Origin: Mytilus galloprovincialis
Taxonomy: Eukaryota; Mollusca; Bivalvia; Mytilida; Mytilidae
DNA length: 64,000 nucleotides
Assembly: GCF_965363235.1 (NCBI RefSeq)
Contig: NC_134845.1
Span: 60,417,261-60,481,260 of the forward strand
Direction of reading: 5' to 3'
Shown piece by piece: positions 1 to 64,000 of the stretch (positions are counted from its first letter, which is position 1; the number at the start of each line of letters is the position of its first letter). The position numbers and the translations under genes were made by a program. A model generated the notes under the pieces. That model searched no databases and was not told the DNA's origin. It saw only the letters and a program-made list of their open reading frames with translations.

Positions 1-1840
1 CAGAGTATAAATAAAAAAGATTTTAAAAAACATTACTAAACATCACACTGAGCTTTAGAAATAATCAATAAGAATAGATGAATAAACATATTTATAACAG
101 TTCAACAAGAACAAAAGGTTTCAAAAATTACTAAGTACATGTACACTTATCTCGTAATGCGCATCTATAGCAGTTCAATTGGTATAGTTCGCAGACGATT
201 GATTAATGTTGGCCCCGAATATCATTTTTAACTAAAGCCAATAATTGTTGAAATGCTGAACAGTTGAAATTAAATTGATATCGTAAATATGTTTAATGAA
301 ATCGTACTTAAATTTTTAGAAACTATATAAAGTTAGTTTTCTTAGGTTGATTTTGAGCTTTTGAAAGACCTGTTTGTAAATGACAATACCTATGCCCCAT
401 ATATAAAAATATAAAGCTCAACTTTTCGGGAAAATTTAAAACATTTTGTCATGCTTCTATCTGTTAGATGTTGTTTTTTTAAAGGAAACAGTTAATGTGC
501 CAGTTTGTAGAACATTGGTTATGTTACTCTTTGAATATTTTAAAAAAAAATCTAGCCTAAACTTTATATGATGTCGTAATTTAGATAAACAATTGACAGA
601 AAATAATGAAACGTCACAGTTCAAATCTCAATTACCTCTTGATTACAAGGCTGAATTTATTTTTATACCGCTGTGTCAGACGTTCACCGACTGATACAGT
701 ATTATTTTGATCTTGCGGTGTTAGGAAACACTATTCATAAGGCAGGATATAAAGCGATAAAAACAATGTGGCTTTCGGACTTATGTTTTAATTTATCCCT
801 TATATCTAACATGTTGATAAAATTTCACATTTTTGTTAAATTTGAATGGATAACTCCACAATCAAACTAGCAATTGTAAATTCTTTTATCAGTCATAAGA
901 TATACCAAATAATTACAAAATATACAATATATTATGTTCACCGTATTATTTCTCTTGGTGGATAAGTATAATATAACATATTAGTTTAATTTCTTATAAA
1001 ATATCAATATCAAGTTATTTATCAAATTTTTTATTGCTGCCACATATTTATTGGAAACAGTAAAAGTCTGAAACACTTGGTTATTTATTCATTTTATTTA
1101 TTTTTTTTTAGCAAAAGTAAGAACCGGATGGAATTTTAAAAAAATTATATTAGGGATTTTTATAGCTTACTGTCAACTATGGGGTTGGCTTCTTTATAAA
1201 GCTGTGAATGCAGCTATATCCCTATGGTTACTTCTTAATAAAGATTTCATTCCTAACTAATAATACGCGTTTATAAAATATTCGGTTAACTGAATTAGCA
1301 TATGGTCTTTTCCAATAATTAGCGAAAGAATTATATATTTTATATGTATTATTAAAAACAATAGTTGACATAAATACTTCCGTGAATTTAATTTTATAAG
1401 TTTTTGCTGGCCTTTTGACAGGATTTTATTAAATTGTACGGATATTTCAATTTCAATGATTAACACGAATTCAAACTTGAATTGTTAGTACGAAAATAAC
1501 CTTCAAATTATTAACAACACTTGAACTTGTGAGAGTAATTATATTATCCTGGTTGTTTGAAACATCATGTTTATCGATAATATATAATATATAAACCTAC
1601 ATACAGGACATATTTTAAGATACATGCATGAGGAAAAATTTCTATTTGCCTTACTTTTTAAGTTGTGTATATTTCTGCAGATAGACTTTTTTTTTGTATC
1701 TGTCCAACTGTTCAGCCTAAACTAAAGTCTGTTCCTACTTGGATTAGCATTTACCAAAACAATGTGTTCGATGGTTGTTTGGACTAAATAGTTCACCTCA
1801 ACTGCTTATCAGATTGGTTTTTTTTTTTTGGAATTCCTAA
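1..1840. other. AT-rich non-coding DNA, no gene seen
   Basis: I see no convincing coding exon, RNA gene or recognisable repeat in this stretch. The short open frames (for example 673-870 and 1257-1466 on the minus strand) have AT-driven composition and no family resemblance. Homopolymer runs of T and A are common. Confidence 0.5.
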
Positions 1841-2000
1841 CATTGCAGGTGCGTATGACTTCGGTTGAACAAATGTTGTTTAGAAAACCGAGTTTTAATT
1901 TACGCTAGTCTACTCACGATAAAACATTTGGATTTCACCTGAACAGATGACACCATTTTCAACATCTTTTGTGCTATTATCATTCCAGTTTGAACCAAAA
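1841..2000 (+). repeat. dispersed repeat copy, SINE-like
   Basis: This stretch opens with ATTGCAGGTGCGTATGACTT and continues with a 'CTACTCACGATAAAACATTTGGAT' type segment. Both parts recur in diverged form at 4481-4690. The shared order of blocks shows a dispersed repeat rather than chance. No open frame of note is present. Confidence 0.45.
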
Positions 2001-2377
2001 ATGATAGTTTAACAAAACCAGTTTGACGAAAATATAATCAGGATAAAATACTTCCTAAATTTATAAGTGACAATACATCCTGCCGTAGATTTTACACCTA
2101 TTTGTAGATGAAGAATATCACATGATGTAAGTAAACATCATATCATGCATAGCCATATGTGTAATCTATAAATGTTAGTTATTTAAGTATTTTGTATCCA
2201 ACTCCACGTTTATTCGCTTGACATACTGTTGTTTTATACATTTTGATAAATATACATGTACAAAATAAAATTTCAAAAATACTGAACTCTGAGGAAAATT
2301 CAAAAAGAAAAGTTCCAAATAAAATGTCAAAATCAAAAGCTCAAACATGCACATCAAACTAATGGAAAACAACAATC

Positions 2378-2878
2378 ATGAACCTGACTTCGAACAAGCA
2401 TGCTCTCAATAATGACGACTTCAGTATGTATATTAATGAAATTTATCCTGTTGAACTTACTTTAAATAAAGCTAATACTAACAATGACCACTGCCCTTTT
2501 CTCGATCTTGATATCTATATCACTAATGGAAGGCTGAATACTAAAATTTATGATAAAAGGAATGATTTTTCATTTCCTATCGTTAATTATCCGTTTTTAG
2601 ATGGTGACGTTCCCTTTTCACCATCTTACGGTGTTTATATATCTCAACTTGTACGATTCGCTCGTGTATGTAACAATGTTTTAGATTTTAACGAGAGAAA
2701 TTTATGTATTACTGAAAAATTATTACACCAGGGTTTTCGATATCATAAACTAGTCAAAACATTTACTAAATTTTATCATCGGTATAAAGACATCATTCGT
2801 AAATATAGCTCAACATGCAGACTTCTAATACGTTCAGGTGTTTCACATCCAATTTTTTTATGGAAATATTCTTTATAA
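2378..2878 (+). pseudogene. reverse transcriptase C-terminal fragment (first frame)
   Basis: This frame encodes the part of the RT that lies after the catalytic motif, with landmarks such as KIYDKRNDFSFPIVNYPFLD, YGVYISQLVRFARVC and a KLLHQGFRYHKL block. These blocks are common in molluscan RT elements; I tentatively place them with Penelope-like RTs, but the exact clade is uncertain. The palm motifs before this point are missing. The reading continues after a frameshift near 2840-2876 into the frame ending at 3035. It is a dead copy and the methionine at 2378 is accidental. Confidence 0.7.
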
Positions 2879-3660
2879 AGCACAAAGGTGTCAGTATTCA
2901 TCTCAGAAACTTACAAAACCTTTGAATAGACTTATTAAGAAGGGATATAATTACGATACTGTTGTCAAGTCATTAAAGATTGCATATTTTGGCGTTAATA
3001 TTGAGTCACTGATAAGGTCTTTGCATCGGAACTAAACACATTTATTCTAAAAACAGTTGTTGGCATGACACGGGTTATGTTCTTCTCGTATATATTATGA
3101 TGGTATGATACTAAACCCCTAACGGAAGGATTGTGCCTGATGTTCATATGATGAAATCATAATCTTTTAGTCAGTTTAATTGAAGTCTGGAGCTGGCATG
3201 TCAGTTAACTGCTAGTAGTCTGTTGTTATTTATGTATTATTGTCATTTTGTTTATTTCCTTTGGTCATCAGACTCGGACTTCTCTTGATCTGAATTTTAA
3301 AGTGCGTATTGTTATGCGTTTACTTTTCTACATTGGTTAGATAGTATAGGGGGAGGGTTGAGATCTCACAAACATGTTTAACCCCGCCGCATTTTTGCGC
3401 CTGTCCCAAGTCAGGAGCCTCTGGCCTTTGTTAGTCTTGTATTATTTTAATTTTAGTTTCTTGTGTACAATTTGGAAATTAGTATGGCGTTCATTATCAC
3501 TGGACTAGTATATATTTGTTAAGGGGCCAGCTGAAGGACGCCTCCGGGTGCGGGAATTTCTCGCTACATTGAAGACCTGTTGGTGACCCTCTGCTGCTGT
3601 TTTTTTATTTGGTCGGGTTGTTGTCTCTTTGACACATTCCCCATTTCCATTCTCAATTTT
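2400..3660 (+). mobile_element. 5'-truncated reverse-transcriptase retroelement copy
   Basis: A decayed retroelement fragment. The 5' end begins inside the RT gene at the stretch that follows the catalytic YLDD region in the other copy (minus strand, 49321-51190). Its non-coding tail carries blocks such as 'GGGGCCAGCTGAAGGACGCC' and ends with 'CCCCATTTCCATTCTCAATT', the same 3' end as the minus-strand copy. Truncation at the 5' end and a shared 3' end are typical of target-primed retrotransposition. I cannot see a clear target-site duplication. Confidence 0.75.
2838..3035 (+). pseudogene. reverse transcriptase C-terminal fragment (second frame)
   Basis: This is the continuation of the RT thumb/C-terminal region in another frame (PIFFYGNILYKAQ..., then LTKPLNRLIKKGY and KSLKIAYFGVNIESL). 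The same words occur in the minus-strand copy at 49686-50018, which confirms that both frames come from one ancestral protein broken by a frameshift. Confidence 0.65.
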
Positions 3661-3760
3661 ATCTTGTGTAGAAAATGGTGGATTAAACCTGTTTGTTAAC
3701 CTAGCTTAACCTCTCACTTGTATGGCAGTTGCATCGAATTCCATTATTCTGACAATGATA
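3661..3760 (-). repeat. fragment of the 'GAGAGGTTTAGCTAGC' repeat family, reverse
   Basis: Read on the minus strand, this stretch (tail near 3667-3745) matches the blocks seen at 17135-17275, 17645-17800, 40255-40460 and, reversed, 56605-56680: a GTGAGAGGTTTAGCTAG-like word, then a GGTTCAATCCACCATTTTCT-like word. It looks like the 3' tail of a retroelement family. Confidence 0.5.
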
Positions 3761-4054
3761 TGTGAACAAAACAAACAGACGAAATAGGTAAAAATGTGAA
3801 AAATAGGGGTACGACAGTCAACATTGTGTTATAGTCTAAATCACTATGAAAATACACAAATATGTTACAAAGAACATAACGTGTATATTTGAAAAACAGA
3901 TACTAAGAATTTAATTAAAGTATGCAGATATTATGTGACGATCAATGGCTGTTGAAGTGTAATTCATTTGACAATCATCTTTCATTCATCATTTTTGTTT
4001 TAAATGTTTAATAAAAAATAAATCACTACTCATATCATACTATTACAAGTTAAT

Positions 4055-4205
4055 ATAAAAAAGAAGATGTGGTATGATTGCCAATGAGACAACTGTCCAC
4101 AAGAGACCAAAATGACACAGACATTAACAACTATAGGTCACCGCACGGCCTTAAACAATGAGCAAAGCCCATACCGCATAGTCAGCTATAAAATGCTTAA
4201 GTTGG
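4055..4205 (+). repeat. short dispersed repeat, 'GTGGTATGATTGCCAATGAG' family
   Basis: It begins with AAGAAGATGTGGTATGATTG and runs through CATACCGCATAGTCAGCTAT. Related copies lie at 24735-24870 (plus), 46770-46830 and 54995-55130 (both reversed). I recognise this as a high-copy mussel repeat, SINE- or MITE-like, but the class cannot be settled here. Confidence 0.6.
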
Positions 4206-4429
4206 TGACGTGACTCATATCTGTAATAAGTTGTCCCTATAAGGAAATTTAATTTTATAAACCAATGTGTACTGGTGTTAGCGTGTCATTTCCAAAGACG
4301 ATTTTTCTTATTTATCTATATTTTTAAATTGGATATATCTCGTTAATTGTTTTACTTATGCTATTGTGGATACTCAAATTCGTTGTGTTTCAAGCTTTAA
4401 TTGAATAAGCATTTATCTTTAACTTGCAT

Positions 4430-4690
4430 TTTCTGGTTCACTAGCCTTTCAGTACTGAGGTTCTTAGTTTGAACCCCACTCATTGCAGGTGAGTATGACT
4501 TTGGTCTCGTTGTAGGTATTGAAAATATAATAAGATTAAAAGATCATGACGTCTTACAGCAACACTAATTTATAATTGGTGCATGTCTACTCAAGACGAA
4601 ACGTTTGAATCACTCAATAGATCAGTATCATTTTAATCTTTTTGGTGATAATATTATTCAAGATTAATCCGAAATAAAAATAAAGAGTAA
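4430..4690 (+). repeat. SINE-like repeat, second copy
   Basis: Homologous to 1841-2000 (shared CATTGCAGGTGNGTATGACT and TCTACTCAAGACGAAACGTTTG-type blocks). Upstream, 4440-4478 has CTAGCCTTTCAGTACTGAGG followed by a GGTTC...GAACCCC pair that resembles tRNA-type internal promoter boxes. A tRNA-derived SINE is therefore possible but unproven. Confidence 0.4.
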
Positions 4691-6372
4691 AGGAAGTCAA
4701 AATATAAACTATCTGATAAATTATGAAAATTGTGATACAATTTAATCGTTTTAAGTTTCCATTCGATTATAATTTAGTACGATAAAACTTGTAAGGAGCT
4801 CATCCGGTTTATATAAAAACCATTACGACCGAGAGAAGCAAAAATACAAATACGATCATTTTTTGAAAACATGAATTTAAACTAAAATAATATTTACAAA
4901 TTTTACAGTTTATTTTACATAATGAATAACACATGTTTTTGAATTCTCACATCAGAATTTCAGAATTATTTTTTTTAACAAAGATGTTACTCACATGGAC
5001 AAGGTTAACCAAAGATAAAATTGTCTTTTCTTTTAGAAACGTAGTCATAAACTTCTCACGTTTTAACGTTTTTGTACATCCACGGCTTAGAATTGTTTTG
5101 ATCTGAGCGCTGCTGGTGAGGGTGCATCAAGAAAAGTCATTAGCAATGTGACATTTTAAAATAAAGACATTCGCGTTACATCTCATATATATTATATACT
5201 GATATAACTATGTAGACATCAACTCGAACTTTGATTCAATCTTTTCATTTAAAAAACAAATAATCTGTTTTTTGTTTTGTCATGAATACTAGTAGCCAAA
5301 AGGAAATGAATGAGAAAAATATAGGTACAGAATTGTTAATAAAATTATTCCAAATTACATACAGATATTCTTCGTCTTCAGGCTACAAAAGGACAAAATG
5401 AACTCCAAAGTAATTGTTCTGAACTTTATGAATAACTTTACTGTAAAAATTATGACATGCTATCCCGTGTGTAATAAGTTATCAGTCGCTTTTTTCATAC
5501 CAAATCATAAAACAAATGAAGAAAAGTAATGGTAATATTGCAGATCCTTGACTTAATAATTAACCAATACTCATAGATAACATTCAGTGAAATTTAAAAC
5601 GTCACTACAGACACGGGCATATCAAAGAGCAGAAACATCCACATTCAAACCTCAAGTAAATATAAGTATAATGATACCAGCAGTTTGTTGTCCTTGGCGA
5701 AAAAAAGATCATGGTTTTATAATCTGTTATGTTATCATTTTAAGTTTTGATGAAGGCAATACTTGTACATTATAACGTTGTCATCTCTCTGAATGTTTGT
5801 TCTTATTTCTATTTTAGTTTTTATTGTTATCAATAATCCATTCTTCTTGTTTATATGATTGTTCACCAATGTGTGGCGAAATCAGACTAACACGGAATCC
5901 TTTGATATCTTTAATCCAATAACTAACAGTTATTAACAATATGTACAGTTAATATAAATACCACATTGGAATAATCCGTCTTTTTCTTTCTAGTTCAACT
6001 GATAATACCTTTATACTTCTGTTACTACTATTTTTACAATGATAATTATCCATAAAAACCCGTTACTTATATACTAAATTCATAAGAACATTATAAATCT
6101 AGAACAAACTATAATTAACTAGAGAAATGATAATCTATTTTAAGTAACAGGGTTAATTTCGGAATTTGCCAACACTTTCTTAACATAAATATACATAATT
6201 ACTTTCACTATCCATCTAGAATATTCTAGTATGATTCATTTACTATAATTAAAATTACAATATAATATTATATAAACAATGTCAAATAAAAGTCCAATGT
6301 CTTATAATAGCGTACTATTCACAACAAATTTTACAAATTATCACTTTTACTTGCTATGTTTTATAATTGCAG
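4691..6372. other. non-coding; presumed upstream region or 5' intron of gene 1
   Basis: No coding exon is recognisable. The region ends at a splice acceptor (TTATAATTGCAG at 6361-6372), so at least its 3' end is likely an intron that separates an unseen 5'-UTR exon from the start-codon exon. I could not identify the promoter or the first exon. Confidence 0.4.
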
Positions 6373-6665
6373 TAAAAAGCACACGTATAATCATGGGAAA
6401 CTGTGTGCAAGGTTTTATATCTTGTATGAAATTCAACTCAAAAGATCATCTTGATATTCAATTAATAAACATTGATAGCAAAACCTCTACGCTAGACCAT
6501 TCTTTTAAAGAAATAAGTACTGACGATAGAAATAAGTCACAGAACACATACATGTCCAAAACTCAAAGAGTCGATAGCCAAAATGAAGGAGCAGTTTCAA
6601 ATGATGATATGCGTGACTCGCCAAAACCAGAATCTGATATTGTTGGTGAAAAGAACACACAAATA
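6373..6665 (+). CDS. gene 1 exon 1 (start codon at 6393)
   Basis: The acceptor TTGCAG ends at 6372 and the donor GTAAGT starts at 6666. The open frame extends back to 6279, but I choose ATG 6393. The acceptor lies 20 bases before it, and gene 2 has the same layout with its start 22 bases after an acceptor; both proteins then start MGN. The 91 codons encode MGNCVQGF followed by a Ser/Asn/Asp/Lys-rich, probably disordered stretch. Gly2 with Cys4 suggests lipidation, but residue 6 is Gln where N-myristoylation usually prefers a small residue. The exon ends in phase 0. Confidence 0.65.
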
Positions 6666-9600
6666 GTAAGTTTAAATAAAAACTATGCAAAACTGCACTT
6701 CGCAGCTAACTCACTAAAAATCATCAACGGAAATATCAATCTAAATTAAACAACCATAATGTTTCTTATAAGATGTATTGATTACTTAAACGGTACATTT
6801 TTTTCTGTACCAGATGCGCATTTTGACAGTCAATGTCTCTTCAAAAATGCTCGAGGCCAAAACATTTGAAAAATCCAAGCGTATTATAAGGATAAAGAGG
6901 TATAAACCACAAAGGACGACAAAAAGTACAGCCAAAACCGGATAAGGAATCAGAGTTTTCTGTATGGTAGACATTTAAACAGTAAAACGCAATACAAAGA
7001 AGAAAATCCTAGAAATATGTATGAAGGAGGAAGGTTTTAAATTCATAATTGTAATATTATCACTGGAAAATTAAACTTTTAACTGAATACAGAACATTAT
7101 CTGGACACCTCATATAAAAAACTGATCTATAGCCATTTAGAGTAGTTCAGTAATCTTTTACAACTATTTACAAAGGTACTTTCCGAACTATTCAGATACT
7201 TCGCTTGTAGTCGATTAAAATCTGTTAATTATATTTTCAGAATCTTGAAAGCTTTCATTTATCTGTATCCAACAAAACAGACATTTATGAATTGTCTTAA
7301 AAGATACTGATGATTATTGAGGTGACCGCACATCAAAATAACATTTAGGACGAGACTGTGTTGATACGATTCTAATATTATTTGTGCTTTTTCTAGATCG
7401 ACATGTTCATCTAAGTAGTTTACAAATTAACAGTATGCACACTTGTCACCTTAGAAGGACACATTTATCTGACTAAAAGCAGACTAGTTTTTGATCCTGG
7501 TCTTGAAAACACAGAAATCGAATAAATAACCCCTATCACTCGAAGCTTTCATTATTCTGGGAGACCACGTAGGCAAAAAATCGGAAAGGACGCATTTATT
7601 TTTCTTAATTGAAGCAAAATGAAATTTGACTAAAATGAAAACAGGAAATTCCCTCAAACATATTAATGTTGCTACCAATTACGATATCTTGCATGTACAT
7701 TAATTGATTAGACAAACAGACATACGCCATCTCTTTTAACAATAAAAGTTTTCAAAAAGATGACGAAAAGAAAATTTTTCAATCTGGAGTCTAGTCAAAA
7801 CCATTATCCTTATTATAGAAGGCTTTTTAATCGTTTATTTTTTATTAAACTAGCTAGTGAAAAGGAAATATGAGTGATTGAAAAATATATATATTAAAAT
7901 TTGTAGACCGAAGTCGGCACCAACTTGATTCAAACTGTCAACCAGTACATAAAAGTTGAGATACACAATCCATCAGCAAATGCCCTCATTATAGGAAACG
8001 ACAATAAAGTCAATGTTACCAAGAAGGAAACAGACAGACAACCACTAGTTGACGATATCAAAGTGGGAAATAAGGACAACAAATATATCGGGGAAACCAT
8101 GAATGAAATTTTATTAGGGCATGAAATTGTAAGTTTTCCCATGCTTAAGACGTTTCATTATGTATAAATAAAGGCAACAGTAGTATACCGCTGTTCAAAA
8201 TTCATAAATCTATGGACAAAAAACAAAATCGGGGTAACAAACTAAAACTGAGGGAAACGCATTAAATATTAGAGGAGAACAACGACACAACATTAAAATG
8301 TAACACACACATTTGTTTAATCTAAAACAAAAACAAATTGATATATGTATGAATAAAACACAAAAACATGAATGAACAAACGGTTTACAGATATCGTTTC
8401 CATTTTTTCTCGGTATAATCGCTATTATTAAGAATAAAGTGAAAAAAGTTCGAATCGCAGAGTTAACTTTTAACCTGTAAGCGATATTATTAATTCCCTT
8501 CAGATCCTACATGTGTTTTGCTCTAGGTATATGAAAAATCAAGATAAACAGGCCTTTTTGTCAAGTTTCTCGTTGAGATATTACAATAATTGGATAAATT
8601 TTGGTTTAAATAATGTCGACATATTGTTTGGTAGTTTGTGAGCAAAAAAAAAAGAACAAACTGTAAATAAAGACAGTAGTAGTATACCGCTGTTTATATA
8701 GACAATAACTGTTTAGTGTCTTTAAATATTAGCTGTATTTGTACGAGGCTAGGAAACAAGGTGTATGCGAGCTTTTAGCGAGCTACTACACCTGTTTCGA
8801 GCCGAGTACAAATACAGCTGATGTTTAAAGACACTAAACAGTTATTTTCTTTATCCTGCAATTAATTCTGTATATTGTTTGTGTTTTAAAAGACACAAAA
8901 ACTAACATAATATTTAGTATTTATTTTCGATTTGTAATCCCTTGAGGCCCGCGTAGTAATATCAAAATCACACATTACGCTGAAGACGGGCTCGCAAAAA
9001 AAGAATCTCGAATGGTCAATAATAATACATCGCTCAAGGTGAATAATTATCTATTTTAACATAACAACTAATTTCAACAGTAAAAACAAATAACAAAACA
9101 TTGTCAAATTTGAAACAGAAGTGTACGAGTTGTCCTACGCTTCAGACTTGAAATTCAATAAACATGCATGCTGAAATTGACATGGTTGATTTTGTAACAC
9201 AATCATACACATTCAAGTTTTGAAATCGACAATTGTCATCGTCATTGGAATGCAACTGGAATACACATTCTGAGGTCACACAGGTTCAAACAATACTCAG
9301 TCCGGCAGTGGGCGGAGCTTTAAAGCGATATATGTATAGTATACAGATACAGCATAGCGATATCTGTAGGGCTGTATCTGTATAGTAGGACACCCAATTG
9401 CAGGATAAAAGTAATAAATCGATGAGAGAAAAGAAATCTGGGTTGAAAACTTAAAAAGAGGAAAACAACGAAACAATAAAAACAATGAAGTGCAACAACT
9501 AAAAACGCCTAAATACACATAAATGGACTATTTGATAAAAGTTGCCACATTCTTGACTTGGTACAGGACATTTTAAGAAAAAAAAATGTTGTTATAAGAG

Positions 9601-12600
9601 ATACTGTGATATGTATTGAATAAGTTATCATAATGAAAAATACTAAAATTTCATTATTTACTTAGCCCACTAACCTACTGGTGTTAAGTTGTGAAAAATG
9701 AAGATGTTTCTTTCGTTTAAAGATGTCACCCCTTGATTGCGACGCCAGATAGACTGTAAAAAAATCGTTCTTTCTTTCATTCTTTTAATATATATGTTTA
9801 TTTTTTTTTAAAACGTTGATTTTATCTTTATTATACGAAACATTTAGAAATGGAGATAAATTCTGCATGCACAACAAAAAAATGAACCTTTAATGTTTTA
9901 CAGGACAAAACAAGAGACGAATTCAAATCTAGAGTTGGAGGGAACGTTACAGAAACCATATGCAAAGGTTTGTAAAAATTGAATGAATGTGTTTCCATTT
10001 TTCATTAAAAAACTCATAATGCATATTTAAACATGAATATCAATAATGTGGTCATTTTTATAAATTTCCTGTTCACAAAACTTGGAATTTTTCGAAACAC
10101 TAAAGATTTTCTTATCCCAGGCATAGATTACCTTAGCCGTATTTGGCACAACTTTTTAGAACTTAGGATCTTCAATGCTCTTCAACTTTGTACTAGTTTG
10201 GCTTTAAAAATATTTTGATATGAGCGTCACTGATGAGTCTTATGAAGACGAAACGCGCGTCTGGCGTACTAAATTATAATCCTGGTACCTTTGATAACTA
10301 TTTACACCACTGGGTCGATGCCACTGCTGGTGGACGTTTCGTCCCCGAGGGTATCACCAGCCCAGTAGTCATCACTTCGGTGGTGACATGAATCTCAATA
10401 ATGTTGTCATTTTTATAAACCTGTTCACAAAACTTTGAATTTTTCGAAAAACTAAGGATTTTCTTATCCCATGCATAGATTACCTTAGCCGTTTTTGGCA
10501 CAACTTTTTGGAATTTAGGATCTACAATGCTCTTCAACTTTGTACTAGTTTGGCTTTAAAAATATTTTGATAAGAGCGTCACTGATGAGTCTGATGAAGA
10601 CGAAACGCGCGTCTGGCGTACTAAATTTTAATCCTGGTACCTTTGATGACTATAAACATAAACACGTATTGCATTAGAAAAAGATGGAGTTTAGAAAAAA
10701 ATACCAATAAGATGAATCATGGTTGTGGCTTTCCTATTATAGACTAAAATGGTCATATTTACTTTGAAAATAAAAAGTGCACGCAACTGATAGAAAAACG
10801 AAATTTGCAGTAAACAACCGTTGTCACAGAAGAAACGGACTTAAGTAAACATCGTGATCTCTTAATCATAATTACAGCAACGTTCTTACATTTGAAAACT
10901 GGGAAATTCAAGTAAACAAACGAAATATGTCAACACGGTGTTAACGTGCGTTTAGTTCCTGCTATGCTTGTTTGCAATCGATAGTAACTGTTCTCTTGTT
11001 TGCTAACAAAAGCATTCCTCAAGATTTGGCGGTCAAATATCTTGTCCAATTTATGTCTCTACTTTCACATTATCGAACCTAACCAAGGAAAATGTAAACT
11101 GTAAAAAAAATTAACTAAAACTCGGCCAATCTGTTTTATCGAAAGACCCGATTTCCATTTTAACAATACATGAGTACATAAACTTCATTTTAGGTAAACC
11201 ATCAACCTGTTAAATATAGACTAAATCCTGCTAATGGCACTTTTAATCTTTTGATAGAAAAAAACATTTTTGTGTTTTACTTGTTTATTGTTGTTCTACG
11301 TCAACGTGTTTTCGTATGTATTTTTAAGGTAGTCTGTGTTACCAAGCTTGAAGATTTAAGGTTCACAAGCCTAGTAGTCAGCACCTTTATGTTGACATTA
11401 TATATCATTGTTAGGTTCATTTTTCGGTAAAGTTATTGGTTAATTATTAGAAGGACTTAAATTTATTAGTTCAACGCATCGTTTGTTTCGGAGTTTTACT
11501 GTAGCATCAATTTTGCTAAACATGTATATGTTAGTGTAAAGGGGCCAACTGAAGTACGCTTTCGTGTGCAGGATTTTCTCATCGTGTTGACGATCCATTG
11601 GTGGTTCTTTTTCTGCTAAAATAGATGGATTTTCTTTTTGTATTCTTTATTCTGTTTGCCTAAATGGGTAAGGCTCTTGTGTTTGAAAAAGAGGGGCGCC
11701 AAATACCAGAGGGACATTGAAACTCATAGATCAACATTTACTCAGTATATTTCATGACGCCGGGGCGGTTTTCTTTTGCTTGACCTTTATTTTGAAAACT
11801 AAAAGTCAGATATTTCAAGCCAAGGTTGTGTAAGTACAGAAAAAAGAGGAGCTATAGATTAACAGTTCAGATTTATGAGTGTGTCTTGTACTGATAGTGT
11901 ATTGTTTTTTTCACAGGTTCTGAAATGCGTTGGAGATCAAGATCAGTTTCGATTCTTCGGCAAAAGCCTTTTCGAGATTTTTCCAAAGAACCTTCATTCA
12001 CAGTCGATCCCAGAACTATGCTACGGAACTTCCAATGGAATCAGTATGCAATGATTCAAGAAACCTTATTACGCACAGTTTCATGTGAAATTATGAAATG
12101 CGAATCCCCTGAAACACTTTCTTTAAAGATTAAAGAAATTAATGCTGAATTGCAAACTATTGTTGACAAATATAACGAGAAATTAAGGAAATCGGTTTTA
12201 AAAACAGGACATGCAAATGAACGTATAATATCAGGTCTAAATGAGAAAAGCAAAATCGTATTAAATAATGCAAACGATAAACTATTACAATTAAAGAAAG
12301 AGCGCATTCAAGATTTTCATATTATCCCGTGGAGTACAACTCATGAAATAGGAACAGCATCTGAGAGAGACAAAATGACAAGTTATGCAAAGGATTTCAA
12401 ATGTTTAATTTCAAAAAAGGTTTGCTGGCATGTATCAACTTTGATGCCTTTTAAAATACAACAATTTATTATTACATTCACGTTTGATTGCCAGAAATCA
12501 TTTGTATTGAAACAGATGATGATTGAGTTTGATTCTACTGACGTCAGCAATATTATAAAATTTATTTTTGATCCCAATGAATTTGCCAAAAAATGGCTTG

Positions 12601-13427
12601 TATCATTTACAGACCAGAAAATTTTTGTTAAGAAAAGTCCGAATAAGCTGCATGTGTACGCAAAGATTGCTAAAATGGAAGTCGAAAAGATTTTTGATGA
12701 ACTTAAGTTGGCAATAATAATAACATCAACAAAACATAGAAAAGGTGAAATAAATGATTTATCTGACTGGGCAAAATGTTTTTTGCAAAATTTAAAATCG
12801 CTGCCTCTTTCGTCGAAAGATCTTGGTGAATTTCAGTCCCTTAGAAATGACTTCGTGAAAGAATTCATTGACATTGTAGCTTCAAATTTAGAGAGCATGA
12901 ATAGCGAAATCATTGCAAATTTCAAAAACACTACCACTAATGACGTTAAATGGAGAGTGGACCCATATAATTATATAATAGAATGTCTTTGGGGTTGTAC
13001 TGAATGTTGTCCATTTTGTCACGAACCATGTCAGTATAGTGATATAGAACATATTACACATGAAAATAAACATAAATGTATCCAACATAGACCTCTGGTT
13101 GCTTACGGATCTATAAAGGACGATAGTAATACTATCATGTTGGAAAATTGCAATAGCCTAATCAGATCACCGCATAGATCTTTTAAACTAATAAATGAAG
13201 ACAATCCTCCGAAATGTTCGAATAATGACCAGCCCTTAATTAATTGGGAAATCCTTCCTGCCGTAGTTGCTGGTGAATTTAAGTATTGGAAATGGCTCAT
13301 ATGCAACAGGAAGGATGAACTACGGCAGTTCTTTCGGACTTCTGCAAATATTATTCCTAAAGAATGGAATTCAATTACCGAGGAAGATGCTATTCGTAGT
13401 TTAGATGAGATTTACATATGTAGTTGA
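6393..13427 (+). CDS. gene 1: RHIM-like motif plus VLIG/URGCP-type C-terminal region, no GTPase
   Basis: Four coding exons are inferred from splice sites: 6393-6665, 7907-8128, 9904-9967 and 11917-13427, giving about 689 residues. Phases are 0, 0 and 1, and all junctions keep the frame. Residues 1-91 are polar and start MGNC. Residues 92-165 contain the RHIM-like core L-I-I-G-N-D-N-K-V (118-126). Residues from about 188 onward match the tail of interferon-induced very large GTPases, with the Cys/His cluster at about 545-577 and a closing YWKWL...W...IT.EDA.RSL block. The GTPase (G1 P-loop) of that family is absent. Gene 2 downstream has the same structure. By family analogy I infer a cytosolic or membrane-tethered innate immune adaptor. 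The splice model lacks transcript support. Confidence 0.72.
6666..7906 (+). other. gene 1 intron 1
   Basis: Bounded by GTAAGT and TTGTAG. At about 6800-6960 it holds a repeat whose minus strand reads as part of a 62-codon open frame; I recognise the block (GATGCGCATTTTGACAGTC, then ATGTCTCTTCAAAAATGCTC) as a common mussel repeat. I see no other feature. Confidence 0.5.
7907..8128 (+). CDS. gene 1 exon 2, RHIM-like motif
   Basis: This 74-codon exon lies between acceptor TTTGTAG and donor GTAAGT, phase 0 at both ends. It encodes TEVGTNLIQTV..., then HNPSANALIIGNDNKVNVTK. The RHIM core is written [IV]-Q-[IVL]-G-x-x-N-x-[MY/hydrophobic]. Here L-I-I-G-N-D-N-K-V keeps the invariant G, the N at position 7, flanking beta-prone aliphatics and the final hydrophobic residue, but has Ile in place of Gln at position 2. 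The paralogous exon at 39022-39252 is most conserved exactly here (I-G-N-D-x-x-V-N-x-T-K-K-E). Known RHIMs (RIPK1, RIPK3, TRIF, ZBP1) assemble as amyloids to signal necroptosis or NF-kB. Confidence 0.7.
8180..8290 (+). repeat. fragment of 'CCGCTGTTC...' repeat family
   Basis: GTATACCGCTGTTCAAAATT is followed by 'GGGGTAACAAACTAAAACTG' and AGGGAAACGCATTAAA. The reverse complement of the same block order is at 46360-46515 (TTTCCCTCGGTTTTAG, GTTACCCGGATTTG, CGAACAGCGGTAT). It is a dispersed repeat inside intron 2 of gene 1. Confidence 0.55.
8704..8846. repeat. long imperfect palindrome (foldback)
   Basis: The left arm AATAACTGTTTAGTGTCTTT at 8704 is matched by AAAGACACTAAACAGTTATT ending at 8846. 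The pairing continues inward through AGCTGTATTTGTACGAGGCT against AGCCGAGTACAAATACAGCT, with a short centre around GCGAGCTTTTAGCGAGC. It lies inside intron 2 of gene 1 and looks like a foldback MITE remnant. Confidence 0.75.
8847..9903 (+). other. remainder of gene 1 intron 2
   Basis: Non-coding. TTTATCCTGCAATT near 8851 is repeated in reverse near 9399 (CAATTGCAGGATAAAAG), so the palindrome just upstream may be part of a larger inverted structure. At 9297-9410 there is a block with repeated CTGTATCTGTATAGTA-like words. The short open frame on the minus strand at 9297-9518 is not gene-like. Confidence 0.4.
9904..9967 (+). CDS. gene 1 exon 3, mini-exon
   Basis: Acceptor TTTACAG precedes 64 coding bases (DKTRDEFKSRVGGNVTETICK plus one base), followed by donor GTTTGT, leaving phase 1. 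Gene 2 has a 55-base counterpart (40889-40943) that also starts GACAAAACA and also leaves phase 1. The conserved opening and phase are the main support for this tiny exon. The donor GTTTGT is weak. Confidence 0.6.
10033..10655 (+). repeat. tandem pair of 'ACGAAACGCGCGTCTGGCG' repeats
   Basis: Two units about 355 bases apart (starts near 10035 and 10390) share AATNTCAATAATGTNGTCAT, CTTATCCCAGGCATAGATTA and GACGAAACGCGCGTCTGGCG. Between them is the head-type block with GGGTCGATGCCACTGCTGGT and ATCACCAGCCCAGTAGTC. Further copies lie at 20330-20520, 25800-25925 (reverse), 30845-31140, 38345-38690 and 48690-49025 (reverse). They are dispersed mussel repeats in intron 3 of gene 1; the open frames inside them are not genes. 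Confidence 0.75.
10656..11916 (+). other. remainder of gene 1 intron 3
   Basis: Mostly featureless AT-rich sequence. At 11535-11630 there is a diverged piece of the retroelement tail seen at 3520-3600 (AAGGGGCCAACTGAAGTACG). The intron ends in a good acceptor with a T-rich tract (TTGTTTTTTTCACAG) at 11916. Confidence 0.5.
11917..13427 (+). CDS. gene 1 exon 4: VLIG/URGCP-type C-terminal region
   Basis: The terminal exon encodes 502 residues after one split codon (G|GT) and ends with TGA. The frame is open from the acceptor; ATG 11925 is internal. It starts basic (MRWRSRSVSILRQKPFRDF), then an FQWNQYAMIQETLLRTVSCE helix region, a long alpha-helical middle, and the cluster WGCTECCPFCHEPC...H..NKHKCIQHRP. 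It closes with YWKWLICNRKDELRQFF and SITEEDAIRSLDEIYICS. In vertebrate VLIG/GVIN and URGCP proteins this cysteine/histidine-rich block and YWK...W..I...DA closing pattern lie after the GTPase. Identity to the gene 2 exon (43242-44812) is visible along its whole length. Confidence 0.85.
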
Positions 13428-13468
13428 CATGTTATCTTCAATTTTGGTTGAAAACAATTCGAATGTAA

Positions 13469-13474
13469 AATAAA
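13469..13474 (+). terminator. polyadenylation signal of gene 1
   Basis: AATAAA lies 42 bases after the stop codon of gene 1, a usual distance for a short 3' UTR. It is the canonical hexamer, but AT-rich DNA offers many chance matches. Confidence 0.4.
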
Positions 13475-13711
13475 TAGATTAAAATTTTTTAAAACCTCCT
13501 AGTATCAGAAATTGTTGGGAATATTCAGTCGCAGATGTATGGTTAATCGAATTTAATTTAAAGATTTTACGTAGCCTATTATTGGACATAAGAGTTGTTA
13601 TGTGTTTGATTTTGCCATTTGATAAGGAACTTTCCTTTTTGAATTGAGTTCAGTATTTTTGTGATTTTACTTTTACAAATATCATATGCAACGCACCTTT
13701 TTCATTTATCT

Positions 13712-14025
13712 ATTTTTATGCCCCACCTACAATAGTAGAGGTGCATTATGATTTCTAGTCTGTGCGTCGGTGCGTCTGTTCGTCCGTCCGTCCGTCCGTT
13801 CGTCCGTTCGTTCGTTCGTCTGTCCTGCTTCAGGTTAAAGTTTTTGGTCGAGGTAGTTTTTGATGAAGTTGAAGTCCAATCAACCTGAAACTTAGTATAC
13901 ATGTTCCTTATGATTTGATCTTTCTAATTTTAATGCCAAATTAGAGTTCTGAACCCAATTTTACGGTCAACTTAACATAGAAAATGATAGTGCGAGTGGG
14001 GCATCTGTGTAGTGGTGACACATTG
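13712..14025 (+). repeat. 'GCCCCACC...GGGGCAT' dispersed repeat
   Basis: The head ATGCCCCACCTACAATAGTA is followed by a GTCCGTCCGTTC-rich tract, then CTTCAGGTTAAAGTTTTTGG, GATCTTTCTAATTTTAATGC and a tail GAGTGGGGCATCTGTGTA. Copies are at 26300-26600 (reverse), 42005-42265 (plus) and 42505-42785 (reverse). The GGGGCAT/ATGCCCC ends suggest a terminal inverted repeat. It is very common in molluscs. Confidence 0.7.
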
Positions 14026-14439
14026 TTGTTTAAATAGCAATTGCATACATGATATAAATAAAATGTCCTTTCAATTTCCCATGAGATAATTATTATAATT
14101 CTGATTGTTATTTCAACGTATGGATGACATCTTATTAACTTCTGTGTTTCAATTAAGTATAATTTTCAATCCTTCAAGAATTTCCCTACTGTACTAACTA
14201 GCGAGTCCTTCAAATAATTATTTTCCAATAATAAAGCTTATTACAGATTGTGATGTTAAATGTTCTATAGGTATTACAACAGTGAATCAGTGGATGAAGA
14301 AACAGAGAAAAAGTGTGTAGATAGCTTTATAGAAACAGCTGTGAGATTTCGCGGTTTTCAGATCGATGTTTCTCTGTCCTATATTTTCTCCCATTTATTT
14401 GTGTTGTAGTCCTGTCATGTAATGCTGTCATTTTAATGT

Positions 14440-14760
14440 TATATTTAACATTGCTATTAAAGCGGGAGGTTTGGCATGCCACAAAACCAGGGTCAACCCA
14501 CCATTTTTTTTCTTAAAATGTCCTGTACCAAGTCAGGAAAATACCTATTGTTATATTACAGTTCGTTTCTGTGTGTGTTTCATTTTAATGTCGTGTTTCT
14601 GTTGTGGCGTAGTTCTCTTATATTTGATGCGTGTCCCTCAGTTTTAGTTTGTGACCCGGATTTTTTTTTCAATCGATTTATGAATTTCGAACAGCTGTAT
14701 ACTACTGTTGCCTTTATTTGTCATTTAAATAGTAGTGCTTACGTTATAGGACCATGACAT
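14440..14760 (+). repeat. dispersed repeat with 'GAACAGCTGTATACTACTGT' end
   Basis: Blocks GCGGGAGGTTTGGCATGCC, TCCTGTACCAAGTCAGGAA and GAACAGCTGTATACTACTGT recur in the same order at 25915-26145. The end block also occurs near 25200 and 46487. The open frame 14476-14757 is an accident of this repeat and not a gene. Confidence 0.65.
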
Positions 14761-15439
14761 ATATATATATTTATGTGTTTATATATATATTTCACATTAA
14801 TTTTAAACCATATAAAAATTTGCATGGTAATACTATTTCCTAATAAATCATTTAATTTAATTTCGATGTATACCAAATGTATGTATAAGCAAGGAGTTAA
14901 AACCTCTCACTGAAAATTGATTTTGATTGATTTCAAAATTTGTTTTGTTTAATTAAATGTATAAACAAATCAGAGTATTTGCATTTATCAAACAAAACTC
15001 GGTAACAATGTTAACAATAGAATATAAGACTCTCTATAACCTGTGTTTAATTTTACGTTTTTTGACACTTATAAGTTGTTATTACATCATTTAGAAACTT
15101 AAAAGTTAGTACTAACAATGTTATCTTCATCATATAATGCATTATTTACATATTACTATAGGGGACAATCTACCATTTATCTGCACCTATTTTTACAGTT
15201 TTAAAAAAAGCGCACAGGCTGAAACGTCTCGCCTTCTTTTCAAATCATTCATAATAAGTTGATAATCCTAAATATAAAGCTTTATTACAACTGGCACATC
15301 AACATTTATATTATGAATTATTTGAACAAAAACAACGTCCATTGATACTGAATGATATGTAATCGCACCCATCTATTTGTGTACCTCATTTACACATTCA
15401 TATTGTCTAATCTTATCTGAGCCATGCACTCTGTTACTT
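14761..15439. other. non-coding, AT-rich
   Basis: A TATATATATATTTATGTG tract follows the repeat end. I see no gene, and no repeat that I can match elsewhere in the window. Confidence 0.4.
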
Positions 15440-15980
15440 AACCTGTCCTTCAAATAATCAGCAAATAAAGATCAATGAAAAAATATTATTCTTCAATTGG
15501 ATTTTTAATTGTTCTCATGTAAATTAAAATGGAAAAGGTGGCATGGTGTCAATAGCTTTTTTGTCTCTCTGTGGTAAAATTCCACAAAAGTAGAATAATA
15601 AATGTTATATTGTTTTGCTTTATGCTGCTATTAAAGCAGCTTTTAAATTTCGTGGGAAGAAACAAAAAAGGTAAATACATTTCAATAAAAAAAACGAAAA
15701 AAAACACGCAGCCGGTCATTCAAGGCATTTTTTTATATGTTATCATTTGCATATCTGTGCATCAGTCCAAATATAACATGTATAAGGTATCAGATAGCCA
15801 GAATCAATCACTAACTATGTTCTGTACTGAAACAAACGTGCCTATGCCATCTTTTATGCATAATTTCATATATATCATGAGTTAAAAGCATTGATTGCTA
15901 AAGCTGATGTCAAAAGTGATTTGGATTCCGATTAGGAAGAACAGGACATTTTAATTTCACTAAATATCTAGACATAAAAC

Positions 15981-16169
15981 TTGAATGAACTTGAACAGAC
16001 TTTGGTTTCTAATGAAGAACTTGCAGCTTTCACAGTGCAAGAGGGTCTTCAGTATGTTTTTGGCATGTATCAAAAGATAGATATGAACAATGCGTATAGC
16101 CCAAAACGTAGTTTAAATCGATATACATGCATCATCCTACACTATATTTCTAGAAATATTCCCTGTTAG
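15981..16169 (+). other. short conserved stretch of unclear nature in duplication copy A
   Basis: The frame reads NEELAAFTVQEGLQYVFGMYQKIDMNNAY and then stops. In copy B the same stretch is split by a retroelement insertion, but the MYQKIDMINAY part remains readable (near 22183). This may be a remnant of an old coding region. I do not recognise the family, and conservation may only reflect the duplication. Confidence 0.2.
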
Positions 16170-17105
16170 GGTATTTATAATCTTATAGTGGTCTGAACTT
16201 GAGAATTCTAGAGCTGGAGCTTATCTTGTCTTACATTTCACTAGAAGCCTAATTTTGTTGAAATTCAGTTTAAATATAGCTTATTTATCTTGTAAGAATA
16301 TACCGTATCTTTGGCCACAAATATTCCATTTGCCAATTACCGATTTGAATCTATTATTACACACTTTTTGAACAAATTACTTCCCTTTGTCAATCGTAGA
16401 GTGGTTCCATACCGGATAAGATTCCCTTTTGCCAATGCAAAGCATGATGAATTGAAAGTGATGTTTCGGCGGTATAACTAATTTTTCATGAAAAATAATT
16501 TCTTGTGTCAAATTTATTTAGCTAAAACACAAATTAATGTAATTAAAAGATTTAAAACCCTTATAGATTGCTCACATTACGCACAAGTAAATTTGCTTTG
16601 TTTGTTAGCTCTCCATTGTAAATAAAAAATAATGTCCGTCATAAGGGAGACAACCAAATTAGGGATCTCTAATTACAGGGTCAATTACGGGAAATGGCAA
16701 ATAGCCTATTGATGATATATAAGAAATATTACTTTTTCTCATAAGGCATTAGGAAGTAGTGCAACATTTCATTTTGGTTTTCGCGGAATGAATGACGAAG
16801 CTTTTTTAAAGTAGATAAGGCGGTGTCAGGTAAAATTAAACCTATCATAGAGGTTATTCAACTTACTTCTTCATTCATAAATTCACACACACAATGTGTT
16901 ACACATTTTTCCATCATCATAACATTGAGGAAATACATGTCCTTAGTATTTGAACTCCCTTTAGGTTCAGTAATTGTGCAGTTCTTATTGAATGTTTTCA
17001 TGGATCATCGCTTCCGGGATGTGGTTTATGTAAATAATTAAAACAAAAAGTATGCATTTCTTATTCATTCATCTGTAACACAAAGATCATGTTTTAACTG
17101 ATATT

Positions 17106-17852
17106 AAAATTTCGTGGGAAGTATTTTTAATACAAGTCATACAAGTGAGAGGTTTAGCTAGCTATAAAACCAGGTTCAATCTACCATTTTCTACATAAGA
17201 AAATGCCTGTACCGAGTCAGGACTATGACAGTTGTTATCCATTCGTTTGATGTGTTTGAGCTTTTGATTTTGCCATTTCATTATAAATTATATCTAGAAG
17301 TTGACTATGAGGGTCGGTTGAAAATAAAACTTTACGACAAAAGAGATGATTTCAGCTTCCCAATTGTGAATTTTCATTTTTAAACCAAGAGTTCCAAATG
17401 GTGAAGTTGAAATCATCACTTTGTAAATTTTACGGACGCCATCACGAGTTGGTTGACCGTTATGGAATATCCGTTTCACAGATGATATCGGAAATGTTCC
17501 TTATGTCGTAACTACAATCCCGTTCCCTTTTCACGAATGTGACCTACCGAAGTAGACTATTTAACCCTATTTGTGACATTTTTACCTATTGTTTTTGTTT
17601 GTTTTGTTCACACATCGTTGTCAATATAATGGAATTTGGTGCGACTGTCATACAAGTGAGAGGTTTAGCTAGCTTTAAAACTAGGTTCAATCCACCATTT
17701 TCTACATAAGAAAATGCCTGTACCAAGTCAGGAATATGACAGTTGTTATCCATTCGTTTGATGTGTTTGAACTTTTGATTTTGCCATTTGATTTGTGACT
17801 TTCCTTTTTAAATTTTCCTCGGAGTTCAGTATTGTTGTGTTTTTACTTTTTA
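17106..17852 (+). mobile_element. insertion in duplication copy A: RT fragment flanked by repeated tail blocks
   Basis: Copy B reads straight through this point (TTTTAACTGATATT joined to GACCATGCATTTCAA near 23097), so copy A carries about 745 extra bases. The insert has two tail blocks with GTGAGAGGTTTAGCTAGC (near 17145 and 17652). Between them (17285-17520) lies an RT fragment, EGRLKIKLYDKRDDFSFPIV, that jumps by internal deletion to NQEFQMVKLKSSLCKFYGRH. It is a rearranged, dead retroelement. Confidence 0.7.
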
Positions 17853-18533
17853 TTGACCATGCATTTCAAATTTATTTAACTTCAATCTTATATGTATCGT
17901 AAATTTTGTTGAGTTGAATTGCCGCTTTGAACTTAACCGTAATGAAATTTCTTGAACCAGGTCTCAGTCAATCGTTTAATATAGCAACTATTTCTTCTTT
18001 TACATACCATTATTGTGATACATATTGAGTAATTTGAATAGAAGTAAGCAAAGTTATGTAACAAAGCAAAGTGTATATCGACTTGATACACAAAAATGCA
18101 CATATCCGTCTAATATGATGTATGTTATAAAAGAAACAGTAAAAAAAAAATTTATGCACCAGATACACATTTCAACAATTAATGTTTCCACAGTGATGTA
18201 TTATTTCAAATTCATCACCTATAGCTAAAATCAGACCTTTGAATGATGGATCGGAGATACATTTCTTTACTTAAAAATTATTTCCAAAAACTGTCTAACA
18301 TCAGATTTCAATATAAGAATATCAAGTGTAAGTACCTAAGTAACATCCGTTTTTTATGTGAGTACCTGGCTAATTGTGTACATTTACAGGTCGTTCAACT
18401 TATATATTTTTCTTCCGTTTATTAACAGGTCGCTCACCCTATATGTAAATTCATCATTTTTTTACCAGTGAGGAAAATTTGATAAAGATCATATCTTAAT
18501 AAGCAGAGAAATAATGGACAGGAAATAGTCTAA

Positions 18534-18922
18534 AGGATGTTTGCTCCTCTATTTTTGGAATTTTTACCAGATTTTCGGAATCCTCTGGTTTTATCCATGT
18601 ATTGCCAATAAAAATATTTGCCCACTAACCCCTACTTTTCTTTTCATAATTTTGTTCCATGAAGTTCAAAAGGCCATATTTCAAAATCTTATTAAATCCT
18701 TGTTATTTTTCATAGTTTTTGAAACCAAAAAGGTGCCAATGTTAAATGTATCAAAAATCTAGAGAGAACTACTTCCCGCCAAATTTTCTTTGGCTTATAT
18801 CTTGAAAACAAGCACATGGACCCTCCATTTTTTTCTCCTTTTATTGTTTCTATATATATACTATCAATTCATAATGGTCTTTTAAAAAGCTTGTAATTTT
18901 TAAACAGAGTAGCGAACATCCT
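18534..18922 (+). mobile_element. 389-bp TIR element (MITE 1), TAA target duplication
   Basis: The ends are inverted repeats: AGGATGTTTGCTCCTC at the left and the reverse complement of AGGATGTTCGCTACTC at the right. TAA flanks both sides (18531-18533 and 18923-18925). Copy B of the segmental duplication has the unoccupied site with a single TAA (near 23773). A 3-bp TAA duplication fits the PIF/Harbinger superfamily. No transposase is encoded, so it is non-autonomous. Confidence 0.8.
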
Positions 18923-19236
18923 TAAGAAATAAACTTATACCGCTTTTTAACAATGCCGAATTTGATTTTATCTTTATTTGTCAAACATGTACCTCCTTTA
19001 ACAGTGTAGTGATGATATCGAAAGGTTAGGAACGACTTATCTTAGGTAGCAAAGGTAAGTATATGAAAAGTTAACACCTATTCATAATTAAAGTATCAAT
19101 CAGAATGATGATGGAATATTATATTAATACCTTGCATTCATTTATTTATCTGAATATTCTAAAATAAGTTCTATTTTTGGCAAAATTTACAGGAAAAAAA
19201 AGACATTATCTGATTTGACTTTAAACACTGATTTAA

Positions 19237-19627
19237 GGGAGTTCGCTTCTCAGTTTCAAAGTAATTAACTTTTCAAAACACTAGTTTATATTAATAGGGG
19301 ATTAATAAAGGAATACAAAGAGCGAAAAAAATATATAGGTCACCGTGCTCATTTTCGGTATATAAGCCATTGAAATTTTGGCGGGAAAATGTTCTCTCTT
19401 GACTTTTCATAGCTTTATCATTGACAAGTTAAAGTCATCAAAAACTATTAAAAAGTAATTAAAATTTTAAAAGACTTTAACAGACAGCTTATCATTATAC
19501 ATGTAAAAGAATTATAAAAAGAAAAATGGGGGTCACCGGGCAAAATTTGTTAATGCATTCAAATGGATAAAACCAGAGGATTCCGAAAATCAGACCAAAA
19601 TTACGAATCATGACAAGCCAGCTTCCT
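19237..19627 (-). mobile_element. 391-bp TIR element (MITE 2), same family, inverted
   Basis: Its right end, read in reverse, gives AGGAAGCTGGCTTGTC and then TTTTCGGAATCCTCTGGTTT, matching the left part of MITE 1. Its left end is GGGAGTTCGCTTCTCA. TAA flanks both sides (19234-19236, 19628-19630). The lengths (389 and 391) agree. The two elements lie in opposite orientation 314 bases apart and could form a large foldback. Confidence 0.75.
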
Positions 19628-20340
19628 TAAGATTTACATTGCACCCAAAATATCATAAAATATCTGATTTTCTAGTTGTAGGAAAGAGAAACACTATTTA
19701 TTTCATTTTTTGACACACTGAAATTGTCAAAATTGATTTAAGTCTCGCTACACTAGGGGATATTTCTTTTTCTTTTATTAAGTTGCACCCATTTTATTAT
19801 CCAGGATCCACCCCTAATGGTAGAAGTACTTTTGAAGTATCTGAGGTATTTTACGCACACATTAGCTGTGATTAAGTTGGGAGTTGATTAAAGACTGTCA
19901 TACACAACCATTGGTAAGAATAACGATCTTGATTGTTTTTTAACATTTAATTATTTAGTGATTGTGGTTGGTATTGGTGACATGGTTTAAGTTCATTGAT
20001 CTTATCAATTTCCAAAACAGTTTTATGGTTTCGCTTTTATTATAATATTATTGGTTTTTTTAGTAAGTAGGACCTCATTTAACAAGTGGAATGACATTAC
20101 AGTTGGTGCATCAAAAACGTACAGAAAAACTAAATTTATAAAGTGATGTAAGCTGAACAACAATGCACATATTTTTAAACCATAATCATAGGATAAGCTC
20201 TTTTATTGCGGTTATTTGTCCCACGATGAGAATGAACTATATTGTTGTGCATTTGATGCTTCATAGCATGCTGTTATTTTAAGAAACAGGTGCACATGAA
20301 TGTTGAAAATTGAAATACTTACCCTTTTCTACCTCAGGAA
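19628..20340. other. non-coding DNA between repeats
   Basis: I see no gene or recognisable repeat in this stretch. It is AT-rich, with a few short open frames of no likeness to known proteins. Confidence 0.4.
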
Positions 20341-20530
20341 CATATTACCTTAGCTATGATTGGCAAAACTTTTCAGAAATTTTGGTCATCAATGCTCTTT
20401 AACTTCGTTCTTTTTTTGACGGTGTTTACTTTTTTTATTCGAGGATCACTGATGAGTCTTTTGAAGACAAAAGCACGCATGGCGCAAATACAAACTTCCA
20501 ATCCTGGTATCTATAAAAAAAAATTGTTGT
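20330..20530 (+). repeat. 'ACGAAACGCGCGTCTGGCG' family, diverged copy
   Basis: The blocks ACCTTAGCTATGATTGGCAA, GAGGATCACTGATGAGTC and AAGCACGCATGGCGCAAATA match the better copies at 10033-10655 and 38345-38690. The 100-codon open frame at 20356-20658 starts inside this repeat and is not a credible gene. Confidence 0.6.
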
Positions 20531-21495
20531 CACTAAGACAGTCTGCATATACAATGAATTTCAGGCAACAAGTAGTAAAAACTTACAAACGATGTCAAGG
20601 TTATAATGTGATGCGCCATATGTGCGTTCCGTCTCTATCTGTCCATAAAGAGTTATAATTGGGCTCGAATAACCGTGTAAGTTATATGAAGTACGAAGTT
20701 GAAGACCGTTATCTTTGCAACATTGTAAGAGGCACAGCCCTAAGATATTACGTCTTCTCTTTCAATTCGTTTGCAAGCCAGAGTTGTTCCACATTATCAA
20801 TCGGAGAGGCACGTTTGAAACATAAACAATTTAAATTAATTTACTAAAACAGTTACTAACAGTACAATATATCCTTGTTTTCGTTCGTTCGTTCAAATTT
20901 TCTAAAAGTATCTCCTCAAAACTGTTATCCCATTCAAATAATCAACAAATAAAGATCAATGATAAAACAATATTCTTCAATTGGATTTTTTATTTTTCTC
21001 ATGTGAATTAAAATGGAATAGGTGTCAATAGCTTTTTTGTCTCCCACTGGTAAAATTACACAAAATTAGAATAACAAATATTATATTGTTTTGCTTTATG
21101 CTGCTGTTAAAGTTGTTTTAAAATTTAGTTGGAAGGAACTTAAAAAGAAACAAAAAAGGTATATACATTTTAATGAACACCTGAAAAAGACATGTAGACG
21201 GTCATTCAAGGCATTTTTTCTATACGATCATATGCATATCTGTGCATCAGTAGGCCAAAATCAATCAATTACTATGTTCTGTAATAAACAAACGTGCCTT
21301 TGCCATCTTTTATGCATAATTTCAAATAAATATCATGATTTCAAAGGCATTGATTGCTAAAAGCTGATGTCAAAAGTGATTTGGATTCCGATCAGGAAAA
21401 ACAGGACATTTTAGTTTTACGAAATATCTATTTTATTAACTTAACTTTAATCAGACATACTTTGGTTTCTAATGAATGACTTGAAGCTTTCATCT

Positions 21496-21862
21496 AGAAA
21501 TTGACAATGAGGGTCGGTTGAAAACAAAACTTTACGACAAAAGAGATGATTTCAGCTTTCCAATTGTGAACTTTCCATTTCTAAGTAGCAACATTCCAGC
21601 AGCACCTGCATACGGGGTATATATCTCCCAATTGATACGATATTCCCGTGCTTGCATTTCCTATCATGATTTTCTTGATAGAGGGTTTCTGCTCACAAGG
21701 AAGCTATTAAACCAAGAGTTCCAAATGGTGAAGTTGAAATCATCCCTTCGTATATTTTACGGACGCCATCACGAGTTGGTTGACCGTTATGGAATAACCG
21801 TTTCACAAATGATATCGGATATGTTCCTTACGTCGTTACTACAATTCCCTTCCCTTTCATGA
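21496..21862 (+). pseudogene. reverse transcriptase C-terminal fragment
   Basis: The frame reads LEIDNEGRLKTKLYDKRDDF, then SFPIVNFPFLSSNIPAAPAY, GVYISQLIRYSRACISYHDF and KLKSSLRIFYGRHHELVDRY. It is the RT region after the catalytic motif, from a family related to but distinct from that at 2400-3035 and 49686-50930. The palm domain is missing through 5' truncation, so the fragment cannot be active. The tail open frames at 21859-22101 and 21929-22285 come from the element's 3' sequence. Confidence 0.7.
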
Positions 21863-22153
21863 ATGTGACCTACCGAATTAGACTATTTACCGGATTAAAA
21901 TTTTGTAATCACATAAGCAACACGACGGGTGCCACATGTGGAGCAGGATCTGCTTACCCTTCCGGAGCACCTGAGATCACCCCTAGTTTTTGGTGGGGTT
22001 CGTGTTGTTTATTCTTTAGTTTTCTATGTTGTATCATGTTTACTATTGTTTTTCTGTTTGTCTTTTTCATTTTTAGCCATGGCGTTGTCAGTTTGTTTTA
22101 GATTTATGAGTTTGACTGTCCCTTTGGTATCTTTCGTCCCTCTTTTTTCACAA
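21497..22153 (+). mobile_element. 5'-truncated retroelement inserted in duplication copy B
   Basis: Copy A reads CTTGCAGCTTTCACAGTGCAAGAGG without a break near 16022; copy B has about 650 extra bases between GCTTTCA and ACAATGCAAGAGG. A short TTTCA-like duplication may flank it. The insert starts inside an RT gene and ends in a tail with GGTGCCACATGTGGAGCAGG and GTTTTTGGTGGGGTTCGTGT. The same tail occurs at 55415-55610, and a diverged one at 28315-28500. Confidence 0.7.
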
Positions 22154-23990
22154 TGCAAGAGGGTCTTCAGTAGGTTTGATATGTATCAGAAGATAGATAT
22201 GATCAATGCGTATGGGACACAATATAGCTTAAAGCGCTTTACATGCATTATTCTACACAACATTTCTAGAAATATTTCCTGTTAGGGTATTCTAAATCTT
22301 ATAGTGGTCGGAACTTGAGAATTCTAGAGCTGGAGTTACTCTTGTATTATATTTCAGTAGAAGCCTAATTTTGTTTAAATTCAGTTTAATTATAGCTTAT
22401 TTATTTTGAAAGAATATACCGCATCTTTGGCCTTAAATTAATGATATATAAGAGATATAGCTTAATTTTTGCTCATAAGGCACTAGCTTTCGATGAATAT
22501 ACTAAGAATTGAGTAATATCTCAAATTCTTTAAAGTTTACACATAAAAAGAAACAGAAAGACAACAAGACCCGACAACTTTATCATCATGACGACAAACA
22601 ACATATGCTCGCCCTAATATTTAATTATGGATCTTTGTTATTTCAGTCCTTTGAGAGAGGTCATTCAACTTGTATCCTCATCAATAGATACATAGGTACA
22701 TTGTGTGACTCTTTTTTGTCGCGTCATGTATATTAAGAAGTAGTACTACAATTCTTTTTGATTTTCGCAGAATGAATGACGAAGCTTTTAAAAAGTAAGT
22801 TAAGGCGGTCGTCGGGTGTATTTAAACTTATCATCGAGGTCATTCAACTTACTTCTACATTCATAAATTCACACACACAATTGTGAATGTTATACATTTT
22901 TGCATTATCATAACATTGATGAAATACATGTCCTTAGTATTTGAACTCCCTTAAGGTTCAGTAATTGTGCAGTTCTTGTTGAAGGTTTTCATGGATCATC
23001 GCTTCCGGAATGTGGTTTATGTAAATAATTAAAACAAAAAGTATGCATTTCTTATTCATTCATCTGTAATACAAAGATCATGTTTTAACTGATATTGACC
23101 ATGCATTTCAATATATTTAACTTCAATCTTATATGTATCGTAAATTTTGTTTAGTTGAATTGCCGCTTTGAACTTAACCGTAATGAAATTTCTTGAACCA
23201 GGTTTCAGTCAATCGTTTAGTATAGCAACTATTTCTTCTTTTACATACCATTATTGTGATACATATTAAGTAATTTAAATAAAAGTAAACAAAATAATGT
23301 AACAATGCAATGTGTATATCGACTTTATACACAAAGATACACATATCCGTCTAATATGATGTATGTTATGTAAGAAACAGTAAAAATACATATTTTATGC
23401 ACCAGATACACATTTCGACAATTAATGTTTCCACAGTGATGTATTATTTCAAAGTCATAACCTATAGCTAAAATCAGACCTTTGAATGATGGAGATACAT
23501 TTCTTTATCTAAAAATTATTTCCAAAAACTGTCTAACATCAGATTTCAATATAAGAATATCAAGTGCAAGTACCTAAGTAACATCCGTTTTTTATGTGAG
23601 TACCTGGATATTGTGTACATTTACAGGTCGTTCAACTTATATATGTTTCTTCCGTCAATTTAAAGGTCGTTCACCTTATATGTAAATTTATAAAACAAAA
23701 ATTACCAGTGACGAAAATGTAATAAAGATCATATCATAATTACCAGAGAAATAACTGACTAGAAATCGACTAAAGATATAAACGTATACCGCTTTTTAAC
23801 AATGCCGAATTTGATTTTATCTTTATTTGTCAAACATGTACCTCCCTTTAACAGTGTTGTGATGATATCGAAAGGTTAGGAACAACTTATCTTAGGTAGC
23901 AAAGGTAAGTATATAAAAAGTTAACACCTATTGATAATTAAATTATCATTCAGAATGATAATGGAATGTTATATTAATACTATGCATAAC

Positions 23991-24734
23991 GTCATAATGA
24001 TAAAATAAATTAAGATGTTTTTAAATTATCTACACGCCTACGCAACCTTTAGTTACCCATCTTTACCATCATTTGTCATATACATAATTATGTTAATTTC
24101 GTTAATTATTGCAATAAACTTAACATAAAGAAAATAATTGAGCAACTGTCGCATAGACATGATAGTATAGTAAATGTACACATTTTGGGTCTCAGCAGAT
24201 ATTTAAACGTTAAGATGTAGGATGAATATAAAGCATATCGAGCAGAGAGGTCACTTTAATAGAAACAGATTTTAGAAAGGAAATCAAAGTATTAAGAATT
24301 ATAATTACATACTTCATAAAGAAATGCATTGATAATGTTATACTACAATAAACCGTTTTGGTGCTAATAAGTTTATGCACGGTGAATTCTTATAACATTT
24401 AAAAAACAAAAATCATTTATGTAGTTTCACATTCCATCAAGAGCCTATCATTTGATAAACAACAAATAATATAAGAGTCATCAACGATACAAATGTACCA
24501 GACTTTTAATGTTGTACACCAGGCGTAACTCACTAACATTCACACGAAATACATAGGGAGAGGGGACCTCTAATTAAAACAGTTTGAAATGCTAAATCAT
24601 GAAAATTTAAAAAAAAATTCAAATGGTCAATGCACATTATATTATAATTATTCAGAAAACTTTTACTATTTTGATTGTCAGGAATATACATCAGCTATAC
24701 GTGCGCTCAATGTTTTGTTCTAAATTGAATGAAT
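23991..24734. other. non-coding, AT-rich
   Basis: No gene and no repeat that I can match within the window. Confidence 0.4.
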
Positions 24735-24900
24735 ATAAGAAGATGTGGTATGAGTGCCAATGAGACAACTCTCCTTCCAAGTCATACTTTGTAAAAGCAA
24801 ACCATTATAGGTCAGAGACCGGTCCTTAAAACGGAGCCTAGACTCACACCGAGCATTAAGCTATAAAGAATCCCAAAAAATGATAGGTGACAGAAAAATA
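24735..24900 (+). repeat. 'GTGGTATGAGTGCCAATGAG' dispersed repeat
   Basis: It starts AAGAAGATGTGGTATGAGTG, runs through ATTATAGGTCAGAGACCGG and ends near AGCATTAAGCTATAAAGAAT. It corresponds to 4055-4205 with about the same block order. Confidence 0.65.
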
Positions 24901-25074
24901 ACTAACGGATTAGGATTCTAAATTTATTATTTACTTCTTAACTGTCATTAAACTATTTACAAGCTACACGTGTATCACAAACATAAGTTTGTTCATAAAG
25001 TATTTCTTCGATTCGGACATTTCAATCCCTGATTCAGCATTTATAAAAATTGTTCGCCATTTCTATTCCTGAAT

Positions 25075-25420
25075 TAACAATTTTGGCATGTTATTTCCAG
25101 TATTTGCATTTACAAAAATTGTGATTTTTAATTTTGTTTTGCGTGAATCAAAGATTTTCAAACTCTATTTGTGTTTCTTTTTTCAAACTGTGCATCTCAC
25201 AGCCGTATTCTACTGTTGCCTTTATTTTTTCACCCCTTATTTTATTGATTTTGCATTTACAGTGTATCATGAATCAAATTTATTCGTACAGTGTATGCCC
25301 ACTTGTTTTAATATGTCTTTTTGATTTGATTTACCCATTTCAATTGATATGTTATAGTGTCTCTTTCTATGTTGTAATGTTACACATTTGTTTCAGATAA
25401 GGGTGAAGGTTCGTTAAATC
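25075..25420 (+). repeat. repeat-derived stretch with 'CGTATTCTACTGTTGCCTTT'
   Basis: The block CACAGCCGTATTCTACTGTT near 25197 is the end block of the family at 14440-14760. The overlapping open frames 25088-25324 and 25134-25400 look hydrophobic only because the DNA is T-rich; I do not treat them as genes. Confidence 0.4.
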
Positions 25421-25559
25421 TGTTCTTTCATATGATATTGGTTTTTTAATAGCTTTTTTTTTAATTCATTTCACTATAATGCATATCTTCAGTAGTTTAC
25501 CAGAATGAAACTATTAAAAATAAAATCATTTATCAATTAGACAAGTTAATCATGAAAAT

Positions 25560-25660
25560 GAATAGTGCACTGAATTAAATAATATGCATAGGACTAGTGT
25601 ACTGAAAAAAATAGTATGCATAGAACTAGTGTACTGAATAAAATAGTATACATAGGACAA
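25560..25660 (+). repeat. three tandem copies of a 32-34-bp unit
   Basis: The unit reads roughly AGTGTACTGAANAAAATAGT followed by ATGCATAGGACT. The first copy is the most diverged (AGTGCACTGAATTAAATAA) and the last has ATACATAGGAC. It is a small minisatellite. Confidence 0.75.
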
Positions 25661-25789
25661 TTTCTTTTGAATAAGGGTACTGTAACAATTTTATAAAACA
25701 AATCGATCAAGGTCAAATTATACTTAAAGATTGGTTTAATTCACTCATAACATACAGAGAAACACACGAATAATAGCTACCAAAAGGTT

Positions 25790-25930
25790 TTAGGTTTAAA
25801 ATTTAATACGCCAGACGCGCGTTTTCTCCACACAAGACTAACCAGTGACGCTCTGATTAAAAAGTTCGAATACCAAAAAAAAAGTTACAAAGTTGAGGAG
25901 CATTGAGGACCAATGTTCTCATTTTAATGT
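25790..25930 (-). repeat. 'ACGAAACGCGCGTCTGGCG' family, reverse copy
   Basis: AATACGCCAGACGCGCGTTT and CTAACCAGTGACGCTCTGAT are the reverse complement of the core of the family at 10033-10655. AAAGTTGAGGAGCATTGAGG continues the match. Confidence 0.65.
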
Positions 25931-26145
25931 TATATTTAACATTGCTATACAAGCGGGAGGTTTGGCACGAATTAAAATGTCCTGTACAAAGTCAGGAATT
26001 TGACCATTGTTATATTATAGTTGGTTTCTGTGTGTGTGTGTTACATTTTGATGTTTTAACCCGTATTTGTTTTTGGTTTTTTTTTCTCAATCAATTTATA
26101 TATTACGAACAGCGGTATACTACTGTTGTCTTTATTTATCGATAT
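25915..26145 (+). repeat. second copy of the 14440-14760 repeat
   Basis: GCGGGAGGTTTGGCACGAAT, TCCTGTACAAAGTCAGGAAT and GAACAGCGGTATACTACTGT follow the same order as at 14440-14760. The open frame 25903-26178 runs across it and is not a gene. Confidence 0.65.
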
Positions 26146-26299
26146 TGTAACGAAGTCAATTTCCAAAATAATACATAATAAAGAAGAAGTAAAACTATAA
26201 CGAACACACAAAAAAATGGGCAATGGAAATAATTTTAAGAAACATGACATCAAATATGAAAAATACTCACATGACACTCTCTCTGTACCGACATCTTAT

Positions 26300-26600
26300 A
26301 AGTTTGGCAACAAAGTAATTTCTAAAACAAGAATGTATCCTCAGTACACGAATGCTCCACTCGCAAATTTTGCATTAAAATTAGAAAGATCATATCATAA
26401 GGAACATGTGTACTAAGTTTGAAGTCGATTGGACTTCAACTTCATCACAAACTACCTTGACCCAAAACTTTAACCTGAAACGGGACAGACGGACGAAGGA
26501 ACGGACGGACGGAAGAACGTACAGACGAACGGACCGACGAACGGGCGCACAGACCAGAAAACATAATGTCCCTCTACTATCGTAGGTGGGGCATAAAAAA
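26300..26600 (-). repeat. 'GCCCCACC...GGGGCAT' repeat, reverse copy
   Basis: It ends with CTATCGTAGGTGGGGCATAA, preceded by an ACGGACGGACGGAAGAACG tract and AACTTTAACCTGAAACGGGA, the reverse complement of the copy at 13712-14025. The far end is diverged (TACACGAATGCTCCACTCG). Confidence 0.7.
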
Positions 26601-26834
26601 AGTTATGTTGTGTTGTTAACAGACATCGTAATTCAATCATTGGTATGGACCCTGATCAACCCATTCGTGCCATATGTGCCCTCGGTTAGAATTGTATGCT
26701 TTTCTTGGCATCTCGGGATTATACAAGAGCCTAACAAGGAAGGGAACATGTTATTATCTATAACTATATATAACAAATATATAAAACATGTGATATTTAT
26801 TTACATATACAGCAGTCTACATATAGCCTCATGA

Positions 26835-27910
26835 AATTGTATCATGTGTATATTTATCAAATATTACTGCAAACATTACCACAACTTTTTAGTTTCTGTT
26901 TAGATATTTACGTAATATTACCATAATACACATACTCTCTGCTTCGTTTAAAAGAACCAAATGGACGATAATTGTCAGGGCAATTAAATTTTAAAAGAAT
27001 AAAACTCTATTGTAGTTTAATACATAGCAGGTTTTTTTCATTTCTTCATTTATAACACTAAAAGTAATACAGGAAAAAAGTTATATCAAAATTTTAATTG
27101 ATATAACTAATGTGTTAAGTGCACATATTTATTTTTGAAACTTTATCATCTAAATATAGACATCTATTATTTAATCGATAAGTTTTTCAATGTGTGGAAG
27201 TTATTCAGTTCCTGGATTCAACGTCGGTAAGTAAAATATATTAACCGAAATTCCATATCCCATTGAAATGCAGATGATCTTTCATATTTTGAACGTTTAG
27301 CAATATTGAGAGTAATATGATTAAATTTGGTGTCGTGTGTATATATCATTTGACGAATAATGGTTGCTCAATACAGGACTAAATGCAAAAATCAAAATGT
27401 TACTACATCAAATGCCATATTGCCTGTTTAGCTATGATTTAAGAACTAATTTTGAATAAAAGTGTTTTTTTGGTTTTATTTTTGATTATAGATTACAATG
27501 ATAAGTTTTTTAAAGCTGGGTCATGTGATTCAGTTTTGTTGATAGTTACCGTAACGAGGATAATAAATAACTAGATCGAATTTAATTTAACACTGTGGTT
27601 ATTCTATCATGTTATTAGTGTGTAATGAAAATAGATGTTTACTATACCACGGTCCAATAAGACGTATTTTAAGACAATAATGGAGAGTGTCGATTTACGA
27701 AATTATTTAAGAAAGACGTTACTTTACTTTTTAAAGGCAAATTTTGATGTCAATCATTTACATTTTGTTTTCTTTTAAAGCCCATTTGTTTTATTGTTTT
27801 GAATATTCTAATGAGAACTCAGAAAACTATGCAAACACGAACATACAAATTTTGGATTTTTTTATATCATATTTGTTATTCGTTGATTGTTTTTTGTATA
27901 GTATGTTCTA
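26835..27910. other. non-coding, AT-rich
   Basis: No gene, RNA or matched repeat is visible. Confidence 0.4.
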
Positions 27911-28030
27911 GTGTTGTGCTGTTGTACCACTGTCCAAGGTGAGGGGAGGGATCGCAAAACATGTGTAACCCTGCCACCTTCTGTATGTGCCTGTCCCAAG
28001 TCAGGAGCCTGGAATTTAGTGTCTTTTTGT
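27911..28030 (+). repeat. diverged retroelement tail fragment
   Basis: GGGATCGCAAAACATGTGTA, CCTGCCACCTTCTGTATGTG and CTGTCCCAAGTCAGGAGCCT match the tail of the RT element near 3360-3420. Another diverged copy lies at 54805-54905. Confidence 0.55.
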
Positions 28031-28309
28031 TGCTGTGCGACGTGTTTGTTTTTCGTTCATTGTTTTGTACATAAATGATAATGAGGTTGGAACTTTGATG
28101 TAATTTAATTTAAGATGAAATAGTTTGTTTGTGCTGAAAAATAATGGTAGTTATGATGTTATATTATTGATTTACTTTATAAATAAGATAAAGCAAAGCT
28201 ATTATACTAAACAAACTTTTGTAAAACAATCTTTAAAATTAATCCTTTACATAAGAAGTATATGCTATATACGAAAACCTTGTTGAAACTAACTAAAAGG
28301 TTACTATTA

Positions 28310-28500
28310 TCACGGATGCCACATGTGGACATGCTTCTGCTTACTATCCCAAATCATCTGCTAATTATGGCTGGTTTGGTGTTGTCTGTAAATAGTTTTC
28401 TATGATGAGATTTATAATTTGTCATTTCGTCTTTTTTTTTTTTTTTTTGTCTTTCGAATTTCTGTCATGGCCGATTTGTCTTTCTCTTTGAGTTCACATA
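28310..28500 (+). repeat. diverged tail of the second RT element family
   Basis: ATGCCACATGTGGACATGCT, TGCTTACTATCCCAAATCAT and the GGCTGGTTTGGTGTTGTCTG stretch parallel the tail at 21926-22090. The RT part is not present. Confidence 0.5.
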
Positions 28501-28981
28501 TTCAATTCCACCTCTCTTTTACTCTACAATAAGTATCACATCCACAAACACGTGGTCAGTTATATAATTTGTCTTCAAACTTGTTACTGGAGGATTTCAT
28601 GTTATTTGTATCACTGAAACAAAAGTTATGAACTATTCAATTTGTAAGTTCTTACAATTCACGAAATATTCATAAAATCAAGAATATTAACAACATTAAA
28701 ATAGCGCATTTTTCAGAAATCGAGAACTTTTATAAGTACGTTATAACAAGATAAACTTTAAGAGCATTATAGGGTTGTACGTGACCAAGTCAGTGAGTAA
28801 ATGAAGTAAAATTATTACCTATCTGCCTATATTTGATTTTTAAAGTAGATTTGATCGATATTTACTTGCCCGAAAAGTAGATCCAGAGTTAGTGCTACCC
28901 CGTAATTTTTTACTGAACGGTCCGCATTAAATTTGTAGTACGCGTATGTTTCAGACTTATAAATAATATTATTCACTAGAA

Positions 28982-28984
<3 letters not shown>

Positions 28985-29030
<46 letters not shown>
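28985..29030. repeat. (TA)n microsatellite
   Basis: More than 20 TA dinucleotides in a row. It accounts for the repeating Tyr-Ile string in the minus-strand open frame 28827-29057, which is not a gene. A shorter (AT)n tract is at 29508-29535. Confidence 0.95.
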
Positions 29031-29031
<1 letters not shown>

Positions 29032-29763
29032 TGCCTATAAATAGCAGCACATGACATACAAATCTATGGGAGTGTGGATTAATCAGTACAGAGATTAATT
29101 CAATTACACAAATAAAATTATAGATTGCCTAACAATGTAATTTTAACACACTATTTAGTATGTAAATATAAGAATGTTTAAAATATTTACAAAATGATGC
29201 AAAAAAACGCAATATTTCGCTAGACCAACTAGCTTTATCAAGCGTGCATCTATCCAGGTGAAATCGGATGTAGATGATAAGAAACTTTTGCAGCTCAACG
29301 TCTGTGTTGCACTGAACTGCCTTCAAAATAAGAAAATTTTATATATATGTGATCTAAAAATAAACACGGCACTCAGGAAATTAAAGTGTTTTAAGCTCAT
29401 TCTATCATAAATTGATTGAAGTGTTCTACTTACAATCAGTACTTGTGCATGTTGTGTACGCAACTGGATATAAAGTGTCAAGAAGATATATATGTGTACA
29501 AGGTAAACGAAGATATATATATATATATATATATGAGTTTGATATAAATGATATAACCTATTTTCTTTAAAAGAACATATCCTGAGTTACAGCGTCTATT
29601 CAAATGTTTGTTTAATTTTCGGGTTATACGGAACATTTATAAGATGTTAACTGTTTGGTAAACTAAGTTCAGCGTTATGAATGCTTATCAAAATCATAGG
29701 AAACCTAGCACAGATGTTAACAGTATTTTATTAACGAATGATTTGTGCATGAGATCCAACATT

Positions 29764-29904
29764 AAGGTTCATGTGGACCCTATGGCTAAAATGGCCGTAT
29801 TTTCACCTCAAAATTTACTCTGAGTACAGGCAAACCTATGCATCTGGAAAAGTTTTAAGGCATAGCATGCCCTAGATGAATAGAATCTGGTCCACATGAA
29901 CCTT
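29764..29904. mobile_element. 141-bp element with 16-bp perfect terminal inverted repeats
   Basis: The left end AAGGTTCATGTGGACC is exactly complemented by GGTCCACATGAACCTT at the right. The interior is not palindromic, so this is a short MITE rather than a hairpin remnant. TTA/TAA bases border both ends. Confidence 0.8.
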
Positions 29905-30778
29905 AAATAACATTAAACCGTCGTAGCACATTTTTTTTTATAAGTAAAGAGGAATACGACGTGACCCAAACATAAATCTAATAATTGCAAACACATATGC
30001 ACGTATGTGTACTACAAGTATACTTGTAAATCGTTTTAGGTGTTTCATGATTATGTTTCCGATCACCAAATTACGGGTTCTGTTCTTGAAAGATCAGATA
30101 TAGCTAATTTATAAAAATATTTTACCTATTTTAAAAAAAAATAAACTTAGCTTAAGCAAACATTTTAGAAGCCTTTGCAAAAAGTAAGATTAAATGTTTT
30201 TGTTGAGAAAAAAGTTAGTATTTTATTCATACTCTGGGAATGTCTACACATGATAGATCATTGTTATGTAAAATCGGTGATTACATAAACTTGTATTTCT
30301 TTCAATTAAAAAGACCTATTTCTTGGCTACGTATATGCCTTCTCGATTAATTGCGATTCACAATTCGATCACAACACTTGCCATCGTTATTATTCGTTTT
30401 TCTCGGTTTACCGAATGACAATCGTGGGATATAGCTTTGTATTGTAGATGTCATATAATTTATTATTATAAAGATCATCCGAATAGAAAGTTATATGGAT
30501 GATTTCTAAGAAGAATTTTAATAAGCTTTAACAATAAGAACTAGTTTCAATATATATTTTCCAACTCAACTAGTTGGTTGACGATATAAAGAAAAATTTA
30601 GGCTGAACCAAAATTATCGAAAATTTCAAGTTTCAATTCAATCGAGCGCTGTCATCAAACTACTACTCTACATAGATGTCATCCGCATATTATTTATTTG
30701 TAATATTGAAAAGCAGTCACCCAACCAAACCAGACATGAAGTAGAACTATTATTAAGCTTTTTCTACATTGGAATTTG

Positions 30779-30803
30779 TTAAAAAAAAAAAAAAAAAAAA
30801 AGA
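30779..30803 (+). repeat. poly(A) run
   Basis: About 20 consecutive A, possibly the tail of a retroposed sequence. No clear element body is seen upstream. Confidence 0.5.
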
Positions 30804-30844
30804 CATTCTGATGACATATTTGTTTTAAAAACGCCTAGTTTATT

Positions 30845-31140
30845 TACAACCACATGGTCGATGCCTCTGCTGGTAGAGTTTTTATTCCCCGAGTGTTTCA
30901 CCAGCCCGGTAGTTAGCACTTCTGTGTTTTTTAATTGGTATGGTCATATTTATCAAGAATAGATTACCTTACATGAAGATGTATTGGGAAAACCTTTTAT
31001 GAATTTTTGGTCCATAATGCTTGAACCTCGTATTGTACTTTGTTGGCATTACTAACTGTTTTAAAATTCGAGCTACTGATGAGTCTTTTTAAGACGAAAC
31101 ACACGTCTGGCGCAAATACAAAATGTCATCCTGGTATCCA
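30845..31140 (+). repeat. 'ACGAAACGCGCGTCTGGCG' family copy
   Basis: It carries ATGGTCGATGCCTCTGCTGG, CACCAGCCCGGTAGTTAGCA, GAGCTACTGATGAGTC and GACGAAACACACGTCTGGCG in the order of the best copy at 38345-38690. Confidence 0.7.
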
Positions 31141-32134
31141 AGATGAGTTTATTTATAGAACATCAATAGTTCAAGGACGGGAAACTATCTCCTAGCTTTG
31201 TATGTGGATCTTGATTTGCCTTTGTTATACCTGCAGGCATTATATATAAATTAAAAAGGGGGACATAACAGAAAGTTTTTATTCTACCAATGACATCTAC
31301 CGTAAACCTATATATTAATCTTACATTTTTACATTTTTTATGGGAGAAGGATAAGGCTTATACATTTCTATATTAAGGTAGAATATTTTTTAGTTCTTTA
31401 TGAATGATTTGCCATAACAATTTATTTTATTGGCTGACCCTGTTGATCTGAACATTAATTGAATTTATCATATACTTAGCATTAATATGATAGCATTTGC
31501 ATATGTGTAATGAGCGGAAGTATACAAGCCATAGTTTCCCCCCCCCCCTCCTGGGAAGATAATCCATATCAGGGGGGATTTCGTGCACAAAACCCATTAC
31601 AGTGTCTCTCGTGCAAGTTACTTTCGGTTTTTCAAGTATCGTCTGTTTGTTTTTCCATTGTGACGTCAGATATTTTTCATGATGACGTCAACATTTACGG
31701 GAACTTTTGTTATGTCCAGTAATGCCGTACAAATAGCGATAAGGTGTATTGGGTCCAGTGGTAAATCTGTTTGTACAGAACCAGCTGTTATTGAATAACA
31801 TCTGTTAACATGGATAAATCAAATGATTTAGATTTTACAAATGATGATAGTTCAGTACTTGCTAACAAATGCCATTGACAATTATGAATCAGTTTATAGT
31901 ACAGCAAACATGGAGAAATAATGATTATAAAACTCTTCCAAATTTTCAATGTTTCAAAATGCCTCTATAGAAATGGTAGCATAAATAAATATGGAGGTAG
32001 TGATGCTATTGTTGGACAATTATAGTGTATTTGTTGGATTCATAATTTAACTTTCTTATAAATTTTTTGAATGTTTAAGATATTTTATTTGTTTATTTGC
32101 CGTACATAAAGCAATTGTCGAAAGTATATGATAA
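31141..32134. other. non-coding DNA, no gene seen
   Basis: It includes a C run (31540-31549) beside CCTCCTGGGAAG, and a TGACGTCA word near 31661-31690 (GTGACGTCAG and GATGACGTCA), which resembles a CRE. Nothing nearby suggests a promoter. Confidence 0.35.
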
Positions 32135-32256
32135 AGAGATTAATACATGGCCTTTTCATATCAGCCCGGGTATCATCCCTCGACCCATATCAGCACCTCG
32201 ACTACTTCTCGGGATGATACCCGGGCCGATATGGAAAAGGCAATGTATTAATCTCT
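32135..32256. repeat. near-perfect 45-bp-arm hairpin
   Basis: The left arm 32135-32179 (AGAGATTAATACATGGCCTT ... CCCGGGTATCATCCC) pairs with the right arm 32211-32256 (GGGATGATACCCGGG ... GTATTAATCTCT), with only a few mismatches or bulges. The loop is about 31 bases. It looks like a foldback MITE. The open frame at 32097-32294 is incidental. Confidence 0.85.
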
Positions 32257-33069
32257 ATGGATTGTTTTATGTACTAAGTATGCAGATAACATGATTTACT
32301 AGCGGGTGGATAGGTTTCTTTAACACTGCAAAAAATGGTGTATCATTATAATCCTTCCTAAACTAAAGTTTGATTGATTAACAAACCAGGAAACGTCTTA
32401 ATACCACATAGTATTTAATTAGGTATTATATTGAATCTGTAAAGTAAGATAACCTTTGTATCTAGTGTTAAGATGACTTAAACAGTAAATATTTGAAGCT
32501 TCATAAAAATCATATATAATACCTGTCATAATCAGATCATAGTGTTTCAAACCCTAATACATGTACATTGTTATAACAATACAATTAAAGGGATTGCAGT
32601 ATATGGCAGTGGACTATAGAAAATGTTTTTACCAATTCAGTTAAATGTAATGAGAAGACTAAATACATTTTAGAAAATGTTTATTAGATAGATATATCTG
32701 CAAATCACATACAAAATTTATCAAATATATATTTGGGTTAACAGGAAAGCAAGTAGTTGTGTTGTTATGTCTGAATTTTCCATGCGGTTTTCAATTTTAT
32801 TGGCTATGCAATAATCACTCAAAAGTTGGAGAACACAAAAGATTGTTTATCAAATGACAACTAAAAAAAATAACAACATGCTTTTTAAGAATTAATTATG
32901 TAATGAAAGTACTAGACTAATTACTTAGCTTAACCATCAACGCCAAATTGTGAAAGTTTTTATTATCATTAGACATCTTTTATAAATAAAAATACTGTTA
33001 AATCACGTTGCAGAATAAGTGCAACCCTACTCAATATGGCGACAGATTAATATGTAAAGACTATATAGA

Positions 33070-33330
33070 AAGATAACACTGGTTATGTTTGTTGACCCGT
33101 CTGTATGTCAGTCCGTCAGTCCTGTTCTTGTCATCACAAATCCTCTGAAACCGCACAACAGAGTTTCATGAAACTTTGTAGATGATAAAGACATACTATG
33201 TAGATATGTATATCGACAGAAAATTATGATTCAATTTTTTTCTAGGAGTTACGCCCCTTTTAACTTATTTGCCTTCATATACTGCTGCAACAGTTTGTCA
33301 TCACAACTTCTCTGAAACTGTATAATTATG
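33070..33330 (+). repeat. probable molluscan dispersed repeat
   Basis: It contains CGTCTGTATGTCAGTCCGTC, a GAAACTTTGTAGATGATAAA block and GGAGTTACGCCCCTTT. I recognise this pattern from mollusc DNA, but there is no second copy in the window to compare. Confidence 0.35.
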
Positions 33331-33409
33331 TAGTCGATCCCTCTGCTGATGGACCATTAATCTTCGAGGTTAGTATCAGCGCTCAGTATAGTCAATTCTT
33401 CGGTTCCAG

Positions 33410-35640
33410 TAACATGATTCAAAATAATCCTTTTAAACATGTCCGTTTCCAAATTTTGCAATGAAATCAAAAAATGAATTAGTGAAAACAATGTTCCGGT
33501 TCTTTTATAGACATATTTGTCTGAATTGCATTTTTGGATTTGTAGCTGATGGAAGTATACCCAGAAAAGTGCTTCGGACGCATGAAATTCATGGTCATGT
33601 TGTTTTCATTTTATATTCTTTAACGAGAGTGTAACCTTTGTACTATACACTTTTGGGCGAGGGGGCAGATGCGGATCAAGGAATCTTATCATGGCAGATC
33701 CCCAAAGTAGACAAAATGTATGGTGGATTTAGTCGAGTGTGGCCGGATTAACCCCCGGGACTAACCATAAATATAGCTCCATAAGGGGGTTTGAATATAA
33801 GCCCTACTCTGCTCAAGGGGACACCCAGTGTAATTGAAAAAAATCTAGCAAATCTACATGTCATGCAATTGACAAGGCCAATTTAAATTATGTTAATTAA
33901 ATACATTATCTAATAAAAGGAGCATTATACCGTGTAAATACACCGGCCGCCTTATCAGACAGATGAAATTTATGACCCCATTAATATATTTAAGAAAGTA
34001 ACACATGATGCATAGCAGAGGCACGTCTGAGTATACCTTCAGATACGATAAAGGATCATCTAGGAAGAGGCCTTTCCCCTATTGTTGAAAAATATGCAGT
34101 CGAATCACGTTGATCTAATCCTCAGTCTAATCCCTAGTTATCTCAACACATCTGTCATCGAAAACGGCGTAGAACATTTTATATTTAACTGCCCCTTTAT
34201 GGTGTTTTGAGAGAAAAATGTAAAACAATGTTGCTAAATTGTTAAGTTTTCAATTGGTTTTCTTTTCAAGTAATGTAAATTAATTGAACTAAATTAATGT
34301 CTTGCATTCAGAATTGGAGTTTGGTTTGTTTGAAATTATCCTTCTTTCGAACCCCCCACCCCCAGCCCATAAATCCCCCCCCCCCCAAAAAAAAAAAGAT
34401 GCCCCGTTCTTGCATATGACTATATTCTTAAACTTATCTTTTAGTCTACATTGTAATAAATAAACACTAAAACTTTTTAAAATAAACTTTCTCTTTTTAA
34501 CTTAAAAGGGGGGACTCATTAAATTTGGAATAATTTTTCTAAAAGAAGGGTTCTCTTACTTTTACCATTAAGAAAATATATAAGTCCAGGAATAAAACAA
34601 AATTCTTGGACATTGTTTGACCATATAATACAAATGTATAGTTCTTTGGGAAAAGTTTCTTCAATTGATATAAATATGTACTTTTCTATTAGGAAGTGGT
34701 TTTTACAACAAAACACTTTTGTAGCACTTTAAATTGATCCCTCATTAAAAGGATAGTCATTTACATTGAAGTGTTACCATTTATTTGAGTGGTTGTTCCC
34801 AATATATTCCTTCATAAGGACAGTTTTCTTTTCCGAACCATCCTCAATGAAAAAAGTTGAGACACAAAATTAAGCTTGAACATGTGAGTCGCCAAAACGA
34901 CACTCTCAAATCAATTATCTATCTCAAAGTCCAAGGATAAAGTTGTAAGTCTGGGATTTTTCTTGATTTGAACATGTTTCCTTTCCGGACCATCGTTATT
35001 AAAAGAAAGTGAGGAGACGTCAAAAGTTTGCTTCAAACAAGTGCGTCCCAAACTGGTTAATAAATCCTTAGTGTGATATGTGACGGACGTAATGCTGTAA
35101 CAATATCATTTTGTCAAACAATACAATTAACACCTGTATTAACTAGTCCTTTGTTGTCTATAAAATGCAACTAGTTGATTATTGATTTTCTGTCAAAATC
35201 TTAACGTGCTCAAGGTCAATTCCGAATATTGTCTAATCAGGTTATTTCCGAGAAACCCGAAAAAAGTAAATAAATAAAATGGCTGAAATTTTAAAATCGT
35301 TATATTTCTTTCGCCAAATTCTTTCGCAAATGATGAATTTTAATCGCCACAGTCATTAATTTTTCGCAAAATACGTAAATGGCGACCGCCAGCGGAAACC
35401 CTGTGTCTATAGATAACCCATTAAGAATATTTACCTGTTAATGTAAATTCTGTTATGACTTATAAATAAACTAACCGTTTTTAATCCATACCTTTATATG
35501 AATTTCAAGTAATGTGTGTCTCATAATTATAAGAAAGAAAATTATTGTTACAAATTGCTTTACTCATAATGCACCCTATTACAAAAACAAAAATTGGTAT
35601 TAAGGAACAGAGTCGAACAAAACTAATACTGTCTGACAAG
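33410..35640. other. non-coding; upstream region or 5' intron of gene 2
   Basis: No coding exon is recognisable. There is a C-rich then A-rich run at 34360-34398. The 3' part is probably the intron leading to the acceptor at 35835; the first, non-coding exon was not found. Confidence 0.4.
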
Positions 35641-35658
35641 GAGCAAGATATTTGCATT

Positions 35659-35738
35659 TTCTTCTTCTTCTTCTTCTTCTTCTTCTTCTTCTTTTTCTTC
35701 TTCTTCTTCTTCTTCTTCTTCTTCTTCTTCTTCTTCTT

Positions 35739-35768
<30 letters not shown>
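35659..35768 (+). repeat. (TTC)n microsatellite, about 110 bp
   Basis: An almost pure CTT/TTC run with one T-rich interruption near 35692. It ends 67 bases before the acceptor (TTCTTTCAG) of the start-codon exon of gene 2 and so lies in the intron's pyrimidine-rich zone. The Phe-rich open frame 35545-35838 is a product of this run. Confidence 0.95.
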
Positions 35769-35769
<1 letters not shown>

Positions 35770-35835
35770 TGTTTTATTATAATTGTTTATATCATTATTA
35801 TTAACATATTAATATCATTCCTATTATTCTTTCAG

Positions 35836-36292
35836 TAGAAAATAGACACATTGTAAGATGGGAAACTTATTGCGTGGTTCATCTCGCCGAAGGGTAGAGT
35901 CTACTACAAACAAAGATATCAAAACATCAAAACCGAAGAAAAGAAAAATTTCAAACCGAATCAAATTAACGAAAACAAAAATCAAACTGAAGCCCGTTGC
36001 AAGCGACAATATGTTATTTGCTCCGAGGGATATGCAGTTGCAAGACCAAGAACATGTAAATCCAAATGATGACAACTTTGGATTGACACCATTAACACCG
36101 CGTGAAATTGATGTAAATCGATTTCGAACATCTGAACGTGGACAAAATGACAATTCTCATAACATTGAAAATGAGATTGAAAAATCTGAGCAAGTTACAA
36201 ATTCTGAACAGCAACCATATCATTTTCCAGGAGACAATAGGAAACAAAAACATATGACTCTTGGAATATATAATGATCAAGATGTACAAGCT
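35836..36292 (+). CDS. gene 2 exon 1 (start codon at 35858)
   Basis: Acceptor ATTCTTTCAG ends at 35835, 22 bases of UTR follow, then 145 codons and donor GTAAGT at 36293, phase 0. After MGNLLRGSSRRRV comes a Lys/Arg-rich segment (residues about 22-50, KPKKRKISNRIKLTKTKIKL), then a polar Asn/Glu/Gln-rich tail. A basic patch after an MGN start is what membrane-tethered myristoyl proteins often show. Position 6 is Arg, outside the usual N-myristoylation consensus, so lipidation is only possible. Beyond the start the exon has little similarity to gene 1. Confidence 0.68.
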
Positions 36293-39200
36293 GTAAGTAT
36301 ATAAGTATTTTACGTGACCCTTAAAACGATAAAAAGTCACAAAAACATATGTTATTCGTATAGTTATAATGTTCTGATTTCTACGATCTTATTTCGGTTC
36401 TTACATATCACATATAACAATTTCTCCAGACAATATATAACGACTCAACCAGCGTATTCAGATAGTTGATGTTTGTCCCCGTATTCAAATGGGTCCGTAT
36501 TCAGGTGAAAAGTATTCAAAATCAAACTTTGATTTAGTTTCATTTTCAAACAAAATCTTTGGGTTCTTGATATGCGGAATCTAAGCATATATTTTGTCCC
36601 AGATTTTAAGTTTGTCAAAATTGGGGTCCGAAATAAAACTTGATTTGATTTGAACAAAAAATAAATGCATAGGGTTCTTTGATAAGCCTGATCTCATCCA
36701 AAATTCAGATTTTGAATTTGGGCCCCTTATCAATTGGTCCATATGGTCAAGGGACAAAGTTATTGTCCTTTGATTTTTAGTCTCATAGTGTGTACAGTAT
36801 ATTTATTTTTTATACACCTTTCAAATTTATTTCACTATATTTGATGTATGAAGTAGTAAGTAGCTTTAAGAGATGAAAACACATTTATAAGATATAGTGG
36901 GGCATGAATTTGTAGGTAAAGTAATGATTTGGTCCAGTTTTAACAGGTGAAAATATTCTGTAAAACTGACGCTCAGACCCCTTAACATAAAATTACCCAT
37001 ATTTTACCCGATAATATTTAAAATTTATATGTTATTTGTCTCAAATATATTTTATGATAGAGCAGGTGCGATTTGTTTAGTTTGCATTTTTTGTCTAAAA
37101 GTACTACATCTAAAGGGTTCAAAGGGTAAAAAAAAAAATAGATTGGGGTTCTTTGATATGCTGAACCTAATCGTGTACTTATATGTTGGATATTGGACCA
37201 TGGAGGGTATATGTCCAATTTCAAATTTGTTTGTTCTAAAACCAAATTCGTCTGTCAGAAATGTATGCAATGTCGATTGTTCAATCGCAATCCAAATTTA
37301 AAGATGTATTGCACATTTAATAAAATAAAAAGAAGAATCAAAGTTTAAAATAGATTAATATCATACTCTTATCTAAGAAATTATACATAAAAATACAAAT
37401 TTGAAAATTTGAAGTTCATTATTATATCATTTGAAAAATAAAGGTCAATTTATAGATTTTTAAAGATATCGTATTAAAAATGAATGATATTTTGAAAAAC
37501 AAATTTAAAGAACTTTGGTTGGTTTGTTTGTTATTCTGTATAAATTGATTTGCAGAATGATATAATCTTTTTATAAAGTGAACCCCTTTCAAAACACATC
37601 TAATGTCGTCCATCAATATAAAGATAAATGAAATTATTGATGTATTTGGATATGCTGAATATTACCGTGTATTTGGATTTTAGATATAGGGCCATAACAG
37701 GTAAAAGTCCAATTTCAAATTTGTCAGTTCTTTGACTTCATTCAGGAACCTGTGATGTGTCAAATATTTGATCACAATTTAAATTCAGCAATGTTTCAAG
37801 CTTGAATACTTGCCTCAACTGTTCAAGGTTCGACCTATGCGGTTATAGCCAGCTTCCCCAAGTGGTTAATTGTACTAGATATGTCATTCTGTGTGATCAC
37901 CATCACTTGTTAAAACAATTTGAGTCTTAAACGATCAATTTGATCTAAACTTCATCCAATGAGGCTGACAATATAAACGTGATTAAACCTTGCAGTCAAT
38001 CTGTAACTGTTCAATACCTTTTTATACGATTCAATATATTGTTTGGTAACAGTTAAGAGCAGCTTTGAACTGTCTGAATATATACTAATCAGATCTTTGT
38101 TTAGTGCAAGCGTATTGTTTGAACAGTACCAGATAAGTATGATAGCTTAATGCGACTGAGCGAGCCTGATTTATACTGTATTGTGCAGTCTTTTAAGAGC
38201 TCTTCCGATACAAATAACCGTTTTATGTTACCAGTGCATTGTAGTTAAAACCACCAAAGCGTATGGGGAAGAGTAACAACTCCGGTTAAATCTTAAATAA
38301 TTTAATATACTTTGATTGCAATGTACAAACGAGTTTAATTTGATGAGTCCATTTACAACTGAGTCAATGCCACTGCTTGTGGAGTTTTAATACACCAACT
38401 GTATCACCAGTCAAGTAGTCAGCATTTCTGTGCTGACATTGATTATCATTGATATGGTCATATTTATAAATTAACTGTTTATAAAACTGTTGAATTTTTG
38501 AAATACTAAGTCTTTTCTTCCTCAGGAATAAATTACCTTAGCTGTATTTGGCAAAACGTTTAGGAATTTTGGTCCTCAATGTTCTTCAACTTTTTTTAAC
38601 TATTTTGGATACGAGCGTCACTGATCAGTGTTTTGTAGACGAAACACGCGTCTGGCGTAAAAATAAAATATAATCCTGATATCTATGATGAGTTTATTGA
38701 TATCGAACAAACATAACTAATTATCATTGAAAAAAACTTGACAAATAGTAAAATAAGGTGGAAAAAAACAGAAATCCAAATGAATGGCTCTACACAAATG
38801 TCAAACAAGAGAGACAGGCTTGGACTACCACTTAACAATTTTGAGGTTTGATACGGTGAAAATTTTTGACTTTCTTCACCCCTTATTCATCACTCATTTG
38901 GTAGTATGAATACGTCATCAATAATGGAATCGCTTTCGTTTATGAAATCAAACTGTTTTAAAGAAAATTTGAAAATTGTTTACTTAATGAAATAGTAATT
39001 ATTTTTCAAATTCTATCTTAGACGGAACTCGGCACTGCAACAAATGTTATACAAACTGTACACCACACATATAACATACAGATACACAGTCCATTCACGG
39101 ACGCCATCGTTATCGGAAACGACAGTACAGTCAATATAACCAAGAAAGAAGGGACTAGACAGCTATTAGTTGATCATTTTATAATGGCAAAAACAGATAC

Positions 39201-42200
39201 AAAGTATATAAGGAAAACTATGGACGAATCATCATTACCACGTCTGAATAAGGTAAATTATCCAAGTAATAATAATGGTTTGGTCTTTTTAATATTAAAG
39301 TTGAGTCAATGCATGATGTATGAATCAGATTACTAAAACTCAGCTATTTTGACATTATAATCTGAATTGTATATACAGGATTTATGTCAGTAGTTCACAA
39401 ACTACGTTCGACCAATTTTTTTTCCAAACAATTGTCCACACCATGTGCATTTAAAAGTTTGAGACCTCAGACCTGCTTGGCGAAAAGATCTCTTAAATGG
39501 CGATCCCTTACCTTAGACTTTGTCATTGTACAGTTAACATTTTTTTACCACTGCGTTCTTACAATTGAAAACGAAATAATTCTTTAAATCTTTAAGGCGT
39601 ACATGTATGTAATGTGAAGTTGCGACTTCAGTACAATCGGAAATAACTTATTATGTTTGATTGCTTAAGAATATCACTAAATTTAATACATTAACTTCAA
39701 TTTCAATTCTCTTATAACAACCTTTATTCAGCTTATAAAGAACTTCACTTATCCTTATTGCAAATCTTATAAATACTTCTCAATAAAATTGATAGAACTG
39801 GAGAAAAAATTATGTTTTTGATTTAGGTATTATGTTGAATGCAGTATATATTTGTATGTATACCATTTAAAAACATGTAATTTATCCTTGCTATTTCATT
39901 CCATCTGTTGAAATGACAATTCAAAATTATTAACATTCCTTTAACTAACAATGTTACCACTTACAGAGAGCTCATACTAAGGTTTGATAATTGCAATATA
40001 AGACGCTGAATTTGTGTGCAATCGAATGTGTGGTTATGTTATTATCCCGTCATTGTGTTATTGTGTTATGGTAAATTTTTATTTTTTGCTAATGTGCTTT
40101 GTCTATATGCATTTTTGCTTTTCATTGTTGACATTTTTTTTATACTGATTAAGATTATAACACTATGTTGAATGTTGTTCATCTATTTTTGACATTTTTA
40201 CCTATTATGTCTGTTTGTTTTGTTCAGAAATTGTTGTCAATTTAATGTAATTTTATGCGACTGTCATATGAGAGAGCGATTTAGCTAGCAAAAATTAAAT
40301 CCCCTATTTTCTACATAAAAAAATACCTGTACAAAACCAGGTATATGGCAGTTATCCATTCGTTTAATGTGTTTGTGTTAAACACATGTCTAATTTTCCT
40401 TTTGATAAGGAACTTTCCGTGTTTAATTTTACTCGGAGTTCAGTATTTTTGTTATTTTACTTTTGGCCAGACAATTCTAGGTCATGTTTTATGAACATTT
40501 AACAAAACCTCTACCAGGCTCGGATTCTAAATATTCATAAAACAAGTCCGGGAATTATCTTACCTATCCTGAGTAGAACAAAAATCGTTCCTTTGTTGAG
40601 CTAATATATCAATGTAGATGTAACATTCGGGTTGACTAATCTTTTTTCATGTGATACTCATTGAAATTTATTATAACGAAAATGTATATTTCATTACTAA
40701 AAAGTTCGATTTTTCAAAAAGATTTGTTTTTATAAGTTCTGTGAGTAAATATTTGCTTTCATTATGTGCCTGTTAATATAATTCATCTTTACTACAAATA
40801 TATAATTGACATTCGCAGTTGTAAATGCATGTCATACGTTAAGAGTTACAAAACAAATATCATTTAAAAATTGCAATTTTTTTTCTAGGACAAAACAGAG
40901 ACAATACAAACTGGGGTTGCTGAGAAAGTTGTTGGAAACATAAGTATAAATTCTTCTTATTGTCTAAATTTAAAAAAATGTATACGTAACTCGGTATCAA
41001 AAGACAATTCTAACAATTTTGAAAACATTAAATTCATACCTTTCACAGTCACGTCTGGTAAACCAATTTGATCTCAACAAAATATTTACTAGGACATCTG
41101 AAATTCTGTCATCATATTGAGTTTTTCTAGTATAAAATATCACAAATATAGACACTGTCGGTCGACTTTCCATCAATTAATTGTCAATATGCTGATAAAT
41201 AGGAGAATGTAATTGTATGGTCAACTAAATGAGAGCATGTCTTGTTTATTACTCTGAGCAATGTAACTTAATAAGACTTTGGAATGACCTTTCTTTCTGT
41301 AAAAAATATGTCTCCCGCTCTGCCATGGGAGAGAGTAAATTATCTCCCTTGTATTAGTCAATCGAAATCTGGCATTTTTAACGTGAAGCATAATAAATAC
41401 AGATATCTCCTGTAATAGTGCCTATGGAAAATAAGTGAAAATAGGAAAGGAAATGAAATTATGCTTCTCAACAACCTACGACCACACAAAGAGTAGTTGC
41501 AATGATTTGTAACGTCAAGAGGACGTGTAACTGATACGACACATTGGATTTAATGTCATCATTCCGACCGGCTACAAATTGGTGCTTGAAGTAAAACCAA
41601 ACAGACATCAGGGTTTTACTGCCGACCTGAGGAAAACTTAGAGTGAATGTATCTCTATTCCCATATTACACATACTTCTTCGTACTAAAATTGAAAATTA
41701 CACATTGATGAGTTTAGGAGAATGCCAAAACACTGATGTATACATACGTTTTATTGGTATGCTCGTTTTCATTTATGTCATGGACAGCTGCGGTAGTAAA
41801 GTCATACCGGTGTCATTTAAATTAGCCTTGGTCCGAGACTGCCTCTCTTTTTTATCTATGACATGACCTTCTAATATTTAACAACAAAACCACAGCTTGT
41901 CGAAAATTCAACCAGCCATGATAGTTTCGTTCATATGCCAATGAGGGTTAGATACATATTATAATTAGTTGGAACTTTGTTCGTCTTTTCAATATCTCTT
42001 TATTATGCCCAATTTATGTTCATTATGTTTTAAGGTCTGTGCGTCAGTTCGTTCGTCCGTTTGTTCGTTCGTTCGTCCGTTCGTCCGTTCGTCCGTCCGT
42101 TCGTCCCGCTTCAGATTAAAGTTTTTGGTCGAGGTAGTTTTTGATGAAGTTGAACTTGAAACTTAGTACACATGTTCCTTATGACATGATCTTTCTAATT

Positions 42201-44812
42201 TTAATGCACTAAACATAGAAAATGATTGTGCGAATGGGGCATCCGTGTACTTAGGACACATTCTTGTTACAAACAAAAAGGGAGATTGAATTTCAATAAT
42301 TATCATCGTTAATATTAATCAAATGTGCTGAATAGCATATACCAATAAGACAGAGAGCATCAAACCAGGTGGTGTAGCAATATCGCAGACATACTCATCA
42401 CTAGATGACATCGGTATCGTAGTACTAAAATAAATTATCAAATTTCATTAAGGTAAAACTAATTCTAAGGTCAATGATACGCTCATGCAATTGCGTATTA
42501 TTTTGAACAAGAATGTGTCCGTAGTACACGGATGCCCCACTCGTACTATCATTTTGTATGTTCAGTGGACCGTGAAATTGGGTTGATAATTTGGAATTAA
42601 AATTAGAAAGATCATATCATAGGGAACACTAGTACTAAGTTAAAAACTACCTTGACTAAACATTTTAACCTGAAGCGGGACGAACGAACGAATGGACGAA
42701 CGGACGAACGAACGAACAGACGGACGAACGGACCCACAGACCAGAAAACCTAATGCCCCTCTACTTTCGTAGGTGGGGCATAAAAATAGACCCATTAAAT
42801 TCAAACTGTAAACTATAGAACTGTCAACTGAGTGCAACATTGAGTCATATTTGGCAACATGTAATTATTTTACGCTTCTTAATTGGTAAACAACTACAAT
42901 TGTGTTCTTGTTTGTCCCGCTTATAGGTCTGTCCAAACACAAAGTTTTTACGAAAGTAATATTTCTCTTGGCCTAATAATCACAAACTTTTGTAAATACT
43001 ACTAGCGTCTTGTACGTCTCCAACAATGAAATTATGTGAATATAGGAGGAAAATACATGGAATATTCGATATCATCTAATCTATTAACTTTACATGTCAT
43101 TGTATTGTACTATATTGTTCTCTGCTGTCTGTCCATGTTTTATATTATGTAATATATGTTGTTAATTTTGCCATGCCATGTTTATGGTTTTGCAGTAACG
43201 ATTCATTCATTCAACTAAGAAAAATATTTCTATATTCACAGCTTCTAAAAAGAGCAAACATAAGCTAAAGAGATCGATATCTGCAGATACAGACCCATAT
43301 CTTTTTCGTCGATCAAAGTCGAACCGAAAATTAAAAAAGCGTGCATACACATTGGATTCAAGGAATATATTGCGCAACTTTCAGTGGACACAATATGAAT
43401 TGGTGCAAGAATCTTTGCTACGTACAGTCTCTTGTAAAATAAAAAAATGTGAATCCGTAGACAGGCTTACAGAAAAAATTGAAGAAATAAAAACTGAATT
43501 GAAAAATCTTGTTGAGCAACCATTGCCCCGTCTGAAAAAACAGTTGAAAAAGTCTTTAGGGAAAGCTGGAAATGAAAACGACCAACACCAGATAACAGAA
43601 CGCATAATAACGGGTTTTAATGGTAATAGCGAATTGATTTTACGCGACGCATACAAAACACTGTCGAAGTTGAAAGAAAGACGCATTGAAGATCTTAATT
43701 CCAAACAATCGGACTCACCGCATGTCAAGGAATTTGCTTATGAAAGAGAAATAATGACAACCAAAGACATTGCAAAAAGAATTATGTCTTTAATTTCTGA
43801 AAAGGTTATTTCATATGTGACTACTTTATTGCCTTTACAAATACAGCAAGAAATTATAACATTTACGTTTGAATGCCAGAAGTCTTTTGTATTAAAACAA
43901 TTGATGATCGATTTTTTTTCTTGCGACTTTAGTACTATAATGAAATATATTCTGAATCCAAATGAATATGCCAAAAACTGGCTTATATCTTTTACAAATA
44001 AAAAAATATTTTATCAGAAAAGTCCAGAAAAAATGCATATTTACGCAAAGATTGCAAAAAATGAAGTGGAGCATACATTTGAAGAAATAAAAACTGCCAT
44101 GATAGAGTCAACAAAAGATGGAATTAGTGTTTCTGACTGGGCGAAAAGTTTTTTACATCATATCCAAAAGTTTAGTTCAGTGCCATTTTCATCGAGAGAC
44201 ATTGATGATCTTCAGCTCCCAAATAAAATTTACTTTAAAAAAATAAATGAAATTTTAAATTCGAATTTGGAAGGCATCAAAACTGAAATCATTGAAAACT
44301 TCAAAAACACTACTGCTAATGACGTTAAATGGAGTGAGGACCCGTATAGTAAAATAATAGAATGTCTTTGGGGTTGTACTGAGTGTTGTCCATTTTGTCA
44401 AGAACCATGCCAGTATAGTGATAAAGAACATGTCCTACAAGGGAATAAACATAAATGTATTCAACATCGACCTGTAGGACTTTGCGGTTTTATGAACGAA
44501 GAGAATAATATGATCATGATAAACAGTTGTAGCCGTCTTGTTAATTCTCCTGATGAGCGTTTAAGGCATAAACATGAATATATTTCTGACCAATGTAGGA
44601 ATTATTATCAAAGCTTATTCAATGGTTGGGAAATTAGACCTTACGTAAATGGTAATGAATGTCAGTACTGGAAATACATAATGTGCAGATGGAAGGATCA
44701 ATTGCAGCAGTTCTATGGTGTAAAAATAAATGATATCGATAATGAGGAGTTGAAATCAATAACTTTTGAAGATGCAAATTGTAGCTTAAATGAGATTTAT
44801 ATATGTAGTTAA
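35858..44812 (+). CDS. gene 2: paralogue of gene 1, RHIM-like motif plus VLIG/URGCP-type C-terminal region
   Basis: Four coding exons: 35858-36292, 39022-39252, 40889-40943 and 43242-44812, giving about 763 residues with phases 0, 0 and 1, identical to gene 1. Residues 1-145 start MGNLLRGSS and contain a strongly basic stretch. The RHIM-like core is I-V-I-G-N-D-S-T-V (174-182). The C-terminal 522 residues resemble the tail of very large interferon-induced GTPases, with the Cys/His cluster from about residue 617. No P-loop GTPase is present in any exon. Gene 2 lies 22 kb downstream on the same strand, so the pair arose by tandem duplication. The function is inferred, not known. Confidence 0.72.
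36293..39021 (+). other. gene 2 intron 1, with repeats
   Basis: Between 36440 and 37800 it holds several diverged copies of a block of the type GGGTTCTTTGATATGCTGAA ... TGGACC ... CCAATTTCAAATTTGT (clear at 36665-36760, 37140-37300 and 37640-37790; a reversed copy is at 46060-46215). At 38345-38690 lies a full copy of the 'ACGAAACGCGCGTCTGGCG' repeat. The open frames in this span come from the repeats. Confidence 0.55.
38345..38690 (+). repeat. 'ACGAAACGCGCGTCTGGCG' family, near-complete copy
   Basis: It runs from CTGAGTCAATGCCACTGCTT through ATCACCAGTCAAGTAGTCAG, ACCTTAGCTGTATTTGGCAA and GACGAAACACGCGTCTGGCG to TAATCCTGATATCTATGATG. It is the most complete copy of the family here, so useful as a reference. 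Confidence 0.75.
39022..39252 (+). CDS. gene 2 exon 2, RHIM-like motif
   Basis: A 77-codon exon between acceptor TATCTTAG and donor GTAAAT, phase 0 at both ends. It encodes TELGTATNVIQTVHHTYNIQ, then IHSPFTDAIVIGNDSTVNIT. The core I-V-I-G-N-D-S-T-V keeps the hydrophobic pattern and the Gly but has Ser where RHIM cores and gene 1 have Asn. The rest (TKKE..RQ.LVD) matches gene 1 exon 2 well. There is no methionine start in this exon, so it is visible only through splicing logic and paralogue comparison. Confidence 0.7.
39253..40888 (+). other. gene 2 intron 2
   Basis: Non-coding. At 40255-40460 it contains a copy of the retroelement tail family (CTGTCATATGAGAGAGCGAT, TTTAGCTAGC, CCTATTTTCTACATAAAAA, GGAACTTTCCGTGTTTAATT), also seen at 17640-17830. 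The open frame 39384-39587 shows no family likeness. Confidence 0.5.
40889..40943 (+). CDS. gene 2 exon 3, mini-exon
   Basis: Acceptor TTTTTTCTAG, 55 coding bases (DKTETIQTGVAEKVVGNI plus one base), donor GTATAA. It leaves phase 1 like its gene 1 partner and shares the opening Asp-Lys-Thr. The donor is weak, so an alternative is that this exon is skipped in some transcripts; skipping would break the frame into exon 4. Confidence 0.6.
42005..42265 (+). repeat. 'GCCCCACC...GGGGCAT' repeat, forward copy
   Basis: TCTGTGCGTCAGTTCGTTCG, a GTCCGTTCGTCC tract, CTTCAGATTAAAGTTTTTGG and GCGAATGGGGCATCCGTGTA are recognisable. The head is diverged (TTATGCCCAATTTATGTTC). Confidence 0.7.
42505..42785 (-). 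repeat. 'GCCCCACC...GGGGCAT' repeat, reverse copy
   Basis: GAATGTGTCCGTAGTACACG, GATGCCCCACTCGTACTATC, CCTGAAGCGGGACGAACGAA and a closing TTTCGTAGGTGGGGCATAAA are the reverse complement of the forward copies. The minus-strand open frame 42640-42840 and the plus-strand frame 41969-42166 come from these repeats. Confidence 0.75.
43242..44812 (+). CDS. gene 2 exon 4: VLIG/URGCP-type C-terminal region
   Basis: The terminal exon encodes 522 residues after a split codon (A|CT) and ends with TAA. The frame is open from the acceptor through 43352, so the region before the first similarity (SKKSKHKLKRSIS..., basic) is coding too. It has NILRNFQWTQYELVQESLLR, a helical middle, the WGCTECCPFCQEPC cluster with NKHKCIQHRP, and YWKYIMCRWKDQLQQFYG ... 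ITFEDANCSLNEIYICS. All Cys and His of the cluster are shared with gene 1. In the VLIG family this region follows a large GTPase domain, which is missing here. Confidence 0.85.
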
Positions 44813-44900
44813 ACTATTATAACATGTATAAACAATTTTAGTTAAAAATGTGTAAATGTGAAAAACGAATTCGAAGTAACTATACATAACATTGAAGGAT

Positions 44901-44906
44901 AATAAA
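44901..44906 (+). terminator. polyadenylation signal of gene 2
   Basis: AATAAA 89 bases after the stop codon of gene 2; canonical hexamer at a plausible distance. Confidence 0.4.
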
Positions 44907-44912
44907 TTTCAG

Positions 44913-46330
44913 ATTCAATTTTGTTCAAACAGATGTACATAACATCATTGTGAATTGGAACAATATCACATTGTCTATTGGTAGGGAAAACCATCATATT
45001 CAACAGGTTTTTTTCACATATTTCTTTATAAGAGAAATTATAGACATATATCATTCAAGGATTTGTCAATGGCATATTGTGTTCTATATAGTTGTTCACT
45101 TCTATGTCATTTGGTTTCTTGTAAAGGGATGTCTTATTGGCAATTGAACAAGTTATACATCTTCTTATTTTATCGTACAGTAAAACTGACCACAAAACAG
45201 CTGAAGTAAAAAAGCGTAGTATATACTTTTATACTTAAACTAAAATTGAACATGAACTTTGATTGAAAATATCATTTCGCTATCTCCCATTCAACATAAC
45301 AATTTAAAAAAAAACACAACAAGAGAGGAATATCGTTAAGTATAATGTCAAAAGTTTGAAAATTCGCAAAACTCAAAACAAATTTGTCAAGTATGTTTAA
45401 AAAGCTTATCATATTCAACATTGTAATGCTTGCAATAAAAAAAAATATAAGTTATTAATAAGGTTTGTCCTTTATTTGACAAAGGTAAAGCTGGATGACA
45501 CGAAATGTAAAAGAAATTATACATTTGCAAATATTTGCTCTAGGTATTGTATGTTGGTCATAAACAAGCTTCAGTCCAAATATTAAAATCCCTGAAGGTT
45601 TGACAAAGTTATTGATGTCTAAAATAGTTTACCTTTTACAATATACTCCTAACTAACTGTTGGTGTCGCCGACGACGACAATTACATGTCGCAGGATCCA
45701 CAAAAATGTGATGAATAACCTTTACTCATATCAATAGATATGATATAAACTGAGTATTTTCTTGAGTTGAAGGATATGAAATTTAGGACAATATATTCGT
45801 ACAAGGGGAGATTATATGGAAACTTTCATGACGCATGTGGTGAAAAATAGTAAAAAAAAGAATAATAAACATATTGATTTCTGACAATAAGGTTTGTTCT
45901 TAAGCTAAACTTATGATACAAATAAGTGAGTTAAGATAAAAGATAAGTCCGCAAGTATCTTAAAATCGATACTTGATTCAACCGCAATGGTCGAAGTCTG
46001 AACAGTATTGGCAATTCTTGATACATCATTTACATTTGACACAGCTCTGAATTTGGATTATGATTGAATATTTTACACAGCCTAGGTTTTGGACACAGAA
46101 TAAGTTTAGAACTATAACATTTGAAATTGGACATTTATCGATAATGGTCTAATATCCAAAATCTAATGTATTGTTAGATTCAGAATTTAAAAGAATTCAA
46201 AGAAATAGATCTAAGATGACAGCAAAAATGTTCAAATGTAGACCCTTTCTACCAAAATGTCGACCAGTCTGAAAACGGGACCCAAAAAATAATGCTTTTT
46301 GTCCCTTTTCCTAATGGCAGTTCTTATCTT
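44913..46330. other. non-coding region downstream of gene 2
   Basis: No gene is seen. At 46060-46215 there is a reversed copy of the intron-1 repeat of gene 2 (GAAATTGGACATTTATCGAT, TCTAATATCCAAAATCTAAT). The overlapping open frames at 44842-45147 on both strands lack any recognisable signature. Confidence 0.4.
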
Positions 46331-46339
46331 ATATGTCGT

Positions 46340-46520
46340 TTCTGAGTTTGTTTCATTGTCGTTTGTTTTTGTTCTCCTCAATGTTTTCTTTGTTTCTTTT
46401 TTTTTTCTTTTATAGTTTTTGTGTTTCCCTCGGTTTTAGTTTGTTACCCGGATTTGTTTTTGTCTGAATAGAATTATAACTGTCGAACAGCGGTATTTTA
46501 CTTTTGCCTTTATTTAGGGT
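46340..46520 (+). repeat. repeat with 'CGAACAGCGGTAT' end
   Basis: GAGTTTGTTTCATTGTCGTT, TGTGTTTCCCTCGGTTTTAG, TTGTTACCCGGATTTG and GTCGAACAGCGGTATTTTAC give the forward version of the blocks seen reversed at 8180-8290 and, in part, forward at 14600-14715. Confidence 0.65.
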
Positions 46521-46769
46521 CAAAACTCCCGAAATCAATCATAAACCTACCATATTTTCAAATTAAACCTTGTAGTGAAATTTTATAGAGGTACATATAA
46601 TCATAGGTGTCAGACCACTATGTCACACCCTCAAATTTAGAACGTATGTTAAAGTAACCCTTCTCTAAAACAAAACAGTGCTTTTAGAATCATAGTTTGC
46701 TTAAACTAACTGACTAATTTGTAGAAATCAAAGTTTTGGAGAAAGAGAAATATATTATTTGGGTCCTTT

Positions 46770-46835
46770 TATAGCTGACAATGCGGTATGGGCTTTGCTC
46801 ATTGTTGAAGGCCGTACGGACATATGATTTCAGAG
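46770..46835 (-). repeat. fragment of the 'GTGGTATGAGTGCCAATGAG' family, reverse
   Basis: TTTATAGCTGACAATGCGGT and GGGCTTTGCTCATTGTTGAA match the reverse complement of 4145-4195. Confidence 0.55.
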
Positions 46836-47122
46836 AATACATTTTGATTCATTGGTCCTGTTTTTTTCCCAATTTTGTTTGCTTGTTCTGTATATTGACT
46901 TGGACATCACTTTTTAATAAATTGGAAAAAAAGTTATGTGTATTTTAAGTGTTTTAGTATGCATCAAAATGGCAATGCTAAATTAAAATTTCATAAACAC
47001 TCAATCAGCATGGATTCTGCATTTTTCATCTATTGGCATGGATGAATGCTGGGTTTATAGTTTGACTGTTTTTGTTTCTTTTCTCAAATTATTTCATTTA
47101 CATAATAATCATTGGGAAAATG

Positions 47123-47265
47123 GTCATTATCGTGATATATTGACTGCCCACATGACAATGGTATTGATTAAGACAGTGGTCATGACTGGGCCGTAGTCGA
47201 GGTCCATTTTGCTGTCGCAGTCAATACCACTGTCTTGCGAGCAGTCCGTGTATCACGATAATGAC
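47123..47265. repeat. imperfect palindrome with 15-bp perfect ends
   Basis: GTCATTATCGTGATA (47123-47137) pairs with TATCACGATAATGAC (47251-47265). Inside, GGTATTGATTAAGACAGTGG and CAGTCAATACCACTGTCTTG form a second partly inverted pair. It is a foldback remnant without coding content. Confidence 0.7.
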
Positions 47266-47540
47266 TATTTCTTCGATAACTATTAAGTTCATTTGATTGA
47301 GGAACCATGTTGTTAGAAATAATCATGAACTCAAAATGTTCAAAGCAATCTCAAGTTATTGTATGATTTCTATAAGAAAGACTGAAGACAAGTCATAGTG
47401 ATACATGTAACTACAAGTCGCTGTCATTAATTTAAGTGCAATTGATTAGTATATGAATACAAAATAATGTTTTCGATACTTTTATAATTTACGAAAATAT
47501 ATGGGAAACAATCAACAACTTCAATATAAATTAAAAACCA

Positions 47541-48662
47541 AGGAAGGTCTTTCCACCAGATAGGATCTATTTTGATTTGAAAATATTAAAATTTGGTTTT
47601 AAAATATTAATTTCAGCGTCAAATGACAACGTATTGTACGCTGATTCCAAAAATATAAGGTTTCTATACAAAAATATATAAATAAGGGAGATAATTTTCT
47701 ACTTCCGGTTCAAAATATGTTACTTCAAGTACTGTCTTATAGTTTACTCGATGCTGATTCCAAAAATATATGGTTTTACATACTTTTACAATAATTTAGT
47801 ACAAAAATTAGCGACTTCCGGTTTATAAAAGGTCATTTCCGGTTAGCTTTTCCAACGTCATATTGCTTGCAACCTAATGCAAAAAGTCTAATAGCTTTAA
47901 CATGAATACATATGAGGTAAAAGCAAAGGTCAAAATCTAGAACGTTAAATTAACATATGACCTTGAGCTCAATTTCAAGGTCATCAACCAAGGACCTCAA
48001 ATCGAAAGACTCTAGGTCTCTACTTTATATTGTTAATAAGTTATATTACCATACGGCTGATATTAGATATAAAAGGGGGAAAACTCGCATCAAATGTTTA
48101 GGTACTCTTTCGACTAAAATTTATGTGTAACAACATGTCGCAACTAACAATTGTGTGAAAATATTTTGTCGATATCTTATAAGATTTCTGAAAATGAGAG
48201 ATAACAAACCAAAATCAAAATTTTGAACATGACCTTGACCTTTGACCTTGACCTCATTTTCATTTTTTTAGACCAAGGACTTCAAATCAACAATCATACA
48301 AAGGGGAAAATAAGTCTGATATGGAATCTCTATACGGCTTCGGTCAAAAAAAAAACAGAACATTCTGAGGATGTAACAAGCAATTTGGAAAAATAAATTT
48401 GTCGGTTTCTTATACGGTTGCGAAGCCTTAGAGATAACAAGAAAAACAGTGTTCGGGGAGATAACTCTTATATGGGAAAGTATTCGGTTAAGCAGTGTCA
48501 GTTTCAAAAGCGTATAAACCGTTCGATATCATATTCCAAATATCTAAGCGACATCTTGCAAAAAGAAAAGCAAAGCAGAAAAAAAATTTGGCGGAAGAAA
48601 AAAAAATAATAATCAGAAGAAAACCAATAGGTCTTTCCACGTCAAATTGGAAAGACCTAACT
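47541..48662. mobile_element. 1.1-kb non-coding repeat bounded by AGGTCTTTCCA blocks
   Basis: It starts with AAGGAAGGTCTTTCCACCAG and ends with a local hairpin at 48629-48658 (AGGTCTTTCCAC ... TTGGAAAGACCT). In between are repeated ACTTCCGGTT words and ATGACCTTGACCTTTGACCT-like runs. I recognise this as a mussel repeat. No transposase is seen; the open frames at 48268-48677 are not gene-like. Confidence 0.55.
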
Positions 48663-48689
48663 AGAAACAGGGAATAGTTATCAAATAGG

Positions 48690-49030
48690 TACCAGGATTA
48701 TAACCTAATACGCCAGAGGCGCGTTGCGTCCACATAAGACTCATCAGTGACGTTAGTTTGAAAATAGGTATAAAGCAAAACAAGTACAAAGTTGAAGAGC
48801 ATTGAGAACCCAAATTTCAAAATAGTTATGCCAAATACTGCTAAGACCATCTATGCCTGGGATAAGAAAAGACCTAGTTTTTTTTCAAATTCATAGTTTT
48901 GTAAACAGGAAATTTATAAAATGACCATATAATTGATGATTATGTCAACACCAAAGTGCTAACTACTGGGCTGGTGATACCCTTATGGACGAAGTGTCCA
49001 CCAGCGGTGCCATCGACCCAGTGGTGTAAA
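48690..49030 (-). repeat. 'ACGAAACGCGCGTCTGGCG' family, reverse copy
   Basis: AATACGCCAGAGGCGCGTTG, CTCATCAGTGACGTTAGTTT, CTATGCCTGGGATAAGAAAA, CTACTGGGCTGGTGATACCC and CCACCAGCGGTGCCATCGAC follow the reverse order of 38345-38690 and match the 10033-10655 pair closely. Confidence 0.75.
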
Positions 49031-49685
49031 ACGTTTTATCAAAGACATTTCTCTTAACAGAAAAACGAAAATCCACCGGTCATTAACAGCAAAATGGTTT
49101 TACCACGCCCCAACGGTCATTAACATCAAAAAAGAGAAAACCACGCCCCACAGGTCATTGACATGTAAAAGTTTGATTACGACCCGGTTTCCGGTTTATT
49201 TTTTTCTAATAAAGACCGATTGAATTTATCACTGAAGAATAAAGAAAGTCATGTTGCAGTTTTTTAATCAATAAGAGAAGAATATTCTTACCTGATATGA
49301 AATAAAACAATTAAATAAAATTGAGAATGGAAATGGGGAATGTGTCAAAGAGACAACAACCCAACCATAGAACAGACAACAGCAGAATATCACCAACAGG
49401 TCTTCAATGCATCGAGAAATTCCCGCACCCGGAGGCGTCCTTAAGCTAGCCCCTAAACAAATATATATACAAGTTCAGTGAAAATGAACGCCATACTAAA
49501 CTCCAAACTGTACCCAAGAAACTCAAATTGAAAATAATTCAAGACTTACAAAAACTAGAGGCTCCTTGGGACAGGCGCAAAAATGCTGCGGGGTTAAACA
49601 TGTTGATGAGATCTCAACACTTCCCCTATACCTCTAGCCAATGTAGAAAAGTAAACGCATAACAAAACGCACATTAAAATTCAGT

Positions 49686-50018
49686 TCAAGAGAAGTCCGA
49701 GTCTGCTGTGAGAAGATGTAACCAAAGAAAATAAACAAAATTACAATAATAGTTAAATAATAATAATAATTTAGTTCGGATGCAAAGGGAAATAAGTGAA
49801 TCAATATTAACGCCAAAATATGCAATCTTTAATGAACTAACAACAGTAACTATATCCCTTCTTAATAGTCTATTTAAAGGTTTTGTTAGATTCTGTGGTG
49901 AATACTGACATTTTTGTGCTTTATACAGAATATTTCCATAAAAAATTGGATGTAAAATACCTGAACGTATAAGAACCCTGCATGTTGAGCTATATTTACG
50001 AATGATGTCCTTATACAT
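49686..50018 (-). pseudogene. reverse transcriptase C-terminal fragment
   Basis: YKDIIRKYSSTCRVLIRSGI, NILYKAQKCQYSPQNLTKPL and SLKIAYFGVNIDSL correspond to 2786-3020. The remainder of the frame runs into the element's non-coding tail. Confidence 0.7.
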
Positions 50019-50089
50019 TTTGTACCAATGATAAAATTTAGTAAATGTTTGACTAGTTTGTGAAATCGAAAACCCTGGTGTAATAAATT

Positions 50090-50380
50090 TTAAGTAATAC
50101 TTAAATTTCTCTCGTTAAAATCTAAAACATTGTTAAATACACGAGCGAATCGTACAAGTTGAGAAATATAAATACCGTAAGATGGTGATAAGGGAACGTC
50201 ACCATTTAAAAATGGATAATTAACGATAGGAAATGAAAAGTCATCTCTTTTATCATATATTTTAGTATTAAGCTTTCCGTTAATGATATAGATATCATGA
50301 TCGAGGAAAGGGCAGTGGTCATTGTTAATATTAGCTTTATTTAAAGTAAGTTCAACAGGATATATTTCTTTAGTATACAT
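50090..50380 (-). pseudogene. reverse transcriptase fragment after the catalytic motif
   Basis: The frame encodes EIYPVELTLNKANINNDHCP, FLDHDIYIINGKLNTKIYDK and YGIYISQLVRFARVFNNVLD, nearly identical to 2400-2710. It continues, after further frame breaks near 50020-50090, into the next fragment. Confidence 0.75.
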
Positions 50381-50393
50381 ATTGAAGTCGTCA

Positions 50394-50930
50394 TTATTGA
50401 GAGCAAAATATCATCCAAATATCTAAAATATTATTAAATTTGTGTATTAGATGTTGTTTCGATGGGTCTTTGCTGATTTTTGTCATCAATTGAAACTCAT
50501 AGCAATACAAAAAAGGGTCCGCAATAAGTGGTGCACAGTTAGTCCCCATTGGAATTCCGATAATCTGACGATGTACGTAATCTCCAAAACGAACAAAACT
50601 TTTATCCAGTAAAAATTTAAGGGCAGATATAGTATCAAAGCATGTACAATTAACATAGTTTTTTGTTTGTTTATTGCTACTAAAAAATGACCTTAAAGAG
50701 TTTGAACATATATATTCCCATTCTGACTTTTTAAATGCGCATTTAGTTAGGTGTGTGATTTTTTTCTTAATGAGAATGTGATGCAATGTGGTGCCTAGGA
50801 TAGAACAATCAAAATTTTGAAAGGAGTGTACTGGTAAAAAGAATAGACAATTTAGTATTGGAACAATGACTTGAAAACGAAATGAATCTATATTTGTAAG
50901 GTGTTTTGTGTACGTAGCTTCGGAAACCAA
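50394..50930 (-). pseudogene. reverse transcriptase palm fragment with frameshifted catalytic motif
   Basis: This 178-codon frame carries the RT landmarks KKITHLTKCAFKKSEWEYIC, FDTISALKFLLDKSFVRFGD and the motif GIPMGTNCAPLIADPFLYCY. The catalytic YLDD that should follow is out of frame: DNA near 50410-50425 encodes it in another frame, while this frame reads a nonsense tail. The N-terminal residues before about position 20 are also shifted. It has no function as it stands. Confidence 0.75.
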
Positions 50931-51190
50931 TACATAGTTTGGATTTTCATTGTATTTGGTTCTACTTGTAAAGCGGTAGATAAAAGTTTATTTGTTACAG
51001 ATGTCGTTTTCAAAAATGGAGTCAGTTGGAATGTTGGTGAATTTGTGATTTTTTTTTCAGAACCTCAATGTAAAACTTACGTCAAACAATAATAATATTT
51101 TTAACAGCTTTATCGGCCGGAACAAAACAAATTCCTTGGCTATTTCTTTTAGTTTATGTTTGATACGAGAAATTGCTTCATATAAAAAAA

Positions 51191-52821
51191 AACATCACTA
51201 AAGTAAACTAAAAAGAGGTTCATGGAAATGTATTTTATTTTAATTTACATTTTAGTTTGCATTTAAGTACTTAACTTCATACAAAGAAAGTTTGATAGTT
51301 ATTATTTTTTAATTATGCCATCATGCCGTGTGGACCAACAAAATCTCTTTTGATCTCTATATAGGTTACATATCTTTTTAAATTCATGATCGATAAAGTG
51401 TTTAAACGACGTAGATATTATGATTAATTTTGGCCAAAACATTTGTTTTCCAGTACGAATTGATAGCATTCATTTCGTTTTAAAGTCCAAAAATATGTCA
51501 TGTATGTTAGGGCATAACTTAAATCCATACGTTTCAATACGAAAATCGATGTAAGATAAACAAAACTTGCAGAGGTTTTTACCCCAATTTTTTTCCCTCA
51601 AACTATTTGATTTAAGTTTGTTATCCTACATTGATCTTTTTGTGTCTATCCTAACAAAGTAGTACACAATACGACATATTTTGTCATGTATGAACAAACC
51701 AGCTACCACCAAATGGCTCCTTACTCCGAAAACAAATAAAGTTAAAATCGGATAAATATCATTTTCATCCTAGGCTTCACATTACAGTATATTGGCTCTT
51801 TATTTATACAATATAATTACCGTACAAAAAAAGACTCTATTTTACTACATTTATCTATACTTATAAATTGCTAGACAATTTAAAAAAACTTCTCTCTTTT
51901 CGAAATTGTATCCTGGAAAATCCAGATGTAAGGACAATAACTATCAGATTTCAATCGACCAAGATTTTTAAAAGCTGATATTCAATATTTACAGATACTG
52001 TAACCAATTATGAGAAAATACCATCGTATAGACTAGAGTTTTAACCAAAAATGTCAACTTATTTCAGACTGCTAAAACCAACGTCCCTTTATAATGTCAT
52101 CAATTTCTTTGATAAAAAAACGAGTTTTAAAAAATGGTTTTAAAAACAATGCGACATAACGGTAAATAGCAGGGACGGACAATCAATGTCATCAGATGAG
52201 TAAATCTGTATGCTGACACCTTTGGAGATTTGGCTTAGAGGCTTCAAAGTTAAGGATACGATATGAATCATGACTCTATTCGTCTGTTTTTTTACTCTAA
52301 AATATACAGTCATTCGAATCTAAATGTTAAGAAACTTTAAATTCCCATATCTTAACGATCCCATAAAGGCTTCTCAATATGCCGTTTCTAGTAAAATTTG
52401 TAAAATTTAATGTAGAGATAAAACCTGATTTAAGTGAAATTTCAAATTCTCCCAAATACCTAAAAAGTTACAGAAAGACGTCATCTTCAAGGATGCAATT
52501 ACCGGCACACGTTATCATATTATTTCTTGAGTGCTGATTTATCTGTGTAATTGAACGGTCATTCACAGTCAAATTGTGTCATCAACGTGTGACTTCAAAT
52601 ATTAAATAAACTACGATTGTCATATGTCAGATCTACGATTCTTGAAAAGACTTTAGACTTATAAGGCCCATAATCCTCTGTATATCGGTAAACGTCATGG
52701 TCACCAAAATTTGTAGTAGTGATATCTCGAGTAGGAATTATGGAACTGTCAAATTAGTTCTGTTAGCGTTTATGGAACGTTCCATTGAATTTTGTAACCT
52801 GTGTATGGTAGACTAATGTAT
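51191..52821. other. non-coding DNA downstream of the ankyrin gene
   Basis: I see no gene or matched repeat. The 3' UTR of the minus-strand ankyrin gene must begin at 52821, but I find no clear polyadenylation hexamer close to its stop on that strand. Confidence 0.4.
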
Positions 52822-54276
52822 CTAATCGAACAGAAATGCCAATATCATTGCAACAAATCCAAACACAACAAACAAAATAATTTTTCTGCTCCAAATGTAT
52901 ATACAGTGAAGCGCTAATAGACCTAACACTTCTACCTTCTGTTTCAAAAATGCAAATATGAAGGCATTATAACCATTGTTAGATCGATGTAACGGGTCTG
53001 CATTGTGTTGTAAAAGGACTTCAACTACTTTTATATGTCCCAATTCACAGGATGTGTGAAGTGGACTGAATCCTTCCATTGTACAAATATTAAGGTCAGC
53101 TCCGTTTCTAAGTAAATATTTGACAATGTTACCATGACCTTTATTTGATGCAAAGAATAATGCAGTTAAACCTGTGTTTGATCGGTGATTTATATTTGCT
53201 CCATTTTGGATAAGATTATGAACTACGCGAAAGCAACCATTTATTGATGCAGTGTGCAAGGGACTTATAGAATCTTGGCTAGTGCTCAAATTAACATTTG
53301 CATGATTTCGGAGTAAAATGTTTACTACCTCGAGGTTAGATTTTGTAGCCCCTACGTGCAAGGCTGTTACTCCGTTTTCTGTCTGCAGATTTATATCGAT
53401 GCCATGAGTGAGAAGAACAGATATTACAGGCAGATAACCGTTTTCAGCTGCGACATGTAATGGACTGCAACCCGTGTTATTGCATAAATTAATGTCAGCA
53501 CCATGATCAATAAGTCGGCTGACGGTTTCATCTTTCCGTGAACATGAGGCATAATACAGAGCACTGCACCCGGATTTTGATCGAAGGTTTATATCGCTAC
53601 CGTTTTCCAGAAGAGAATTTACAATTCTCAAATGACCCCTTTTAGAAGCTACATGAAGAGCCGTATTTCCATTCACACATTGTCTATTGATGTCTGCCTG
53701 ATTTTTCAAAAGAACGTCAACAATTGCGGTATGTCCATTTTGGGAAGCTATATATAAAGATGATAAACAGTGTGGTGCAGCAATATTAACATTCGCTCCA
53801 TGTTTGATCAAAATTTCAACATTGCTCATGTGGCCATTCACACAAGATAAATAAAGTGGAGTAAAACTTTGAGTGCATGTAGAAAGAACATTTGGGTCTG
53901 CCCCATTTTCAAGAAGCAATGTTGCAACAGCACTGCCGCCATTTTCGGATGCAAAGTGAAGAGCAGTTCGTCCTGTAGACGTACACTCATTAACTTTAGC
54001 CCCAAATTGCAAAAGAAACTTTATTGTTTCAAGATTGCCGTTTATTGAGGAGAAATAAAGTGCTGACTTCTTGTTGCCATCATTAGAACTTTTATTTGGG
54101 TCAGCACCATTTTCGAGTAGTATTTGAACGACATTACCATGATTAAATTCAGAGGCTGCGTGAAGTGGTGTAAATCCTTGTTCATTGAATTGATTGGGAT
54201 TGGCACCGTTCTGTAGAAGTGATGCTACTTCACTTATGTTCCCTCTCTTTGATTCGGTGAAGAGATCTGTGTTCAT
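52822..54276 (-). CDS. ankyrin-repeat protein with C-terminal membrane anchor
   Basis: An uninterrupted 484-residue frame. After MNTDLFTESKRGNISEVASL come about 13 ankyrin repeats of the form G.TALH.AS..GH..IV..LL.NGADIN, covering residues 1 to about 430, followed by a degenerate fourteenth. The last 30 residues contain SRKIILFVVFGFVAMILAFL, one hydrophobic helix with only FD after it, so the protein should be tail-anchored with the repeats facing the cytosol. Ankyrin repeats bind other proteins; no other domain is present, so the partner is unknown. An acceptor-like TTCTTTATTCCAG lies 18 bases before the start on the coding strand, so a 5'-UTR exon further upstream is likely. Confidence 0.88.
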   Translation of the reverse strand: MNTDLFTESKRGNISEVASLLQNGANPNQFNEQGFTPLHAASEFNHGNVVQILLENGADPNKSSNDGNKKSALYFSSINGNLETIKFLLQFGAKVNECTSTGRTALHFASENGGSAVATLLLENGADPNVLSTCTQSFTPLYLSCVNGHMSNVEILIKHGANVNIAAPHCLSSLYIASQNGHTAIVDVLLKNQADINRQCVNGNTALHVASKRGHLRIVNSLLENGSDINLRSKSGCSALYYASCSRKDETVSRLIDHGADINLCNNTGCSPLHVAAENGYLPVISVLLTHGIDINLQTENGVTALHVGATKSNLEVVNILLRNHANVNLSTSQDSISPLHTASINGCFRVVHNLIQNGANINHRSNTGLTALFFASNKGHGNIVKYLLRNGADLNICTMEGFSPLHTSCELGHIKVVEVLLQHNADPLHRSNNGYNAFIFAFLKQKVEVLGLLALHCIYIWSRKIILFVVFGFVAMILAFLFD

Positions 54277-54800
54277 ATTTGAAGGGATGTTTACCTGGAA
54301 TAAAGAACAGTAGAAGATAAAGTGCTAACCAATAAAAGCACATGATAAAACCATTGAAATTTAAGGGATTCTTGTTACTCATATAGTTTTCTGTGAATAA
54401 TGTATTGTTTTTATTAATGTGAAACTGTTCTTTATTTAGCTATATATGGGTCACATTACCCGTTTCCGTTCTAAATTTCATTATTGGTTGAACAGCAGAA
54501 GAGGTCGAGTCATTCTGGGGGGTAAATACCAAAAATATCAACAAATATCATGTTGGTTGTGTGATGAAAAATTATTTAGTCTTAGATGCATGGTGTTGTT
54601 TTTATTAGTGGTTATTGTCTTAGAACTAGCTGTCAGTAACTGCGAGTACTCTCAGATCTGTACTTAATGTCTTTTTGTTGTTGGAATTTAAAAGTACCTG
54701 GCCACTTCCACTCTGTGCTTTTGTTATATATATTATATTTGTATCCATCTAATGAGTAAAAACTTTTTCAATTGATTTTTATAGTTCGTTTTTATGTTGT
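54277..54800. other. upstream flank of the ankyrin gene
   Basis: It contains the presumed 5'-UTR intron of the ankyrin gene. The small plus-strand frame 54446-54667 has a hydrophobic C-terminal half, but no start context or family likeness supports it as a gene. Confidence 0.35.
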
Positions 54801-54910
54801 ACCGTTACGCCACTGTCCCAAGTTAAGGTAGGATTGGGGTCCCGCTAACATGTTTAACCCCGCTGTATTATGTATGTATGTGTCTTTCCCTAGTCAGTAG
54901 CGTGTTCAGT
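54801..54910 (+). repeat. diverged retroelement tail fragment
   Basis: CACTGTCCCAAGTTAAGGTA, AACATGTTTAACCCCGCTGT and GTCTTTCCCTAGTCAGTAGC parallel 27911-28030 and 3360-3420. Confidence 0.5.
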
Positions 54911-54994
54911 CGATTTAGTTCGTTGATGTGTTACATATTTGATTTTCGTTCATTTTTCTTGTATATACATTAAGCTGTTAGTTTTACACTTGTC

Positions 54995-55130
54995 ATATCG
55001 GGGCCTTTATAGCTGACTATGTGGTATTGGGCATGGCTTATTGTTGAAAGTCGTAAGGTTGTTAATTTCTGAGTCATTTAGTCTCTTGTGAAGAGTTGTC
55101 TCATTTTCAATCATACCACATCTTATTTTT
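54995..55130 (-). repeat. 'GTGGTATGAGTGCCAATGAG' family, reverse copy
   Basis: GGGCCTTTATAGCTGACTAT, GGGCATGGCTTATTGTTGAA and GAGTTGTCTCATTTTCAATC, then ATACCACATCTTA, give the reverse complement of 4055-4205 from end to end. Confidence 0.7.
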
Positions 55131-55259
55131 ATATATATATGAAACGTTGACGATATTGAAGTAAGTGTCAAATCTCTTAAATAATATCTGTCATTATCAA
55201 ATCTTTGATATTGAAGTAAACTGCATAAGCAGGATGCCATCTTTCAATGGTTGTGAATC

Positions 55260-55610
55260 TGAATATTCCTTATAACAGTCATCACGAGTTGGTTGACTGT
55301 TATGCAATAACCACTTCACAGATGATACAGGATATGTTCCTTACATTGTAACTACAATCCCCTTCCCTCCTCATGAATGTAACCTATTTACCGGGATTCT
55401 AATAATATGAGCAACACGACGGGTGCAGAATGTGGCGCAGGATTTGCTTACCCTTCCGGATCATCTGAGATCACCCCCAGGTTTTGGTGGGGTTCGTGTT
55501 GCCTAGTCTTTAGTTTGCTTTGTTGTGTCATGTGTACTATTATTGGTCTGTTTGTCTTTTTTTCTCATTTTTAGCCATGACGTTGTCAGTTTTGTTAGTT
55601 TTTTTGGGGT
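55260..55610 (+). pseudogene. RT fragment and tail of the second RT family
   Basis: It starts inside the RT end (HHELVDCYAITTSQMIQDMF in one frame) and continues with the tail GGTGCAGAATGTGGCGCAGG and TTTTGGTGGGGTTCGTGTTG. It corresponds to 21765-22090. Truncated and dead. Confidence 0.65.
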
Positions 55611-55810
55611 CATTGAAATAAGAATCATAAAAGTTAATCATGTATTGATTTTAAAAGCAATATTTTCAACAAATGCAAACAAACATAGTCTGGTTTATTC
55701 CATTATGATACGGAAAATTATGGCAATACTACTAAATTATAGGGTTTTTTTATGGAACGATAAAAAGATGTATCATAAATCATGCATTCACATGTATTTA
55801 GTATAATTGT

Positions 55811-57400
55811 TATCGGTAGGTACTTCAGGAGAGACAAATGACAAACGGACTATCATTTTTATCATTTTACTCTAAAACAGTCTTGTTCGGATCATTGTAC
55901 AATTTAAGTCATCGATAATTCAAAATTTTTAGGAAGTGAAAAAATACTTTAAAAAAAATAGTATTAATGCAGTAATATATATTCTTCCATACATACCTCT
56001 ATGGTGTTTTCAAAGCAGGAAGTTGTTCCCTTAATGCATAGTAATAAGTAACAAATAACATGAATAAATCTACGCAATAAAACTTCCCAGATAGCTATTT
56101 TTAAACAAGCTTATTAATATAGAATATATTTTAAAAAACAAACTCTGATCTACGTTTGACCTTGATACTAATAACTGCCGTATTAAACTTCCTTTAAAAT
56201 CCATACAGTACTGCGTTTACTTATATTTTTCAGTTTTTTAAACGTCAAAAACACATAGCTGACTCTTGATATAATAATAAAAATGTATGTTTATGTTTAA
56301 TATAATGAAATGAGATTTTTACGTTAAATTAATTGTTTACATTGTCGGAGGTATAATTATTTGAAGGATTCGAGTTTTGTCAAAAACACATTCAATGACC
56401 ATTCCAATGACTTAATCTGATTAATATTTGCTAATGGCATCTGTTTATTTAATGTTATTGAAAAGTAAAATAACTCAAAAACCAAAATCCAAGGAATACT
56501 CAAAATGGAAAGTCCTTTATCAAATGGAAAATCTAAATCACCAACTCATCAAACAAATGAAAACAACTGTCATATCCTAGATTTTGTACAGACATTTCTT
56601 TACGAAGAAAATAGTAGGTTAAACTGGTTCTATAGCTAACTTAACTTCTCACTTGCATGACAGTCATACACAATTCATAATATTGAAACTTTTAAACAAA
56701 TATTTGATTCTCTAGCAATCTTTGAAATATGTTGTCTTAATGTTCAAATTCATTTCTTTCCAATGTACCTGATGAAAGTTCTCACAGAATTAAGTGTTTG
56801 AACACAGTATTTGTATAATGAGGTATCAGTTATCATTTGTTTATTAACGTTGTGATATCCGGAAGTTAAACTCCCATCGTATTAAGTTTGAAAAGGTTTG
56901 AAATGGTTTGTTAACATTGGATTTCAAACGTCCTTTTTTTCGTTAAAAACTTCCTTTCAACCAACCCCTCCCTTTTTTTAAATGCATGATCCGTTATTAC
57001 AAATAATTGAGATTGGTCATATAAATGCATGCAAATGTATTACATCCCAGCATATTCTTAATCGTCGTATAATTCAAATGTACAAATTCTACAATTCCTT
57101 ACAGAAAACTTATAATTTTCAAAAGAAATCTTACCGAACAGGGCATCAGGCTTAGCCTATGTAAGCCCTCTTCAAACAAAGGTACAAAGCATTACACTCA
57201 AATAAAACAAAATATGCACAAACATAGTGATAATAACAATACAAACTATATCATAACTGACTGACATGATGTTTTAAATACTAGTAGGTAACTGAAAATA
57301 TATGCTAGGTGACACATATTGATGAGCGAAAATATTTGTAGTACTTAAAATTGATACACATTTCTTACAATTGAGCTACATGAGTTATGTAATGAAGGGA
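55811..57400. other. non-coding; one retroelement tail fragment
   Basis: At 56605-56680, reversed, there is a diverged copy of the GTGAGAGGTTTAGCTAGC tail block (ATAGCTAACTTAACTTCTCA). Nothing else is recognised. Confidence 0.4.
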
Positions 57401-57406
57401 TATCAA

Positions 57407-57676
57407 TTATTTATAATTGAATAAGTCATTTTCTTTACAATACACAATTATAACTTCATATGTGCTTATTTTATTCCAAATAGTCACGACGTCTAGAACT
57501 CTTTTTGTGACACCTTCCGCCTCCGTCATAACGCAGAAGACCTTTTTCACTTTGACAATGGAAGATAATTTCCTTCTCAACGTTTTTGGACCAAATTTTG
57601 ACAAGAATACATCGATGCTATCAATAAAAACAAATAACACTATAAGGTATAGGGGAAATCTTAATTCAGCAGACAA
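57407..57676 (-). other. 89-codon open frame, doubtful
   Basis: The minus-strand frame reads DVFLSKFGPKTLRRKLSSIV, then KVKKVFCVMTEAEGVTKRVL. It has a more protein-like composition than most short frames here, but I recognise no family, no flanking splice signal is clear, and an equally long plus-strand frame (57417-57701) overlaps it. I keep it only as a candidate exon. Confidence 0.15.
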
Positions 57677-58074
57677 TATTTTTTTTTGTCATCTGCTATA
57701 AATATCACACTTTTTTTCATCCCAATATTTTTTAGGGAAATCTTACTTCCTTTGAAGTTTAAAAAAAAAAAGCTGTCGTTCGCTTGTTATAGTTTTTAAA
57801 ATGACTGTTAATTTTTTACTTTTTGTGTATATTTGTAACTGTGGTCCCCATTTGGTAAACCTGAAGTGTTTTACAAACTTTAAGGTAAAACATCTTAAAA
57901 TTCTTGAAAAAAGCAATCATATCGCAATTTGAAACATGCAAAATAAATGAGAGACGAATCCAATATGTCGATCAAAAATCATTTGCAAATACTAAATTAT
58001 AATAAATTATATGTTATATCCTAAATAGGCTGATGTGAAAACTGGACATCATTGATGAAAGGAGATAGATATGC

Positions 58075-58240
58075 AAAGATGTGGTATGAGTGTTATTGGG
58101 GTTATTCGTTTCCGTTATCTTTAATTTTAATTAAAAGCCATTTTCTTTTTTCTTTATACATTTTGCCAGATATTTTCTATTCTTTTTAATTTAGCACCCC
58201 ATTATGTTTTATTCTTTATTCTTTTCCTTTTGTCCTTTTT
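58075..58240. other. non-coding flank with a repeat stub
   Basis: AAAGATGTGGTATGAGTGTT at 58077 is the first 15-20 bases of the 4055-4205 repeat; the rest is T-rich. Confidence 0.35.
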
Positions 58241-59630
58241 AGCTCACCTGGCCTAAAAGGCCATGTGAGCTTTTCTCATCACTTGGCGTCCGTCGTCGTC
58301 GTCGTCGTCGTCGACGACGACGTCAATTTTTCAAACATCTTCTCCTCTGAAACTACTGAATGGATTTGAATGAAACTTAGCATGATTGTTCCTTAGAGTA
58401 TCCTGCACAAAGTGTGTGCTTCGATTTTTGATTCGTCAAAAAACATGGCCGCCGTTACTTAAAATAGAACATAGGGGTCAAATGCAGTTTTTGGCTTATA
58501 TCTCAAAAACGAAAGCATTTAGAGCAAACCTGACGTGGGGTAAAAATGTTCATTAGGTCAAGATCTATCAGCCCTGAAATTTTCAGATGAATCAAACAAA
58601 CCATTGTTGGGTTGCTGCCACTTAATTGGTAATTTTAAGGAAATTCTGCAGTTTTTGGTCATTATCTTGAATATTATTATAGATAAAGATAAACTGTAAA
58701 CAGCAAAAAGGATCAGCAAAGTAAGATCTACAAATAAGTCAATATGACCAAAATTGTCAATTGACCCCTTAAGGGGTTATTGTCCTTTAATGACAATTTT
58801 TCACAATTTGTTCATCATATTTGCTAACTTTAAAAAATCTTCTTCTCTGAAACTGCTAAATGGATTTGGATGAAACTTAGCATGATTGTTCCTTAGATTA
58901 TCCTGCACAAAGTGTGTGCTTCGATTTTTGATCCGTCAAAAAACATGGCCGCCGTTACTTAAAATAGAACATAGGGGTCAAATGCAGTTTTTGGCTTATA
59001 TCTCAAAAACGAAAGCATTTAGAGCAAATCTGACATGGGGTAAAAATGTTCATTAGGTCAAGATCTATCAGCCCTGAAATTTTCAGATGAATCAAACAAA
59101 CCATTGTTGGGTTGCTGCCACTTAATTGGTAATTTTAAGGAAATTTTGCAGTTTTTGGTCATTATCTTGAATATTATTATAGATACAGATAAACTGTTAA
59201 TAGCAAAAATGTTAAACAAAGTAAGATCTACAAATAAGTCAATTTGACCAAAATTGTCAATTGACCTCTTAAGGAGTTATTGCCCTTTAAAGATTGTTTT
59301 CACAATTTGTTCATCATGTTGACTCACTTTAAAAAATCTTCTCCTTTGAAAATGCTGTATCAATTTCAGCCAAACTTAGGCTAAATGAGTTTTAGAGTTT
59401 CAGAGTATCTAGTATAAATTTTATATTTCATTTCCTTGTATGTCAGAAGATAGCTCCTATGGCTAAAATAGAACATAGGAGAAAATGATTTTTTTTTTTT
59501 GCTTTTGAAGAAAATAGGACGATTCAAAGAACATTTAAATAAATTGAAAAGCCAAAATAATCATTGATGAGAGATTAAACCAAAAAAAATCAGGTGAGCG
59601 ATTATGGCTCTTGAGAGCCTCTTGTTTCTT
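58241..59630 (+). mobile_element. CGTCGTC-headed repeat made of about 500-bp tandem units
   Basis: The head AGCTCACCTGGCCTAAAAGG forms a palindrome with CCATGTGAGCT, followed by GTCCGTCGTCGTCGTCG. The far end CAGGTGAGC (59591-59599) mirrors the head word GCTCACCTG (58242-58250). Inside, the word ATCTTCTCCTCTGAAACT recurs at about 58337, 58837 and 59337, so two full units and a partial third are exactly about 500 bases apart. No protein is encoded. I recognise the head as a very common molluscan repeat. Confidence 0.8.
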
Positions 59631-59639
59631 TTATATTCG

Positions 59640-60570
59640 ATATATACTGAACGACTTTAAAAATGCAACTCATTTTGTTGATTTGTTTTACCTTTGATTC
59701 TCTTACAACTACTTTTCATGTTTACCATACTTCTTTCTCTTTACAAAAAATCAACATCTGACTTACCTGTGGTTATTGAACATACCGAAATTTTCAAGTC
59801 GCACGAATTTCTTAAAGCGAAATTTGTTACCCATACTAGATTGTTTCAGGTTGGTTTTTTTTTGCTATGTGAAACAGTTCTTTCAATCCTTAACCACACT
59901 TAAATCAGTTAAACCCAGAACGAGGAATAAAAAACTGAATCAGCCCTGGCCCATAAGAATATACTGCAAACAGTAAAAATAAACTTGCTGCAACCATACT
60001 GTATGACTTCGAAAATTCGTTCTTCCGACAACGATACAGGTAGACAGAATCAATGTGTTGCTGACCATAAATGACAATATCAAGGTGTAGTGACAATGCA
60101 ACGTCAATAGAATTTGATTACGCACCGTCATTTGCGAGACATGTTTACGGCCGCAACGTCAAATGCTACTCAAATTGCCGAATGCCATTGCGTACAGATT
60201 CATGCCATAAATGTTTCCTGTCAACTGAATTGCCAAAGAATCGACTGAAAGAAAACCTTTAAAGCCCTTAAGTTTCAACCGCATAATTGACAAAACCCAC
60301 TTAATGGGTTGAACAATGAATATCAGAAGGTGTAAAACAGAATCCAAAACATGTCAGACAGATTTTGTAGACCTTTCTGACAATCATTTTTGCGTTTGTA
60401 ACAGGCAGTCATTGCTTTTGACGGTGAAACATTCACTCAAAAATAACAAAAAAATCTAGTGTTGCGTTTCTTTAGTCGGTCAGTATATTTTTTCCCATTA
60501 TTCTAATCGTATTCTCAATTCTGTAAACCCTATGCTGACCATCATATGAAGTGCATTATCAACGCAGTCA
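59640..60570. other. non-coding; overlapping short frames only
   Basis: Several overlapping frames of 62-69 codons on both strands lie at 59694-60347. None has a recognisable motif and they contradict one another, so I call no gene. Confidence 0.4.
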
Positions 60571-60577
60571 AAATTCT

Positions 60578-60830
60578 AAACACTACACAAACCTGCTTAA
60601 TTTTCTTTTTAAAACGGGGGAAAGTTGGGGTATTTGCTAACGTAACCACAAGGCTTAAGGCTACGACTTGATACTATCAAAGTACAAAATCAAATTCAAA
60701 AACCAAAAACCAACATTCAAAACACAACACAAACCTGCTTAATTCTCTTTAAAAAAAGGGGTAGGAGTATTTGCTTATGAAACTACACGGCTTTAGGTTA
60801 CGACGTGAAACTATCAAAGTACAAAACAAA
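60578..60830 (+). repeat. tandem duplication of a roughly 140-bp unit
   Basis: ACAAACCTGCTTAATT is followed by TATTTGCTNANGNAACNACA, GGCTTNAGGNTACGACNTGA and ACTATCAAAGTACAAAA, first at 60588-60690 and again at 60729-60825, with clear divergence between the two. Confidence 0.7.
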
Positions 60831-61090
60831 ATATATTTAGATTTTTTTAAATTGATATCTAGATATAACTTTTAAAGTAGCTGAGGTTTACAACTAATTA
60901 TTAAGTGATTAACGAACATAATTATATTAAACTGATGCTAAAAATAATCGACAACAGGCTAATATTTGAACTTGGAATTATTTTAATTATTGAATTTGCA
61001 TAATTACTTGTGCTTGACATTTTTAATAAATTCCATCTTTATTCAATTTCTGTACTTTCTGTTACAAAGAAGATAGTACATTTTCATTAG

Positions 61091-61171
61091 AATGTACCTG
61101 TACTCACTGGGGTAAAGCTGATGACCGTAACTGCAGTCACGGTCATCCCAAGATGTCAGCTGAAAAATTAG
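61091..61171 (+). CDS. upstream exon of the YqaJ-like gene (Cys/His-rich)
   Basis: Acceptor TTTTCATTAG ends at 61090 and donor GTCAGT starts at 61172. The exon encodes CTCTHWGKADDRNCSHGHPK, then MSAEKL, leaving one base. That base joins AT at 61754 in phase to continue the large open frame, which is the main support. The C-x-C-x-H...C-x-H-x-H spacing suggests a small zinc-binding module. I infer this exon from phase and composition; no homologue is at hand to confirm it. Confidence 0.45.
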   Translation, partial: NVPVLTGVKLMTVTAVTVIPRCQLKN

Positions 61172-61329
61172 GTCAGTATTTTTATTGTCTGTTAAGGTGT
61201 TTCTACATCATTTTCTTTACAAAGCATACATTGATACGATGTAAATTTATAAAAGATTAACATGGAAGTCACAAATCTCTACCGAGGAACGTGTATAGAA
61301 CGGGAAATTGGATTTGAAAAATTCGCTAA

Positions 61330-61458
61330 GATGACCGTAAATCATCTTTAAAATATTTTCAAGATGACCGTAACATATAATAAGGATGACCGTGATTGGT
61401 AAAATGATGACCGTAATTTCGAAAGGATGACCGTTATTTATAAAGGATGACATATCCG
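61330..61458 (+). repeat. minisatellite of GATGACCGT units
   Basis: GATGACCGT occurs at 61330, 61363, 61385, 61406 and 61426, with a degenerate unit at 61446, so the spacing settles at 20-22 bases. It lies in the intron between the two exons of the YqaJ-like gene. The same word is present inside the upstream exon at 61120. Confidence 0.8.
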
Positions 61459-61753
61459 TATTTGTATTACCTTTTTTGTATCAAATAATTAATCGTGTTG
61501 GTGTATGACGTATTTATAAGACAACATTATCCTAAAGGTAGACAAAAATAAGACGTGCTTCAAATACATGGTTCGTCATATGTAGCATCCAACTACATGA
61601 ACTACAAGCCAAAGGATTTTTTTTATTTCTGAGATTCCTATTAATTTTATATAATAAATACAGCTGTTTAAAAATGCCAAAAAGGCAACGGATGAACGCC
61701 CATTTATATTATATCGTTTCAACTACCATTGCAGATGGGTTTTTTTATTTCAG

Positions 61754-64000
61754 ATACGTACATGTGTTATCAATTTTCCACTTGCATGTTCACCTCATCT
61801 AATGTAGACAGCATTTTAATACACACTATAGACAATCATGTTGGTCCACAAACATTTAGTTTTAGGAAGAAAGTTTTGAATGAAAACACTGGTCATACTG
61901 CATATCGGTCCGTACATTTCGGAGTTGAAGTCACAAAACTTAAAATGATGTTAGGAAAAGGTTATAAGCCAAATATAAATTTAGAAGAACAAACCATATC
62001 TTTCAAAAGATGTTCCTCAAATTTGAAAGTGAGTGGCGATTATATCGAAGAAGGGTGTCAAACGGAATTAAACAATGAACTTTATGAAATCTTGCCAAAT
62101 ATTGAAGAAAAACTAAAAGAGATTGGGAAATACGAAGACTTCATTTCCGTATTGAAATCCATATCTAATGGAATATTAACTGAAAATATTGCTTTTCATT
62201 TGTTACTGGATGTCGGAAGATTCTATTCCCAGTCAACAATATACTCTACAAGATATGTTCCAGAAACGCTGGCATTCTGGATTACTATTAAGAAACTATT
62301 CAAGGGTAAAGGAGTTAACATTTTTAGAGGTTATAAAGCACAAGGAATATCCACTGAAAACAGACCAGTCAAACCAACTGAATGCAAAATAAATTTTGCA
62401 GTTCCATCGGATCCAGTATTGTCAAGAGAATGTGTTAGTTTTCTGGCAGATGCCGAAAAAAATGGAAAGTTCTATACATCACTGGATGCCTTCACAAAGA
62501 ATAAAACTGGTCAAACTGTCGATAGATGGTAAAAAGTTGGCATGTGGTTTAGGTGTACTTGGTGATGAAGATTTCTGCGGGTTTGAAAATCCCCAAACTC
62601 TGTCTGACCGTAAAACAAATCTTGAAATAGAACTAAACACTCTGAAAGAAGTAAAAGACATCACAGAAACAAACTCAATAGATAACACAATAAATATTAC
62701 TGATTTAGACAAGGACAATATTTTAACAATGAAACAAGCAATTCTTATATCGATCACAAACCTAAGCATCCGCATTAAAGACTTGAGGGAGCTAATTGTG
62801 AAAAAGAAGTTAGGATTGACAACCCTCATGAAACAAGTAGAAGGTGACTGGAAAGATAGTAAACTCGCGCCAGCGATAAAGTTTTGCAAGACAAAAATTA
62901 TTCACTCACAGTCAACAATAAAGGATCTGTTAAACTGTATTGACAATCTTGGCTTTGTTGTTGCGTGCATTAATGGCACAGCTGCAGACTATGTAATAGG
63001 ATGTGGGACAAAAGTTCATCTAGATAATCAAACTAATTATATATGTTTGAAGCATCTTACAACAGACCTCGAGATAAATGCCGAAACGTCAGACAGCATA
63101 AAACAAAGAAGTGATAACTGGAAAAACTTGAGAGCAGGTAGTCGAGTAACTGGTAGTACATTGTTCCGTGCTATAGGATTGGGCACTCTGAAAGAACAGC
63201 AAACACATTACGACAAAGTGTATCGTGGTGTTGAAGTTCCGGTGTCTTCAAAACTGCAGCAGCTTTTCGATTACGGTACAGCACAGGAAATAAATGCAAT
63301 AGGAACACTAGTTGGGAAGATCATACCTGTCTACTTTCCTCAGTTGCAATATAGGGAAGATTGGAGATTCCTATGCCATAATCAGTGGTGATGGCAGTGG
63401 TATTGATCATATGGGTGAAAATAAAGTAGCATTTGAAATTAAATGTCCGATTCCAAATAAGGAAAGAACTACTGATTTACACTACGAGATACCCGTGTAC
63501 TACTCAACTCAAGTTTTAAGTCAACTGAAAGCCAAACAAAGTTTAAAGTTCTGTTACTTGAGTTACAATCCAGGAAGCACAACCTTCATTGAAGGCACTA
63601 TGAATGATGATTTATGGGGTAAGGTATGGGATTCTACTTCGGAACTGTACGGTAGAGTGGATGCAACAAGGCCTACGAGAAATAAACCAGAACAGAAAGA
63701 GTTGCTAGCCGATTTGAAAGAGTATGCAACAACATCTTCATTCGTTGCCGAGTTTCCTTCGTTGTTAAGCGTCCAGTGTAGTTGTGAGTCTACTGATGAT
63801 TATGATAATGTATACGGATATCACACTAAAGACGACAGTATGACGACGTTGCCGTCGTTGAACACTTCTTTGGACACACTTACAATTGTAGTGGATAAAA
63901 CGTGTACTGCGTTGAATGATGCCTACCAAACTTTGCGCAAGCCAGCAAAAGAGATTTTGCTGACTGTTGTTTCCGATCTTGAACGCAAGACCTCTGATGA
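61754..64000 (+). pseudogene. YqaJ-like PD-(D/E)XK nuclease gene, two frameshifts, 3' end outside window
   Basis: The coding signal runs from acceptor TTATTTCAG (61753) to the window edge but changes frame twice, each time by +1: near 62500-62520 (after LDAFTKN, resuming LVKLSIDGKKLACGLGVLGD) and near 63345-63365 (resuming IGDSYAIISGDGSGID). The segment RSDNWKNLRAGSRVTGSTLF and the later D...AFEIKCP give the Arg/Asp/Glu-x-Lys pattern of YqaJ-type exonucleases related to phage lambda exonuclease. Many mollusc genomes carry multicopy genes of this kind, some within DNA transposons such as ISL2EU. It is either a decayed copy or an intact gene with two sequencing errors. Confidence 0.65.

Follow-up and report, generated by a model that had tools for sequence, protein, structure and literature searches.

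A mussel gene family joining a VLIG-type C-terminal domain to a RHIM-like motif

Introduction

RHIMs are sticky motifs of cell-death signalling that form functional amyloid and pair with the RHIMs of RIPK-type proteins. RIPK1, RIPK3, ZBP1, TRIF and the zebra mussel RIPK1 share a hydrophobic-x-hydrophobic-G-x-x-N/S core. The core tetrad of the RHIM is given as V/I-Q-V/I-G, the natural tetrad variants named as tested in human RIPK3 all retain the Q with mixed activity, and mutation of the RHIM in the C-terminus of the zebra mussel RIPK1 weakened or blocked NF-kB activation in human cells (PMC12119088). Fly RHIM-like, fungal PP-motif and bacterial BASS3 motifs are likewise described as RHIM-like motifs joined to immune sensors or effectors (PMC7889193, PMC7885112), and the question of whether the RHIM is the sole signalling amyloid of metazoans has been raised (PMC7889193). 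For bivalve iridovirus 1, a CARD+RHIM protein resembling bivalve sequences has been predicted (PMC12452177). For the VLIG family, the human member GVIN1 was reported in 2025 to form coats on cytosolic bacteria, with co-factors required (PMC11974893).

Here, we analysed a 64,000-nucleotide stretch (C8:60417261-60481260, hereafter the window) of the 1.38 Gb genome of a mussel. It contains two members of a predicted family, and two more lie elsewhere on the same contig. Like the VLIG/GVIN/URGCP GTPases, genes 1-4 possess the C-terminal ~340 residues with an invariant Cys/His cluster (gene 4 is cut inside the cluster); however, those GTPases are open frames of 1285-2454 aa with a GTPase, whereas our models range from 466 to 767 aa and have no GTPase match (Pfam, for gene 1 and the gene 2 tail). 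The hydrophobic-x-hydrophobic-G-x-x-N/S core is shared with the RHIM proteins named above, and gene 4 even has VQIG, but the tetrad Q of RHIM proteins is absent from genes 1-3, and the motif is paired with a VLIG tail. Pfam detected neither a kinase nor a Death or TIR domain in gene 1. Nor did Pfam find an NLR, HeLo-type or peptidoglycan-recognition domain in gene 1, unlike the fly, fungal and bacterial amyloid-motif systems, which are represented in flies by PGRP-LC and Imd. The iridovirus protein has in common with this family a RHIM at the bivalve host-virus interface, but it is the product of a viral gene and carries a CARD in place of the VLIG tail. RHIM signalling is known from bivalves, and genes 1-4 may be linked to that of the zebra mussel RIPK1 or to the iridovirus RHIM protein.

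An earlier note on this DNA had regarded the combination of motif and VLIG tail as new, and no description of a RHIM and a VLIG in one protein was found among the open-licence papers listed on RHIM or very large GTPases in mussels, bivalves or molluscs. The modules are known; their combination was not found described in the literature searched, and annotated protein homologs may exist elsewhere.

Results

Gene 1 and its paralogs

All features of genes 1 and 2 are on the forward strand of the window. Gene 1 starts with exon 1 (6393..6665), which opens MGNCVQGF and shows low conservation past its start; genes 2 and 3 likewise start with MGN. The RHIM-like exon 2 encodes 74 aa (7907..8128), and its core LIIGNDNKV occupies residues 118-126 (7985..8011). 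It is followed by the 64-nt exon 3 (9904..9967; phase 0 in, 1 out) and by exon 4, which comprises a helical linker, the VLIG C-terminal domain and the stop (11917..13427). Joining the four exons gives a translation of 689 aa with no internal stop, and every intron is GT-AG. A direct repeat of 239 bp (94%), with copies 352 bp apart from start to start, lies in intron 3 at 10068-10658.

Gene 1 is one member of a predicted four-gene family, a point absent from the earlier note. Gene 2 spans 35858-44812 of the window, with a model of 763 aa: exon 1 is basic and begins MGNLLRGSSRRR (35858..36292), the RHIM-like exon 2 (39022..39252) contains the core IVIGNDSTV (39106..39132), and a VLIG tail is encoded by exon 4 (43242..44812). 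Its 55-nt exon 3 (40889..40943; phase 1 out) is predicted from similarity and phase, and its donor is weak. Gene 3 (C8:47773075-47787583; 767 aa) lies 12.6 Mb from gene 1 on the same contig; its small exon 3, located in the same way, shares with gene 1 both the length of 64 nt and the GTTTGT donor. A 1089-codon open frame antisense to gene 3, probably a transposable element, is found in its third intron (L012:2044-5310, minus strand). When the genome was searched with exon 2, three places were obtained among five candidates scored, namely genes 1-3 (E 8e-42, 1e-13 and 1e-7).

The earlier note had proposed the joins 6665/7907, 8128/9904 and 9967/11917 as yielding one 689-aa protein. All three use GT-AG sites and are in frame, and genes 2 and 3, which have the identical exon order and the same intron phases of 0, 0 and 1, provide comparative support for joins that could previously only be guessed. 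Exon 2 and the tail could in principle belong to separate genes or isoforms; since three paralogs with a tail identity of 51-56% agree in order, strand, phases and GT-AG sites, such misjoining is very improbable. An AG acceptor, read by eye, is located 20-22 nt 5' of the MGN start codon in genes 1, 2 and 3, which suggests a common non-coding first exon.

Gene 4 (C8:47748293-47759413) is near gene 3 and is shorter and divergent. Its three-exon model of 466 aa starts with MGN, carries VQIGNGNRI in the middle exon (from residue 84) and has a tail that ends just inside the Cys/His cluster. For the first exon there are three distinct candidates, and the one used was chosen partly for its MGN start. 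The junction between the middle and last exons is in phase 1, as in genes 1-3. The similarity of the middle exon to exon 2 of genes 1, 2 and 3 is not significant (624, 396 and 1167 of 5000 shuffles do as well), and a genome search with it returned no place besides gene 4 (one candidate scored), so its homology to exon 2 is based on position and phase.

The VLIG-type tail and the missing GTPase

The earlier note had assigned a VLIG C-terminal region with a Cys/His cluster to gene 1, and this was confirmed. The part of exon 4 at 12396..13403 is homologous to the final ~340 aa of VLIG GTPases: residues 160-495 of the 502 encoded by the exon align with the last ~340 residues of five VLIG-type open frames at 27-31% identity (E 3e-42 to 7e-48). 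The conserved cluster maps to C547, C551, C554, C558, H565, H572, C574, H577 and C598 in gene 1 numbering (12996..13151). These nine positions are invariant in all 11 aligned tails, gene 4 having been left out of the alignment, and the cluster is probably zinc-binding. Genes 1-3 have both domain and cluster; in gene 4 the domain is present but its cluster is cut short. The alignments indicate that the tail of genes 1-4 is VLIG-derived. The ~155 residues that open exon 4 are helical by prediction, with a low-confidence start, and showed no significant resemblance to the five VLIGs used for comparison. A DivIVA match to gene 1 (E 0.019, below the cut-off) was dismissed as a chance helical match.

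Searching the genome with the tail gave at least 27 rows, with E as low as 2e-46 to the C-termini of long open frames. They comprise genes 1-4, another 20 rows whose open frames run to 1285-2454 aa, and three with frames of 308-350 aa; the 20 long-frame rows represent 19 places, two adjacent rows being counted as one gene. URGCP_GTPase was detected in all five long frames tested (Pfam, E 3e-115 or better), and URGCP as well in four of them. One of the three short-frame places (L036) holds a VLIG gene whose frames are broken. Around the two isolated tail pieces, L034 and L035, no VLIG head or GTPase match was found in 9.9 kb.

Several minor observations were made at these places. The gene strands of L034 and L035 carry 3 and 2 matches, respectively, to a still looser RHIM-like pattern. 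On the minus strand of L034 (C6:72884000-72893900), LIIGNINYV occurs ~8 kb upstream of the isolated VLIG-tail frame and is either a chance occurrence or a further RHIM-like exon. The VLIG open frame at L014 (C5, about 52.45 Mb) has MGNFNSRDKLVQ near its start, and an MGN beginning may be common to some full VLIGs. A RHIM exon 5' of true VLIG genes was sought in 4.7-5.0 kb of additional sequence read for five of the 19 places; the lone relaxed match on the gene strand, VTFGKGNGIVV (L031), was taken as chance.

The absence of the GTPase, also claimed previously, was corroborated. Queried with the VLIG head and GTPase segments of the five open frames, neither the window nor L009-L012 gave a tblastn match at E<=1e-3, and L028 gave none either; L009-L012 and L028 cover the surroundings of genes 3 and 4. 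Pfam gave no match to URGCP (PF25496) or URGCP_GTPase (PF25683) in the gene 1 protein or the gene 2 tail.

On an unrooted 12-row tail tree, a branch supported at 100/99 separates tails 1-4 from the eight other tails, and the gene 4 tail sits on a long branch (1.52). Without a fixed root, this grouping fits a single origin of the architecture. It also bears on the idea that these proteins are VLIG-derived regulators or decoys, the tail pairing with full-length VLIG tails and damping or tuning their assembly while exons 1 and 2 only localise the protein. The tail is indeed homologous to VLIG C-termini and potential targets exist, since at least 19 long-frame places match it and all five tested are VLIGs. 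However, a dedicated role is suggested both by the separation of tails 1-4 from the eight other tails sampled and by the ~155-residue beginning of exon 4, which lacks significant similarity to the five VLIGs; decoy action alone would also leave the selection on exon 2 described below unexplained. We consider it improbable.

The RHIM-like motif of exon 2

The core tetrads are LIIG in gene 1, IVIG in genes 2 and 3, and VQIG in gene 4. The published tetrad is thus satisfied by gene 4, and genes 1-3 deviate from it at the Q. No match of Pfam RHIM (PF12721) to genes 1-3 was obtained at E<=10. For gene 4, a 34-residue core peptide scored 12.2 bits (E 0.14) and a 54-residue piece 7.5 bits (E 4.3), the curated cut-off being 20 bits. 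As a positive control we used the RHIM exon found on contig C13 upstream of a Death-domain exon, and it also remained under the cut-off (15.0 and 14.6 bits), so the profile is insensitive here and cannot exclude a divergent RHIM. The whole-genome search with PF12721 was near noise, with seven places and a best E of 1.78; one of these places, L024, is the C13 gene. Five kinds of query were run by sequence against the PDB (exon 2, the A1 alignment, the core peptide, the exon-4 tail and the C13 RHIM peptides), and they produced either no match or chance matches only (E 0.34 or worse).

Patterns were counted in six frames over 16 sequences (183,815 bases). The relaxed RHIM pattern matched 12 times and was not above chance, as shuffles averaged 9.4 matches (range 4-15). 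The only match to the strict pattern was VQIGNGN of gene 4, against a shuffled mean of 0.25; since shuffles reach up to 2, this match is too common to prove a RHIM by itself. In alignments to the C13 RHIM, 295, 152, 48 and 43 of 5000 shuffles equalled the result for genes 1, 2, 3 and 4, respectively.

In exon 2 of genes 1-3, 23 of the 81 columns are invariant. The densest invariant run is the core, IGN..VN..KKE (8 of 15 columns), and QTV 5' of the core and VD 3' of it are also invariant. By the Nei-Gojobori method, dN/dS for the pairs 1-2, 1-3 and 2-3 was 0.28, 0.30 and 0.40 in exon 2, 0.34, 0.38 and 0.32 in the tail, and 0.94, 0.50 and 0.51 in exon 1; these are rough values, as the bootstrap ranges for exon 1 overlap those for exon 2 and synonymous divergence is large (pS 0.47-0.65). 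They roughly indicate purifying selection on exon 2, with a constraint about equal to that on the tail.

The earlier note had read a RHIM-like core in exon 2. The string LIIGNDNKV is present at residues 118-126, and its counterparts are conserved in the three paralogs, but with the tetrad Q missing and no Pfam RHIM match, the exon is a putative RHIM, and the RHIM label for genes 1-3 is weaker than had been stated. The same data can be read as a real and functional family in which exon 2 of genes 1-3 is a conserved linear motif for docking or beta-augmentation that merely resembles a RHIM, with scaffolding through the VLIG tail. The missing Q, the lack of a Pfam match and the chance-level relaxed pattern agree with this, as does the invariance of QTV and VD, which means that selection extends past a RHIM-sized stretch; conservation is nevertheless densest at the RHIM-like core, and the middle exon of gene 4 contains a true tetrad. 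A docking motif is a serious possibility, although we would not expect it to be the answer.

A candidate RHIM and Death-domain gene on C13

At about 58.76 Mb of C13, a candidate gene, read exon by exon, has a RHIM exon (L037:9052-9372) containing NIQIGNNNTM, the source of the 15.0-bit score, and about 2.5 kb downstream a Death-domain exon (L038:2048-2278). The latter was identified by Pfam at E 7e-7, and its top PDB match is RIPK1 (E 8e-4). From these matches, we propose it as a candidate RIPK1- or IMD-like gene and as a possible partner of genes 1-4.

Discussion

The most likely of the readings considered is that genes 1-4 encode adaptor proteins in amyloid signalling of the RHIM type, where the VLIG C-terminus acts as a sensor or dock; we judge it about evenly balanced between right and wrong. 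It is favoured by the architecture shared by three paralogs, with a shorter form in gene 4, by the constraint on exon 2 with its maximum on the core, by the grouping of tails 1-4, and by the occurrence in one genome of the gene 4 VQIG tetrad and the C13 RHIM and Death-domain exons. It is disfavoured by the missing Q, the lack of a Pfam match for genes 1-3, the low score of the longer gene 4 piece, a relaxed pattern that is not above chance and a strict one that shuffles also produce, the shuffles that align to the C13 RHIM as well as the exons do, a gene 4 middle exon without significant similarity to exon 2, a gene 4 first exon picked in part for its MGN start, and MGN starts in which position 6 is not a small residue.

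If they resemble known RHIM pathways, and with the VLIG C-terminal domain as the input, such adaptors could act in four steps. First, the variable MGN N-terminus might tether the protein to a membrane by acylation. This step is the weak one: N-myristoylation uses an MG start and favours a small residue at position 6, and genes 1-3 and the chosen first exon of gene 4, which all begin MGN, have Q, R, H and K there. Second, the VLIG C-terminal domain would bind a VLIG GTPase assembled on its target, or a ligand seen by VLIGs, in which the Cys/His-cluster C-terminal domain sits behind the GTPase. Third, the resulting clustering would concentrate the exon-2 motif locally and, if its resemblance to the RHIM is meaningful, nucleate a cross-beta stack. 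Fourth, the stack could recruit a RHIM protein, for example the product of the C13 gene, with an NF-kB or cell-death output.

GVIN1 probably has the same C-terminal domain as the tail of genes 1-4, in keeping with the URGCP domains that tie it to the family. By analogy, proteins with a GVIN1-type C-terminal domain would be natural candidates to read VLIG coats. The complete bivalve pathway, in which a membrane-tethered adaptor with the VLIG C-terminal domain as input and a RHIM-type motif as output couples the VLIG coats formed on invaders to a protein with RHIM and Death domain, is speculative and on present evidence rather unlikely. A conserved family joining the VLIG C-terminal domain to a RHIM-like motif provides a concrete, testable route for VLIG signalling and would give animals another architecture for RHIM-type motifs. 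If the complete pathway exists, VLIGs would be signal-triggering platforms besides coat proteins.

Other features of the window

Two long, overlapping open frames on the forward strand at 61696-63391 had no Pfam match at E<=0.001. A unit of ~500 bp is arranged in tandem at 58298-59401, with two copies 97% identical over 300 bases and a third, partial copy at ~75% over 105 bases. Finally, a 500-residue open frame on the minus strand (52822-54324) encodes ankyrin repeats (Ank_2, E 1e-123) and a hydrophobic end that resembles a membrane anchor.
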